Source: a virus. From it: DNA of 46,009 bases. Where the stretch lies: the IMG/VR virus record IMGVR_UViG_3300010885_071259, positions 1 to 46,009 of that record; one strand, 5' to 3'. Positions 1 to 46,009 of the stretch are shown here, piece after piece (position 1 is the first letter of the stretch; every line of letters starts with the position of its first letter). The notes beneath the pieces were generated by a model that did not search any database, was not told the origin of the DNA, and saw only the letters and a list, made by a program, of their open reading frames with translations. The position numbers and the translations under genes are program-made.

Positions 1-1
1 T

Positions 2-604
2 AACGGATGTGATTCTTTTGTCTCCTGGTCAGTAAAGAATAAAATGACGTTTGCTGAGATTTTTGATCTTATGGATCGTGAAAACTACGTCGAACATCTC
101 CGTAATAATGCTATCTTAAAGCTTACCGGTGGCGAACCTCTTATTCAGGAAAAGCAATTACTCAAATTCGTTGAAGCATTTAGACAGCGATATGGCTTTA
201 CGCCAAAGATTGATTTTGAGACAAACGCTACACTTATACCGAGTGATGCATGGAGAGAAGTTGTTGATGTCACTTTTACTACATCTCCTAAGCTTAGGTC
301 AAACGGTGATCCAGAAGAAAAGACGTATAAGCCTGAAGCACTGAAATGGCACGCACGTTTTGGTTCAGGTTTTAAATTTGTAATTAATTCATCGAATGAT
401 ATTAATGAGATCTGGGAAAAGTATGTAGATGACAAGCATGGTATTAATATACCATTAAATCGCATCTGGTTTATGCCTTGTTGCGGATCACGGCAAGAGC
501 ATTCTGAACGCTCTGCTGCGGTAGCAGAATATGCAAAGGCTCTGCACGTTAATTTTAGCCCTCGTCTTCAGCTTGTAATTTGGAATAAGGCACTACGCGT
601 CTAA
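2..604 (+). CDS. queE: 7-carboxy-7-deazaguanine synthase (QueE), 5' end outside window
   Basis: Radical SAM enzyme that turns 6-carboxytetrahydropterin into 7-carboxy-7-deazaguanine, an early step towards preQ0, queuosine and 7-deazaguanine DNA bases. The reading frame is open to the window edge, so the first ATG (44) is internal. The first visible residues, GCDS, hold the last cysteine of the radical SAM CxxxCxxC cluster. The SAM-binding LTGGEPL follows, then FETNAT and the C-terminal FSPRLQLVIW typical of QueE. The first two cluster cysteines lie upstream of the window. It pairs functionally with the QueF and DpdA-like genes near 28.6-31.8 kb. Its last 12 bases overlap the convergent endonuclease gene. 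Confidence 0.85.
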   Translation, partial: NGCDSFVSWSVKNKMTFAEIFDLMDRENYVEHLRNNAILKLTGGEPLIQEKQLLKFVEAFRQRYGFTPKIDFETNATLIPSDAWREVVDVTFTTSPKLRSNGDPEEKTYKPEALKWHARFGSGFKFVINSSNDINEIWEKYVDDKHGINIPLNRIWFMPCCGSRQEHSERSAAVAEYAKALHVNFSPRLQLVIWNKALRV

Positions 605-1210
605 GTTAGACGACCACCAGCCGAGCTCTCTCCATGTCTTGCCTTTCCATCCATATTTCCAGTAGCGCCTGGCTGTAATTGGCTTATCAACATCCTTTAT
701 GCATTTATTAATAATAGTTACATTACTACAATTATTAGCACGACCTGCAGCAAATGCATTTGTAAAAATACCTGCTGGTGTATAGTAGCGATATTTTTCA
801 TGTGATTCAGAATTTAATTTACGACGCCATTCTTTGTATTCACTTGAAGATGCGGCATTAAATCTACGAAGCGCTATACTCTTACGTTTATTTTGCTCTG
901 GTGTAATTCTTCTCCCGAGCATAGTCGGTCCACCATCACCTCTCTCCTCGACCATGTTTGCGTATTTATCAGAAGCAACAACATCAAGCAATCTGCTATA
1001 ATATATACCTTCACAAATTAATTCTTCACGAGTATTGCAAATCTTTACAATTTCTGTCTCTATATTATTACCGTGTATTTTTAAATGTCTCTTCCAATAC
1101 TTCCCGCTACCGAGATACGTAAGAGGTCTATTCGGGTTATTCGTCGAAGTTTTGCAGAGGTATTTTAACCCCGTTATCTTATGCGTCTTAATCATCAAAT
1201 AATGCTTCAT
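593..1210 (-). CDS. putative GIY-YIG-like homing endonuclease
   Basis: A 205-residue protein resembling free-standing phage homing endonucleases. The N-terminus (residues 4-50) has the pattern YLMIKTHKITGLKYLCKT followed by YLGSGKYWKRHLKIHG, which matches a common phage GIY-YIG-like group. The usual glycine of the second motif seems to be replaced (YLCKT). The C-terminal part has a lysine/arginine-rich region and a closing KTWRELGWW, probably DNA binding. It sits between queE and a kinase gene on the opposite strand, as inserted homing genes do. A perfect TATAAATA box lies 5 bases before its ATG. Function is inferred from family resemblance only; activity is uncertain. Confidence 0.6.
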   Translation of the reverse strand: MKHYLMIKTHKITGLKYLCKTSTNNPNRPLTYLGSGKYWKRHLKIHGNNIETEIVKICNTREELICEGIYYSRLLDVVASDKYANMVEERGDGGPTMLGRRITPEQNKRKSIALRRFNAASSSEYKEWRRKLNSESHEKYRYYTPAGIFTNAFAAGRANNCSNVTIINKCIKDVDKPITARRYWKYGWKGKTWRELGWWSSNLDA

Positions 1211-1215
1211 TATAT

Positions 1216-1223
1216 TATTTATA
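1216..1223 (-). promoter_or_regulatory. putative T4-type late promoter box (TATAAATA)
   Basis: Perfect TATAAATA on the minus strand, separated by only 5 bases from the ATG of the homing endonuclease. In T4 this box is the -10 element read by the gp55/gp33/gp45-modified RNA polymerase. At this distance the transcript would have almost no leader. Confidence 0.55.
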
Positions 1224-1287
1224 CTTTCAACGCTATATCCTTATAATGATATTTGATAAACTGAGCTAGCTACGTAAATATAACGAT

Positions 1288-2043
1288 ATGAGATTAGCAA
1301 TAAGCGGTAGCGCCTGTCAGGGTAAAAGTACGTTAATAGATGATATGATAAAAACTTGGCCGATGTATAAGCGGTCAGCTGAATCGTATCGTAAAATTCT
1401 TAAAGAACAAAATATACCACTTAACGATAAAGTTACAAAAGACGGGCAGTGGAAGATTCTTAACTGCTTACTTGACGATATTAAGGGCACTTCTAAAAAT
1501 GATAATGTTATCTTCGATCGCTGCCCGCTAGATAATATTGTATATTCGCTCTGGTCGAATCATAAAGGTGTTTCCGACATTGATGATGATTTTATCAAAG
1601 AATGTATACCGCTGGTGCAAGAAGCAATGCATGCTTTAGATATTATATTTTTTACCCCAATTACAAAGTTATCTCCAATTTCCATAGAAGAGAAAGATAC
1701 AAGAAGTATTGATAAGAACTTTATTGAGGAGATCGATAATATTTTTAAAGCAATATCGTACCAATATGCAAAAACTGGTGAATCACCCTTCTTTCCCAAA
1801 GAAGATAGACCGCCGATTATAGAGGTATTTGGTGATAGGCAAACGCGCATTGCGATGATCCAGCTTTATCTAGATAAAGCTGGAAACCCGGTATCAGAAG
1901 AGTCGAGTGTATTGAGTAATGAAAACCTCGATCTAATGGAAAAGATAATATACGATCAGCAAGACACCTATCAAAAGGAGCTCGAAGAGGAGAAATTTAG
2001 GTCAAATATTATTAAAGCAAAGCATCTACCTGACGAGCGTTAA
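1288..2043 (+). CDS. P-loop (AAA_28/NadR-like) nucleotide kinase
   Basis: A 251-residue P-loop protein. Walker A is GSACQGKST at residues 7-15, and a DR motif characteristic of nucleoside/nucleotide kinases is in VIFDRCPLDN (D77, R78). FFTPITKLSPI then resembles the lid region of NadR-like kinases. A shorter paralogue with the same motifs at nearly the same positions lies at 29488-30051 inside the deazaguanine operon. The C-terminal 60 residues are charged and probably helical. The substrate cannot be read from the sequence; phosphorylation of a nucleotide or modified nucleotide is an inference. It ends 4 bases into the convergent fibre-like gene. Confidence 0.6.
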   Translation: MRLAISGSACQGKSTLIDDMIKTWPMYKRSAESYRKILKEQNIPLNDKVTKDGQWKILNCLLDDIKGTSKNDNVIFDRCPLDNIVYSLWSNHKGVSDIDDDFIKECIPLVQEAMHALDIIFFTPITKLSPISIEEKDTRSIDKNFIEEIDNIFKAISYQYAKTGESPFFPKEDRPPIIEVFGDRQTRIAMIQLYLDKAGNPVSEESSVLSNENLDLMEKIIYDQQDTYQKELEEEKFRSNIIKAKHLPDER

Positions 2044-3092
2044 GCTGTCTTAAATAAACGCACATCGAAGAAAACAGGCTGACCTTGCGGTATTGTAATA
2101 CAAAGATCACCAATTAAATCATTTCCAGATTTGACGAATTTTCTAATATACGGTATACCGGATAACGGTAATACCGTAACACTATAGCTCGGATTTAAAG
2201 CGATTATTACATCCGTGTAACGTAGTGTTGATACATCAATTGCTGCTGTCGGTCTACCTGTCTGATAAAAGTTTTGCCAGACCGCTGATGTACTTGTGGT
2301 AGTAGCATACGCTACTACCTGTACCGTTGGTGCGGGTACATCGTATATAATATTTGACGAAGATATATTTTGTACAATGTTGTTGTAAATACCCGTTAAT
2401 GTCGTTAACTGAGTTTGCTGCGTTGATGTTAGACTATTTAACGTTGTTTGTTGAGCAGCTGTTAGAGAAATTATTTGTGTTTGTTGAGCAGCTGTTAGAG
2501 AAATTATTTGAGTATTAAAGGTAGCGGTAGCTGCAGTTAACAACGTGCTTGTTGTTGTATTTTGAGTAGATGTTAATGTATTAACAAGACTATTAGTTGT
2601 ATTAACAATGCTTGCAGATGCAGCAGTGAGCTGTGTTAACACGGAGAAATATAATGGGTTTGTAGAGTTAGAATAATAAAATTTACCCGAACCGTCTGTT
2701 GATGTGGATCCTAAAAATGCACTTAAAATAAGTCCATTCTGAATAGTAAATGAATCGTAACAAACAGGTTGTCTAATAGGAGTACCGACACTGGTACCAG
2801 GATAGCTATACCCATAACCTGTACTGTCTCCAGCTGTCCATATTTTAGAAGCAGATAAACCACCACCGCCGGTATATACACCACCTGTAAGATACATTAC
2901 TCCACCGGAAAGATCACCTATTACTGTAGCGTTACCGTAGATATCAGTTTTTACTGCATTAAAATTTTGAAAAGTAATTACCTGTGTACCATTTGCAGTT
3001 TGCAATATCAAGTAATCTCCCGGTGTTGCAAGTTGTGCATTGGGTAAATTCGCGATATTAACCGTATTACTATTTGTTGGTGTGATTGCCAT
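2040..3092 (-). CDS. repetitive fibre-like virion protein
   Basis: A 350-residue Thr/Ser/Gln-rich protein with the composition of a phage fibre or appendage subunit. The N-terminus (LPNAQLATPGDYLILQTANGT) looks like the attachment domains of phage fibre proteins that read 'data set, discretise'. The central part (about residues 160-240) is a run of 11-residue units of the type SLTAAQQTQII with degenerate flanking copies (LTSTQQTQL), probably a trimeric coiled-coil stalk. The C-terminal 90 residues look beta-rich and could be the tip. A CATAAATA late box lies 6 bases before the ATG, consistent with late virion expression. It is not assigned to a known family. Confidence 0.5.
   Translation of the reverse strand: MAITPTNSNTVNIANLPNAQLATPGDYLILQTANGTQVITFQNFNAVKTDIYGNATVIGDLSGGVMYLTGGVYTGGGGLSASKIWTAGDSTGYGYSYPGTSVGTPIRQPVCYDSFTIQNGLILSAFLGSTSTDGSGKFYYSNSTNPLYFSVLTQLTAASASIVNTTNSLVNTLTSTQNTTTSTLLTAATATFNTQIISLTAAQQTQIISLTAAQQTTLNSLTSTQQTQLTTLTGIYNNIVQNISSSNIIYDVPAPTVQVVAYATTTSTSAVWQNFYQTGRPTAAIDVSTLRYTDVIIALNPSYSVTVLPLSGIPYIRKFVKSGNDLIGDLCITIPQGQPVFFDVRLFKTA
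2445..2510. repeat. two perfect 33-bp tandem repeats inside the fibre-like gene
   Basis: Positions 2445-2477 and 2478-2510 are identical 33-bp units, each coding for 11 residues of the SLTAAQQTQII type. Degenerate protein copies flank them. The exact identity suggests a recent duplication that can change stalk length. Confidence 0.9.
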
Positions 3093-3098
3093 CGATAT

Positions 3099-3106
3099 TA
3101 TTTATG
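3099..3106 (-). promoter_or_regulatory. putative late promoter box (CATAAATA)
   Basis: CATAAATA on the minus strand 6 bases before the ATG of the fibre-like gene; a one-base variant of the T4 late box at the same close spacing seen elsewhere in the window. Confidence 0.4.
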
Positions 3107-3127
3107 TTAAAATATACGGATACAACT

Positions 3128-3982
3128 ATGAATGAAAGAATTGGAGTTGGTATTATTACTTGCAATAGACCTAACCTTTTACAGAAATTATTACTTTCTC
3201 TTAAGCCTTGCATACAACAGATAAATGAAATCGTGATAGTAAATGACGGTCATCCAATATCTAATATTAAAATTGAATATGGTACGCTAATAGAAAACAA
3301 GATTAATCAAGGAGTTGCAAAATCGAAAAACAAAGCGTTAAAATATCTTTTAGAACAAGGCTGTGATCATATCTTCCTCATTGAGGATGACGTTATTATC
3401 TTAGATAAATCAGTTTTTGAGCAATATATAAAGGCCCGTAAGATTACAGGTATTCAGCATTTTAACTACGGACCTGGTACCCCGTTTAATCGAAAGCAAA
3501 ATATTCACTTTGATATACATAACCGCGATCAGTTAAATCAATTAGCTGAACCGAATCCAAAACTAGTTATTGATTACAAGGAGTGTAAGATTGCAATATA
3601 TGAGCATGTTGCAGGTATGTTCTGTTATTTTACACGTGATATACTCGTAAAAGGACTTGGCTATATGAACGAAGACTATGACGGCTGCTGGGAACACGTA
3701 TGCGGTACATATGATGTTATAAAAGCCGGCTATCATCCGCCATTTTGGGCATTTGCAGATCTAGCTAATAGCCATGAATTGATATCTGAAGCTCCTGACG
3801 CTATACAGCAATCCTCTATATCAAAAGACAAAGCTGAATGGATAAAAAAAGTACAAAGCGGTGCTGAGCTCTATAAAAAGAAACACGGTCACTATCCGAA
3901 CCAAGCACCGCAACCAACACAGGATGATATAGTTAGATCTCTTAAGATAATTAAACAACAATACGCGACATGGATGAATTAA
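3128..3982 (+). CDS. family 2-like glycosyltransferase (GT-A fold)
   Basis: First gene of the sugar block. The N-terminus GVGIITCNRPNLLQKLL followed by EIVIVNDG is the nucleotide-sugar binding start of GT2-type enzymes, and IEDDV (about residues 87-91) is the metal-binding acidic motif. A later CWEHVCG region may line the acceptor site. The start at 3128 (MNERIGVG) is preferred to the upstream ATG at 3086, because the latter would run into the divergent fibre gene and adds residues not expected in the fold. It overlaps the next gene by 13 bases. Donor and acceptor are unknown. Confidence 0.65.
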   Translation: MNERIGVGIITCNRPNLLQKLLLSLKPCIQQINEIVIVNDGHPISNIKIEYGTLIENKINQGVAKSKNKALKYLLEQGCDHIFLIEDDVIILDKSVFEQYIKARKITGIQHFNYGPGTPFNRKQNIHFDIHNRDQLNQLAEPNPKLVIDYKECKIAIYEHVAGMFCYFTRDILVKGLGYMNEDYDGCWEHVCGTYDVIKAGYHPPFWAFADLANSHELISEAPDAIQQSSISKDKAEWIKKVQSGAELYKKKHGHYPNQAPQPTQDDIVRSLKIIKQQYATWMN

Positions 3983-5385
3983 CTCTTATTACCTGCTCCT
4001 ACAATACCCCTGACATAACACTTACCATGTTAAAATCATGGATGTCAATACATAATTGTACCCAGCGACTAGTGTTAATTGACAACTCAACAGACACTAA
4101 GACAAAAGACCTCTTATATACCCACAAAGTACCATATAAATGCTCTCCTGGCAATACACATGGACAAGGAGTAAACGAGGCATTATCCATGTGTAAGACA
4201 AAATACGCACTTCTTGTCGATACAGACGTTATTTTTATAAAAGATCACAGACTGTTGCTCGAAATGTTTAAGAATATGGGACTAGCGGTCATGGGTAAGA
4301 TCGAAGGTGATCGAGGAGGTAAGCGAATTTATAATAGAGTAAACCCGTGGCACTGCTTTATAGACGTAGAGAAAATCAAACAACACAACATTCAATTTTT
4401 TCACGAAGAGAGAATGAAAGCTAGTTTTGAGACAACAAAAATTTACGATATCGGCTCTACATTTTTTGAAGACGTTAGAGCTGCAGAATTAAAAATAGGT
4501 AATGTAGATTTAGAAAACAATTATTTTATACATTTTGAAGGTATGAGCTGGTATAAAAATAAATTCAACCCTGCGTTAGAAGATACAGGTATAGACTTTG
4601 GCGGAACACATAACAATCAGTATCTCGCTAAAATTGGGAAAGAGAAAGAACAAAAATATCAGATATACAAAGAAAAATTTCAAAAAGTAAAAATAAGTAA
4701 TACATTTATATATGAAGAACCTACACTTCTCATTAAGTTTCCGACAAGAGGACGACGTAAAAAATTCTTTAATATACTCGAGCAATATTATCAAAAATTA
4801 TCAGGTAAACGTAATGTAGAGTTTCTAGTTACATGTGACACCGATGATACAGAGATGAATTGCGAAGAAGTAAGAAAAGAGTTTAAGCGTTTTAAAAATC
4901 TTACAGTAGTTTACGGTCAGAGTAAGACGAAAATAGAAGCTATCAATAATGATCTCGATGGTAGAGAATTTCAGATCATCTTACTAGCTTCTGATGATAT
5001 GTTACCGATTGTGCAAGGGTATGATGATATCATTATTGAGAAGATGTGTAATACATTTCCAGACTTTGACGGTGTGATTTGGTTTAATGACGGAGTGCAA
5101 CAGGACAGACTTAATACTCTTTGCATCTTAGGTAAAACATACTACAATCGCTTTAACTATATATACAATCCTGAATACAAATCTTTATGGTGTGACGCTG
5201 AATTTACCGCTGTCGGAAATATTCTCAATAAGCAGAAATATTTTAATCAAACCATAATTCAACATATGCATCACTCGGTAATAGGCTCTGGTAATGATGC
5301 GCTATATTTAACGAATGAAAAATATGAAGAGATGGATAAGCAAACATTTTTGAGAAGACAGGCGAACGGATTTAACATAACATGA
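3970..5385 (+). CDS. two-domain glycosyltransferase (tandem GT-A domains)
   Basis: A 471-residue protein with two glycosyltransferase-like halves. The N-terminal half opens with LTLITCSYNTPDITLTML and has LLVDTDVIF as the DxD-type metal motif (about residues 80-88). The second half starts near residue 250 (LLIKFPTRGRRKKFF) and has its own acidic motifs, VTCDTDDTEMN and LLASDDMLP. The arrangement suggests a bifunctional enzyme adding two sugars, or one active and one structural domain. It overlaps its neighbours at both ends (13 bases upstream, ATGA downstream), so translation is probably coupled. Confidence 0.6.
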   Translation: MDELTLITCSYNTPDITLTMLKSWMSIHNCTQRLVLIDNSTDTKTKDLLYTHKVPYKCSPGNTHGQGVNEALSMCKTKYALLVDTDVIFIKDHRLLLEMFKNMGLAVMGKIEGDRGGKRIYNRVNPWHCFIDVEKIKQHNIQFFHEERMKASFETTKIYDIGSTFFEDVRAAELKIGNVDLENNYFIHFEGMSWYKNKFNPALEDTGIDFGGTHNNQYLAKIGKEKEQKYQIYKEKFQKVKISNTFIYEEPTLLIKFPTRGRRKKFFNILEQYYQKLSGKRNVEFLVTCDTDDTEMNCEEVRKEFKRFKNLTVVYGQSKTKIEAINNDLDGREFQIILLASDDMLPIVQGYDDIIIEKMCNTFPDFDGVIWFNDGVQQDRLNTLCILGKTYYNRFNYIYNPEYKSLWCDAEFTAVGNILNKQKYFNQTIIQHMHHSVIGSGNDALYLTNEKYEEMDKQTFLRRQANGFNIT

Positions 5386-6287
5386 AACTTTTTCTTTTTG
5401 ATATAAATGAGAGCGATCTTAACGGGTTTACAGAGCTCTTTACTATTATACCATACATTGATGACACAGTATACAAGAAAATATTAGATCATGTTAACGT
5501 GTGGAACGACGGGCTTTATACGCGACTAAGATTTGACAATCAACATCAACGAGTGCTAAAGCTTGAAGATTGTGATGTAGCTGTTATACCATTTAAATAC
5601 ACTAGACAAGACATAAGAATAAATGAATACTGTAAAAAAGCTGCTGCACATGGTAAGAATGTTGTAACGTTTTATAACGATGATGATAGCGACTCATTTG
5701 ATATACCGAATAATCTTATTTTGTTTCGCACATCAGCATACCGTAACCATATTAAGCAAAACGAGAGAATACTGCCAGTGGTCGTACCAGATCATTTTCC
5801 GTCACATATATTATTAACAGATACAGTCGAAAATCGCGATATTGGTTTTTGCGGCTATAATACACCATCACGAGCTCATATACTTCAGCGTATAGAACAA
5901 ATGTATAACCGTACTCACTTTATCAAACGTCAAGGCTTTTTTGCTCCTGAATTACAAACAAAGGTAGAAGCAAAAAAAGTGTTTTATAAAAATATGCTAT
6001 TATGCTCGTTTGCATTATGCATGCGCGGTAATGGTAATTTCTCATATAGATTCTATGAAGCATTAAGCTTTGGTAGAATACCGGTAGTTATTGAGTCTAA
6101 TTCGACTTTACCTTTTCAGAAATTAATTAACTGGTCCAACCACATCATACTAATTGAAGAGCGTGATATTGATAACATCGATAATATTATAAATAACTGT
6201 CAATTGTCTCCCTATCAAAATCGTAAGCTCTGGCAATCATATTTTTCTGCTGAAGGTTACAACAAAAACTTTTTATTAGATATATGA
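5382..6287 (+). CDS. exostosin-like (GT47) glycosyltransferase
   Basis: A 301-residue protein whose C-terminal half carries the exostosin pattern: DIGFCGYN, then ALCMRGNGNFSYRFYEALSFGRIPVVI (split here as CMRGNGNFSYRFYEAL and SFGRIPVVI). This is the donor-binding region of GT47 enzymes and of related bacterial glycosyltransferases. No signal peptide or membrane segment is evident, so it should act in the host cytoplasm. It is joined to both neighbours by ATGA overlaps. Related genes in the same block are at 9544-10395 and 11865-12710. The sugar specificity is not readable. Confidence 0.65.
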   Translation: MKLFLFDINESDLNGFTELFTIIPYIDDTVYKKILDHVNVWNDGLYTRLRFDNQHQRVLKLEDCDVAVIPFKYTRQDIRINEYCKKAAAHGKNVVTFYNDDDSDSFDIPNNLILFRTSAYRNHIKQNERILPVVVPDHFPSHILLTDTVENRDIGFCGYNTPSRAHILQRIEQMYNRTHFIKRQGFFAPELQTKVEAKKVFYKNMLLCSFALCMRGNGNFSYRFYEALSFGRIPVVIESNSTLPFQKLINWSNHIILIEERDIDNIDNIINNCQLSPYQNRKLWQSYFSAEGYNKNFLLDI

Positions 6288-6940
6288 AAATTTATACCAC
6301 CTACTCTAAGAGCCATGAAGTATTTCTACCATGGTTTGATACAATACATGACGTCGAAAAGGATGCGGACATTGTAAAGTTTGAATTGCAGCAAAAATGC
6401 CCAACCGGTGAATTCAAAAGCGAAGGTTGGAACGACACAACGGCTGAAAAATTAGAGCGTATAATAAGCATTTACGATGACACTGACACGTCGGATACAT
6501 TTATCTTTAGTGATATCGATGTACAGTTTTTTTCACCTATTATACCTCTCGCTGAAAAAGCGTTAAAGCAGCACGATATTGTCTTTCAAAATGATTATTA
6601 TGGTGTAGAATGTACAGGCTTCTTTTACTGTCGAAAAACAACTGAAACAAAAAAGGTATTTGAAACAGCATTAAAGATTAATAAAGAATATAGAGACGAC
6701 CAGGAGTCAGTACAAGCATCACTAAGAAAATATCATTCGAATGTACAGCGCGGTCTACTACCGCCTCAGTTCTTTACATTTGGTATGTTTTATAATATGT
6801 GGCAAGGACAAACAACGATCCCCTTGCCAAGAAACATAGTGCTGCATCATGCAAATTGGGTATCCGGTGTGGAGGGTAAGCTAAAGTTACTCAAAGCGGT
6901 AAGAGAAAATTATAATCAAAAGAATTTCTTCAATACCTAA
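6284..6940 (+). CDS. putative GT-A glycosyltransferase with DxD motif
   Basis: A 218-residue protein with TFIFSDIDVQFFSP (about residues 72-85), a DxD-type metal and nucleotide-sugar site in the style of GT77/nucleotide-diphospho-sugar transferases. The closing LHHANWVSGVEGKLKLL resembles the C-terminal histidine motif of that group. It overlaps the preceding GT47 gene by ATGA and is followed by a 54-base gap before the epimerase, the only gap above 50 bases in this half of the block. The assignment rests on motifs only. Confidence 0.55.
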   Translation: MKIYTTYSKSHEVFLPWFDTIHDVEKDADIVKFELQQKCPTGEFKSEGWNDTTAEKLERIISIYDDTDTSDTFIFSDIDVQFFSPIIPLAEKALKQHDIVFQNDYYGVECTGFFYCRKTTETKKVFETALKINKEYRDDQESVQASLRKYHSNVQRGLLPPQFFTFGMFYNMWQGQTTIPLPRNIVLHHANWVSGVEGKLKLLKAVRENYNQKNFFNT

Positions 6941-6994
6941 TCACTAACTATAGTCACCATTGATTTTATTGCTTTAAAAAATAAAAATATTAGT

Positions 6995-7990
6995 ATGAAA
7001 ACAGCTCTCGTATTAGGCGCCGGTGGTTTTATCGGTAATCATCTCGTTAATAGACTCAAGAGTGAAGGATATTGGGTACGCGGTGTTGATTTGAAGAAAA
7101 ACGAGTATCAAGAGACCGCAGCAGATGATTTTATTATCGGAGATCTAACTGATCCGGTTGTCGTACACAATGTAATGTGGGGGCCAGATCAACACAGCTA
7201 TACAGAGAGAACCTTCGATGAAGTATATCAATTAGCTGCAGATATGGGAGGCGCAGGTTATATTTTTAGCGGTGAAAACGATGCTAATGTAATGCATAAT
7301 TCCGCTACCATTAATCTCAACGTTGCTAATACCGCAGTAAGGAATAATATTAAGAAGCTGTTTTATAGTAGCAGTGCTTGCATATATCCTGAACATAATC
7401 AGCTTGATCCCAATAATCCGAATTGCGAAGAAAGTAGCGCTTATCCAGCAAATCCAGATAGTGAATACGGTTGGGAGAAACTCTTTAGTGAACGCCTTTA
7501 TCTTGCATACAGTCGTAATTACAAACTAGATGTACGTATAGCTCGTTTTCATAATATCTTCGGCCCGTTCGGATCATGGAATAACGGTAAGGAGAAATCG
7601 CCTGCTGCTATTTGTAGAAAAGTAGCACAAGCAAAGGATGGATGTGAGATTGAAATATGGGGTGATGGTGAGCAGACGAGAAGCTTCCTCTATATAGATG
7701 AATGTCTTGACGGTGTACGTAAATTAATGCAACAGGATGCATTTTTTGGCCCGGTTAATATTGGATCAGACGAAATGGTTACAATTAATAAGCTAGCTGA
7801 TATTGTATGTGAAATTGCGGGTAAACAACTTGTAAAGAAACATATACCCGGTCCTCTCGGTGTGCGTGGGCGTAATTCAGATAATAATTTGATAGCTACG
7901 CAATTAAACTGGAAGCCTGCACAGTCTCTCAAGGCTGGCCTCGAAAAAACATATAATTGGATATCAGAACAAGTTAAGATATTATCTTAA
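6995..7990 (+). CDS. GDP-mannose 3,5-epimerase
   Basis: Extended short-chain dehydrogenase converting GDP-D-mannose to GDP-L-galactose (and GDP-L-gulose). The match is very specific. It has an NAD-binding GAGGFIGNH at residues 8-16 and QLAADMGGAGYIF, and then SSSACIYPE holds the catalytic cysteine of this family. SEYGWEKLF supplies the YxxxK pair. RFHNIFGPFGSWNNGKEKSP and WGDGEQTRSFLYIDEC follow, then VNIGSDEMV and IPGPLGVRGRNSDNNLI. These segments are the hallmarks of plant-type GME. The length (331 residues) is slightly shorter than plant enzymes, which carry an N-terminal extension. It probably supplies donor for the fucosyltransferase-like genes directly downstream. Confidence 0.92.
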   Translation: MKTALVLGAGGFIGNHLVNRLKSEGYWVRGVDLKKNEYQETAADDFIIGDLTDPVVVHNVMWGPDQHSYTERTFDEVYQLAADMGGAGYIFSGENDANVMHNSATINLNVANTAVRNNIKKLFYSSSACIYPEHNQLDPNNPNCEESSAYPANPDSEYGWEKLFSERLYLAYSRNYKLDVRIARFHNIFGPFGSWNNGKEKSPAAICRKVAQAKDGCEIEIWGDGEQTRSFLYIDECLDGVRKLMQQDAFFGPVNIGSDEMVTINKLADIVCEIAGKQLVKKHIPGPLGVRGRNSDNNLIATQLNWKPAQSLKAGLEKTYNWISEQVKILS

Positions 7991-7991
7991 T

Positions 7992-8762
7992 ATGAGTGTA
8001 TATGTAAATGATATACCAGGCTGTCGTCATGGTAATCAGCTATGTCAATATTTTATAGGTAGAATTATATCTGAAAAACTTAAATTTAAATTATACGGTA
8101 TTGAGAAAAATCATCCGGAATATTGTCTGCAGGGATTTGATGTGGTGTATGATCAGCCCGGTTACTCTCATTTTATCAAGCCGGTTCAACGCATTGGTGC
8201 GCGCTTCGGAAACGACCAACCTGATTTTAATCTAGATGATGTTATTAACGATAACACACCACGTCAAATAGTATTGGAAGGTTACTTTCAACGTAAGAAG
8301 TTTTTTATACCGTATAAAAACGAAATACGTAGTTGGTATCATTTTAAGAAACACGACATTCCTGATGACCATGCTATCGTACACGTTAGATTAGGCGATC
8401 TCTACCAAACCAGTCATCCTGACTTATTACCTTTAGAGTATTATGAACAGGCACTAGAAATGCTATCATTTAATAAATTAACAATCTGCACCGACACCAT
8501 TGATAATCCTTATATAACGTCTTTAAAAAACAGATACAATGCATCTATATATGAAGGCAGTGCCTATGATACGATATGCTTTATTGCATCGCATAAAAAT
8601 ATTGTTATGAGTGTCGGTACGTTTAGTTTCTGGGGAGCGTTCTTAAGCGACGCGACAGATATTATTAATGCAATACCGCGTGTCGGTAATAATAGAATAT
8701 CGCCTGATAATGGTGTAGATCTTTTGATACGAGAGCCCAACTATAGATACATCACGCTATGA
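7992..8762 (+). CDS. alpha-1,2-fucosyltransferase-like (GT11) enzyme
   Basis: A 256-residue protein of the GT11 type. The N-terminal CRHGNQLCQYFIGR corresponds to the family's GxxGNQxFQY motif, AIVHVRLGDLY is the GDP-binding HxRxGD motif, and VGTFSFWGAFLSDA corresponds to the FSWWGAWL motif near the C-terminus. GT11 enzymes normally use GDP-L-fucose. Since the gene just upstream makes GDP-L-galactose, which is GDP-L-fucose with an extra hydroxyl, L-galactose transfer is a reasonable inference. It starts 1 base after the epimerase stop and overlaps the next gene by ATGA. Confidence 0.75.
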   Translation: MSVYVNDIPGCRHGNQLCQYFIGRIISEKLKFKLYGIEKNHPEYCLQGFDVVYDQPGYSHFIKPVQRIGARFGNDQPDFNLDDVINDNTPRQIVLEGYFQRKKFFIPYKNEIRSWYHFKKHDIPDDHAIVHVRLGDLYQTSHPDLLPLEYYEQALEMLSFNKLTICTDTIDNPYITSLKNRYNASIYEGSAYDTICFIASHKNIVMSVGTFSFWGAFLSDATDIINAIPRVGNNRISPDNGVDLLIREPNYRYITL

Positions 8763-9547
8763 AATTAATTACCGGTACTAATAAAGGATTCTTCGCGCTC
8801 AGCTCTGATACTGCGCGTCATATCAGTCATTGTATTAGCAACGATGAAGATTTTTATATTAAGTGGGGGACAGAAACACTGTATTATGACTCACAACGCG
8901 GAGACAACGTGTGGGAATATTTTTATAAGCAACCGTTTTCCTTAACAACGCCCCACACAACTGTTAGCGACTATATAGATCTTATAAAGATCGAAGATAG
9001 TAGCTTTCGTGAGACAATGAATTATATCTATTCGAGATATTTTATTCTAAATGAATTCATGGATGAAAGTCTTAAGCCATCTTATAGTTTTTTTGAATCA
9101 AATAAAGTTCTAGGTGTACATATAAGACGTACAGATAAGTTTTTGATTGGAAGTCATGGTACAACCGTACAGCAGTCGCCTGTAGATCTTGAACTCTTTG
9201 AAAGAGAAATTGACGATGTGGTTGATGATTATGATACTATTTTTCTCGCTACTGACTGCCAGGATGCATGTATGCATTTTAAACAAAGATATGGTAAAAA
9301 ACTTATCTTCAATAAAACGACGCTACGAGGTACAGGCTCACAAGCTCCACATTCGAGCTTCAGAAACGTCTCTGGCTTTAAGAAAGGCTTTGATGTTCTG
9401 TCAGATGTAATATATCTATCAAAATGTAGACATCTTATAAGATCATCTTCTAACGTCTCCGTTACAGCGCTATATCTCAATTTAAATCTTACACAGACAA
9501 ATTTAAACGTAAAATACTTTAACGATAACGATAGCGATGTTCTATGA
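8759..9547 (+). CDS. NodZ/FUT8-like fucosyltransferase
   Basis: A 262-residue protein with LGVHIRRTDKF near residue 118, the GDP-binding HxRRTDK motif of alpha-1,6-fucosyltransferases (NodZ, FUT8). TIFLATDC and HLIRSSSNVS(V)TAL follow in the family order, the latter resembling the C-terminal SSN motif that contacts the donor. It is the second enzyme in a row expected to use a GDP-L-sugar, next to the GDP-mannose 3,5-epimerase. ATGA overlaps join it to both neighbours. Confidence 0.7.
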   Translation: MKLITGTNKGFFALSSDTARHISHCISNDEDFYIKWGTETLYYDSQRGDNVWEYFYKQPFSLTTPHTTVSDYIDLIKIEDSSFRETMNYIYSRYFILNEFMDESLKPSYSFFESNKVLGVHIRRTDKFLIGSHGTTVQQSPVDLELFEREIDDVVDDYDTIFLATDCQDACMHFKQRYGKKLIFNKTTLRGTGSQAPHSSFRNVSGFKKGFDVLSDVIYLSKCRHLIRSSSNVSVTALYLNLNLTQTNLNVKYFNDNDSDVL

Positions 9548-10395
9548 TTATAGATTTCAGTAAATTACGTGTACCGCCTTTATACCCGACATATCCTCCA
9601 TATCATCTTGGGGATTATATCGAGGAATATTTTTATGGTTTCTATAAACGAAATAAAGCCGAATTTGACGAAACAGGCTATACACTAATACCCATATTTT
9701 GGACGAGTGTATATATAACAAATATAAATAGAAATCTTATTCAGCCTTATATTGATGCGCTACCTATAGGAAAATACTTTACTGTATCACAGCACGATGA
9801 TGCCGTTACCGAGCGACTACCAGAAGATACAATACGATTTGAAGCAGGCGGTAACCGAGACGGTATACCGATACCCCTGATCTGCTCGCCTCTCCGCGAT
9901 GAACATCTAGAGCCAAGAGAGAAAGACATATTATGCTCTTTCGTTGGCTCAGCTAATACAGAGTTCCGTAATGAGCTGTGTAGAATGTATGCAAACGACG
10001 CTGATGTCTATCTCTCATCACAAGAATGGAGATATGACGTTCAGCGTGATAGATTTGAAATATTCCTAGATATTACAAAAAGATCGCATTTTACTTTGTG
10101 TCCGAGAGGGTACGGTGCACAAAGCTTCAGGCTTTATGAAGCCATGCAGTTAGGCTCAATACCGGTTTTTATCTATGATAAGGAATGGTTTCCGTTTTCT
10201 AGCAAAATCGATTGGTCAGAATTTTGCGTTCTTATTCATGTAGACGAGATATCAAACTTAAAGCAAATATTAAGAGCCATCGATAGTAGCAAGCAAGAAC
10301 AAATGCTCGTGCGAGGTAGAGAGATTTATAAGGAATATTTCACACGCGAGAACCTCTGTAAACATATTTTAGCTCACTTAAAAGAACAGAAATGA
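9544..10395 (+). CDS. exostosin-like (GT47) glycosyltransferase
   Basis: A 283-residue protein with the clearest exostosin signature in the block: ILCSFVGSANTEFRN, then HFTLCPRGYGAQSFRLYEAM directly followed by QLGSIPVFIYD. The N-terminal PPLYPTYPPYHLGDYIEEYF looks like an acceptor-side segment. There is no signal peptide or transmembrane helix, so it is probably cytoplasmic. It overlaps both flanking genes by ATGA. It is a distant paralogue of 5382-6287; the low similarity outside the signature suggests different linkages. Confidence 0.7.
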   Translation: MIIDFSKLRVPPLYPTYPPYHLGDYIEEYFYGFYKRNKAEFDETGYTLIPIFWTSVYITNINRNLIQPYIDALPIGKYFTVSQHDDAVTERLPEDTIRFEAGGNRDGIPIPLICSPLRDEHLEPREKDILCSFVGSANTEFRNELCRMYANDADVYLSSQEWRYDVQRDRFEIFLDITKRSHFTLCPRGYGAQSFRLYEAMQLGSIPVFIYDKEWFPFSSKIDWSEFCVLIHVDEISNLKQILRAIDSSKQEQMLVRGREIYKEYFTRENLCKHILAHLKEQK

Positions 10396-11189
10396 ATTAC
10401 TTACTAACACATATTAATTCCCCGCTACCACAGCATTTACTCCATTGCCTTCGTCAGATAATTTTTACTGACCCGGAGAGTAAAATAACTCTTTGTACTG
10501 ACACAAGCGTAAAGTTTGACGATAGCAGAGTCGAGGTAGTACATTATAAGGATCTCTCGATACCGGAGACCGGCGATTACTACCGCAATGAAGTTGATCC
10601 TCTTTGGTTATCATCTCTACTACGTATTTTTATTATTAATTCTTACTTAAAAGCAACTAAGAAGGACATTGTACATTTCGATAACGACGTTCTTCTTCTT
10701 AAGAACCCTACAGCAATAGTCGACGGACTTGACTGTAATGTATACATGACGCAACAGACCGATAACACGTTTATTTTTGGCTTTAGTATAATAAAAAATA
10801 TCGAGAAGTTTGATCAAATAAGCAATAGCATTTACAATAATGTTATAAAAGGACTGCCATATATTCTCTCACAAACCGGAGACCACGGTCATGAGATGAG
10901 ATTACTCTATCACTACGGCAGGGAATATATAACAAATCTACCCACTCATCCAACACAAGGTACTATAAGCAATATTATCTTTGACCCTATTACGTATGGT
11001 CAATTTTTAGGAGGTACAAACAACGGTCACACGCCAGGATTTATCGATAAAGATCATATCGTTGGTAAGATACTGGATCCTGAATCAATCAAATTTCATG
11101 AAAACAAACCTACCGTTAACGGTGTAGAGTTAGTTAACCTACACGTGCATGGTAAGTGCTTGGAAAGATTTACTACGTATGATAAATGA
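10392..11189 (+). CDS. putative glycosyltransferase (DxD type)
   Basis: A 265-residue protein with DIVHFDNDVLLLKNP around residues 94-108, a DxD motif in the context seen in GT32/GT-A proteins, preceded by a conserved LSSLLRIFII segment where these enzymes bind the nucleotide. The C-terminus contains VNLHVHGK, a likely metal-coordinating histidine motif. The family cannot be fixed by eye. It overlaps the preceding gene by ATGA and the next by 11 bases. Confidence 0.5.
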   Translation: MNYLLTHINSPLPQHLLHCLRQIIFTDPESKITLCTDTSVKFDDSRVEVVHYKDLSIPETGDYYRNEVDPLWLSSLLRIFIINSYLKATKKDIVHFDNDVLLLKNPTAIVDGLDCNVYMTQQTDNTFIFGFSIIKNIEKFDQISNSIYNNVIKGLPYILSQTGDHGHEMRLLYHYGREYITNLPTHPTQGTISNIIFDPITYGQFLGGTNNGHTPGFIDKDHIVGKILDPESIKFHENKPTVNGVELVNLHVHGKCLERFTTYDK

Positions 11190-11868
11190 CAAATATTGTG
11201 TTGTATCTTTTGCAAAAGGTCATAATTTCGAACGCGGCCTACATAGACTCGAACAACAGTGTCAGCAATTGAATATACCTTTTCTTGGTTTTACAGAATA
11301 TCCGACCGGTTGCCCTACACATCAAGAATCACCGTTTGCATTTAAGTTTTTTTGTATACAAGATGCTCTTAAAAAAGAATTTAAAAATATACTTTGGCTC
11401 GATACTAGTGTTATTATTAAAAGACCTATCGATGATATTTTTAATCATATAGACACAAAGGGGTATTTTTTCATTTATAATCATGATCTAGGCTCTTTCT
11501 GCCATGATAAAGCCTTAGCAACGCTTAATATAACAAGAGAAGAATCATTTAATATACCCTGCATGCAAGGTACTAATTTTGGATTAAATTTTAATAATAA
11601 ACTAATAGAAATATTCTTTAACGAGATGCTAACGCTCGCCACTGACGGCATAACGTTCCCAGGCCCTCACAATAATATAAACTTTAAAGCATCAAAAGAT
11701 AAACGCGTTAAAGGACACCGACACGATCAAATAGCTATGTCAGCAATAGCGGTAAAATACGGGCTGACTGATTGGTTATATACAGGTGAAACACCGTGGT
11801 TTACGCATGATAGAAACTTTGTTAAGGACGTAGAAAGTACGGTAGAAGATAATAATATGTCGTTATGA
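11179..11868 (+). CDS. putative glycosyltransferase-like protein
   Basis: About 229 residues when started at the ATG at 11179 (MINDKYCVVSFAKG). An upstream ATG at 11149 would overlap the preceding gene by 41 bases and adds residues that do not look conserved. NILWLDTSVIIKRP matches the DxD-like acidic centre of capsule-type glycosyltransferases, although the aspartates are spaced as LDTS rather than DxD. HRHDQIAMSAIAVKYGL resembles the catalytic C-terminal motif of such enzymes. It overlaps the next gene by ATGA. Donor and acceptor unknown. Confidence 0.5.
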   Translation: MINDKYCVVSFAKGHNFERGLHRLEQQCQQLNIPFLGFTEYPTGCPTHQESPFAFKFFCIQDALKKEFKNILWLDTSVIIKRPIDDIFNHIDTKGYFFIYNHDLGSFCHDKALATLNITREESFNIPCMQGTNFGLNFNNKLIEIFFNEMLTLATDGITFPGPHNNINFKASKDKRVKGHRHDQIAMSAIAVKYGLTDWLYTGETPWFTHDRNFVKDVESTVEDNNMSL

Positions 11869-12710
11869 ATTACTATTGGGAGGAACAGGAAATTATAACC
11901 GGTGATAATTTAGAATCACTTAGTGACTGTATATTTGATATAGGTAACTATATTAACGGCGACCACGGTCGTCAGAAAACAGTTAAGAGAGAGCAAGATT
12001 TAATTGATGAGCAGATAGCAAATATTAACTTTTTAAAACCAAAAACCCTCTATTGCTACGGACATGATATAGAGAGATTATCTTATAATATAGATAAAAT
12101 ACAATTACCATTTACTTTAATAACGCATAACTCTGATATAGGTATAAAAGAAGAATATAAACCACTAGCCGATAATAAGAAAATAATAAAATGGTTTGGT
12201 CAAAATAATTCCTTAATACATTCAAAAACAATATCGCTTCCAATTGGAATAGCGAGAAAAAAATACTCTCACGGCAATACTGCGTTATTATCGTTGTTGT
12301 CAAAAAATTATAAAAAAAAGAATCTAGTGTATAAGAACTTCTCCATTGACACAAATATTAACGAGAGAAGCATTATAAATCAAATTACAACACAAAACGG
12401 TATCTATATGTCTGACAAATGCGACCAATATCAGTATTTACAGAATATATCAGAAGCAGTATTTGTAATATCACCGCCTGGCAACGGCATTGACTGTCAC
12501 CGTATATGGGAGTGTTTATATCTTAAGTCAATTCCTATTGTACAGTATCATCATACTTTCGAGCAGTTTAAACATTTACCAATCTTGTTCATTGATTCCT
12601 GGAATGATGTAACGCGGGATTATCTTATTGATCAATTACATCTCACCACAAAAATAGCAGATAAAAATGAACTGTTAAATTTTAATTACTGGAAAAAGCT
12701 AATTCTGTAA
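11865..12710 (+). CDS. exostosin-related glycosyltransferase
   Basis: A 281-residue protein. FVISPPGNGIDCHRIWECL followed by YLKSIPIVQY matches the C-terminal donor-binding segment of exostosin-like enzymes, with a cysteine and histidine in place of the usual serine/phenylalanine. The N-terminal half (ITHNSDIGIKEEYKP, SLPIGIARK) is typical of the same group. The gene is notably A-rich and has a 16-base gap before the FkbM gene, so the ATGA chain ends here. Substrate unknown. Confidence 0.55.
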   Translation: MNYYWEEQEIITGDNLESLSDCIFDIGNYINGDHGRQKTVKREQDLIDEQIANINFLKPKTLYCYGHDIERLSYNIDKIQLPFTLITHNSDIGIKEEYKPLADNKKIIKWFGQNNSLIHSKTISLPIGIARKKYSHGNTALLSLLSKNYKKKNLVYKNFSIDTNINERSIINQITTQNGIYMSDKCDQYQYLQNISEAVFVISPPGNGIDCHRIWECLYLKSIPIVQYHHTFEQFKHLPILFIDSWNDVTRDYLIDQLHLTTKIADKNELLNFNYWKKLIL

Positions 12711-12726
12711 CATATATTATAATAAC

Positions 12727-13287
12727 ATGATTGACGTTATAATTGATTGCGGTGCAAATTTAGGACAAGGATACGAGCGATTAATTGATAGCTTCGCTCT
12801 TACACCGAGACTTGTTTATATGTTTGATATTTTACCTGAAGCGTGCGGTTTTCTCGAAAACAAATACCCAAACGCTTTTGTATATAATAAAGGCGTTTGG
12901 TGCGAGGATATTAAAAAAACAGTTAAGCGTGAAAAAGCAAAGATTAATAGCATTGAAAATGTCGGTCATGAAAGTAATATTCTTGGGGATATACATAATA
13001 AAACATCTTCTGGTGCGCACCATGACTGGGACAGTTACGAAATTGAATATATTAATTTCTCAAACTTTCTTAAAACAAATTTTAAATCGACAGATAAGAT
13101 ATTACTTAAACTTGATATTGAAGGTGCAGAATATGAAGTAATGGATAAACTGATCAGTGACGGAACAATCTGTCTTATTGATAGCTTACACATAGAATGG
13201 CATCCGCATCTACGCACAGACTCACCGAATGATATATCCTATTACGAAACTATATTTAATATTAATAACATTAATATACTAAATTAA
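12727..13287 (+). CDS. FkbM-family SAM-dependent methyltransferase
   Basis: A 186-residue methyltransferase. IIDCGANLGQGYE (residues 5-17) is the SAM-binding motif I of the FkbM family, and LLKLDIEGAEYEVMDKL (about residues 124-140) is the FkbM signature. FkbM enzymes often O-methylate sugars, which fits its position among glycosyltransferases. It seems short at the C-terminus compared with many relatives. A paralogue lies at 14895-15509; the two share the fold and motifs but diverge elsewhere. Confidence 0.75.
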   Translation: MIDVIIDCGANLGQGYERLIDSFALTPRLVYMFDILPEACGFLENKYPNAFVYNKGVWCEDIKKTVKREKAKINSIENVGHESNILGDIHNKTSSGAHHDWDSYEIEYINFSNFLKTNFKSTDKILLKLDIEGAEYEVMDKLISDGTICLIDSLHIEWHPHLRTDSPNDISYYETIFNINNINILN

Positions 13288-13291
13288 CTAT

Positions 13292-14125
13292 ATGAAAAAA
13301 ATATTCGTAACATTTGTTAATTATAATAGCGATTACAATACGCAAGAAGATAGAGACAGGTATGTACTTTTTAAAAAATATAATTCCGAGCGTAATAGAT
13401 TATATTGTGAAAAACACGGTATGGAATATTTTGAAGTTGATGAGTCGGTATATAAAATACCTCATCTTTTTTCTATTCCTAGTATACCGGAGTTTACAGT
13501 AAAGAATAATAACCATTTCGCCAGATGGCAGTTCTTTAAAGATAAGATCGATAGTGGCTATCTACAGGACGGTGATATTATCTATCATCACGATGCTGAT
13601 GTGTTTATCGTACAGACAGATAAAGTGATGCCGTCAAATAAAACCTTTACATACGCCATCGATACAGCCAACTCACACTGCTTTGGCGCGTTTGCTCTTG
13701 TAGTTAATGAATTTAGCAGAAAGCTTATTGATTTAATGCTAAGTAGAGAGCGTTTCGAAAAATTACAGCATGTAAAATTTTTTAAGGAAAACGACGGTGG
13801 TCATGTGTTCTTTTACTGGGGTGATCAGCAAGCATATTACATAGCTGCAGGTATCAAATGCCATAGCTGGCAACCTTTTTATCAACTACCGAATAACGGT
13901 TTCTTTACATACCCTACCGAATACGCGGCATTCACCTTAGATGAGATTCTCGCTAATATAGAAATTCTCCCTGTTGAATGGAATGTAACTCACATTGTGG
14001 AAGAACAAGGTCCTAGTGAATATTGGATCAATCCATCGGAAAGAAAGGACACGATTTTTAGACATTTTGCGGGTGGTCAGAAGTGGAACTTCGAGCAGTA
14101 CTCGAAAGAATTTCCATTTAGTTGA
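13292..14125 (+). CDS. putative glycosyltransferase (DxD type)
   Basis: A 277-residue protein starting KKIFVTFVNYNSDY, with DIIYHHDADVFIV (about residues 95-107) as the DxD metal site and FYWGDQQAYYIAAG as a probable substrate-binding helix. The closing IFRHFAGGQKWN includes a histidine in the position that binds metal or phosphate in GT34-like folds. It sits 4 bases after the FkbM gene and 3 bases before the next glycosyltransferase, so it is part of the same transcription unit. Family assignment is tentative. Confidence 0.5.
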   Translation: MKKIFVTFVNYNSDYNTQEDRDRYVLFKKYNSERNRLYCEKHGMEYFEVDESVYKIPHLFSIPSIPEFTVKNNNHFARWQFFKDKIDSGYLQDGDIIYHHDADVFIVQTDKVMPSNKTFTYAIDTANSHCFGAFALVVNEFSRKLIDLMLSRERFEKLQHVKFFKENDGGHVFFYWGDQQAYYIAAGIKCHSWQPFYQLPNNGFFTYPTEYAAFTLDEILANIEILPVEWNVTHIVEEQGPSEYWINPSERKDTIFRHFAGGQKWNFEQYSKEFPFS

Positions 14126-14128
14126 GAT

Positions 14129-14890
14129 ATGTCAAATATTTGTGTTACACTTCTAACAAACGAAGCTTATTTCGATAAAATGCTATACACCCTAAACGGT
14201 GTGTTGCATTTCGGATATACAGATGATATTTGCATCGTAATAGGTGATGATTTACTTGGCTCTGAAAAGCTTAATCACCCGCTACTACGGTCGAACAATA
14301 TTACAATTAAACACTTCCCTGATATAGCGTTCTCTGAAGAGTTTCTAACTAAATTTAACTCTATTAATCGCGACGAGCATTGGAGAGAGAAAACGTTTCA
14401 GTATCACAAGCTGCATCTTTTTAATACATTCTTTAAAAAATGGGAATATATATTCTATATTGACTCCGGTATTACAGTTTTCAGGCCCATAGATCCTATC
14501 ATAAAAGCAAGAAAGCCAGGTAAGCTCTTAGCTCACTCCGATGCTTTCCCTGAGTATACCTGGAAGCTAAAGACGCAATTTATAGCAGAAGACGAAACAT
14601 TTTCGAAAATATACGACAAATATAACCTCGAAATCGATTACCCACAAACAACAATTATGCTCTACGATTCAGCCATTATAGATGATAATACCTACAATGA
14701 TCTATACAACTTAGCTGAAGAAGTGAAAATAAGTAAGACAAACGATCAGGGTATAATAGCTTTATACTTTGCAAGCGTAAAAAATATCTGGGAGCAAATT
14801 CAACTTGGTGATGAGAATACATGGTACTATGACTACGCGTTGCGACCAGGTAAACTAAATAAACCACATATAATGCTTAAAGCTATCTAA
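14129..14890 (+). CDS. putative glycosyltransferase
   Basis: A 253-residue protein with YIFYIDSGITVFRPI (about residues 109-123), a variant of the acidic metal-binding centre of GT-A enzymes where the second aspartate is replaced by serine/glycine. The N-terminus NICVTLLTNEAYFDKML and the segment KTNDQGIIALYFA follow the layout of LPS-type glycosyltransferases. If the metal site is truly altered it may be metal independent or inactive. It is tightly spaced with its neighbours. Substrate unknown. Confidence 0.45.
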   Translation: MSNICVTLLTNEAYFDKMLYTLNGVLHFGYTDDICIVIGDDLLGSEKLNHPLLRSNNITIKHFPDIAFSEEFLTKFNSINRDEHWREKTFQYHKLHLFNTFFKKWEYIFYIDSGITVFRPIDPIIKARKPGKLLAHSDAFPEYTWKLKTQFIAEDETFSKIYDKYNLEIDYPQTTIMLYDSAIIDDNTYNDLYNLAEEVKISKTNDQGIIALYFASVKNIWEQIQLGDENTWYYDYALRPGKLNKPHIMLKAI

Positions 14891-14894
14891 TTTT

Positions 14895-15509
14895 ATGAAA
14901 AACGTTTTTATAGATTGTGGTACCCACTTTGGTGAAGGACTACACGAATTCGAAAAGGTATTAAAATTTGATCCCTCAAACTGGGAGATTTTTACTTTTG
15001 AAGCTAACCCGGATACATATCAGACATTTTTAGCTAAAAACCCAGATCTTATTACACGTTATAATATTAAGCATTTTAATAAAGCTGTATACGATCATGA
15101 AGGTACTATAACATTTCATCAACAAACGAACCCAGATTGGAATGAACCGAAAATGGGAGGAGGCTCATCACTTATGCCTCTTGATCGCTGGAACCCACAC
15201 AACGGTACTAAACGCGGTCACTTCATTACATCCGTCGCTGTTGAATGTTTTAATTTATCTGACTTTATAAGACAGTTTAAAGGTAGAGATATCTTTATAA
15301 AGCTCGATATCGAAGGCGCGGAATTTGCTGTTTTAGAAAAAATGATAGATGATAGGTCTATAGATCTCGTTAAAACTATATATATCGAATTTCACGACAG
15401 CGCTGACTTTTTTGAAGAATCATACGTTGAAGTATATAAGCAGAAAAAGGACCGCATTACAAAATACTGCCTTGACCACGGTATTGAACTCGTAACGTGG
15501 TGGATCTAA
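14895..15509 (+). CDS. FkbM-family SAM-dependent methyltransferase (second copy)
   Basis: A 204-residue methyltransferase with FIDCGTHFGEGLHEF (motif I), EIFTFEANPDTYQTF (motif II acidic loop) and IFIKLDIEGAEFAVLEKM as the FkbM signature. It is longer and more complete than the copy at 12727-13287 and carries a Gly-rich insert (KMGGGSSLMPLDRW). A probable role is methylation of the glycan made by the surrounding enzymes. The 4-base gap after the glycosyltransferase and the 9-base gap before the next gene point to one operon. Confidence 0.78.
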   Translation: MKNVFIDCGTHFGEGLHEFEKVLKFDPSNWEIFTFEANPDTYQTFLAKNPDLITRYNIKHFNKAVYDHEGTITFHQQTNPDWNEPKMGGGSSLMPLDRWNPHNGTKRGHFITSVAVECFNLSDFIRQFKGRDIFIKLDIEGAEFAVLEKMIDDRSIDLVKTIYIEFHDSADFFEESYVEVYKQKKDRITKYCLDHGIELVTWWI

Positions 15510-15518
15510 ATTATTACA

Positions 15519-16214
15519 ATGAAAAATCTATTATTTATAACCGGACACCGTCACGTTGAACAGGTGCAACTGTATGCTGAATTCTTGAAAAGAACGTCGC
15601 TTGTCAAGGATTTCGATCTTGTCCTGCATATGAATAATCTAGATTCTGATATTCAATCTATAAGAGATAATTTTAAGTTAATGCCGAACAGTAATAAGCA
15701 TTTGATACTAACTGATCGAAATTGCGAGCACTACGGTTGCATTCAGGCACTTAGTGATTTCTATGACTACTTTAAAGGATACGATAATGTCGTACACGCT
15801 CATATCGACGTATTTGTTGCTAATGAGCATGATTTAATTGATAAGATTACTAGTCATACGGATAAAGCGTTTCTCGTTAATCATTCATTTAAGGGTATTG
15901 ATGATTGGATGAGTACAGATCTTTTTATTTTTAGGCCCAAACTCATTGATATTAATATTTTTAAAGATTGGACGAAGCATGCAGGCGTACCATTAGGTGG
16001 TATAAAGATTGGATCATGTTGTGAAACTTTTGAGTGTCGACATGTCGGTCCATGCCCGGAACAATTTTTACACTGGCAGGTAAAAAAGAATAATCTATCG
16101 TATGAGTATATTAAACGCTTTGATACCGATCATTGGGACCCGAGGCGTGTTTGTATGTGGGGTTGTTATCACGAGCACGATTTAGACAAAGCTAAACAGC
16201 TTCTCGGTATTTGA
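15519..16214 (+). CDS. last gene of the sugar block, glycosyltransferase-like
   Basis: A 231-residue protein of uncertain family. Features are an N-terminal LLFITGHRHVEQVQLYAEFL, a VVHAHIDVFVANEHD segment that could be a degenerate DxD centre, and a cysteine-rich region (GSCCETFECRHVGPCPE, about residues 167-183) that may form disulfides or bind metal. The final part (DTDHWDPRRVCMWGCYH) is rich in tryptophan, cysteine and histidine. Position and general layout suggest a sugar-related role, but this is inference from context. Confidence 0.4.
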   Translation: MKNLLFITGHRHVEQVQLYAEFLKRTSLVKDFDLVLHMNNLDSDIQSIRDNFKLMPNSNKHLILTDRNCEHYGCIQALSDFYDYFKGYDNVVHAHIDVFVANEHDLIDKITSHTDKAFLVNHSFKGIDDWMSTDLFIFRPKLIDINIFKDWTKHAGVPLGGIKIGSCCETFECRHVGPCPEQFLHWQVKKNNLSYEYIKRFDTDHWDPRRVCMWGCYHEHDLDKAKQLLGI

Positions 16215-16262
16215 TTTGTTTTACCGGCTTGATATTACAGCAAAAGAATATATTATTCTTGT

Positions 16263-16874
16263 ATGATAATCGAACGCAATAAACTAAAAGAAATTACAGG
16301 CTGTGACTATTATGATGGAGCAGCTCTTCATAGCCGTTTTGCATATAAATTCTTTAGAAAGAATACAGTGCCTATTGGCAATATTATTGCATTTCGCGCA
16401 CCAATGACGGTGGAAGCTGCTGGCATGATTGATAGTGAAGATGTACTCGCTAATGACTACATCTATAGCCAGGATGCTATTAACTTTCTTTGGGAGATTC
16501 CAAACCTTGATCCATTTGGCGCTACGTCATACCAGCGCTTATTGAATACTCAAATGGCTAATATCCTAAGTACCAAATATATCAAAGCACCGATAGAAGT
16601 AGATGGCGATGATTTGATTGTGCACAGAGAGCATAGTCAAGGTGGGGTAGCGCAAATTAAGGGTAAATGCAGCGTGAGTATTACATATTCAAAAAATAAT
16701 GTTGCTCTCGGGCATACCGGTATCAATATTGTTGCTGGAAAGAAGGCACCAGCATTTGCGTTTTCAACTAATCTTACCGACGATCAGACACTTGCGTTTA
16801 TGCAAGACGTAGTTAATTTGTTTTATGCAATGAACGACGACATCTTCTTGAGTACGACGAAAGTCATTTGCTAA
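16263..16874 (+). CDS. conserved phage protein of unknown function
   Basis: A 203-residue protein I cannot assign securely. It opens IIERNKLKEITGCDYYDGAALHSRFAYKF, of which KLKEITGCDYYDG and LHSRFAYKF look conserved. GNIIAFRAPMTVEAAGMID and a C-terminal region with SVSITYSKNNVALGHTGINI suggest an alpha/beta enzyme, reminiscent of DUF366-type proteins, but that link is weak. A 48-base gap separates it from the sugar block and it overlaps the next gene by 1 base (TAATG), so it begins a new module of replication-type genes. Confidence 0.5.
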   Translation: MIIERNKLKEITGCDYYDGAALHSRFAYKFFRKNTVPIGNIIAFRAPMTVEAAGMIDSEDVLANDYIYSQDAINFLWEIPNLDPFGATSYQRLLNTQMANILSTKYIKAPIEVDGDDLIVHREHSQGGVAQIKGKCSVSITYSKNNVALGHTGINIVAGKKAPAFAFSTNLTDDQTLAFMQDVVNLFYAMNDDIFLSTTKVIC

Positions 16875-17242
16875 TGACGATATTTGATTTTATATCAAGC
16901 GCTCTCTTTACGAAGCAAAAAAATTGCCTTAACTCTATTGACGAGGAGGGTGATTTTTCGCCTTTTATGTTAAATCGTTGGTGTAGTATGTATTCATCTT
17001 CTGTTGCACTATACTGTAATGCTATTAACAAATATCTAAGCGTTTTTGAAAATAAAAAAGATGTATATAATCTTTTTATAGCTGTACTGCCAAAAGTATC
17101 GTTTAAGAAGATACCTTATATAAAGAGAGTAAAAGAACAGCGAGAAGAAGATGAGAATATACCCCTTATTGCAAATAATCTTGAAATCTCACAAAGAGAG
17201 ATAAAACAATACATTGCACTTTATCAAACAATTCATAATTAA
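16874..17242 (+). CDS. possible DNA polymerase clamp-loader small subunit (gp62-like)
   Basis: A 122-residue protein starting at the ATG that overlaps the preceding stop (MTIFDFISSALFTKQKN). The pattern FSPFMLNRWCSMYSSS, a later asparagine-containing helix (ALYCNAINKYLS), and FIAVLPKVSFKKIPYIKR resemble the layout of T4 gp62-like clamp-loader subunit A: an N-R helix, then an aromatic/basic stretch ending in KR. The similarity is judged by eye and is weak. If correct, it would help load the sliding clamp that also drives T4-type late transcription. Confidence 0.4.
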   Translation: MTIFDFISSALFTKQKNCLNSIDEEGDFSPFMLNRWCSMYSSSVALYCNAINKYLSVFENKKDVYNLFIAVLPKVSFKKIPYIKRVKEQREEDENIPLIANNLEISQREIKQYIALYQTIHN

Positions 17243-17248
17243 ACGTAT

Positions 17249-17716
17249 ATGGCAGCAGATATAGATATGTTAGGCCCGGTGCCTAAGAGTTTAATTGATT
17301 TCTCTTCAATTCCAAAAAATTCTTTTAATTCCGTGTTTTATGGGTATAATCTCAAGCACGTACTCGACGACATCCTACTATGCACGTTTGTTGATGAAAC
17401 AGAAGACGGTACGAATATTATGCGTAACGGTATTGTTGTACCGATGAATACTGACACTAAGGCCTGGCGTATTGGAGAAGTTATTCTCGCTGGACCTAAT
17501 GTTAAATATACTAAGATTGGTGATTATGTTTGCTTCCCTAACAATCTAGGTATACCTGTTGCAAATCTCGATGTTGACAATTATGGTACGCTTAAGAAAG
17601 GTATTTTCCTTAACGAGCAACGTATATTTGGTATATGCTCACTGAGAGGTAATGATAATGAAAGTGTCGCTGCCCACATTAAGAAGTCTTCTTCTAAACA
17701 ACGTAGCAGAAATTAA
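17249..17716 (+). CDS. gp31-like co-chaperonin (GroES family)
   Basis: A 155-residue protein with the GroES-type beta-barrel layout found in marine T4-like phages: DDILLCTFVDE, GIVVPMNTDTKAWRIGEVILAGP (AWRIGEVILAGP being most diagnostic), KIGDYVCFPNNLGIPV and a final FLNEQRIFGIC. The segment between residues 45 and 62 is the likely mobile loop that contacts the host chaperonin. In T4 this protein replaces GroES to allow folding of the capsid protein, which is also encoded here. The basic C-terminal tail (KKSSSKQRSRN) overlaps the next gene. Confidence 0.7.
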   Translation: MAADIDMLGPVPKSLIDFSSIPKNSFNSVFYGYNLKHVLDDILLCTFVDETEDGTNIMRNGIVVPMNTDTKAWRIGEVILAGPNVKYTKIGDYVCFPNNLGIPVANLDVDNYGTLKKGIFLNEQRIFGICSLRGNDNESVAAHIKKSSSKQRSRN

Positions 17717-18035
17717 GTTTTTTAGACGCCGTCTAAAAATAGGCGCCTCATCTACTCGGCGCATGCTATGTACAAACTCTCTCACACTACTCAACAGTCC
17801 AGAAGGTCGTCTCGCGCTTAATTATAAGCGTGCGATTCGTTATCCAAAATTTGACCCCACTGCAAAGGATCTTATCATTACATGGGACATCTTCATGCAA
17901 GACTATCGATGTATTAGCATGGCAGCTTGCGACTTAATACAAGTCATACCCGCTGGAAAAGAATTTTGGAACTTTTTTAACGAAAAGCTAGCTGGACTAT
18001 CAGCGCCGCAAAAAATAAATTTTATGAATTCATGA
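17658..18035 (+). CDS. conserved phage protein of unknown function
   Basis: A 125-residue basic protein. The ATG at 17658 is chosen over 17652 because GAGAGG (17644-17649) then gives a Shine-Dalgarno spacing of 8 bases; the coding region overlaps the co-chaperonin end by 59 bases in another frame. It starts KVSLPTLRSLLLNNVAEIKF and has RRRLKIGASSTRRMLCTN and TWDIFMQDYRCISM, which look like conserved blocks. No catalytic motif is seen. It overlaps the next gene by ATGA. Confidence 0.5.
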   Translation: MKVSLPTLRSLLLNNVAEIKFFRRRLKIGASSTRRMLCTNSLTLLNSPEGRLALNYKRAIRYPKFDPTAKDLIITWDIFMQDYRCISMAACDLIQVIPAGKEFWNFFNEKLAGLSAPQKINFMNS

Positions 18036-18382
18036 CATCTGTTGACGAAATTGAACAGTTATTTAAACCGCTTTTGCTTACAACTGTAAAATTTACAATT
18101 GATAATAAGGTTATCAAACAAGGTAAATTGCAACTTTTTTGTGTAAAGGATTTCTTTTGCGTCTTTACTCTTATTAATACAGAAAAAAGTAGTAAGAGTT
18201 TACTATTTGAATTACCTTACCCTTTCAAGATAAAACAAATAGAAGCAGGTCTTGAGCTTGACTATACAATTGATACGTTTTGCCTTTCAAATACTAAGAT
18301 TAAAGAGCAAGCAAATAAAATCAAATATAATAAGCCATCAAAAATTTTTAATAAAAAAATTATTGTTAACTCTACATATTAA
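18032..18382 (+). CDS. hypothetical protein
   Basis: A 116-residue lysine-rich protein joined to the gene upstream by an ATGA overlap and followed 14 bases later by the helicase. The predicted structure is mainly beta (VKFTIDNKVIKQGKLQLFCV, FFCVFTLINTE) with a basic C-terminal tail. I do not recognise a family. Its tight spacing suggests co-expression with the DNA-metabolism genes around it. Confidence 0.45.
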   Translation: MTSVDEIEQLFKPLLLTTVKFTIDNKVIKQGKLQLFCVKDFFCVFTLINTEKSSKSLLFELPYPFKIKQIEAGLELDYTIDTFCLSNTKIKEQANKIKYNKPSKIFNKKIIVNSTY

Positions 18383-18384
18383 GC

Positions 18385-18390
18385 TATAAT
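18385..18390 (+). promoter_or_regulatory. possible sigma70-like -10 box (TATAAT)
   Basis: TATAAT lies 6 bases before the helicase ATG with a TTGTTA at 18364 as a weak -35 candidate (15-base spacing, shorter than ideal). It could give a leaderless middle or early transcript. AT-rich chance occurrence is possible. Confidence 0.25.
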
Positions 18391-18396
18391 CATATT

Positions 18397-20028
18397 ATGG
18401 CACTGAGTTATATATCGCAATTTCCGCTTAATTATACACCAAGTACATTACAAGTTGAAGTAATAGAACGCATCGAAAAAGCTTTTAGTAGTAAAAAGAA
18501 ATTTATAATATGCTGTGCTCCTACAGGATCGGGTAAGAGTTTTATTGCTAAGACAATTGCAAATACCAGCTCTTCGGCAAGCGAGCAATTTGAGCAGCTT
18601 ATTCGTAGCTATAGTGCGTACAAAATGGATTTTGACGGTACCTATACCTATGAAAACGAGTGCGTGAAAGAACCGGCATCCGGTGCATTTGCGTTAACTA
18701 TAACAAAATCTCTTCAAGATCAGTATCAAAGTCTATTTAATGATTCTGATATTTTGAAAGGTAAAACAAACTACAGATGCGATATAGATAATAATTATGA
18801 TGTTGAATTAGCACCGTGCACATTTGCGCCATCGCTTCGTGATACATGCTGGGGTGAAAACAGATGCCCTTATTATAATGCTCGTAATGAAGCAATGCTT
18901 TCTCGCTTTGCTGTACTTAACTATAAAATGTTTTTGTCGCTGCCTAAGCACGTCAAAAGAAAGAATATTCTAATTTGTGACGAAGCTTCAGAATTAGAAG
19001 ATGAGGTTATAAGACAATTTTCTGCTGAAATCGTATATGAGAAAATGCAGCAATATGGTATTGCGTGTGAAATTCTTATTACCGATAACCGCGATCGTGC
19101 ATTTAGATGGATAATGAGTCTTCTTGAATCATTAACGCAAGAGATTAATAAATTTCTTGAAAAGAGCGCGTCAAAAAAGAAGGAATTAATCACGCAGACA
19201 GAAAAAACCAAATATCAATATCTTAAAAATCTTCATCGTTCATTAACGACGATAAGCTCACATTGGAATGATTGTGAATATGTTATTGATATTGATTCTA
19301 AGCGCGCACAGCTTGTTCCGCTTAGAGCCAATACTTTAACACGACACATCTTTGATTATGCTGACAAAATCGTGCTAATGTCTGCTACGATTATTGACCA
19401 TAAGAATTTCGCTAAAGCGCTTGGTATAACCGATTACGAATATATAGAAGTTGAAAGTACATTCGAACCTGAAAAGTCACCGATATGCTTATCATCAAAA
19501 TATAAGCTTAACCATAAGACACTAAATAGCGCACTACCTGGTATATGTGAGCAAATTAAACTTATAACCTTACATCATAAAGACGTTAAAGGTATTATAC
19601 ACACACATTCAAATGATATAACCAGCTTCATACGCGATCGTCTCGGTGATGGTAGATATCTCTATAGAGATACAAATACTACAAACGAAGATATTTTAAC
19701 ACAGCATACAAAAAGCACTCTACCCACGGTACTTGTCTCGCCTTCACTAGTATACGGTATTGATCTTAAAGATGATTTAGCTCGATTCCAAATTATAGTC
19801 AAACTACCATTTCTACCTCTTGGATCGAAGCGTATTAAGAAACTCTTTGAACTCGACAAAGAGTGGTATGAAAACAAGATGCTCAACGCTGTGGTTCAAG
19901 CCTCCGGTCGCGGTACACGTAGTAAAGATGATTTTTGTACAACGTATATACTTGACGGTAATTTTATTAACACCGTAAAGCGCGCCAAAAACAAGTTGCC
20001 AAAACATTTTATTGAGCGCATTCATTAA
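18397..20028 (+). CDS. DinG/XPD-like superfamily 2 helicase with Fe-S cluster
   Basis: A 543-residue helicase. Walker A is CAPTGSGKS (residues 40-48) and the Walker B/DEAH position is LICDEASELED (about residue 194). Between them are four cysteines (NYRC, APC, DTC, NRC, roughly residues 127-155), the arrangement of the XPD/DinG iron-sulfur domain. KIVLMSATI is motif III, and VVQASGRGTRSKDD is motif VI with the arginine finger. These enzymes unwind DNA 5' to 3' and need the Fe-S cluster. It lies at the end of the replication-type block, before the virion genes. Confidence 0.82.
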   Translation: MALSYISQFPLNYTPSTLQVEVIERIEKAFSSKKKFIICCAPTGSGKSFIAKTIANTSSSASEQFEQLIRSYSAYKMDFDGTYTYENECVKEPASGAFALTITKSLQDQYQSLFNDSDILKGKTNYRCDIDNNYDVELAPCTFAPSLRDTCWGENRCPYYNARNEAMLSRFAVLNYKMFLSLPKHVKRKNILICDEASELEDEVIRQFSAEIVYEKMQQYGIACEILITDNRDRAFRWIMSLLESLTQEINKFLEKSASKKKELITQTEKTKYQYLKNLHRSLTTISSHWNDCEYVIDIDSKRAQLVPLRANTLTRHIFDYADKIVLMSATIIDHKNFAKALGITDYEYIEVESTFEPEKSPICLSSKYKLNHKTLNSALPGICEQIKLITLHHKDVKGIIHTHSNDITSFIRDRLGDGRYLYRDTNTTNEDILTQHTKSTLPTVLVSPSLVYGIDLKDDLARFQIIVKLPFLPLGSKRIKKLFELDKEWYENKMLNAVVQASGRGTRSKDDFCTTYILDGNFINTVKRAKNKLPKHFIERIH

Positions 20029-20035
20029 TTAAATA
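20028..20035 (+). promoter_or_regulatory. putative late promoter box (ATTAAATA)
   Basis: ATTAAATA 5 bases before the GAGGAGGT ribosome-binding site of the sheath-stabiliser gene. A variant of TATAAATA; unlike most other boxes here it leaves room for a normal leader of about 15 bases. Confidence 0.3.
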
Positions 20036-20040
20036 CTAAA

Positions 20041-20048
20041 GAGGAGGT
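20041..20048 (+). promoter_or_regulatory. strong Shine-Dalgarno (GAGGAGGT) that points to an ATT start
   Basis: Near-perfect anti-16S complement ending 8 bases before ATT at 20057. No ATG, GTG or TTG lies at the right distance; the nearest in-frame TTG is at 20093, 44 bases away. The site therefore decides the start of the gp15-like gene. Confidence 0.75.
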
Positions 20049-20056
20049 ACCTTCAT

Positions 20057-20878
20057 ATTAAAAAGCAAACATTTCATTTTGAAATAAAAGACTTGTTAAC
20101 TCAGTTTATAGCTGCGTTTGATGATGTAATCATTAACAGGTATGATAAAAATCGAGTCGCGCAAAGTAGCGTACAGGTACGCTATGTCTATTCTCCTAAA
20201 CAGCGCGTTATATACGACCTCGTTAATCTAGCACAAACAATAACTGTACCGGTTGTATCAGTAAGCATTGGTAGTGTAAGTCGTGATGAGAGTAGAGTTT
20301 TTAATAAAATTGGAGGATTTTACCACGCTGTTGGTACATCAGAAGCATCGACGCAATCACAATCATCACACTACAATAGTCCTGTTCCGGTTAATATAAC
20401 CGTTAATATGTCTATACTAACAAAATATCAATCCGATATGGATCAGATATTATCTAACTTTATACCATATAACAACCCTTATATTATAATATCTTGGACC
20501 GTGCCCCAGGGTACTACCTCTATCGGATTGAGCACACCGCAAGAGATCCGCAGTGAAGTACTATGGAGCGGTAATATAAACCTATCGTATCCTACAGATT
20601 TACAAGCAACAGACAAATATAAAATTATAGGCGACACATCCTTTACTATAAAGGGTTGGTTGTTCCCTGCAACACAAGAACCTGCAGGTAATATTTTCTA
20701 TATTAAGGAAAACTTTATTACAGAAAGCCTCATAACGTCTGTACGTGAATTAACCGGAACTTTATACACTAATCCGTCAGATCCTAACCTCACTACTCTC
20801 GTTGAAACGGTATCTACAACCGGTGCGCCGTTAATCTCGAACAATATTGAGTATCGTTTAGGAGATTTATATTTATAA
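20057..20878 (+). CDS. tail sheath stabiliser/completion protein (gp15-like), ATT start
   Basis: A 273-residue counterpart of T4 gp15, which caps the tail tube and sheath and joins tail to head. NMSILTKYQSDMDQILSNFI matches the T4 gp15 core (LSIFTRYEDDMFQIVEQIL), and SFTIKGWLFPA matches TFEVNGWMYPP. Translation from ATT at 20057 gives an N-terminus (IKKQTFHFEIKDLLTQF) that reads as a natural helix continuous with the rest, and it is preceded by a strong ribosome-binding site. The alternative TTG at 20093 lacks one. The ATT is either a rare initiation codon or an ATG changed by one base. It starts the head and neck module. Confidence 0.75.
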   Translation: MKKQTFHFEIKDLLTQFIAAFDDVIINRYDKNRVAQSSVQVRYVYSPKQRVIYDLVNLAQTITVPVVSVSIGSVSRDESRVFNKIGGFYHAVGTSEASTQSQSSHYNSPVPVNITVNMSILTKYQSDMDQILSNFIPYNNPYIIISWTVPQGTTSIGLSTPQEIRSEVLWSGNINLSYPTDLQATDKYKIIGDTSFTIKGWLFPATQEPAGNIFYIKENFITESLITSVRELTGTLYTNPSDPNLTTLVETVSTTGAPLISNNIEYRLGDLYL

Positions 20879-20919
20879 TGGTAATTTAGTAAATATTTGT
20901 TAAATAATCACGTTAAACT

Positions 20920-22680
20920 ATGGTTGATCAAAATAGAGAGAGTACATTTGGAAGAGAGTTGATGCGGTACGTGTCATCTAAATTACCATATCAATCATAT
21001 GATATTAATGACAAGATTAACGCGCTTAATCCAAAATATGAGCTTTTTTATAATAAAGGCTCCGATAGAATTGGCGCACTAACACGACAATCGGTATCAT
21101 CATCGATATCAACAACAGAGGATCAATATGCTAACATACTTCGTAATAAAGACTATCACGAATTTATGTACGCTAATATTCAGCCAGATAAAGGTCGTAG
21201 ACTCATGGATTATAGAGTCATGGCTGCGTACTCTGAAGTTGCAGATGCTCTGGATGAAATATGTGATGAATTTATAAACAAAGATGAGAACAGTGAAATC
21301 GTAAAGATACATTTTATCGACTCCGGTCTATCTGAAATACAGAAAAATAAAATTCGAAAAGAATTCCAAAAATATATTAGTTTTTTTGATCTTGAAAATA
21401 AAGGTTGGGAGTATATCCGACAGTTGCTCGTTGATGCAGAAATATACTGGGAGCACATTATTCATAAAAAGCACCCTCAAGAAGGCGTGCTTGGTGTTAT
21501 ATCTGTACCATCGGATATTATAGACCCGGTTTTTGAGAACGTACAAAATATGGTCGTAAAGGGTTATATTTTACGCAAACCAATTTACGATGCTAAGAAT
21601 CCAGGCAAAGTTGCAAAGACGGAATTAATTCCAATGGATATTAATCAGATAACCTATATTAACTCTGGTATCTGGAATGAATCAAAAAACCTTCGTCTAC
21701 CTTTTATAGAAAATGCACGTCGTGCGTATAGACAGCTAAGTCTTATCGAGGATGCAATTGTTATCTATCGTCTTGTACGTGCTCCAGAGCGACTTGTATT
21801 TAATGTAGACGTTGGATCAATGGCACCTCCGAAAGCAGAAGCATATCTTAGAAAACTAATGACCAATTACTGGTCAAAACGTACATATGATGCTGATCAA
21901 GGTGCAACTGTGCAGAAATTTAACCCGCAGTCGATGTTAGATTCTTTCTGGTTTGCTAAACGCGCTGGTTCAGAGGGTACATCGGTTACTCAGTTAGCAG
22001 GTGGCGCTAATCTTGGTGAATTAACTGATTTAATGTATTTTGTAAAGAAATTATATAAATCACTCAAGGTACCATCAACACGTCTTAACCCTGAAGACCC
22101 ATATAAAGACGGTGCTGATATTCTTCGTGAGGAATTAAAGTTTGCTCGTTTTGTTGTTAGACAGCAGCAGCGTTTTGCTGCCGGTCTTAAGAACGGGTTC
22201 ATAACACATCTCAAGCTAAAAAATATCTTTCAGGAGATGCGATTAAAGGAGCAGCATTTATCTCTCACCTTTAACGTACCTACAAATTTCTACGAGCTCA
22301 GAGAACAACAACGATTCCAACTTAAAGCCGAAAACTTCAATAGTATTACTCAAAGTGATTTTGTATCAAAGACATACGCTCAGAAGCGTTACCTCGGTTG
22401 GTCCGACTCTGATGTTATGGCAAATCGCGAATTCTTACGCAAAGATAGAGAGCTTATGTGGGAGCTTGACCAGATCACTAATACAGGTCCTGACTGGAGA
22501 GAGGCTGGTAGCTTAGCAGGTGGTGCGTCAGGAGGCGGAGGTGGTGGCGGTACACCTGCAGGTTCACCGCCTGCATTTGGACCGGCTCCTACCGGGGGTG
22601 AAGAAGCTCCACCCGAAGCTACAACACCTGAAGCACCTGAAGTAGCTGCTCCAGCGGCAGCAGAGGCTCCTCCAGCTTAA
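20920..22680 (+). CDS. portal protein (gp20-like)
   Basis: A 586-residue portal, the dodecameric ring at the capsid vertex through which DNA passes. Conserved blocks include YRVMAAYSEVADALDEICDE near residue 92, LRLPFIENARRAYRQLSLIEDA, VIYRLVRAPERLVFNVDVG, MPPK-type SMAPPKAEAYLRKLM and KVPSTRLNPED, all in the T4 gp20 order. The last 60 residues are an unusual low-complexity Gly/Ala/Pro/Glu tail (GGASGGGGGGGTPAG onward), absent in T4 and probably flexible. AGTAAATA and GTTAAATA boxes (20888-20895, 20899-20906) lie upstream. Length is near the T4 value of 524 plus the tail. Confidence 0.88.
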   Translation: MVDQNRESTFGRELMRYVSSKLPYQSYDINDKINALNPKYELFYNKGSDRIGALTRQSVSSSISTTEDQYANILRNKDYHEFMYANIQPDKGRRLMDYRVMAAYSEVADALDEICDEFINKDENSEIVKIHFIDSGLSEIQKNKIRKEFQKYISFFDLENKGWEYIRQLLVDAEIYWEHIIHKKHPQEGVLGVISVPSDIIDPVFENVQNMVVKGYILRKPIYDAKNPGKVAKTELIPMDINQITYINSGIWNESKNLRLPFIENARRAYRQLSLIEDAIVIYRLVRAPERLVFNVDVGSMAPPKAEAYLRKLMTNYWSKRTYDADQGATVQKFNPQSMLDSFWFAKRAGSEGTSVTQLAGGANLGELTDLMYFVKKLYKSLKVPSTRLNPEDPYKDGADILREELKFARFVVRQQQRFAAGLKNGFITHLKLKNIFQEMRLKEQHLSLTFNVPTNFYELREQQRFQLKAENFNSITQSDFVSKTYAQKRYLGWSDSDVMANREFLRKDRELMWELDQITNTGPDWREAGSLAGGASGGGGGGGTPAGSPPAFGPAPTGGEEAPPEATTPEAPEVAAPAAAEAPPA

Positions 22681-22686
22681 TAAATA
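22679..22686 (+). promoter_or_regulatory. putative late promoter box (AATAAATA)
   Basis: AATAAATA overlapping the portal stop codon and 5 bases before the ATG of the neck gene; same spacing as other boxes in the window, and no Shine-Dalgarno is present between box and ATG. Confidence 0.4.
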
Positions 22687-22691
22687 ATGGT

Positions 22692-23846
22692 ATGGATTGC
22701 TCTACCATTACACCTATTTCAGCTTTTCAAAGCACGAATTTATCAAGTAAAATTGATTCGTTTAAGCGCTTAGGAGAACGTATATCGCGTGCACTTGGTG
22801 CTCCGATGGTGAATGTCGAAATACATCATGATCAATTATTTGAAAATATTTCACAAGCTTGTGAGATGTATACAAAATTTGCAGGTTATACAGAATAATA
22901 TTTGGTTTTTGATTCAGATATCTACGTTGATGGTGTTGGTATAAAGCTAGATGATTTGTTTAGTATTACACCTTATTTTAAGAAAATTAATAAACCTTCA
23001 TCTGTTGTTTACGTTACTGAAACAGCACTCCCCGCCTCGACCTTTACAACATCAACACTTTTATCTTCTGTATACCCTGGCGGTATATTAAAAAATCAAA
23101 TACTTACAACAACGGCTTATTTGAGTGTAATGAATTTTAATAGCACATTACTATCAGCTTTTTCTCCCTCATTAAATGATCAACAGCAATATGTAAATTG
23201 CTTTGATTACGATGCAATGGATTATCGAAAAGTAATTGATATTTTTGATTTTGAAGAAGGTTCTTCTACCGGTATCAATACACTCTTTACTATAGAGCAG
23301 ACGCTCGCACAACAAACGTATTTCAGCTACGCAATGGGTAATTATGGATTCGATCTTATTAGTTGGTATACACTTAAGAACTGGCTTGAAGTACGTGAGA
23401 AGCTTTTAGCCACACGCAGACATTTTACATTTGATCCTCGCACTCAACAACTCGTCTTCTATCCACCCCCACGTACACCAGGCTCTGGTAGTAGATTCTA
23501 TGGTACTATTGCCTGTTATGTTGAGAGGCCTCTAAAAGATATTATTAAAGAGCCCTGGGTATATCAATACGCTTTAGCTTTAAGTAAGATTACTCTTGGA
23601 AATGTACGCGGTAAAATCACCGGTGTACAGATGTTCGGTGGCGGTTCAATCAACTACAATGATATTCTCAGCCAGGGATTAGAGGAGAAGAAAGAGCTTG
23701 AAGAAAAGTTATATACAGGTGCACCAGGATTAGGTGACGTCGCGCCACCTATGTTCTTTATAGGAGCTTGGATAGTTAGCTTTCTTGCACCAGCTTCAAT
23801 ATTTTTATCCAGCTTAGGCGATGCTATTTATACTATATTTTCGTAA
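22692..23846 (+). CDS. neck protein (gp13-like) interrupted by in-frame TAA
   Basis: Two open segments in the same frame, 22692-22898 and 22902-23846, read as one 384-codon gene with TAA at codon 69 (22896-22898). The first part has SRALGAPMVNVEIHHDQLFE, matching the T4 gp13 N-terminus ([20 protein letters not shown]). The reading continues as YTE-stop-YLVFDSDIYV, just where gp13-type proteins continue, so no residues are missing. The end (YALALSKITLGNVRGKITG, then LSQGLEEKKELEEKL) also fits gp13. A single change from GAA or CAA would create the stop. Real mutation, recoding, or a sequence error are possible. The downstream segment has no good start site of its own. Confidence 0.78.
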
Positions 23847-23907
23847 TAGGTTGATTAAGTATATATGTGAGTAGTAAACTCATTAACAGTATCAAGGAGT
23901 AGAAAAA

Positions 23908-24366
23908 ATGATTCCGCTCAACGGGAAGGGTAAATTCAAGCAGGGTCTTTTCAAGCCAAAAAATAAGCAAAAATATGTCGGTAAAGAAGATCCTGTCTAC
24001 CGATCAGGATGGGAACTAAAATTTTTTAGATGGGCGGATGAAAATCCAAACGTTATTGAGTGGGCTTCTGAAGCTGTTATTATACCTTATGTGAGTCCGC
24101 TAGATCGTAAAGTACATCGATACTATACTGACGGGGTTGTAGCAATTCGTGAGTCAGATCAAATAAAAAGATATATTATAGAAATAAAGCCGAGCGTACA
24201 AACACTACCGCCTGTCGCTGGTAAAAAGAGACGATCAACAATAATGTACGAAACCGCACGATATACGCAAAATCAAGCTAAATGGGAAGCTTGTAAAATA
24301 TGGTGTGAAAAACATGGATATTCGTTTCTTATATTGACTGAAAAGGAACTTGGCCTAAATAAATAG
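23908..24366 (+). CDS. head completion nuclease (gp4-like)
   Basis: A 152-residue TnsA-like endonuclease fold protein matching T4 gp4. Matching blocks are VYRSGWELKFFRWADENPNVI, WASEAVIIPYVSPLDRKVHRYYTD and IIEIKPSVQTLPP, followed by ARYTQNQAKWEACKIWCEKHGYSF and LTEKEL. The D of YYTDG and ExK of IEIKP form the predicted nuclease centre. In T4 gp4 acts in head completion before tail joining. An AAGGAG at 23894-23899 supports the start. It is one of few genes here with a classical ribosome-binding site. Confidence 0.88.
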   Translation: MIPLNGKGKFKQGLFKPKNKQKYVGKEDPVYRSGWELKFFRWADENPNVIEWASEAVIIPYVSPLDRKVHRYYTDGVVAIRESDQIKRYIIEIKPSVQTLPPVAGKKRRSTIMYETARYTQNQAKWEACKIWCEKHGYSFLILTEKELGLNK

Positions 24367-24375
24367 GTAACAAAT

Positions 24376-24383
24376 AATAAATA
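24376..24383 (+). promoter_or_regulatory. putative late promoter box (AATAAATA)
   Basis: AATAAATA 5 bases upstream of the prohead protease ATG (24389). The gene has no Shine-Dalgarno, so transcription from this box would give a nearly leaderless mRNA. Confidence 0.4.
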
Positions 24384-24388
24384 TTCTT

Positions 24389-25051
24389 ATGTCACTACGT
24401 CTATTAGTTGAAACACCCGCTGCTGAAGAACAGTTTGAATATATTGAAGAGCAGAGTAATCTTAAGGAAAAATCAAAACTTATTATTAAGGGACCGTATA
24501 TGGCGTGTGAGGAGATTAATAAGAATAAACGCATATACACAGAGAGTGATATGGAGCGTGAAATTAACCGCTATGTTAAAGAAATGGTTGAGACAAAGCG
24601 CGCTCTTGGTGAGTTGAATCATCCAGCCTCAGCTGAGGTTGATCTTGAGAGAGCGTGTCATATGGTTACATCTTTGCGTAAAGATGGTAATGTAATATAT
24701 GGTGAATCTGTCGTACTTACAACACCTGTCGGTCTTATTGTACGTTCGTTAATCAACGACGGTGTCCGAGTTGGTATGTCAAGTCGTGCACTCGGTCAAC
24801 TTGAAGAACAGGCTGATGGTATTAATCGTGTTTCTGAGATGAGACTAATTGCAGTTGACTGCGTTGCTGATCCTTCTTGTCCTAAGGCTTTCGTTAATGG
24901 TATCTTAGAATCAAAGCAATATGTTCTAAAGGAAAATGGTAAATTTGAAGAATTTTATGATATCTTTGAAGAGTCATTAAAGACATTACCGCGTAATGAT
25001 ATAGCAACTTTCTTAAAGGAACAGATCATTTCTTTCCTTGCTAAACTATAA
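24389..25051 (+). CDS. prohead protease (gp21-like, S80 family)
   Basis: A 220-residue serine protease that matures the prohead by cutting scaffold, capsid and internal proteins. GELNHPASAEVDL contains the catalytic histidine (H78), and VRVGMSSRALG the catalytic serine (S131/S132), as in T4 gp21. IIKGPYMACEEINKNKRIYT is the usual N-terminal region. Its T4 counterpart cuts after glutamate in (I/L/F)xE followed by Ala/Gly/Ser. Candidate sites of this kind occur in the scaffold, the capsid protein and the small internal-protein candidates at 41.7-44.4 kb. Confidence 0.9.
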   Translation: MSLRLLVETPAAEEQFEYIEEQSNLKEKSKLIIKGPYMACEEINKNKRIYTESDMEREINRYVKEMVETKRALGELNHPASAEVDLERACHMVTSLRKDGNVIYGESVVLTTPVGLIVRSLINDGVRVGMSSRALGQLEEQADGINRVSEMRLIAVDCVADPSCPKAFVNGILESKQYVLKENGKFEEFYDIFEESLKTLPRNDIATFLKEQIISFLAKL

Positions 25052-25054
25052 ATA
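25047..25054 (+). promoter_or_regulatory. putative T4-type late promoter box (TATAAATA)
   Basis: Perfect TATAAATA overlapping the protease stop codon, 5 bases before the ATG at 25060. It would separate scaffold-core transcription from the upstream genes. Confidence 0.5.
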
Positions 25055-25059
25055 AATTT

Positions 25060-25401
25060 ATGCCATCACCTACACAGGCACTACAACAGCAAATTGAAGC
25101 CTTAGCCACAGATATTGATAAGTCTATGGCTACCGGCCAACCAGTTGATTTTACAAAGAAATCAAAGTTACAGGCGCTTAAAAAGCAGCTTGGCCAAGCT
25201 GCATTAAAAGCTTCAGGTCAGGAAAAAATTACCGTCGCAAGTCAAGCTGATGAAGAAGTAAAAAAAGAATCACAAAGTATTACTAATTTTATTAAGGCAA
25301 TTTCACAGAAAAATTATGCCTCTGCTGATAAATATTTACAGAACGCTGTTAATGGCAAATTAACAACATCCATTAAAAAAGCGATCGACGCTTCAAAATA
25401 A
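25060..25401 (+). CDS. small prohead-core-type protein, unassigned
   Basis: A 113-residue Lys/Ala/Gln-rich, probably all-helical protein between the protease and scaffold genes, where T4-like phages carry small core proteins (gp67/gp68). No clear sequence match to those is visible. Segments such as LQQQIEALATDIDKSM and KKSKLQALKKQLGQAALKA would form amphipathic helices. A role in the prohead core is inferred from position and composition. Confidence 0.5.
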   Translation: MPSPTQALQQQIEALATDIDKSMATGQPVDFTKKSKLQALKKQLGQAALKASGQEKITVASQADEEVKKESQSITNFIKAISQKNYASADKYLQNAVNGKLTTSIKKAIDASK

Positions 25402-25404
25402 TTT

Positions 25405-26289
25405 ATGCAAAAAAACATCTCCGATCTTCTTAAAGCAGCAACCAAGGACATCCTTACCGAGGACGTCCTCAAAGAAATTGAATCTGCGTTTGAAACATCA
25501 GTAAGTGATAAAGTTAATCTTCATGTTGAAAAGGCTCTTACAGAGCAAGACGAAGATTATGCTAACAAGCTTGAGACTCTTCTCGAAGCACTCGACACTG
25601 ATCATACAAATAAACTTAAAAAGGTTGTAGAGGCAATCGACACAGATCGTACAAACAAGCTTAAGGCTGTTATTAATAAATATGAAACAGCTCTTACAGA
25701 GGAAGCTGCAGAATTTAAAACCAACCTCATTGATCAAATCAGTGATTATTTAGAACTTTATCTTGAAGAAAAGCTTCCTACAGAAGCTATTCAAGAAGCT
25801 GTCAACAATAAGCGTGCCGCCAGCGTCCTTAACGACGTACGTAGTATGCTTTCTGTTGATATGGCTCTCGCAAATGAGAGTATTCGTGATGCCGTTATTG
25901 ACGGTAAAACGAAAATTGATGAAGCTGGCAAACAGCTTGAAGCTGCTAATAAGCAGGTTGTAAAATTGACAGAGCAACTAAACAAAGTCAGTGCTGAGCT
26001 CGTTCTTGAGAAGAAGGTCTCTCCTCTCGATGAAGAGAAGAAGGTCTACATGAAGAAGATGCTCAACAATAAATCTGCAAAATTTATTGCAGAAAACTTT
26101 GATTATACACTCGGTCTTTTTGAAAAATCTGAAGAAGAGCGGCTCAACAATCTTGTTACAGAGGCTGCAACAGAAACGATCGCTAGTACAGTAGATCGTC
26201 CTGTTCTTGAAGAATCCGTAGAAAGCTCCTCAAATGAGGATATGGATTCAGCATTTAATCTTTATCTCTCTGAGCTTAACAAGTACTAA
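25405..26289 (+). CDS. prohead scaffold protein (gp22-like)
   Basis: A 294-residue acidic, coiled-coil-rich protein directly upstream of the capsid gene, the position and composition of T4 gp22. Repeated units around residues 55-95 (LLEALDTDHTNKLKKVVEAIDTDR split as EALDTDHTNKL and EAIDTDRTNKL) show an internal duplication. Possible protease sites are ILTE, LPTE/A and LVTE/A. The C-terminal block, KKMLNNKSAKFIAENFDYTL, resembles the conserved end of gp22-type scaffolds. The protein forms the core around which the head assembles and is then degraded. Confidence 0.75.
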   Translation: MQKNISDLLKAATKDILTEDVLKEIESAFETSVSDKVNLHVEKALTEQDEDYANKLETLLEALDTDHTNKLKKVVEAIDTDRTNKLKAVINKYETALTEEAAEFKTNLIDQISDYLELYLEEKLPTEAIQEAVNNKRAASVLNDVRSMLSVDMALANESIRDAVIDGKTKIDEAGKQLEAANKQVVKLTEQLNKVSAELVLEKKVSPLDEEKKVYMKKMLNNKSAKFIAENFDYTLGLFEKSEEERLNNLVTEAATETIASTVDRPVLEESVESSSNEDMDSAFNLYLSELNKY

Positions 26290-26313
26290 AATTTTTTAGT
26301 AAAATTTGTGTTG

Positions 26314-26331
26314 AGGAATTAATTAATTCCT
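26314..26331. promoter_or_regulatory. 18-bp palindrome upstream of the capsid gene
   Basis: AGGAATTAATTAATTCCT is a perfect 18-bp palindrome in the scaffold-capsid gap, 48 bases before the capsid ATG, followed by an AT box (TTATTTATATAAG). It could be an operator, a weak attenuator or an mRNA stabilising hairpin; it has no T-run for a normal terminator. Confidence 0.45.
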
Positions 26332-26378
26332 GAATAGTTATTTATATAAGGTCGACAAAAAGAAAGTAATTTAAAACT

Positions 26379-27899
26379 ATGTCAAAATCAATCCGTCCTT
26401 CACAGTCTTACATCGATGAGAGAAGCGCAAAGACATTGCTTGAAAAGTGGGCTCCAGTATTGGACTACACATCAGGTAACGTTGCTGCAATTGAAGACGA
26501 CCATACACGCTTAAACACCGCTATCCTTCTTGAAAACCAAGAGAAGTGGTGCTTTGAGGCAAGTAATGCATCAGGTGGTACAGGTGGTGTTTTCAGTGGT
26601 GGGACAATTGGTGCCGGTAATTACGGTAACCAGTTCCCTTCACAGAACGACAACGCTTACGCTCCTAATGATGCTCGTCTTCCTAAGATCCTCATTCCGA
26701 TGATCAGACGTACATTCCCTGAGTTGATCACTAACGAAATCGTTGGTGTTCAGCCAATGAGTGGCCCAGTCGGTCTTGCTTTTGCTCTCCGTTATAAGTA
26801 CGAACCAACCAATCTTGGTTACCAGAGCCAGTCAACAGGCCTTGATGCATCGGGCACATCCCAATACGGCACAGGCAACGGCGCTCTCTCCGGTAATCCA
26901 TAATTAGGTTATCAATACCTCAACACAGCCTTTACCGGTGCTAGCTCAGTAGCTCTCTCCGGTCTTGGTGTAAATTCAGCATTCCCGATCGTCGATCAGG
27001 ATCGTGGTGTTGCAGCGCTTCTCAGCCAGTTTGAGTTAAGCAGCAATATTCCTCAGATCGTTGTCTCTTTCGAGAAGACAGCAGTTGAAGCCGGCACACG
27101 CCGTCTCGCAGCTCGCTGGTCCGTTGAACTTGAACAGGATCTTAAGAACATGAACGGTATCGATATCGATACTGAGCTCACAAACGCTATGTCGTATGAG
27201 CTTCAGGCCGAAATCGACCGCGAAATGATCATCCGTATGATCTAGACAGCTCTCAACGCCGGTTACGGCGCTGGGTACTCCATCTGGTCACCTGCTTCAG
27301 CAGACGGCCGCTGGCTCGTTGAGCGTAATCGTGACTTCTATCAGAGACTCATCATCGAGGCTAACCGTATTGCCGTACGTAACCGTCGTGGTGCAGCTAA
27401 CTTCATCGTTGGTACACCTCGCGTTTGCGCGATCCTTGAAATGCTCCCTGAGTTCCAGTGGGTACCCGTTCAAGGCTCTGTCAATACACAGCCAGTTGGT
27501 GTAGCAAAAGTAGGTTCCCTCGGTGGTCGCTTTAATGTATACCGTGACACACGTACAGAGGCCCAGTACGAAGCTAACTTCGGTGGTAACCTTGCAGGTA
27601 AGAGTGGTTTCCCAACCAACGTCAACCCGCAGGGTGCAACACGCACTGCTCGTCTCGACTACGCACTTCTCGGTTACAAGGGTCCTGAATTCTACGACAC
27701 CGGTATCATCTACTGCCCATACATCCCTGTTATGGTTCAGAGAACAATCGGTCCTAACGACTTCAGTCCTCGTGTTGGCTTACTCACCCGTTATGGTGTT
27801 GTTGATAATATCTTTGGTGCAAACCTCTATTATCACGTCATCATTCTCCAGGGTCTCGGTACAGCCTTCACACCGGCAACTCAGAGCGTTTACTTCTAA
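26379..27899 (+). CDS. major capsid protein (gp23-like) with in-frame TAA and TAG
   Basis: One frame of 507 codons, close to T4 gp23 (521 residues), broken by TAA at codon 175 (26901) and TAG at codon 289 (27243). Matching blocks: KTLLEKWAPVLD, ILLENQEKW, PMIRRTFPELITNEIVGVQPM and GPVGLAFALRYKY. After the first stop come LGYQYLNTAF and RWSVELEQDLKNMNGID. After the second come TALNAGYG, DFYQRLIIEANRIAV, and near the end LLGYKGPEFYDTGIIYCPY and GLLTRYGV. Both stops fall in otherwise perfect coding sequence with no shift. E60/A61 (WCFE-ASNAS) is a likely prohead protease site. GC content is higher than in neighbours, as expected for strong expression. Both stops are one base from Gln or Glu codons. 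Confidence 0.85.
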
Positions 27900-27930
27900 G
27901 AGTAAACAAGGTCAAAAGATCACAAAAAAA

Positions 27931-27965
27931 GAAACCTCGGTCGAAAGGCCGGGGTTTTCTTTTTG
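27931..27965 (+). terminator. rho-independent terminator after the capsid gene
   Basis: Stem CCTCGGTC / GGCCGGGG (27935-27942 with 27947-27954, including G-T pairs) closed by a GAAA tetraloop and followed by TTTTCTTTTT. Classic intrinsic terminator 35 bases after the capsid stop. Confidence 0.9.
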
Positions 27966-27996
27966 TAGTTAGCTGTAAAATAATTGTCAATATGAG

Positions 27997-28004
27997 AATA
28001 AATA
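27997..28004 (+). promoter_or_regulatory. putative late promoter box (AATAAATA)
   Basis: AATAAATA 7 bases before the ATG at 28012 and just downstream of the capsid terminator, so this gene probably has its own late promoter. Confidence 0.45.
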
Positions 28005-28011
28005 ATCATAT

Positions 28012-28518
28012 ATGGCTTACGAAACAATCTTAAATGTACCAGTACAAATTACTAGCGTTAATTCCTCTATTGTAAATGGTCTTGGATATGCCGCGACACT
28101 CAAGCTTACTACAAGCGGTACAACGCTCGGTAATTCTTTACCCGATGAAGTTTGCACACTTACCATCTCTACTAGTGCAACATCATTAAGCACACTGAGT
28201 GCAGCTGGTCCTAGGACAAGCATTAACTTAAGTCTCAGCTCTCCAACAGCATTACTAACTCCCCAAGTATGGCCTGGTAACGTTGCAACATCAACATACA
28301 ACCCACAGACAAGTGCCGTAACTCTTACAATTACATTCCCACAACGATCACTTCTAACAACATCAATTAACCTCTCTGCTAATCGAACAACAACAATTGT
28401 TGATCCAACTGTATCATCTACTCTTGATAACTTCTTCTATCTAACTGGTAGCCCTGATATAAATCATCAAGTTCGTACAACCGGTGGTCATGCAAATCTT
28501 CAAGCATACCTCGGATAA
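28012..28518 (+). CDS. putative virion protein, unassigned
   Basis: A 168-residue Ser/Thr-rich, mostly beta protein enclosed between two strong terminators and with its own late box, directly downstream of the capsid gene. Its composition (TLTISTSATSLSTL, LTITFPQRSLLTTSINLS) is that of an extracellular or virion surface protein. A head decoration or fibre role is inference. No cysteines except C48 and no signal peptide are apparent. Confidence 0.5.
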   Translation: MAYETILNVPVQITSVNSSIVNGLGYAATLKLTTSGTTLGNSLPDEVCTLTISTSATSLSTLSAAGPRTSINLSLSSPTALLTPQVWPGNVATSTYNPQTSAVTLTITFPQRSLLTTSINLSANRTTTIVDPTVSSTLDNFFYLTGSPDINHQVRTTGGHANLQAYLG

Positions 28519-28544
28519 GATCACTATACATATATAAACTAAAA

Positions 28545-28575
28545 AGAGGAGCTTAAGCTCCTCTTTTTTTTTTTT
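28545..28575. terminator. bidirectional rho-independent terminator
   Basis: Perfect 8-bp stem AGAGGAGC / GCTCCTCT with a TTAA loop, followed by 12 Ts on the plus strand and preceded by an A-run (28540-28545) that serves the minus strand. It lies between convergent genes. Confidence 0.92.
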
Positions 28576-28594
28576 GTGTAACAACAATTACAGA

Positions 28595-29503
28595 TTACTG
28601 ACCCATCGCTTTCTCTGTGTATACGTTTATATCACCGAGAATCTTCGGTAAAAGATGTCTACTAGTAGCGCGCGTGGGGTTAATGTCGAGTGACCCACGA
28701 CGTGAATAGAGAAGAGTAACAACGCAATCCACAACCTCTTTATGCTCTTTAATACTTGTAAGAAGTTTTTCTGCACAAAACTCATGAAACTCATTAACCT
28801 CACGTAAAGATATAATCTGTTTAAAGAGAGATACAGGATCAACAACTACACCTCTTGTAATGATATTAATATAAGCAGCTCCGGTATCCTTCTGCTTAGT
28901 ATGTCTGCAACGAGATCTTAAAGCGTTCGTAAAGTATTTATTTTCAATAAAAATACCCCCTTCACTTCGATTAATAAACTTCAAGTGGTTTTCGCTTGCG
29001 CTATAATCAGTAATATTTACATCTTTTGCCTTACTAACAATATCATAAAGATCAACATAATCTCTCAAAGGAAATAGACCGGATGTACCTGACGGAAAAA
29101 ATTTAACCTTAACATCTTTACCAATTGCATTAGTTAAATCTGCAGTAATCTGTAACTCGTAATTTTTTATAGCTTCATCGACGGTATCACCCATCTTACA
29201 CATATCAAACGAATTCATATAAAGCTTAGCTGACTTTGATTCAACCATAAATTCAGAATCAGCGGGATATATATACTTTATCGTACCTGCTACTGGTACA
29301 CCATTATTAAGAAGGAATGTAGCTTCATGACAATGCCATGTATCAAATCCTACAAATTCATCACCTTTAATTCCCCACCCTTCACGAGCAAGGACACGCG
29401 GCATTGGATTAAGAAGCGAGGGATCAAACTGCTCAGTATATACAGCATATGATGCTGATGAACCGAGCGTTTTAGAAGCAATATCGGTTAGGTTTGTTGA
29501 CAT
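28595..29503 (-). CDS. queF: QueF-type 7-cyano-7-deazaguanine (preQ0) reductase
   Basis: NADPH-dependent enzyme reducing the nitrile of preQ0 to the aminomethyl group of preQ1. It is the long two-domain form. The QueF motif ESKSAKLYMNSF is at residues 88-99. In the second domain, LRSRCRHTKQKD carries the catalytic cysteine (C199) and aspartate (D206), seven residues apart as in the E. coli enzyme, and FHE (H240, E241) forms the substrate-binding pair. All catalytic residues are present. It is the last gene of a minus-strand operon with the kinase, Nmad1, formyltransferase and DpdA-like genes. The kinase stop overlaps its start by 16 bases. Confidence 0.85.
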   Translation of the reverse strand: MSTNLTDIASKTLGSSASYAVYTEQFDPSLLNPMPRVLAREGWGIKGDEFVGFDTWHCHEATFLLNNGVPVAGTIKYIYPADSEFMVESKSAKLYMNSFDMCKMGDTVDEAIKNYELQITADLTNAIGKDVKVKFFPSGTSGLFPLRDYVDLYDIVSKAKDVNITDYSASENHLKFINRSEGGIFIENKYFTNALRSRCRHTKQKDTGAAYINIITRGVVVDPVSLFKQIISLREVNEFHEFCAEKLLTSIKEHKEVVDCVVTLLYSRRGSLDINPTRATSRHLLPKILGDINVYTEKAMGQ

Positions 29504-30051
29504 AATACTAGTTTAATTGCTTCTATTCGTTCTTCAACTGATCCTTTCAATCTAACCAATTTATTTCTCAATAGACCATCATGATGCTTATTAAGTACAA
29601 ATTCAAATATTTCGATCATTTTATTCCTAAACTCTATATTAATACTCCTCTCACCATCATCAACGAGCTGTACATCAGCAGGCTCAGTATAAAAAATAAC
29701 ATCATATTGTGATATAAGTTTCTCAAATACCCGCTTACTGTAGTCAAATACCCACTGCGGTACACTGCCTTCTAATGTAAGGTACCCTGTATAACAATAC
29801 CCATCAAGAATACAGCGATCAAGTATAGCTCCTTGTGTCTCCCTAAATCTCAAAGCATTCTCAATATGTTTATTAATAATCAAACATTGCGTTAGACCTG
29901 TACCTTCTTCGTTAATCGGTACATTAAATTCACGCTTTACAAGCCTTGTAACTTCGTCAACAAACTGAAACCGATCGAAGTATAGCTCTTTACAAGCCTT
30001 TAAAAGAGTCGTCTTACCAGAGCTCTGTACACCTGAAAAACTTATTAACAT
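29488..30051 (-). CDS. P-loop (AAA_28/NadR-like) nucleotide kinase, operon copy
   Basis: A 187-residue kinase with Walker A GVQSSGKTT (residues 7-15) and DR motif AILDRCILDGYCY (D78, R79), followed by FYTEPADVQLVDDGERS, which in NadR-like kinases forms the lid. It resembles the 251-residue gene at 1288-2043 in motif spacing but lacks its C-terminal extension. Placement in the deazaguanine operon suggests that it phosphorylates a nucleotide or helps salvage a base for DNA modification, which is inference. Confidence 0.65.
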   Translation of the reverse strand: MLISFSGVQSSGKTTLLKACKELYFDRFQFVDEVTRLVKREFNVPINEEGTGLTQCLIINKHIENALRFRETQGAILDRCILDGYCYTGYLTLEGSVPQWVFDYSKRVFEKLISQYDVIFYTEPADVQLVDDGERSINIEFRNKMIEIFEFVLNKHHDGLLRNKLVRLKGSVEERIEAIKLVLCQQT

Positions 30052-30067
30052 AATTCAAGTATACCAG

Positions 30068-30415
30068 CTACTTTGCCCATTTGCCACGATTAACAATCTC
30101 AGCAATAATACTGTAGACAGACGCATCAAGAAAAGCATCAAAAACTGATTCGTTAACAGCTTCTGTAATACCTTTTCTTAATACAAGGTTAATAAGTCGT
30201 TGCATTTTATCATTTAAACGAACAACAATCGCTGATATCGACGCTTTGCGTTCTTCCGGACTTGTAAGTGAGGATCCGAGAGAGATATTTCCCGGGCCGT
30301 AATCAAATTGTTTCTTACAGAACGTTTGATAATGTTCAGCTTGAATTTTTTTAAATTCAGCGCACGTTTCCGGGTATTGTTTTTCTATTGTTTTTACTAT
30401 TTCGTCTATGCTCAT
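30068..30415 (-). CDS. Nmad1 / DUF1599-like protein
   Basis: A 115-residue protein resembling the domain named nucleotide-modification-associated domain 1. Typical features are FCKKQFDYGPGNIS, then a RLNDKMQRLINLV helix and a final FDAFLDASVYSIIAEI, which corresponds to the DxLxDxAxYxI helix of the family. The fold is related to all-alpha nucleotide-binding proteins. The family name and the neighbours suggest a role in nucleotide or DNA base modification, but the reaction is not known. Its 5' end overlaps the formyltransferase by 59 bases. Confidence 0.65.
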   Translation of the reverse strand: MSIDEIVKTIEKQYPETCAEFKKIQAEHYQTFCKKQFDYGPGNISLGSSLTSPEERKASISAIVVRLNDKMQRLINLVLRKGITEAVNESVFDAFLDASVYSIIAEIVNRGKWAK

Positions 30416-30974
30416 AATTTATATGGTTATAATTTTTAAAAAAACCGTACCACATAATACTACCTAAGCAGTGAAGCTGATGATAGACCTGATCTTCAGA
30501 TAATCCTTTTATATTTATAGCATGTGACTGTACGATCTCTCCTTCATCAACAGCAGGAATGACTTTATGAATAACGGCACCTGCGACACTATGGCCTAAC
30601 TCGTATGCTCGTTTCTGTGGATCCTTTCCCTTAAGCTCAGGGTACTGTGTTATCAGTCCAGGGTGTAAGTTAAAGATAGTATACTTCTTACAGATTTCTT
30701 TCGGTATAATACGAAGATACCCATGTAGGGTTATTAAAGGTGAATCAAAACCCTTAAGTGCCTTTCTATAATCTTTTAGCTCCGGTTTCGTTGGTAACGT
30801 AATCCAGTTCATTCCCTCACTCTTCTTTAATAACAAGTAAGGATGGACTCCATCATCACTCTGTCTATTGGTAATAATAGCTGACGGTACTACATTAAAA
30901 TATTGCATAATATTTGCAACTTCTGTACCTGTTTGACTAAAGAAAGCTACCCAGTTATAATTGATTATCGACAT
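30357..30974 (-). CDS. PurN-like formyltransferase, candidate preQ1 formylase (DpdN-like)
   Basis: A 205-residue formyltransferase using a formyl-tetrahydrofolate type donor. LITLHGYLRIIP and FNLHPGLI are followed by YPELKGKDPQKRAYE and AVDEGEIVQ. The catalytic triad of the family, N102, H104 and D143, is intact. True PurN acts on a purine ribonucleotide intermediate. Here the gene lies between a DpdA-like transglycosylase and QueF, which makes preQ1 with a free amine. N-formylation of that amine in DNA or nucleotide is therefore likely. I recall a formylated preQ1 DNA base reported for phages with such a gene. The C-terminal tail is basic (RRNSKNNRKT). Confidence 0.78.
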   Translation of the reverse strand: MSIINYNWVAFFSQTGTEVANIMQYFNVVPSAIITNRQSDDGVHPYLLLKKSEGMNWITLPTKPELKDYRKALKGFDSPLITLHGYLRIIPKEICKKYTIFNLHPGLITQYPELKGKDPQKRAYELGHSVAGAVIHKVIPAVDEGEIVQSHAINIKGLSEDQVYHQLHCLGSIMWYGFFKNYNHINYEHRRNSKNNRKTIPGNVR

Positions 30975-30995
30975 AGTATTTTCATCAACAACTAA

Positions 30996-31835
30996 TTACA
31001 TGCACCCTTGCGTTATTTCTCTAAAACATTTAACATTATACATTATATTCTCGAGTTGTTCATCTGACACCTCAGCATTTATCAAGTCTGCAAGTTTAAT
31101 ACTAAGCTTATTAGACAATCCAAATGTACCATTATACTTTATACCATGAAGTCCATGTACAATTGGGTTACTTGTATCGACGGATCGAATATTATATATA
31201 TTGTTATTAATGTAATATTGTAGCTCCTGCGGAAGACTACAACCGAGTAAATGGTGCGGTTTATTCCAATTCCAAATACCTGAATCGATAAGCTGAGTTA
31301 TAAAGCGCTGACGACCAGAACACCATTTATCAAGTCTCGACCAACCCTCTCCGGTAATCTCGTAGTAAGAAAAGTCAAAACTAATAGCAATCATATCTGC
31401 GTTATCAGACATAAACTTATAACATTCAGTTAACTCCTGCCATGTTTTACCCTGTACTGCGCCAATAGCCTTTGTTACACAAACATCTTTTACTGCCTTA
31501 ATACTACCATCATTTTGCCAATTTTTAAAACTCATCATAGTATCTAATGCTGATTCGAGAACGTCCGGAACAATGAACATATTCGGCTTAAGATCGATAG
31601 TTGCTTTAAGAAATTTATCACTATCAAATGCATGACCGAGCTCGAAAATTGAGTTATCTAATAGAACTTCGCGGTTATATATTTCTCGTGCCGTCTTATA
31701 GTGTGTATAATAAGCGGGGTATTGATCTAGTAAATGCACAAGACAATATTCGTAATCGTTGTACGATACCGATGTTTGAAGAATAGAAATAGGAGATTCG
31801 TGTGATACCTTTACTAGCATACCTATATAATACAT
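30996..31835 (-). CDS. DpdA-like DNA guanine transglycosylase (TGT superfamily)
   Basis: A 279-residue TIM-barrel protein of the tRNA-guanine transglycosylase superfamily, expected to swap guanine in DNA for a 7-deazaguanine base. The landmarks are LLDNSIFELG (D60), FIVPDV (D91), AIGAVQGKTW, which corresponds to the GIVQGG motif, and HHLLGCSLPQELQYYI followed by IRSVDTSNP, where D220 aligns with the nucleophilic aspartate. It is shorter than tRNA enzymes and has no C-terminal zinc site, as in phage DpdA types. An alternative start is M6 (31820). It is the first gene of the operon and faces the spike gene 21 bases away. Confidence 0.78.
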   Translation of the reverse strand: MYYIGMLVKVSHESPISILQTSVSYNDYEYCLVHLLDQYPAYYTHYKTAREIYNREVLLDNSIFELGHAFDSDKFLKATIDLKPNMFIVPDVLESALDTMMSFKNWQNDGSIKAVKDVCVTKAIGAVQGKTWQELTECYKFMSDNADMIAISFDFSYYEITGEGWSRLDKWCSGRQRFITQLIDSGIWNWNKPHHLLGCSLPQELQYYINNNIYNIRSVDTSNPIVHGLHGIKYNGTFGLSNKLSIKLADLINAEVSDEQLENIMYNVKCFREITQGCM

Positions 31836-31856
31836 GTAAATAATAGTATATCAAGT

Positions 31857-34793
31857 ATGGATTACCCAAGATATTATGGAAATTATATAGGCATAGTAGT
31901 TCAGAACAATGACCCTCAGTTTCGCGGTCGTATTAAAGTCTTTGTACCGCATATATCCCCAACAGTTTATAAAAATTGGATAGAAAATTCTGTCGATAAG
32001 AATGCACAAGATAAGCTATTTAAATTTATTGGTACAAATGTAGGAAGCCCTCTTACTGATATTATTGACGATCTTAAACTTATACTACCATGGGCTGAGA
32101 TTGCATCACCAATAACAGGCGAAGATACCATGGGCAGATATCATGCATCGAGTAAAAATGCGACAACAAGCGATGGTAGTAATAGAAGTTATGTTTATGA
32201 GGGAACGAACTCGACACCATACTCTCAAAATGCTGATAATATTGCAGAAAAACCGGGCCATGTTTTTGATTTAGCAGCTGTCAATTTAAGCGATGCATTT
32301 AATAACCCTCAACTAACAAATGTTAATAATGTAAATAAATTGAGCTTTAACTACACACCAGAATGCTATAGTAATAGCGCAAAAGGTGCTTTCGGTATAC
32401 CGAATGTAGGAGCGCATGTTTGGGTCTTCTTTAACGAAGGTGATCCTCTTAAGCCAGTAATATTCGCTACAGCTCACGGTGCATCTGATTGGGCAAGCAT
32501 TTACGACGCAACATCAGATCTTCCAGGTCTTGATTACCCTGGTGAGTATGAAAATAATTCAACAAGCTCACAAACAATTAACGCAGATACCTACCGTAAC
32601 AAATACGTTATTAATCAAAAAGGCGGTACGCTTGCGTTTGTAAATACCGATAATCGTGAATTGCTAAAACTTACGCATTATTCGGGTTCATTTAAAGAAT
32701 TCAATAATCAAGCTAATATTGAACTAGCGGTTAATAATGATCAAAAATTAGTTCTCGGTGATAAATTTGAAACTGTACGCGGTACACGTAATGAATTTAC
32801 TCAACGTGATTTTGATAATATTATTGCCGGTGATCATTATCGAAAAGTAGGTGATTTAAATGCATCACTCTATCAACAATGGAAATCGCTAATGGATCCT
32901 ATTGCAGACATTAAGCAATTATTCGATATCCAACGTGCTGAAAAGCTACACTCAAGCGTTGCTTCTGCTCTAAAATTACAATCATCTCTACAAGCGAAAT
33001 CTGGTAGCCCGTCACCTTGCCCAGTGTGTGCTGGTGGTGACATAAATCTTGCACTTAATAACTCATTTAAGCCTGGTTATAGACTTTACGCAAACACTGC
33101 AACAGCTTCAAATATTAACGGTGATCCTGTAGGCAAGACAACCCTACTCGGTATTGCACAATGGGGAGCTGGTACGCTTCTTACCGGTACAGGATTAATT
33201 AACCTGCCATTTATTGGGTTATTACAAAACTTTCTTACTACATCATTAAATTTTCTCAAATCATCAGCACCACAAGTAGCTGGTGATGGTTCAATTAATC
33301 CCAACTTACCCGGTCGACCGGCTGGTAAGAGTTGCCCAGCATGTGGTGGTACAGGATTGAGTCCAAGCTCTTTTAATGGCGTCTGGCTTCCTGAGCCGCA
33401 AAAAGCGTTATTACCGCAAAAGCTTATTGAAGTAATACCTAAGCTTGCAAAAATTGAAGCACAAATCGGCCTCGGTGGATCAGAAATTATAGAAATTACC
33501 AAGCACAAAGTAGAAACTATAGGTACAGTAATGAACGACTGGGGGGCTATTCGCATTGATCCCATGGGTAAGATGGAACCGGCATACGTTGCTGTGCATC
33601 CGGGCTCCTCTCTTGTAATACGAAAGCCATCACCGCTAATTGAACAGGTGCAAATTGATGACCTACCAGGCGGTACGTATACGCTCAATGTCGCCAATCG
33701 CATGAGTATGCTCGTCGGTGCAGGTGGTCTTAATATGAAGTCATACGGTGTCGTGAATATATCCGGTGCAATGACCAACATCGCCGGTGAGCAGGTTAAT
33801 ATCGGCAGTGCTAATGAAGTTAACGTTGATGGTGGTCAAAGATTATCACTTGTTGGTGACATTGTTCATATTAAACAAAGGCACGGTGAGCAAATACTTC
33901 TCGACGGTGATGTTGGCGTTACAGGTAATCTCATCATAAAAGGTGGTATACATGCTGAAGGCCGTGTTACCGTACACCAGCTTGATTCTATAGAGACGAA
34001 GACAGCAACAGATGCAATAAAAATTACCAGCTCGCCAACACCAGATATGTGTACCGGTGCTGCTATTCCGATGGATACAGGAGGCTTAATTCTAGACCCT
34101 GTAACGCGCCAACTCAAGCCAGGTACCGGTGTACCGGTGTTCTTAGGTTACACTGACCCAGGTCGCTATGTTGGATTTACACCAAAAAACACTATTACGT
34201 CGTACCTGCCGACAACAATTCAATGTACAGCTGATATAACAGGAGAGGTACTACCTGGTTTAACGTCTCCAGACGGAGAGGTAACAGGCGTCTTAAATAT
34301 GAAAGGCGCGAAGGTAACTCTACATATAAAAAGCGCACCGCCAACACCGCAAAAAGCTGCACCGTGCTTACAACCGGACGGGTTTTGTATAGCAGGTACG
34401 GGTCCAGCCGGTGTCACTGGCAACTTACAAGCAGTACCAGGTTATACACCACCTCAAAGTCCTAAATCAACACCGGCTGCGAACGACGTGAGTAACGCTA
34501 TAACTTTACGCGGCTTACACCCCACAGAAGTAAAACTACTACATGCAGCTGCTTCCGAACCTCTGGCCGCCGGTGCAGTGCAATATCCAATTTTATCCAT
34601 GGGAGTAGGCTCTCATGTTGATTCGCACGTATCTGCACCTCATACGATGAGTTTTAATATCGGCTCACATGCATCAAATATCGCACTACGTAGTGACTTT
34701 ATCAAGAACAATGGTGTAGGGAGTGGCGGTACACCGAATACAGATCCGTTTGCTGATACTATTCTGTATAACCCGTTAACGGATATACTATAA
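31857..34793 (+). CDS. baseplate central spike/hub protein (gp5-like)
   Basis: A 978-residue spike. The N-terminal OB-type domain (GNYIGIVVQNNDPQFRGRIKVFVP) is that of T4 gp5 and VgrG-like proteins, and is interrupted by an insert before GAFGIPNVGAHVWVFFNEGDP. Two CPxC pairs (CPVC near residue 387 and CPAC near 492) flank a hydrophobic segment rich in Leu, Ile and Phe. From about residue 560 to 710 short beta-helix repeats appear (NVDGGQRLSLVGDIVHIKQ, GNLIIKGGIHAEG). No lysozyme domain like that of T4 gp5 is visible. The protein should form the membrane-puncturing tip of the contractile tail. A divergent 21-base gap separates it from the DpdA-like gene. Confidence 0.78.
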   Translation: MDYPRYYGNYIGIVVQNNDPQFRGRIKVFVPHISPTVYKNWIENSVDKNAQDKLFKFIGTNVGSPLTDIIDDLKLILPWAEIASPITGEDTMGRYHASSKNATTSDGSNRSYVYEGTNSTPYSQNADNIAEKPGHVFDLAAVNLSDAFNNPQLTNVNNVNKLSFNYTPECYSNSAKGAFGIPNVGAHVWVFFNEGDPLKPVIFATAHGASDWASIYDATSDLPGLDYPGEYENNSTSSQTINADTYRNKYVINQKGGTLAFVNTDNRELLKLTHYSGSFKEFNNQANIELAVNNDQKLVLGDKFETVRGTRNEFTQRDFDNIIAGDHYRKVGDLNASLYQQWKSLMDPIADIKQLFDIQRAEKLHSSVASALKLQSSLQAKSGSPSPCPVCAGGDINLALNNSFKPGYRLYANTATASNINGDPVGKTTLLGIAQWGAGTLLTGTGLINLPFIGLLQNFLTTSLNFLKSSAPQVAGDGSINPNLPGRPAGKSCPACGGTGLSPSSFNGVWLPEPQKALLPQKLIEVIPKLAKIEAQIGLGGSEIIEITKHKVETIGTVMNDWGAIRIDPMGKMEPAYVAVHPGSSLVIRKPSPLIEQVQIDDLPGGTYTLNVANRMSMLVGAGGLNMKSYGVVNISGAMTNIAGEQVNIGSANEVNVDGGQRLSLVGDIVHIKQRHGEQILLDGDVGVTGNLIIKGGIHAEGRVTVHQLDSIETKTATDAIKITSSPTPDMCTGAAIPMDTGGLILDPVTRQLKPGTGVPVFLGYTDPGRYVGFTPKNTITSYLPTTIQCTADITGEVLPGLTSPDGEVTGVLNMKGAKVTLHIKSAPPTPQKAAPCLQPDGFCIAGTGPAGVTGNLQAVPGYTPPQSPKSTPAANDVSNAITLRGLHPTEVKLLHAAASEPLAAGAVQYPILSMGVGSHVDSHVSAPHTMSFNIGSHASNIALRSDFIKNNGVGSGGTPNTDPFADTILYNPLTDIL

Positions 34794-34798
34794 TAATA

Positions 34799-35335
34799 TT
34801 ATCTTTTAAATACAGTTTCATTACAAAGTAAAAAAATCGTAAAACTACTGTATGATTGAAAGACAGGTACCTGCTTTGTGTTGAAAGCATCCTCGTATAA
34901 TTCATCGAGTGTTAAATCAGTATCTGCTATCAATTGTAAATGCTTACCATCAACCGGATAAACACCCTTTCGTAAGAAAGCATAACAATCATCGCATGAA
35001 AGATTATATTCAGAAAGTATATTTTTATACGTAAGCTCCTTAACTGAATTAGTTAAAGATGTATTTAATTGTCGTAGTCGCTCTACAAGTGGTAGAAAGG
35101 ATGGCTTTAAACTAAGCCGTATACCTCGAAAAAACGATGATGTTAATTTTGCTTCAGGTAAAATATGAATGTAATCTTGTGCTTTGTATTTTAACTTAAG
35201 TGAAATGCGTTTTTGATCATACAAGCTTTTAAGCTGAAAACCAATTAAACAATATGGGTAATCGCTTGAAGAAATTTTTAAAAAATTCTTTATATCAAGA
35301 GGCTCTTGTTCGAGGTCAACATCTATTAAGGTCAT
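34799..35335 (-). CDS. hypothetical protein
   Basis: A 178-residue protein on the opposite strand, starting 5 bases after the spike stop. It opens MTLIDVDLEQEPLDIKNFL and includes FRGIRLSLKPSFLPLVERLRQLN and LSCDDCYAFLRKGVYPV. The last block resembles a small DNA-recognition helix but no family is recognised. No membrane segment or signal peptide. A CDDC motif may bind metal. The gap to the next minus-strand gene is 44 bases. Confidence 0.45.
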   Translation of the reverse strand: MTLIDVDLEQEPLDIKNFLKISSSDYPYCLIGFQLKSLYDQKRISLKLKYKAQDYIHILPEAKLTSSFFRGIRLSLKPSFLPLVERLRQLNTSLTNSVKELTYKNILSEYNLSCDDCYAFLRKGVYPVDGKHLQLIADTDLTLDELYEDAFNTKQVPVFQSYSSFTIFLLCNETVFKR

Positions 35336-35379
35336 GCTGACATTATACAGCTAGCTAATAGATAAATCTACTTAAAGTA

Positions 35380-35766
35380 TTAATGTAGTCTAAGAAGATA
35401 AGTTAGTGCTAAAGATGTAAATGTTGTTATGGTCGCTATAGTTGCAGTAATAATACCAGCTTTAAGTTGATGCCTACCTACTTCACTAACTTTAGTGCGT
35501 TCAAATTCATTACTAATCTGATAGGAGATATGATTAAAACGCTCGTTAACAATCTCAGTAATATTGTCAAATTTAAGCGACATCTCTGTATCCATAGCTT
35601 TAAAACTTGTATCTAGTTTTTCTTCTAATGATTCAAGCCTATGCTCTATACTTGTAATCTGATTTAAAACAGATGGCTTACCGTTACCTTGATAGATGGT
35701 TTTATATAAATGCTCTACATCCGATTTAATCTTCGCTATCTCTGCTGTTTTTATTTGAAGAGCCAT
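35380..35766 (-). CDS. coiled-coil protein with C-terminal membrane helix (XhlA-like)
   Basis: A 128-residue protein with a long coiled coil (about residues 8-95, including IEHRLESLEEKLDTSFKAM) followed by one transmembrane helix near the C-terminus (GIITATIATITTFTSLALTYLL, residues about 103-124) and a short RLH tail. This layout resembles hemolysin XhlA-type phage membrane proteins, which assist holins, but length and sequence similarity are not decisive. An AATAAATA box lies 21 bases upstream (35788-35795). It may act in lysis or superinfection exclusion. Confidence 0.5.
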   Translation of the reverse strand: MALQIKTAEIAKIKSDVEHLYKTIYQGNGKPSVLNQITSIEHRLESLEEKLDTSFKAMDTEMSLKFDNITEIVNERFNHISYQISNEFERTKVSEVGRHQLKAGIITATIATITTFTSLALTYLLRLH

Positions 35767-35790
35767 AGAGTAAAATAATTGTAATAATAT

Positions 35791-36024
35791 TTATTTAATT
35801 TGAAAGGAATACGATAATATTCCACGCGGAAGTGTATAAACTTTACCAAATATTTTACCTTGAATATCCTTTATAACAACAGTTATACGCTCACCTGTAA
35901 CTACAGGTCCGTTAATAATTTCTACATTACCTAGGTTAATTTTATAACTTAATATACCTCTCTCTGCGTCAAATATAGAAATTACATTTTTTCCTGTAGC
36001 GGCTGCTGTATATACCTTAGACAT
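35791..36024 (-). CDS. small beta-rich protein with internal duplication
   Basis: A 77-residue protein. The motif RGILSYKI near residue 23 is echoed by RGILSYSF at the C-terminus, suggesting two copies of a beta unit. The N-terminal VYTAAATGKNVISIFD resembles baseplate or fibre-associated small proteins. It sits just upstream (on the opposite strand) of the giant fibre gene. An ATTAAATA box lies 8 bases before its ATG. Function unknown. Confidence 0.45.
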   Translation of the reverse strand: MSKVYTAAATGKNVISIFDAERGILSYKINLGNVEIINGPVVTGERITVVIKDIQGKIFGKVYTLPRGILSYSFQIK

Positions 36025-36064
36025 GATAATAATATTTAATATCTATGGTAATTTTACTTAAATC

Positions 36065-36072
36065 AATAAATA
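36065..36072 (+). promoter_or_regulatory. putative late promoter box (AATAAATA)
   Basis: AATAAATA 12 bases before the ATG of the giant fibre gene; consistent with late virion expression. Confidence 0.4.
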
Positions 36073-36084
36073 TTTCTACATTAT

Positions 36085-39000
36085 ATGCCTATCAACGTAA
36101 CGAAAATATTATTTCGCAGGGGAAAAGACTCAGAGCGTAGAACAATAGTTTTTGATCAAGGCGAACCAGCGTATACATCAGATACAGAGCGACTCTTTAT
36201 TGGCGATGGTATAACGCTTGGTGGTGTGCCGCTTTCTATTCAAAATTACGGTTTTGTAAATCAACTTTCCGGTAATTATCTAAACACTAATCTCTCACTT
36301 ACAGCATTTCAACTTCTTTCAGGCTCTCAAATTGGTGATATCGTCTACGATCAAGCAACAACAAATATCTGGGCGGTAACAAGCTCTACATACGGTTACC
36401 CTATGCTTTCGGATTTTGCACCGTTTGCCATTACACCATATATTAATTCAGCGCAATTTGTCTTTACAAACGGTACTCAGTTAAATCTGAAAGACAGTGG
36501 TATTACGTACAGTAAGTTAAATCCTAATACGTTTACATATCCTATTTGCGGTGGCTATAATGCCGGCTCTGTTGGTATAAGAGCTAAGACAATCGGTAAT
36601 AATCTACTTGCACCGCTATTAAACAACAGCGTTAAAGCGAATACAAGCAATACATCTGACGGGCCAACGGATCTGCAGCTAACAGCGCAAAATCAAGTTG
36701 TAGGTCGCGGAACTGGTAGTCTTGGAGCTATAACTCTTTCCGGCGCTGGTGCAATTAAATTAACGCCTACCACCGATACAATTGTACTCAGCTCTATAGA
36801 ACCACTTCCAATCACCGGTGGTACGATGCAGGGTGAGCTTAATGCAACAACATATAGAGTAGTTGTCTCAGCAAATCCAACACGCGGTAAAGATTATGCA
36901 GTAGGAGAAAAGTGGGTACTCGATTTACCGTGTTATGGAACATTCGCACAGACTCTTGCATACTTTGATGCTATCTATCTACCGCTCTCAGGCGGTACAA
37001 TGACAGGAGCAATTACTGGCTATAATAATAATAGCAATGACCTTTATATCGATCAAACACGTCTCACGGTTACCCCGCCAGGTCAGATAAGAAGACAAGG
37101 ACCGACTGGGTGGGGTAAGGGTGTTACTACATTTGATATATATTCTGACGGTGGAACGATAGGTGTTGGTGATGCAGGTTCATTAAGCGCTTACATGAAT
37201 CGTAATGGTAATGGTTATTTCAGAAACAATCTCGGTGTGGGTAAAAGTGTTGATGTTAATAATCCGCTAGCTGATATATGGATTAATACAGCAAACAACG
37301 GTAATATTCACTTAGGTAATAATGATGCTTCAGGTTATACATTACAAAAAAACGCTACTTCAAGCGGCTTTTTTATTACTCGTGGAACATATAATGCAGC
37401 GCTTACATCTGCAATTTTTCATACAATATCTGGTACAGACGGTCTTGGTAACACAAACGATAGTATAGCATTTAATGGACTTGCAACTAATGACAGTAAC
37501 CTGGATATATACAGCGGTCATCTTGGTCAGACAGCAGGTAATTATCTACAAGTAAATCGTAAGATAGCATATGCTGAAAACTGGTGTGCTTTAAGAGAGT
37601 ATTTCTATCGTAGGGCTAACGGTGGTGACTGGTCAACAGTTGATTATAGATTACAATACCGTGTTGATGCAACGGACTTTGGCTCAATTATCTACAACCC
37701 TCAAAGTGCTAGCGGTACAAATAATGGTTATGGTGCTATAGCTTTTGCTACAGGTGGCACAGGCGGGGGCTATACTGAAGGAGTATACGAGCGTATGCGT
37801 ATTGATAGATACGGAAAGATAGGTATTGGTACAACCGGACCAAATCAAAAACTTGCATTATCGGGTTCAAGCTCTAATGCTCTAATACGTACTTTTGCCG
37901 GTGGTGTAGCTGGTACACGTGGTTATGATATCGGTGTTAAGTATGGTAATACAACTAGCTACCCTTACTTCGGTTACGGTATCTGGGATACAAATGGTGT
38001 CGATGACAGTACAACAGCATCGACAAATGTATTCTATATCGATTGGAATACAAAAGGCACATACCTCGTACCTAACGGCGGTAATGTCGGTATTGGTACT
38101 ACGGATCCAAACTTCAAGCTCGATGTAAGAGGCGACGTTAATATTGGTGATCCAAACATTGCAAATAATGCAGGCGATGGTAATAAGCTTCTATTTAACG
38201 GCGGTAATAATACTGATCAAATATCTATATTCCGTAATAACGTTTCAAACAACGTTTCCGAGCTACGCGTTCAAGTGGGTGACGACAGTGGTTGGTATAG
38301 TGGGGGCTCTGATTACTTTGTCGTTGGGAACTACCCGTCCGCTACTCCTGGGGTTTGGTCAGATTGGCTGCGTATCGGTTCGAATGTTGCAAATTTTGCC
38401 GGTAAGCTCGGTGTTAATACCAGCACTACTGCTAATCCTGGTGCAACGCTAACAGTTAACGGAACAATAAGTGCTAAGGGAGAAATTACTGCACAAAACG
38501 GGTACGGACGAACAATCTATATGGGAGGTGACGCAGCTGGTAATGACCTTGAAATAGGCTCTACAACATCAGGTCAGAATAAAATCGTATTCTATAATAG
38601 AACAGATAATAAAACCATGCAGATAGTTTCTGATTCTGTTCTTGCAAACGGATTAACAGCAATAGGCAATATACACTTTGTTAACAGTAATCTTAGTATC
38701 GGTTATGTACCTGCTGGGCTTTATGCTGATGGAGCGAATATCGCCTTACGTGCACCAAAAACCGTTGGCGGTAGTGGCGGTGTATTCATGCAGAGCTATA
38801 ATGGCGCAAACACTTTCGGTCTCTTTACATCTGCTGGTTTAGACATGTCGAATAAAAATATCTATAGTGTCAATTCTATATCCACTGGTCTATATAATAC
38901 AAATACCACTACGTCTGCCCCTGGTTACTATATATACGATAGAACAGCTCGAACTGATTATAGTGCTATCTATAGAGTTAATGGGTTCACCTGCTTCTGG

Positions 39001-40731
39001 ACTAGTACATACGGTGATGCGTTTAACTACGACACTAGTGGTAGTGTTAATTTCAATAAAAATATCAATGTTAGTCAGCAAATTGTTATACAAGGAAAAA
39101 ATAAACCAAGCAATTGGGGGGGAGGAGTTACTACATTCGATGTATTCGCTGATGGCGGTTCAGTTGGTGCCGGTAACGGTAGTACGAACACCATTAATGC
39201 ATATTTTAATGCAGCAGGATATGGTAGTGTAGCGAAAGACTTCAATGTAGGCGGTACCTTAAGCGTCAGCGGTGTCAATGTAGGTGGTACTATTACAGCT
39301 GGAAAATTCTCCGGCGATGGTTCACTACTTACCAGTTTAAATGTTAACCGTGAAAAGGTTTTTAAGAAATTTAAGGACGATCCAAATTGTTGTGGTACAG
39401 GTCAATACGATCGAGCTAATACATTCTTATCTAATGATAACCGACTATATATATGCGGATATAACGGGTACGGTCTTGGACTCGGACCAAATGCAAACTA
39501 CTCTGATGGGTTTAAGCAAACTATGATACCCTTAGCTGCTGGTGAGTATGTTACCAATTGGTATACAGCTTTCAACAGTATGTATGCTTTAACTAATTTA
39601 GGTCGTCTATGGTCGACTGGATATAACGGGTACGGGCAGCTTGGTCGAGGTGATACAACTGATAGAAACGGCTGGGATTTAGTTTTAAATTTAAGTAATG
39701 TTACTTATTTTTCTTGTAGAAATGGTGAATCGATTTATACATCGTGCTTAGCTATATCAAATGGAAACCTTTATGCATGGGGATATAACGGGTACGGGCA
39801 GCTTGGAAGCGGTCTTACAACAAATATAACTACACCGACACTCATAACAGGTGGTGCCATTGCAGGTAAGATACTTACAAAGGCTTTTGCATGCGGTGAT
39901 GATGGGTCTGGGTATGCCTATTCTCATAGCTTTGTAATTGATAATAATAGAAATGTTTATGCGTGTGGGTATAATAATTACGGGTGGTTAGGTCTCGGTA
40001 ATACTACACAATATCTAACGTTTCAGCAAGTACCAAATATGAAAGCTGATTTAATTAAATCAAAAACGTTATACGGTAACGGAACCTCATTTTTATTAGA
40101 CGGTAATACACTATACAGCTGTGGTTATAATGGCAACGGTCAGTTTGGAAAAGGTACAGCAACTGGCGACAACGGTACACCGAGTAATCAATATTCATAT
40201 ACATTTAAGAATTATACAGGGTTATCAGTAAAGAGTTTTTACACGTTTGAAGATTATAATTCATCAGTAATCGCCCTTCTTACCGACAATACAGTGAGAA
40301 CATGGGGATATAACAATAACGGACAATTAGGTAATGGTCTAACGACTCCTATATATTCACCGTTTAATCCCGGTCTAACTAATATTATTAAAGTAATGGG
40401 TGTTGGTGCGGGCACTCATTATGGTATCAGTTATGCGTTAGATGCATCCGGTAACCTATGGGGTGCAGGTTATAATGCCTACGGTCAACTTGGCTATCCG
40501 TGGTCAACAAATAATCAATATAGCTTCACAAAAGTCTGGAAAGATGCAAATATAGTATTTGTTGATTTTCATGTATGGGGGGCAGCAAATCAATATACTG
40601 GCTTTACCGCTGCGGATTCGAATGGATTTCTATGGTCCTGTGGTTATAATGGTCAAAACTCAACAGGCGTACTATATGGAAGTAATAGTTTAGGCTCGAT
40701 GGCGATTCCAAATAAGGTAACCATACATTAA
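36085..40731 (+). CDS. giant tail fibre with C-terminal RCC1-type beta-propeller
   Basis: A 1548-residue fibre. The N-terminus (KILFRRGKDSERRTIVFDQG, then GEPAYTSDTERLFIGDG) is the attachment module found at the start of many phage fibres. The shaft contains repeated modules: the GVTTFDIYSDGGTIGVGD unit near residue 350 recurs as GVTTFDVFADGGSVGAGN near 1015, and GIGTT/VGIG units recur. From about residue 1110 eight copies of a GYNGYGQLG-type motif appear (near residues 1124, 1178, 1232, 1294, 1346, 1407, 1461, 1519), spaced 52-62 residues, the RCC1 repeat pattern. This predicts a propeller tip for host binding. There is no visible S74 self-cleaving chaperone. Confidence 0.82.
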   Translation: MPINVTKILFRRGKDSERRTIVFDQGEPAYTSDTERLFIGDGITLGGVPLSIQNYGFVNQLSGNYLNTNLSLTAFQLLSGSQIGDIVYDQATTNIWAVTSSTYGYPMLSDFAPFAITPYINSAQFVFTNGTQLNLKDSGITYSKLNPNTFTYPICGGYNAGSVGIRAKTIGNNLLAPLLNNSVKANTSNTSDGPTDLQLTAQNQVVGRGTGSLGAITLSGAGAIKLTPTTDTIVLSSIEPLPITGGTMQGELNATTYRVVVSANPTRGKDYAVGEKWVLDLPCYGTFAQTLAYFDAIYLPLSGGTMTGAITGYNNNSNDLYIDQTRLTVTPPGQIRRQGPTGWGKGVTTFDIYSDGGTIGVGDAGSLSAYMNRNGNGYFRNNLGVGKSVDVNNPLADIWINTANNGNIHLGNNDASGYTLQKNATSSGFFITRGTYNAALTSAIFHTISGTDGLGNTNDSIAFNGLATNDSNLDIYSGHLGQTAGNYLQVNRKIAYAENWCALREYFYRRANGGDWSTVDYRLQYRVDATDFGSIIYNPQSASGTNNGYGAIAFATGGTGGGYTEGVYERMRIDRYGKIGIGTTGPNQKLALSGSSSNALIRTFAGGVAGTRGYDIGVKYGNTTSYPYFGYGIWDTNGVDDSTTASTNVFYIDWNTKGTYLVPNGGNVGIGTTDPNFKLDVRGDVNIGDPNIANNAGDGNKLLFNGGNNTDQISIFRNNVSNNVSELRVQVGDDSGWYSGGSDYFVVGNYPSATPGVWSDWLRIGSNVANFAGKLGVNTSTTANPGATLTVNGTISAKGEITAQNGYGRTIYMGGDAAGNDLEIGSTTSGQNKIVFYNRTDNKTMQIVSDSVLANGLTAIGNIHFVNSNLSIGYVPAGLYADGANIALRAPKTVGGSGGVFMQSYNGANTFGLFTSAGLDMSNKNIYSVNSISTGLYNTNTTTSAPGYYIYDRTARTDYSAIYRVNGFTCFWTSTYGDAFNYDTSGSVNFNKNINVSQQIVIQGKNKPSNWGGGVTTFDVFADGGSVGAGNGSTNTINAYFNAAGYGSVAKDFNVGGTLSVSGVNVGGTITAGKFSGDGSLLTSLNVNREKVFKKFKDDPNCCGTGQYDRANTFLSNDNRLYICGYNGYGLGLGPNANYSDGFKQTMIPLAAGEYVTNWYTAFNSMYALTNLGRLWSTGYNGYGQLGRGDTTDRNGWDLVLNLSNVTYFSCRNGESIYTSCLAISNGNLYAWGYNGYGQLGSGLTTNITTPTLITGGAIAGKILTKAFACGDDGSGYAYSHSFVIDNNRNVYACGYNNYGWLGLGNTTQYLTFQQVPNMKADLIKSKTLYGNGTSFLLDGNTLYSCGYNGNGQFGKGTATGDNGTPSNQYSYTFKNYTGLSVKSFYTFEDYNSSVIALLTDNTVRTWGYNNNGQLGNGLTTPIYSPFNPGLTNIIKVMGVGAGTHYGISYALDASGNLWGAGYNAYGQLGYPWSTNNQYSFTKVWKDANIVFVDFHVWGAANQYTGFTAADSNGFLWSCGYNGQNSTGVLYGSNSLGSMAIPNKVTIH
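39457..39806 (+). repeat. near-identical DNA repeats encoding RCC1 blade motifs
   Basis: The 17-bp string GGATATAACGGGTACGG occurs at 39457-39473, 39619 and 39781. At the last two it extends to an identical 26 bp (39619-39644 and 39781-39806), exactly 162 bp (54 codons) apart. Later blades use different codons for the same residues. Confidence 0.9.
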
Positions 40732-40740
40732 AGATAAAGT

Positions 40741-41028
40741 ATGCTGCTATCAAATTTATTTTACTATATTTGTTTAAGCTTAAGTGTATCATATATGTAT
40801 AGTTTTTCAGGTATATTCCTACCTGTGCGTATTTTTCTATCTCGTATTCCTGTAATCAATCGACCGCTTCTATGCCCGGAATGCAGTTCATTCTGGATTG
40901 GACTTGTTGTATCTTTTCTCTACAACCCTGTTGTCTTAGATGTGAAGTTTATATTATTAACAAATATCTTTTGTGGTCTATTAACTCACCTCTTTGCAAG
41001 TTTTCTCTATAAGATAGAAAGACACTAA
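40741..41028 (+). CDS. small membrane protein with CPEC motif
   Basis: A 95-residue protein with two or three hydrophobic helices (residues about 3-25, 45-62, 68-88) and a CPECSSFWIGL motif at the start of the second one. This combination resembles small phage/bacterial membrane proteins of the DUF1360 kind, where the cysteine pair may bind metal. It follows the fibre gene by 9 bases and ends 9 bases before the next gene. A role in lysis timing or the host envelope is possible but not shown. Confidence 0.5.
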   Translation: MLLSNLFYYICLSLSVSYMYSFSGIFLPVRIFLSRIPVINRPLLCPECSSFWIGLVVSFLYNPVVLDVKFILLTNIFCGLLTHLFASFLYKIERH

Positions 41029-41031
41029 ATA
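41024..41031 (+). promoter_or_regulatory. putative late promoter box (ACTAAATA)
   Basis: ACTAAATA overlapping the preceding stop codon, 6 bases before the ATG at 41038; a variant box with the common short spacing. Confidence 0.3.
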
Positions 41032-41037
41032 CTAACA

Positions 41038-41304
41038 ATGATGTTTAACGATCTAATCAATTCTCTCTTAGAGGATTTTAATATCTATACTAAGTACCAG
41101 GGTGTTAATCAGAGCGGACCTGATGCAGGGTCAACATCTGTACAACCTCAGGATACTTTTCCAAGTAAAGTTAAAACAATCAGCGGTAAGATTTTACCTA
41201 GTAAAAAAGATATCCAACGGCTCAAGCGCTCGCATCGTCATATTCCCAAGGGAAAACAAGCCAGGTATCGTGATGATATTCGCGTAGATAGAAATCAGGG
41301 ATAA
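41038..41304 (+). CDS. small basic protein of unknown function
   Basis: An 88-residue protein. The N-terminal FNDLINSLLEDF is an amphipathic helix of the type seen at the start of many small T4-like virion proteins. The C-terminal half is strongly basic (KKDIQRLKRSHRHIPKGKQARYRDD), suggesting nucleic acid binding. Its 3' end overlaps the convergent phosphoribosyltransferase by 83 bases, so at least one of the two ends could be shorter in reality. A start at the second ATG (41041) is equally possible. Confidence 0.5.
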   Translation: MMFNDLINSLLEDFNIYTKYQGVNQSGPDAGSTSVQPQDTFPSKVKTISGKILPSKKDIQRLKRSHRHIPKGKQARYRDDIRVDRNQG

Positions 41305-41695
41305 AGGTAGTCTTGTCTTTAGTAAAGAGTGTTGCACTCCTTATCTCATCTTCAGGTAGGTCGTGCGCTAGTTTTTCCTTTATATAGCGTAACGTATGCC
41401 CGCTATCTGATAAGTCATCAACAATAAGAACTTTCTTACCCTTAGCATCAAAAATATCATAGCCAGTTGTCTGTATGACTCTAATCGTCTGCCTCATCTC
41501 ATCACTATAGCTCTGTACGGCAAAATTATAGATCTTCTTGACGTCTAGCTTATAAGCAAGCAGGGTAGCTGGAATTAACCCACCTCGCCCGACACCGACA
41601 ATAACATCAGGTATAAAATTAGTCTTTTGTAACTGGTCGGTAATCGATCTTATAGCAAAATAGATATCATGCCAGTGAATAGCGTGTTTGGGCAT
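41222..41695 (-). CDS. phosphoribosyltransferase (purine type I PRTase)
   Basis: A 157-residue type I phosphoribosyltransferase. DVIVGVGRGGLIPATLLAYKL is the N-terminal core, and KVLIVDDLSDSGHTLRYI (about residues 88-105) is the PRPP-binding signature. The layout and length match xanthine-guanine or hypoxanthine PRTases. It could salvage purines, or with the queue of deazaguanine genes supply or recycle guanine bases released by the DpdA-like enzyme; the latter is inference. No key residue is missing. Convergent overlap with the small basic protein. Confidence 0.8.
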   Translation of the reverse strand: MPKHAIHWHDIYFAIRSITDQLQKTNFIPDVIVGVGRGGLIPATLLAYKLDVKKIYNFAVQSYSDEMRQTIRVIQTTGYDIFDAKGKKVLIVDDLSDSGHTLRYIKEKLAHDLPEDEIRSATLFTKDKTTFIPDFYLREYHHDTWLVFPWEYDDASA

Positions 41696-41719
41696 ATCGC
41701 TATATTATAGCTTATGCCT

Positions 41720-42016
41720 TTAGATATCAAGCTTATATCCTTTTTGACGAAGAAGTTTACCGAGCTTTTTAAACTCAAACACCATACTATCGATGTTCCT
41801 AGCCTCTGCACACTTCACCATATTATGTACGTGCTTTAAGATGATAGAATTTTCCTCTGATTGTTCAGGCATATCCCCACGTACTATACCCTGGGATTGG
41901 GGACGGAAGGATTGATTTGGTGTACGAAACCCCCCTTCACTGTTAGTAACACTAGCTGCACCAACATCTTCACGCATAAGATAGGATTCATAGATTGAAT
42001 AAATATCCTTATTCAT
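41720..42016 (-). CDS. candidate head-targeted internal protein (CTS-like N-terminus)
   Basis: A 98-residue protein beginning MNKDIYSIYE-SYLMRE. Position 10 is Glu followed by a small residue, the same place where the T4 capsid-targeting sequence (MKTYQEFIAE-A) is cut by the prohead protease. Four other minus-strand genes nearby share the pattern. The body has a disordered, Gly/Gln/Ser-rich middle (GFRTPNQSFRPQSQG) and a helical end (IILKHVHNMVKCAEA). An ACTAAATA box lies 6 bases upstream (42023-42030). Function after delivery is unknown. Confidence 0.5.
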   Translation of the reverse strand: MNKDIYSIYESYLMREDVGAASVTNSEGGFRTPNQSFRPQSQGIVRGDMPEQSEENSIILKHVHNMVKCAEARNIDSMVFEFKKLGKLLRQKGYKLDI

Positions 42017-42022
42017 ATATAC

Positions 42023-42030
42023 TATTTAGT
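42023..42030 (-). promoter_or_regulatory. putative late promoter box (ACTAAATA)
   Basis: ACTAAATA on the minus strand 6 bases before the ATG of the gene at 41720-42016. Confidence 0.3.
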
Positions 42031-42034
42031 GTAA

Positions 42035-42298
42035 ATGGGCATAGAAGATTATATTAATGATGAAAAGGCTTTAAATAGGCGCTTGGAAGAAAGCTGGCGA
42101 TACTTTAAAATTTGTGATCTTTGTAACAGCCTTATAGAATATGATACCTGGGTGTGTTTAAATTGTAAAGGTTATCGATTTATAACTGATAGAGAATTAG
42201 TTATTGAAGCTTCAAAGAAAGTATATGAAAGATTTGTTAATTATCTTAAAGATAATGACTCACTACAATTTGGGTATAGCGATTTAGATGCTGACTGA
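42035..42298 (+). CDS. small zinc-ribbon protein
   Basis: An 87-residue protein with CDLC and CLNC (KICDLCNSLIEYDTWVCLNC, about residues 26-45), a compact zinc-ribbon. The region before it is helical and charged, and the end is acidic (FGYSDLDAD). Such ribbons occur in small phage transcription or DNA-repair factors. It is the only plus-strand gene in this part of the window and overlaps the convergent gene 42246-42452 by 53 bases. Confidence 0.55.
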   Translation: MGIEDYINDEKALNRRLEESWRYFKICDLCNSLIEYDTWVCLNCKGYRFITDRELVIEASKKVYERFVNYLKDNDSLQFGYSDLDAD

Positions 42299-42452
42299 GA
42301 AAAATAACTCGATCCATTAAGAGTTTTTTCTCCATTCCTTTGGCTTGTTTAGCTTTTGTGTAGAGGTCTAAAACCATATCTGATGTAATTAATACAGTTT
42401 CTTTGCGTTCGTTTTTATCTGAACCCTTTGTGTTTATCTTTGATGCAGCCAT
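42246..42452 (-). CDS. hypothetical small protein
   Basis: A 68-residue lysine-rich protein (MAASKINTKGSDKNERKE), probably helical in its second half (MVLDLYTKAKQAKGMEKKLLM). There is no late box next to its ATG and no recognised family. It overlaps the zinc-ribbon gene convergently by 53 bases, so coding status is less certain than for its neighbours. Confidence 0.4.
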   Translation of the reverse strand: MAASKINTKGSDKNERKETVLITSDMVLDLYTKAKQAKGMEKKLLMDRVIFLSQHLNRYTQIVVSHYL

Positions 42453-42517
42453 AGCAATAAGGTATTCCTTTTTTGTCGGATGGTTATTTTAAGCGTAATT
42501 TATATAATTACTAGCTT

Positions 42518-42817
42518 TTATTTTTTGTCTTGCTTATAAGCCTTATTGAGAGTTTTAATTACTCGATGAACGGCATCAGGACCTGAGCATATTGAATAGA
42601 TGAATTGCAAGACAACATGAGCCACGTGATCGGCTTTTCTTACCGTATCAATAGGACATAAACCTGATTCAAGTCTCAACCAGTCTTTAATTTGTGGTTT
42701 AGCTGTCTCTTGTTCGGCCTGATTAAGGGAAACAGCGACAGCTCCAGGTACTGGTGTTGTAGGTTTTTGTGGAATAGATGTATACGCTTCGGCAATATAG
42801 CGAGAATCCCTGATCAT
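42518..42817 (-). CDS. candidate head-targeted internal protein (CTS-like N-terminus)
   Basis: A 99-residue protein beginning MIRDSRYIAE-AYTSIP. Residues 7-11 (YIAE-A) nearly equal the T4 capsid-targeting cut site (FIAE-A), at the same distance from the start. After a Pro/Val-rich linker (PQKPTTPVPGAVAV) the rest is helical with two cysteines. An AATAAATA box (42823-42830) lies 5 bases before the ATG. Of the five candidates this has the best T4-like cut site. Confidence 0.55.
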   Translation of the reverse strand: MIRDSRYIAEAYTSIPQKPTTPVPGAVAVSLNQAEQETAKPQIKDWLRLESGLCPIDTVRKADHVAHVVLQFIYSICSGPDAVHRVIKTLNKAYKQDKK

Positions 42818-42822
42818 AATAA

Positions 42823-42830
42823 TATTTATT
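42823..42830 (-). promoter_or_regulatory. putative late promoter box (AATAAATA)
   Basis: AATAAATA on the minus strand, 5 bases before the ATG of 42518-42817. Confidence 0.4.
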
Positions 42831-42844
42831 AAAAGAGGGTTATA

Positions 42845-43018
42845 TTAAACAATTCCCATATCATCATCTTCATCACCATTATCATCTAGTTCATCCTCAC
42901 CGGTTTCATCTTCTACTGAACCCTCTTCGTCATCCTCTTCCTTATTATACTTCTTCTTGTTTTTCTTAAGAAGACTCTCTACGTAGAGATCGAACATTTT
43001 ATGACTATCCTTATGCAT
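42845..43018 (-). CDS. 57-residue acidic protein with CTS-like N-terminus
   Basis: A short gene easy to miss. It reads MHKDSHKMFD-LYVESL, then a lysine cluster (LLKKNKKKYNK), then a strongly acidic tail of Glu and Asp to MGIV. The N-terminus matches the shared pattern (DSH at 4-6, acidic residue at 10, Tyr at 12) of the other candidates, with Asp in place of Glu at position 10, so cleavage there is doubtful. A CATAAATA box (43024-43031) lies 5 bases upstream. The acidic tail could mimic DNA or bind basic proteins; that is inference. Confidence 0.6.
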   Translation of the reverse strand: MHKDSHKMFDLYVESLLKKNKKKYNKEEDDEEGSVEDETGEDELDDNGDEDDDMGIV

Positions 43019-43023
43019 AGTGA

Positions 43024-43031
43024 TATTTATG
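43024..43031 (-). promoter_or_regulatory. putative late promoter box (CATAAATA)
   Basis: CATAAATA on the minus strand 5 bases before the 57-residue gene and touching the first palindrome of the 43032-43150 array. Confidence 0.4.
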
Positions 43032-43150
43032 GTTCCAAAGGAACCCTTTATACGTAGTTCCGGTCAGGTTCCAAAGGAACCGTTCCAAAGGAACGGTATT
43101 CCTATCGATAAAACGTTCCTTAAATTAATACCGTTCCAAAGGAACGTTCC
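43032..43150. repeat. array of four GTTCCAAAGGAAC palindromes
   Basis: Perfect 13-bp palindromes (arms GTTCC/GGAAC, centre AAA) at 43032-43044, 43068-43080, 43082-43094 and 43133-43145. The third extends to a 19-bp palindrome (43079-43097), the first and second to 15 bp. A further GGAACGTTCC lies at 43141-43150. Neighbouring arms can pair in more than one way. The array is upstream of the 57-residue gene and downstream of 43339-43908, both on the minus strand. Confidence 0.95.
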
Positions 43151-43338
43151 TATTACCTTATTATCCTTATAAGACCCTTGGAGAATTAATAAAGCATTTT
43201 TTTCTAATATACCGTCCTAGACGCTAGAAACCGTAAGAGAACCCATTTTAAACACGTTCTCGCTATATGTCTTAAAGAGTAGACGTATAATACGTCTTTA
43301 TATCCATAATCACTTAAGGACACAGGGTAAAAAAATTA
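43151..43338. other. non-coding gap with a 17-bp palindrome
   Basis: Together with the palindrome array this makes a 320-base stretch (43019-43338) without a supported gene. The right part is AT-rich; the one clear structure is AGACGTATAATACGTCT at 43281-43297, an odd-centred palindrome. No tRNA, terminator T-run or clear promoter was seen. Confidence 0.6.
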
Positions 43339-43908
43339 TTAAAGACTAGGAGGTCTATTACCTTCCTCAGCTCCGTTATTCCAGACCGTCTGACACCATT
43401 GATGGAAGTCGTCTTCTGACCAAGCTCCTTGCTTCACTGCATGATAGGCATCCCAGAAAGAGTAGTTGTTAAAGGAGATATCTTTCTTAGCATCTTCATA
43501 CCCCTGAAGTTCACTCTCGTGTTGTTTATCATACTCTTCTTCGTTCTCCCCTCTTGCATTACGTTCTTTCATCTTTTCATACATTCTCTTTGTGTTAGCA
43601 AGATACACGGCAACCTCAGCAACAGTATGTTCTTTATATGGAAACCTCTGCTTTCCTATACCGATTCCATGATTGCTTATATCTTGATGGTCTTCGTAGA
43701 GTCCATTCTTAAGATCGTCATCTGATGTAGGCTTATATCGTTGAATTACTTCGGTGATGGTATCCTTAACATCTTGAACCGAACACGTGCTATTGATTCT
43801 CTCGAGAGCAGATTGTATTTCCTGATCTGAAGGTATATGCACGCCTACACCTCTCTCTGCTAACTCTCTCCTATAAGCTTCAAAGATAAGATGGGAGTCA
43901 ACATTCAT
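43339..43908 (-). CDS. candidate head-targeted internal protein (CTS-like N-terminus)
   Basis: A 189-residue protein beginning MNVDSHLIFE-AYRREL, nearly identical in its first 12 residues to the gene 5 bases upstream (MNNDSHLLFE-AYLRSR). The rest is hydrophilic, with a Glu/Lys-rich helix (MYEKMKERNARGENEEEYDKQ, residues about 115-135) and a tryptophan-rich end (WDAYHAVKQGAWSEDDFHQW). No catalytic motif is recognised. After predicted cleavage at residue 10 about 179 residues would stay in the head. Confidence 0.6.
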   Translation of the reverse strand: MNVDSHLIFEAYRRELAERGVGVHIPSDQEIQSALERINSTCSVQDVKDTITEVIQRYKPTSDDDLKNGLYEDHQDISNHGIGIGKQRFPYKEHTVAEVAVYLANTKRMYEKMKERNARGENEEEYDKQHESELQGYEDAKKDISFNNYSFWDAYHAVKQGAWSEDDFHQWCQTVWNNGAEEGNRPPSL

Positions 43909-43913
43909 ACCTA

Positions 43914-44408
43914 TTACTTTTCTTTCTTAAGAGCCTTAGCCTTAGCAGCACCGGCAATTCTCTCGGCCGCCTTCTTAGAGTAACCGGCCTTCTCGGCAGC
44001 TTTCTCTACTTTCTTAAAAACGTGCTTCTTTGTGTGCTTGGAAGCCTCGGTTACTGGTTCATGATCATCTTGATTTGCCTTACAATCTGGGCACCCATCA
44101 CAATCACACCCATCGTTGGCTGCTGCGCAGGATTGCTCATCCTGTTCATCTACCTTACCTGTAGCCTTAGATGCAGCCTTGTGGGCTTTGGTCTCATCAA
44201 ATTTATCACCATAGATCTTCTTCATATGATCGATGATAGCACTGTGGGTGGATTCAGGATTGCTATGTTTATGAGACTTAGCAACACCATGATATTCTTC
44301 TTGAGATGCCTCTTCGGTAGATGTGGATTGGATATGATCGGCCTCTGTAATGCCAAGATCGCGGGAGCGGAGATAGGCTTCGAAGAGAAGGTGGGAGTCG
44401 TTATTCAT
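43914..44408 (-). CDS. candidate head-targeted internal protein, Cys-cluster and basic tail
   Basis: A 164-residue protein beginning MNNDSHLLFE-AYLRSR. Further possible prohead protease sites are GITE-A (near residue 22) and PVTE-A (near 122). A cysteine cluster, CAAANDGCDCDGCPDC (about residues 93-108), probably binds metal. The C-terminus is a Lys/Ala helix (KKAAERIAGAAKAKALKKEK) like a histone-type DNA-binding tail. T4 internal proteins are also small, basic and processed. A perfect TATAAATA lies 8 bases upstream. Role unknown. Confidence 0.6.
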   Translation of the reverse strand: MNNDSHLLFEAYLRSRDLGITEADHIQSTSTEEASQEEYHGVAKSHKHSNPESTHSAIIDHMKKIYGDKFDETKAHKAASKATGKVDEQDEQSCAAANDGCDCDGCPDCKANQDDHEPVTEASKHTKKHVFKKVEKAAEKAGYSKKAAERIAGAAKAKALKKEK

Positions 44409-44416
44409 GTATAGAT

Positions 44417-44424
44417 TATTTATA
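44417..44424 (-). promoter_or_regulatory. putative T4-type late promoter box (TATAAATA)
   Basis: Perfect TATAAATA on the minus strand, 8 bases before the ATG of 43914-44408; probably drives both of the twin internal-protein genes. Confidence 0.5.
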
Positions 44425-44490
44425 CTTTCTAATATACTTTCCTACAACACCCTTCATCCATTTCCCGGCCCGGAAGGTTTCCTCCACAAG

Positions 44491-44561
44491 CTACCCCGCA
44501 TGGACTCGAACCATGAATAACAGTGCCAAAAACTGTGGTGTTACCATTACACTACAGGGTA
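44491..44561 (-). tRNA. tRNA-Gln (anticodon TTG)
   Basis: Cloverleaf: acceptor TACCCTG/CGGGGTA (one G-T pair), D stem GTGT/ACAC, anticodon stem ACAGT/ACTGT with loop TTTTGGC (anticodon TTG), T stem CATGG/CCATG with loop TTCGAGT, discriminator G. CCA is not encoded. It reads CAA and, by wobble, CAG. Gln tRNAs of this type are known near-cognate readers of TAA/TAG. Confidence 0.92.
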
Positions 44562-44631
44562 TTGAGCTATGATTGGATAAGATAGATTAGTATTATATAT
44601 CTTATTCTATATTATAGCAAAGGAAAAAAAA

Positions 44632-44704
44632 TCGTAGCGGAGAGACTCGAACTCTCGATACCCTGTACCCAAAACAGGTGCCATAGCCACTAGGCGACGC
44701 TACG
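44632..44704 (-). tRNA. tRNA-Pro (anticodon TGG)
   Basis: Acceptor CGTAGCG/CGCTACG, anticodon stem CCTGT/ACAGG with loop TTTGGGT (anticodon TGG), T stem GAGAG/CTCTC with loop TTCGAGT, discriminator A. D arm has a 3-bp GCC/GGC stem. CCA not encoded. Confidence 0.92.
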
Positions 44705-44833
44705 TTAGATCTGATATTTAGGACTCGAATTTACGATTAATATGTCTAAATTGTGATGCACTAGGTGATACGTTTGGTAACAAAAATTGCGGTAAGGGTA
44801 GACGATCTTTAGGTCTCAAGCCTTGGGCTTAAG
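44705..44833. other. spacer between tRNA-Pro and tRNA-Asn
   Basis: 129 bases without an ORF. On the minus strand it contains a TTCGAGTCC string like a T loop (near 44720), but the flanks do not pair into a cloverleaf, so at most it is a tRNA remnant. Confidence 0.3.
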
Positions 44834-44905
44834 CTGTCCGGGCTGGGCTCGAACCAGCAACATTTCGATTAACAGTCGAATGCACTACCATTGTGCTACC
44901 GGACA
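44834..44905 (-). tRNA. tRNA-Asn (anticodon GTT)
   Basis: Acceptor TGTCCGG/CCGGACA, D stem GCAC/GTGC, anticodon stem TTCGA/TCGAA with loop CTGTTAA (anticodon GTT), T stem GCTGG/CCAGC with loop TTCGAGC, discriminator G. GTT would carry queuosine at position 34 if the host pathway or phage enzymes supply it. Confidence 0.93.
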
Positions 44906-44926
44906 ATAAGTTATAATAAATTGTGG

Positions 44927-45010
44927 TGGGCCATCTAGGTAACGCTCCTAGCCAGTTCATTGAACATCGGATTTACAGTCCGAGCTATGTCTTTAATAGT
45001 ATAATGACCC
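44927..45010 (-). tRNA. divergent tRNA-Tyr (anticodon GTA) with atypical D and T loops
   Basis: Acceptor GGGTCAT/ATGGCCC (one T-G pair), anticodon stem TCGGA/TCCGA with loop CTGTAAA (anticodon GTA), a long variable arm (GTTC/GAAC) as expected for bacterial tRNA-Tyr, and T stem CTAGG/CCTAG. The T loop is AGCGTTA rather than TTCGANT, and the D loop TAAAGAC lacks the usual GG. Both partners of the D-loop/T-loop contact are thus missing. It may be functional but unusual, or decaying. Confidence 0.65.
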
Positions 45011-45066
45011 GTGAAATCATATACAATAAATTATAGATAAAACTAATACTAATTAAGCTAAATTTT

Positions 45067-45339
45067 TTAACCACCGGCAATGGCTGGCATGATTGAGATC
45101 TCATCAGATTCTTTGATAGTAGTGTGAATACCTTGAAGAAAACGAATATCTTCCCCGTTAACAAAGATATTAATAAAGTTTCTAATAGAACCATCATCAA
45201 AACACAGACGCTCTTTTATTCCAGGGTAATTTAACTCAAGATTGCTAATGAGCTCTAGAATTGTAGTAGCTGAAACAATAACACTATCTACATTATTGGT
45301 TAATTTTCTAAGAGGAACAGGAATGAGAATAGAAGGCAT
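45067..45339 (-). CDS. CysO/MoaD/ThiS-like sulfur carrier protein
   Basis: A 90-residue beta-grasp protein ending in ISIMPAIAGG. The C-terminal GG is the site that is adenylated and thiocarboxylated in ThiS, MoaD and CysO. The body matches actinobacterial CysO closely: ISNLELNYPGIKERL, RNFINIFVNGEDIRFLQG and then SDEISIMPAIAGG. In CysO systems the thiocarboxylate gives sulfur to cysteine synthase and a JAMM protease frees the product. No partner enzyme is visible in this window. A role in host sulfur supply, tRNA thiolation or virion assembly is possible. It lies just downstream of the 63-residue gene on the same strand. Confidence 0.85.
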   Translation of the reverse strand: MPSILIPVPLRKLTNNVDSVIVSATTILELISNLELNYPGIKERLCFDDGSIRNFINIFVNGEDIRFLQGIHTTIKESDEISIMPAIAGG

Positions 45340-45373
45340 AATAGAAGAGTATATGATAGATTATTAAAAAAGG

Positions 45374-45565
45374 CTACCCTTCAGTCGTAGACCACGGCCG
45401 GGGATTAACTTCAAATGGACAAATGATAGGATAATAAAGAAAATCTACGCCTTCTTGTGCTGGATTGGAACGCTGGTAGGACAAAATAGATTCCCCTGAG
45501 ACTAAAAACCTATATGGAAAACCTCTAGAAAATTTTGCAAAAAAATTTTTATAAAATTTTGCCAT
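45374..45565 (-). CDS. hypothetical small protein
   Basis: A 63-residue protein beginning MAKFYKNFFAKFSRGF, with an AGGAG ribosome-binding site 5 bases before the ATG, which argues that it is translated. The end is Pro/aromatic rich (LYYPIICPFEVNPRPW). It stops at TAG, the only supported gene here clearly using TAG. It is 34 bases upstream of the sulfur carrier gene and may be co-transcribed. No family recognised. Confidence 0.5.
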   Translation of the reverse strand: MAKFYKNFFAKFSRGFPYRFLVSGESILSYQRSNPAQEGVDFLYYPIICPFEVNPRPWSTTEG

Positions 45566-45617
45566 GGGGCTCCTAGAAATCCCAACCCCCTTTTCTATAT
45601 CTATAAATTCCCGTACT

Positions 45618-45651
45618 GGGGTCTATATCCCCGGGGGGGTTTTAGAACCCC
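45618..45651. other. two adjacent G/C hairpins
   Basis: GGGG-TCTATAT-CCCC (45618-45632) and GGGGTT-TTAG-AACCCC (45636-45651) in a G-run region within the gap 45566-45701. They stand out in an AT-rich genome. There is no T-run in either direction for a standard terminator; a processing or regulatory hairpin is possible. Confidence 0.5.
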
Positions 45652-45701
45652 ATATACGGTTTCTTAAACCCCTACCCGTTCTAGAATACCTTATTGTATT
45701 C

Positions 45702-45812
45702 TCAATCTAAGACCTTAATGAGGAGTACTATGAGGAGGGCAAAGAGTAGCCAGGACAAAGGCAGGTAAAGGACAATGAGTAAGGCTAGGATAAAGGTAAA
45801 TAAAAGCTTCAT
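45702..45812 (-). CDS. 36-residue membrane microprotein
   Basis: A very short gene reading MKLLFTFILALLIVLYLPLS and then WLLFALLIVLLIKVLD, almost entirely hydrophobic: one or two transmembrane helices around a proline. No soluble domain. Such microproteins in phages can be holin-like or affect host membrane proteins. The start lies 13 bases after the upstream gene's stop on the same strand, consistent with an operon. The very high Leu/Ile/Val content is unlikely by chance. Confidence 0.5.
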   Translation of the reverse strand: MKLLFTFILALLIVLYLPLSWLLFALLIVLLIKVLD

Positions 45813-45825
45813 ATACTCTATACTC

Positions 45826-46008
45826 TTAAGCCTTAAGCCAATTGTTGATTACCTCAGTACAGACCTGGGCCTGGAATCCACGGCCGATCTTACCCTCGTA
45901 CTCAAGATTGAGGTCATTACAAATAGTCTGAAGGAGTTGTAGACCGTAGATGCCCTGAAGCTCTTTTACCATCGTACCCTCATTCCAGATTGATCCCTTA
46001 TAGCTACC
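45826..46008 (-). CDS. partial gene running off the right edge, unknown
   Basis: C-terminal 60 residues of a minus-strand gene whose start lies beyond the window. The visible part reads GSYKGSIWNEGTMVKELQGI and later GKIGRGFQAQVCTEVINNWL, ending KA and TAA. Codon use is GC-richer than neighbouring genes, as in highly expressed genes. It looks like a helical domain; no family recognised. Confidence 0.6.
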   Translation of the reverse strand, partial: GSYKGSIWNEGTMVKELQGIYGLQLLQTICNDLNLEYEGKIGRGFQAQVCTEVINNWLKA

Positions 46009-46009
46009 A

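Follow-up and report, generated by a model that had tools for sequence, protein, structure and literature searches.

The locus raises the question of why five small proteins, unrelated over most of their length, begin in nearly the same way. They are encoded on the minus strand between positions 41720 and 44408 of a virus record of 46 kb (46,009 nucleotides, here called the window), and all of them start with MxxDxxx[ILM]x[E/D][A/S/L]Y, after which their bodies are wholly different. The initial annotation had taken this common start for a capsid-targeting sequence of the gp21 type and the region for a cargo island of proteins that travel in the phage head.

Five tagged genes in the window

All five reading frames are present as described, on the same strand, and BLAST found no mutual match among their bodies. 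ORF 1 (43914..44408, 164 aa, start MNNDSHLLFEAY) contains a Cys cluster and a basic helical C-terminal module. Its tag, residues 1-12, is encoded at 44373..44408, and the [L/I]-x-E rule (PMC9026906) predicts a cut after E10; a candidate second protease site, I20-T21-E22/A23 at 44343..44351, is suggested by the sequence together with the second-site statistics given below. ORF 2 (43339..43908, 189 aa, start MNVDSHLIFEAY) is the second gene in an operon with ORF 1 and has its tag at 43873..43908. ORF 3 (42845..43018, start MHKDSHKMFDLY) encodes a very acidic protein of only 57 aa; its tag at 42983..43018, read from the ORF sequence, is an Asp10 variant. ORF 4 (42518..42817, 99 aa, start MIRDSRYIAEAY; tag at 42782..42817) is conserved in the island of relatives, and so is ORF 5 (41720..42016, 98 aa, start MNKDIYSIYESY; tag at 41981..42016) beside it. 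The tags of ORFs 2, 4 and 5 were located with the relaxed DNA pattern described below.

All five proteins have D4 and Y12, together with a hydrophobic residue at position 8 and an acidic one at position 10. That the acidic residue is followed by Ala or Ser in four of them had been noticed before and is correct, with the refinement that D4 and Y12 are, judging from the sequences, no less diagnostic of the tag than E10-A11. The same four have [L/I]-x-E at residues 8-10 with a small residue behind it, in accordance with the processing motif, while the fifth has M-F-D.

Family, defence and fold searches assigned no function to any of the five ORFs. They have no match in Pfam and no significant match in PHROGs, and on these grounds the bodies are not classed as homologues of the T4 internal proteins IPI, IPII and IPIII. 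PADLOC gave only weak, scattered matches when run on 43 tagged proteins. An AlphaFold2 model of ORF 2, made from a single sequence, has a mean pLDDT of 68 and a helix at residues 5-18, and a model of the largest tagged family, based on 30 sequences, has a mean pLDDT of 71; neither matched a PDB fold at E<=0.001. The calculated net charges are -3 for ORF 1, -14 for both ORF 2 and ORF 3, +4 for ORF 4 and +1 for ORF 5.

A portable tag in T4-type phages

Further tag starts were searched for, as the initial annotation had suggested, using two DNA patterns. The relaxed one, which encodes MxxDxxx[hydrophobic]xE[A/S]Y, matches the window exactly four times, always in a tagged ORF, and its backward version does not match at all; ORF 3, with D10-L11, lies outside it. 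The strict one (MNxD, small residue sets at positions 5 and 8, then [F/Y or similar]EAY) found 97 stretches in IMG/VR viral contigs against one when the order of its codons was reversed. In 84,980 cellular genomes (257 Gb) it matched three times, and none of these matches opens a tagged ORF of at least 45 aa. Forty-seven of the carrier contigs contain 75 matches to the relaxed pattern, 28 beyond the one per contig used for selection, and none to the backward control.

Clustering of 113 tagged proteins gives about 25 unrelated body families (26 clusters minus L015, an evident chance match), a count that hangs on the BLAST threshold and in which families may have been merged or split. Conservation of the tag stops at residue 12. 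Weighted by family, D4 is found in 100%, I, L or M at position 8 in essentially 100%, E10 in 95%, A11 in 80% (S11 in 11%) and Y12 in 91%; as D4, the acidic residue 10 and the residue classes at 8, 11 and 12 were set by the search, these percentages describe how sharp and portable the tag is and not its unbiased frequency. Each conserved residue is encoded by varying synonymous codons (GAT/GAC, GAA/GAG, four Ala codons, TAT/TAC), and therefore selection acts on the peptide, the protein being conserved rather than the DNA. These data show an N-terminal module that is portable and shared by some 25 unrelated families.

Homologues picked by their bodies alone nearly all have a recognisable tag, in which E10, A11 or Y12 may vary. 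Relatives of ORF 4 selected in this way start with MLRDSRHIAEAY, MLSDSRYIAEAY, MLRDSRIIAEIAY, MLKDSRYIADAY and MLRDARTIADLY, and those of ORF 2 with MNKDIHLIFEAY, MNKDIHLLFEAY, MNQDTNYIFKAY and MHRDDTNLTNAY. A few body matches have other starts, such as MSSQDFHRIDEVY, and one ORF in L031, whose annotated start is uncertain, lacks a tag at the first start codon. Searches for cultured relatives were negative, both with the window as DNA and with ORF 1, a close relative of ORF 2 and the largest tagged family as proteins. Neither T4 nor any of seven further cultured T4-like genomes contains the D4/Y12 pattern; tblastn with a 22-residue tag query also gave no match, but a query of this length tests the point weakly.

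The window contains T4-type head genes on its plus strand. These encode the portal protein gp20 (20920..22680; PF07230, E=2e-103), a prohead protease of the gp21 type (Peptidase_S77, 24389..25051; PF03420, E=7e-33; PHROG 207, E=1e-52), which bears out the earlier statement that the phage encodes such an enzyme, and gp23, the gene of which has two in-frame stops. Between the last two lies a gene for a probable scaffold or core protein of the gp22 type (25405..26289), for which the matches are weak (PHROG 237, E=0.015; PF25623, E=0.045). The S77 protease was found in 18 of 47 carrier contigs and in nine of the ten longer than 100 kb, and all 18 contigs with the protease also encode gp23. By way of comparison, a rough one because record sizes differ, the S77 protease is matched by 2,499 of the 50,697 records of a phage collection. 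By their genes the tag carriers are T4-type phages. The closest cultured capsid proteins among the matches listed are about 32% identical and come from cyanophages, and the group may be near the Far-T4 phages, which are uncultivated and have been described from lakes (PMC4360716).

The tagged genes are often preceded by a box resembling the late promoters of T4 (TATAAATA) and cyanophages (NATAAATA) (PMC2984593). By consensus match, ATAAATA is found on the minus strand ahead of ORF 1 (44417..44423, 8 nt from the ATG), ORF 3 (43024..43030, 5 nt) and ORF 4 (42823..42829, 5 nt), and CTAAATA ahead of ORF 5 (42023..42029, 6 nt); ORF 2, directly behind ORF 1, may need no box of its own. Elsewhere in the window the box precedes four plus-strand head-and-tail genes, one of them the S77 gene, while in a stretch with sugar-transfer genes it was found at one of 19 genes tested, and farther away. 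Among the tagged starts, 87 of 112 have an [A/C/T]TAAATA box within 40 nt, usually at 5-11 nt, compared to 12.5 in shuffled sequences and 55 of 516 other ORFs. By this consensus match four of the five genes carry a late-type box, and the tagged genes may be expressed late.

A conserved box 5-11 nt ahead of the start could also mean that the tag sequence works as DNA or RNA, for instance as a late promoter or a translation start context, and is translated only incidentally. This is barely credible, since synonymous positions within the tag vary freely and operon-internal genes have the tag but no box; the codon variation rules it out as the main explanation. It might alternatively be proposed that a single ancestral protein was duplicated and that the bodies then diverged, leaving an inherited N-terminus without any special role. 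The genes do lie side by side and some bodies have modules in common, but the roughly 25 families lack similarity beyond residue 12, an S-adenosylmethionine (AdoMet) decarboxylase bears a tag-like start, and the peptide has been kept by selection while its codons vary. Paralogy was rejected for these reasons and is very improbable.

Probable capsid targeting and cleavage

In the T4 record, IPII and IPIII start with MKTYQEFIAE/A, while the leader of IPI is longer and would by the same rule end ITE/A. The gp21 protease cleaves after [L/I]-x-E, and in the IPIII leader residues 4 and 7 are the main determinants of targeting and residues 8 and 10 those of processing; Asp10 blocks processing, but not targeting (PMC9026906). 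By analogy, each of these features seems to be mirrored here by a constant D4, by I/L8 and E10 as the putative cutting residues, and by natural Asp10 versions.

The two systems agree in having an N-terminal leader of ten residues with a hydrophobic residue 8 and Glu10 before Ala, and in that this leader is common to unrelated small proteins in phages with an S77 protease, a gp23 head and late-type boxes. The Asp10 variants are likewise compatible with targeting. They differ in sequence, MKTYQEFIAE in T4 and MNxDSxLIFE/AY here, where D4 and Y12 are diagnostic; Y12 lies past the cut and is not required by the T4 model. There are also many more families here, and their bodies are often acidic: whereas the T4 internal proteins are basic, three of the five window proteins have a net negative charge. 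A further parallel, drawn from the literature only, is provided by phiKZ and SPN3US. Their head and ejection proteins have propeptides, and many of the proteins packaged by these phages are trimmed by a Glu-specific prohead protease, a distant relative of gp21 (PMC9026906); the phage lineage and the cleavage motif are different.

A candidate site of this type is also present in the major capsid protein. In an alignment of relatives the motif ENQExWC is followed by FE/A, ME/A, IGE/A, INE/G, VNE/A or LRE/A, and the corresponding candidate site in the window is C-F-E60/A61 (26550..26561, plus strand). The capsid proteins of relatives share a site of the form [I/L/V]xE/[A/G] or CxE/A, at which they would be cut.

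Of the 57 members of the largest tagged family, 56 have a second L/I/V-x-E site, which lies at residues 18-22 with variable spacing. Sites of the form L/I/V-x-E-[A/G/S] within residues 13-30 occur in 4.2 of 24 other families against 1.1 expected (p=0.006), while the family-weighted counts over residues 13-42 are not significant; the support for a second site is partly range-dependent and comes chiefly from the largest family.

Some homologues selected by body have replaced E10, ending their tags in IFKAY, LTNAY or IADLY, and cutting after residue 10 is therefore not universal. D4 and the terminal Tyr are kept in these cases. Binding may therefore be the constant function of the tag and cutting an option.

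These replacements would also fit a tag that serves as a docking peptide for another part of the virion or for an intracellular phage structure, with [L/I]-x-E incidental and the proteins left uncut. In keeping with such a role, D4 and Y12 are roughly as constant as the cleavage residues, and the helix in the ORF 2 model runs through residue 18. It is nevertheless hard to explain without a protease why E10 reaches 95% and A or S at position 11 about 91% by family; in addition, the second L/I/V-x-E site is nearly invariant in the largest family and the T4 leader has the same layout. We consider a docking peptide of this kind improbable.

The tag in all likelihood works like the T4 capsid-targeting sequence, as a new sequence variant that is carried by unrelated bodies in an uncultured T4-related group. 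Comparison strongly supports the core of the original proposal, a gp21-type targeting sequence on a cargo island, at several points, namely the portability of the tag, the S77 protease of its carriers, the fit to [L/I]-x-E, the position shared with the T4 leader and the late-type boxes. The five genes would be expressed late, and the tag, which is likely to form a short helix with Asp4 as its cap, would dock the protein onto the scaffold core of the growing prohead, where the S77 protease would cut after Glu10. Some proteins would be cut again at a second [L/I/V]-x-E site about ten residues further on. The freed protein would remain in the head and be ejected with the DNA, and in the island different bodies would be exchanged behind the constant tag. 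We regard this scheme as highly probable, with docking, cutting after E10, retention in the head and ejection carried over from T4 by analogy. Neither virion proteomics nor a cultured relative was found for this phage group. ORF 3 is predicted to be targeted, yet uncut at its Asp10 site; the earlier remark that the Asp-bearing protein might be packaged intact is sound in view of the T4 precedent (PMC9026906), and Asp10 variants recur among relatives.

A proposed cargo island

The tagged genes are flanked by two untagged ones on the same strand. On the left flank of the island lies a gene for a ThiS/MoaD-like protein of 90 aa with a GG end (45067..45339), named by its sequence, and on the right flank one for a phosphoribosyltransferase (41222..41695; PF00156, E=2e-23). 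A homologue of the former is found at the same flank in L190, a contig of 193 kb, and the latter holds the same flank in L190, L226 and L228. In L190 the two genes enclose a different set of tagged genes, including relatives of ORFs 2, 4 and probably 5. These arrangements are best read as a cargo island whose flanks are fixed and whose content varies, with bodies that appear to be swapped behind a constant tag, and they agree with what would be expected of a locus for exchangeable cargo.

In this respect the island resembles the variable internal-protein loci of T-even phages, where a constant leader is combined with exchangeable bodies and which are thought to track host defence systems (PMC3012670; PMC9026906). 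It is unlike those loci in being compact, with up to about seven tagged genes between the fixed ThiS-like and phosphoribosyltransferase flanks. Two of the T4 internal proteins influence host range: IPI is an inhibitor of the GmrSD restriction enzyme, and T4 requires IPIII on E. coli ECOR17 (PMC3012670; PMC9391042). By analogy with these proteins some of the cargo may act against first-line host defence; both this activity and the functions of the individual proteins are inferred.

A readable address tag means that sequence could predict which proteins travel inside the virion. In uncultured phages it picks out proteins that are candidates for injected effectors or for a role against defence, nearly all of them so far without a known function, and its natural variants probe what is needed for targeting as opposed to cutting. 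It might also serve as a second tag with which foreign proteins could be loaded into phage heads. More tentatively, and with the balance leaning against it, the whole group of uncultured T4-related phages might share a modular delivery system, in which a single tag of greater complexity than the T4 leader addresses dozens of unrelated proteins, an AdoMet decarboxylase among them, to the heads, with natural uncut (Asp10), once-cut and twice-cut versions determining if and in what manner the cargo is released and the island serving to capture new cargo.

The AdoMet decarboxylase with the tag-like start (PF02675, E=7e-16) is encoded in the L190 island. Relatives of ORFs 4 and 5 adjoin each other on at least six further contigs. 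The tagged bodies are themselves mosaic, and modules of ORF 1 and ORF 2 are joined in a single protein of L182.

Tagged proteins in relatives

The most frequent carrier of the tag, the shared 12-residue N-terminus read as a capsid-targeting sequence, is a family of about 300 amino acids (positions 2273-3175 of L007, a stretch from a tag-carrying relative, and 56 relatives), which matched no known family, no cultured phage and no PDB fold. Within the scanned set, just one protein belongs to a clear enzyme family: it resembles S-adenosylmethionine decarboxylase, begins in a tag-like manner with MNKDIELLNEAY, and is encoded on the plus strand at positions 1011-1463 of L190, a stretch from a 193 kb contig with the same island flanks. 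This protein might, if packaged, affect restriction that depends on the methyl donor, or polyamines.

In the window and in the relatives the late-type box is found very near the start codon of the tagged genes, and their late messages may therefore be nearly leaderless.

Other genes in and beside the island

The island is adjoined by a minus-strand gene (45067-45339) encoding a ThiS/MoaD-like protein with a C-terminal GG, and this gene is kept at the corresponding flank in L190. Within the island, a small zinc-ribbon-like protein is encoded on the strand opposite to the tagged genes (42035-42298, plus); the corresponding place in L190 likely holds a relative of it.

Capsid and sugar genes

In-frame stop codons break the major capsid gene (26379-27899, plus strand) at two places, 26901-26903 and 27243-27245, whereas the gene is intact in relatives. 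Possible explanations are an error in sequencing or assembly, a genome that is defective, or readthrough of the stops. About a dozen plus-strand genes at 3086-16214 resemble, as read from sequence, glycosyltransferases, a sugar epimerase and methyltransferases.
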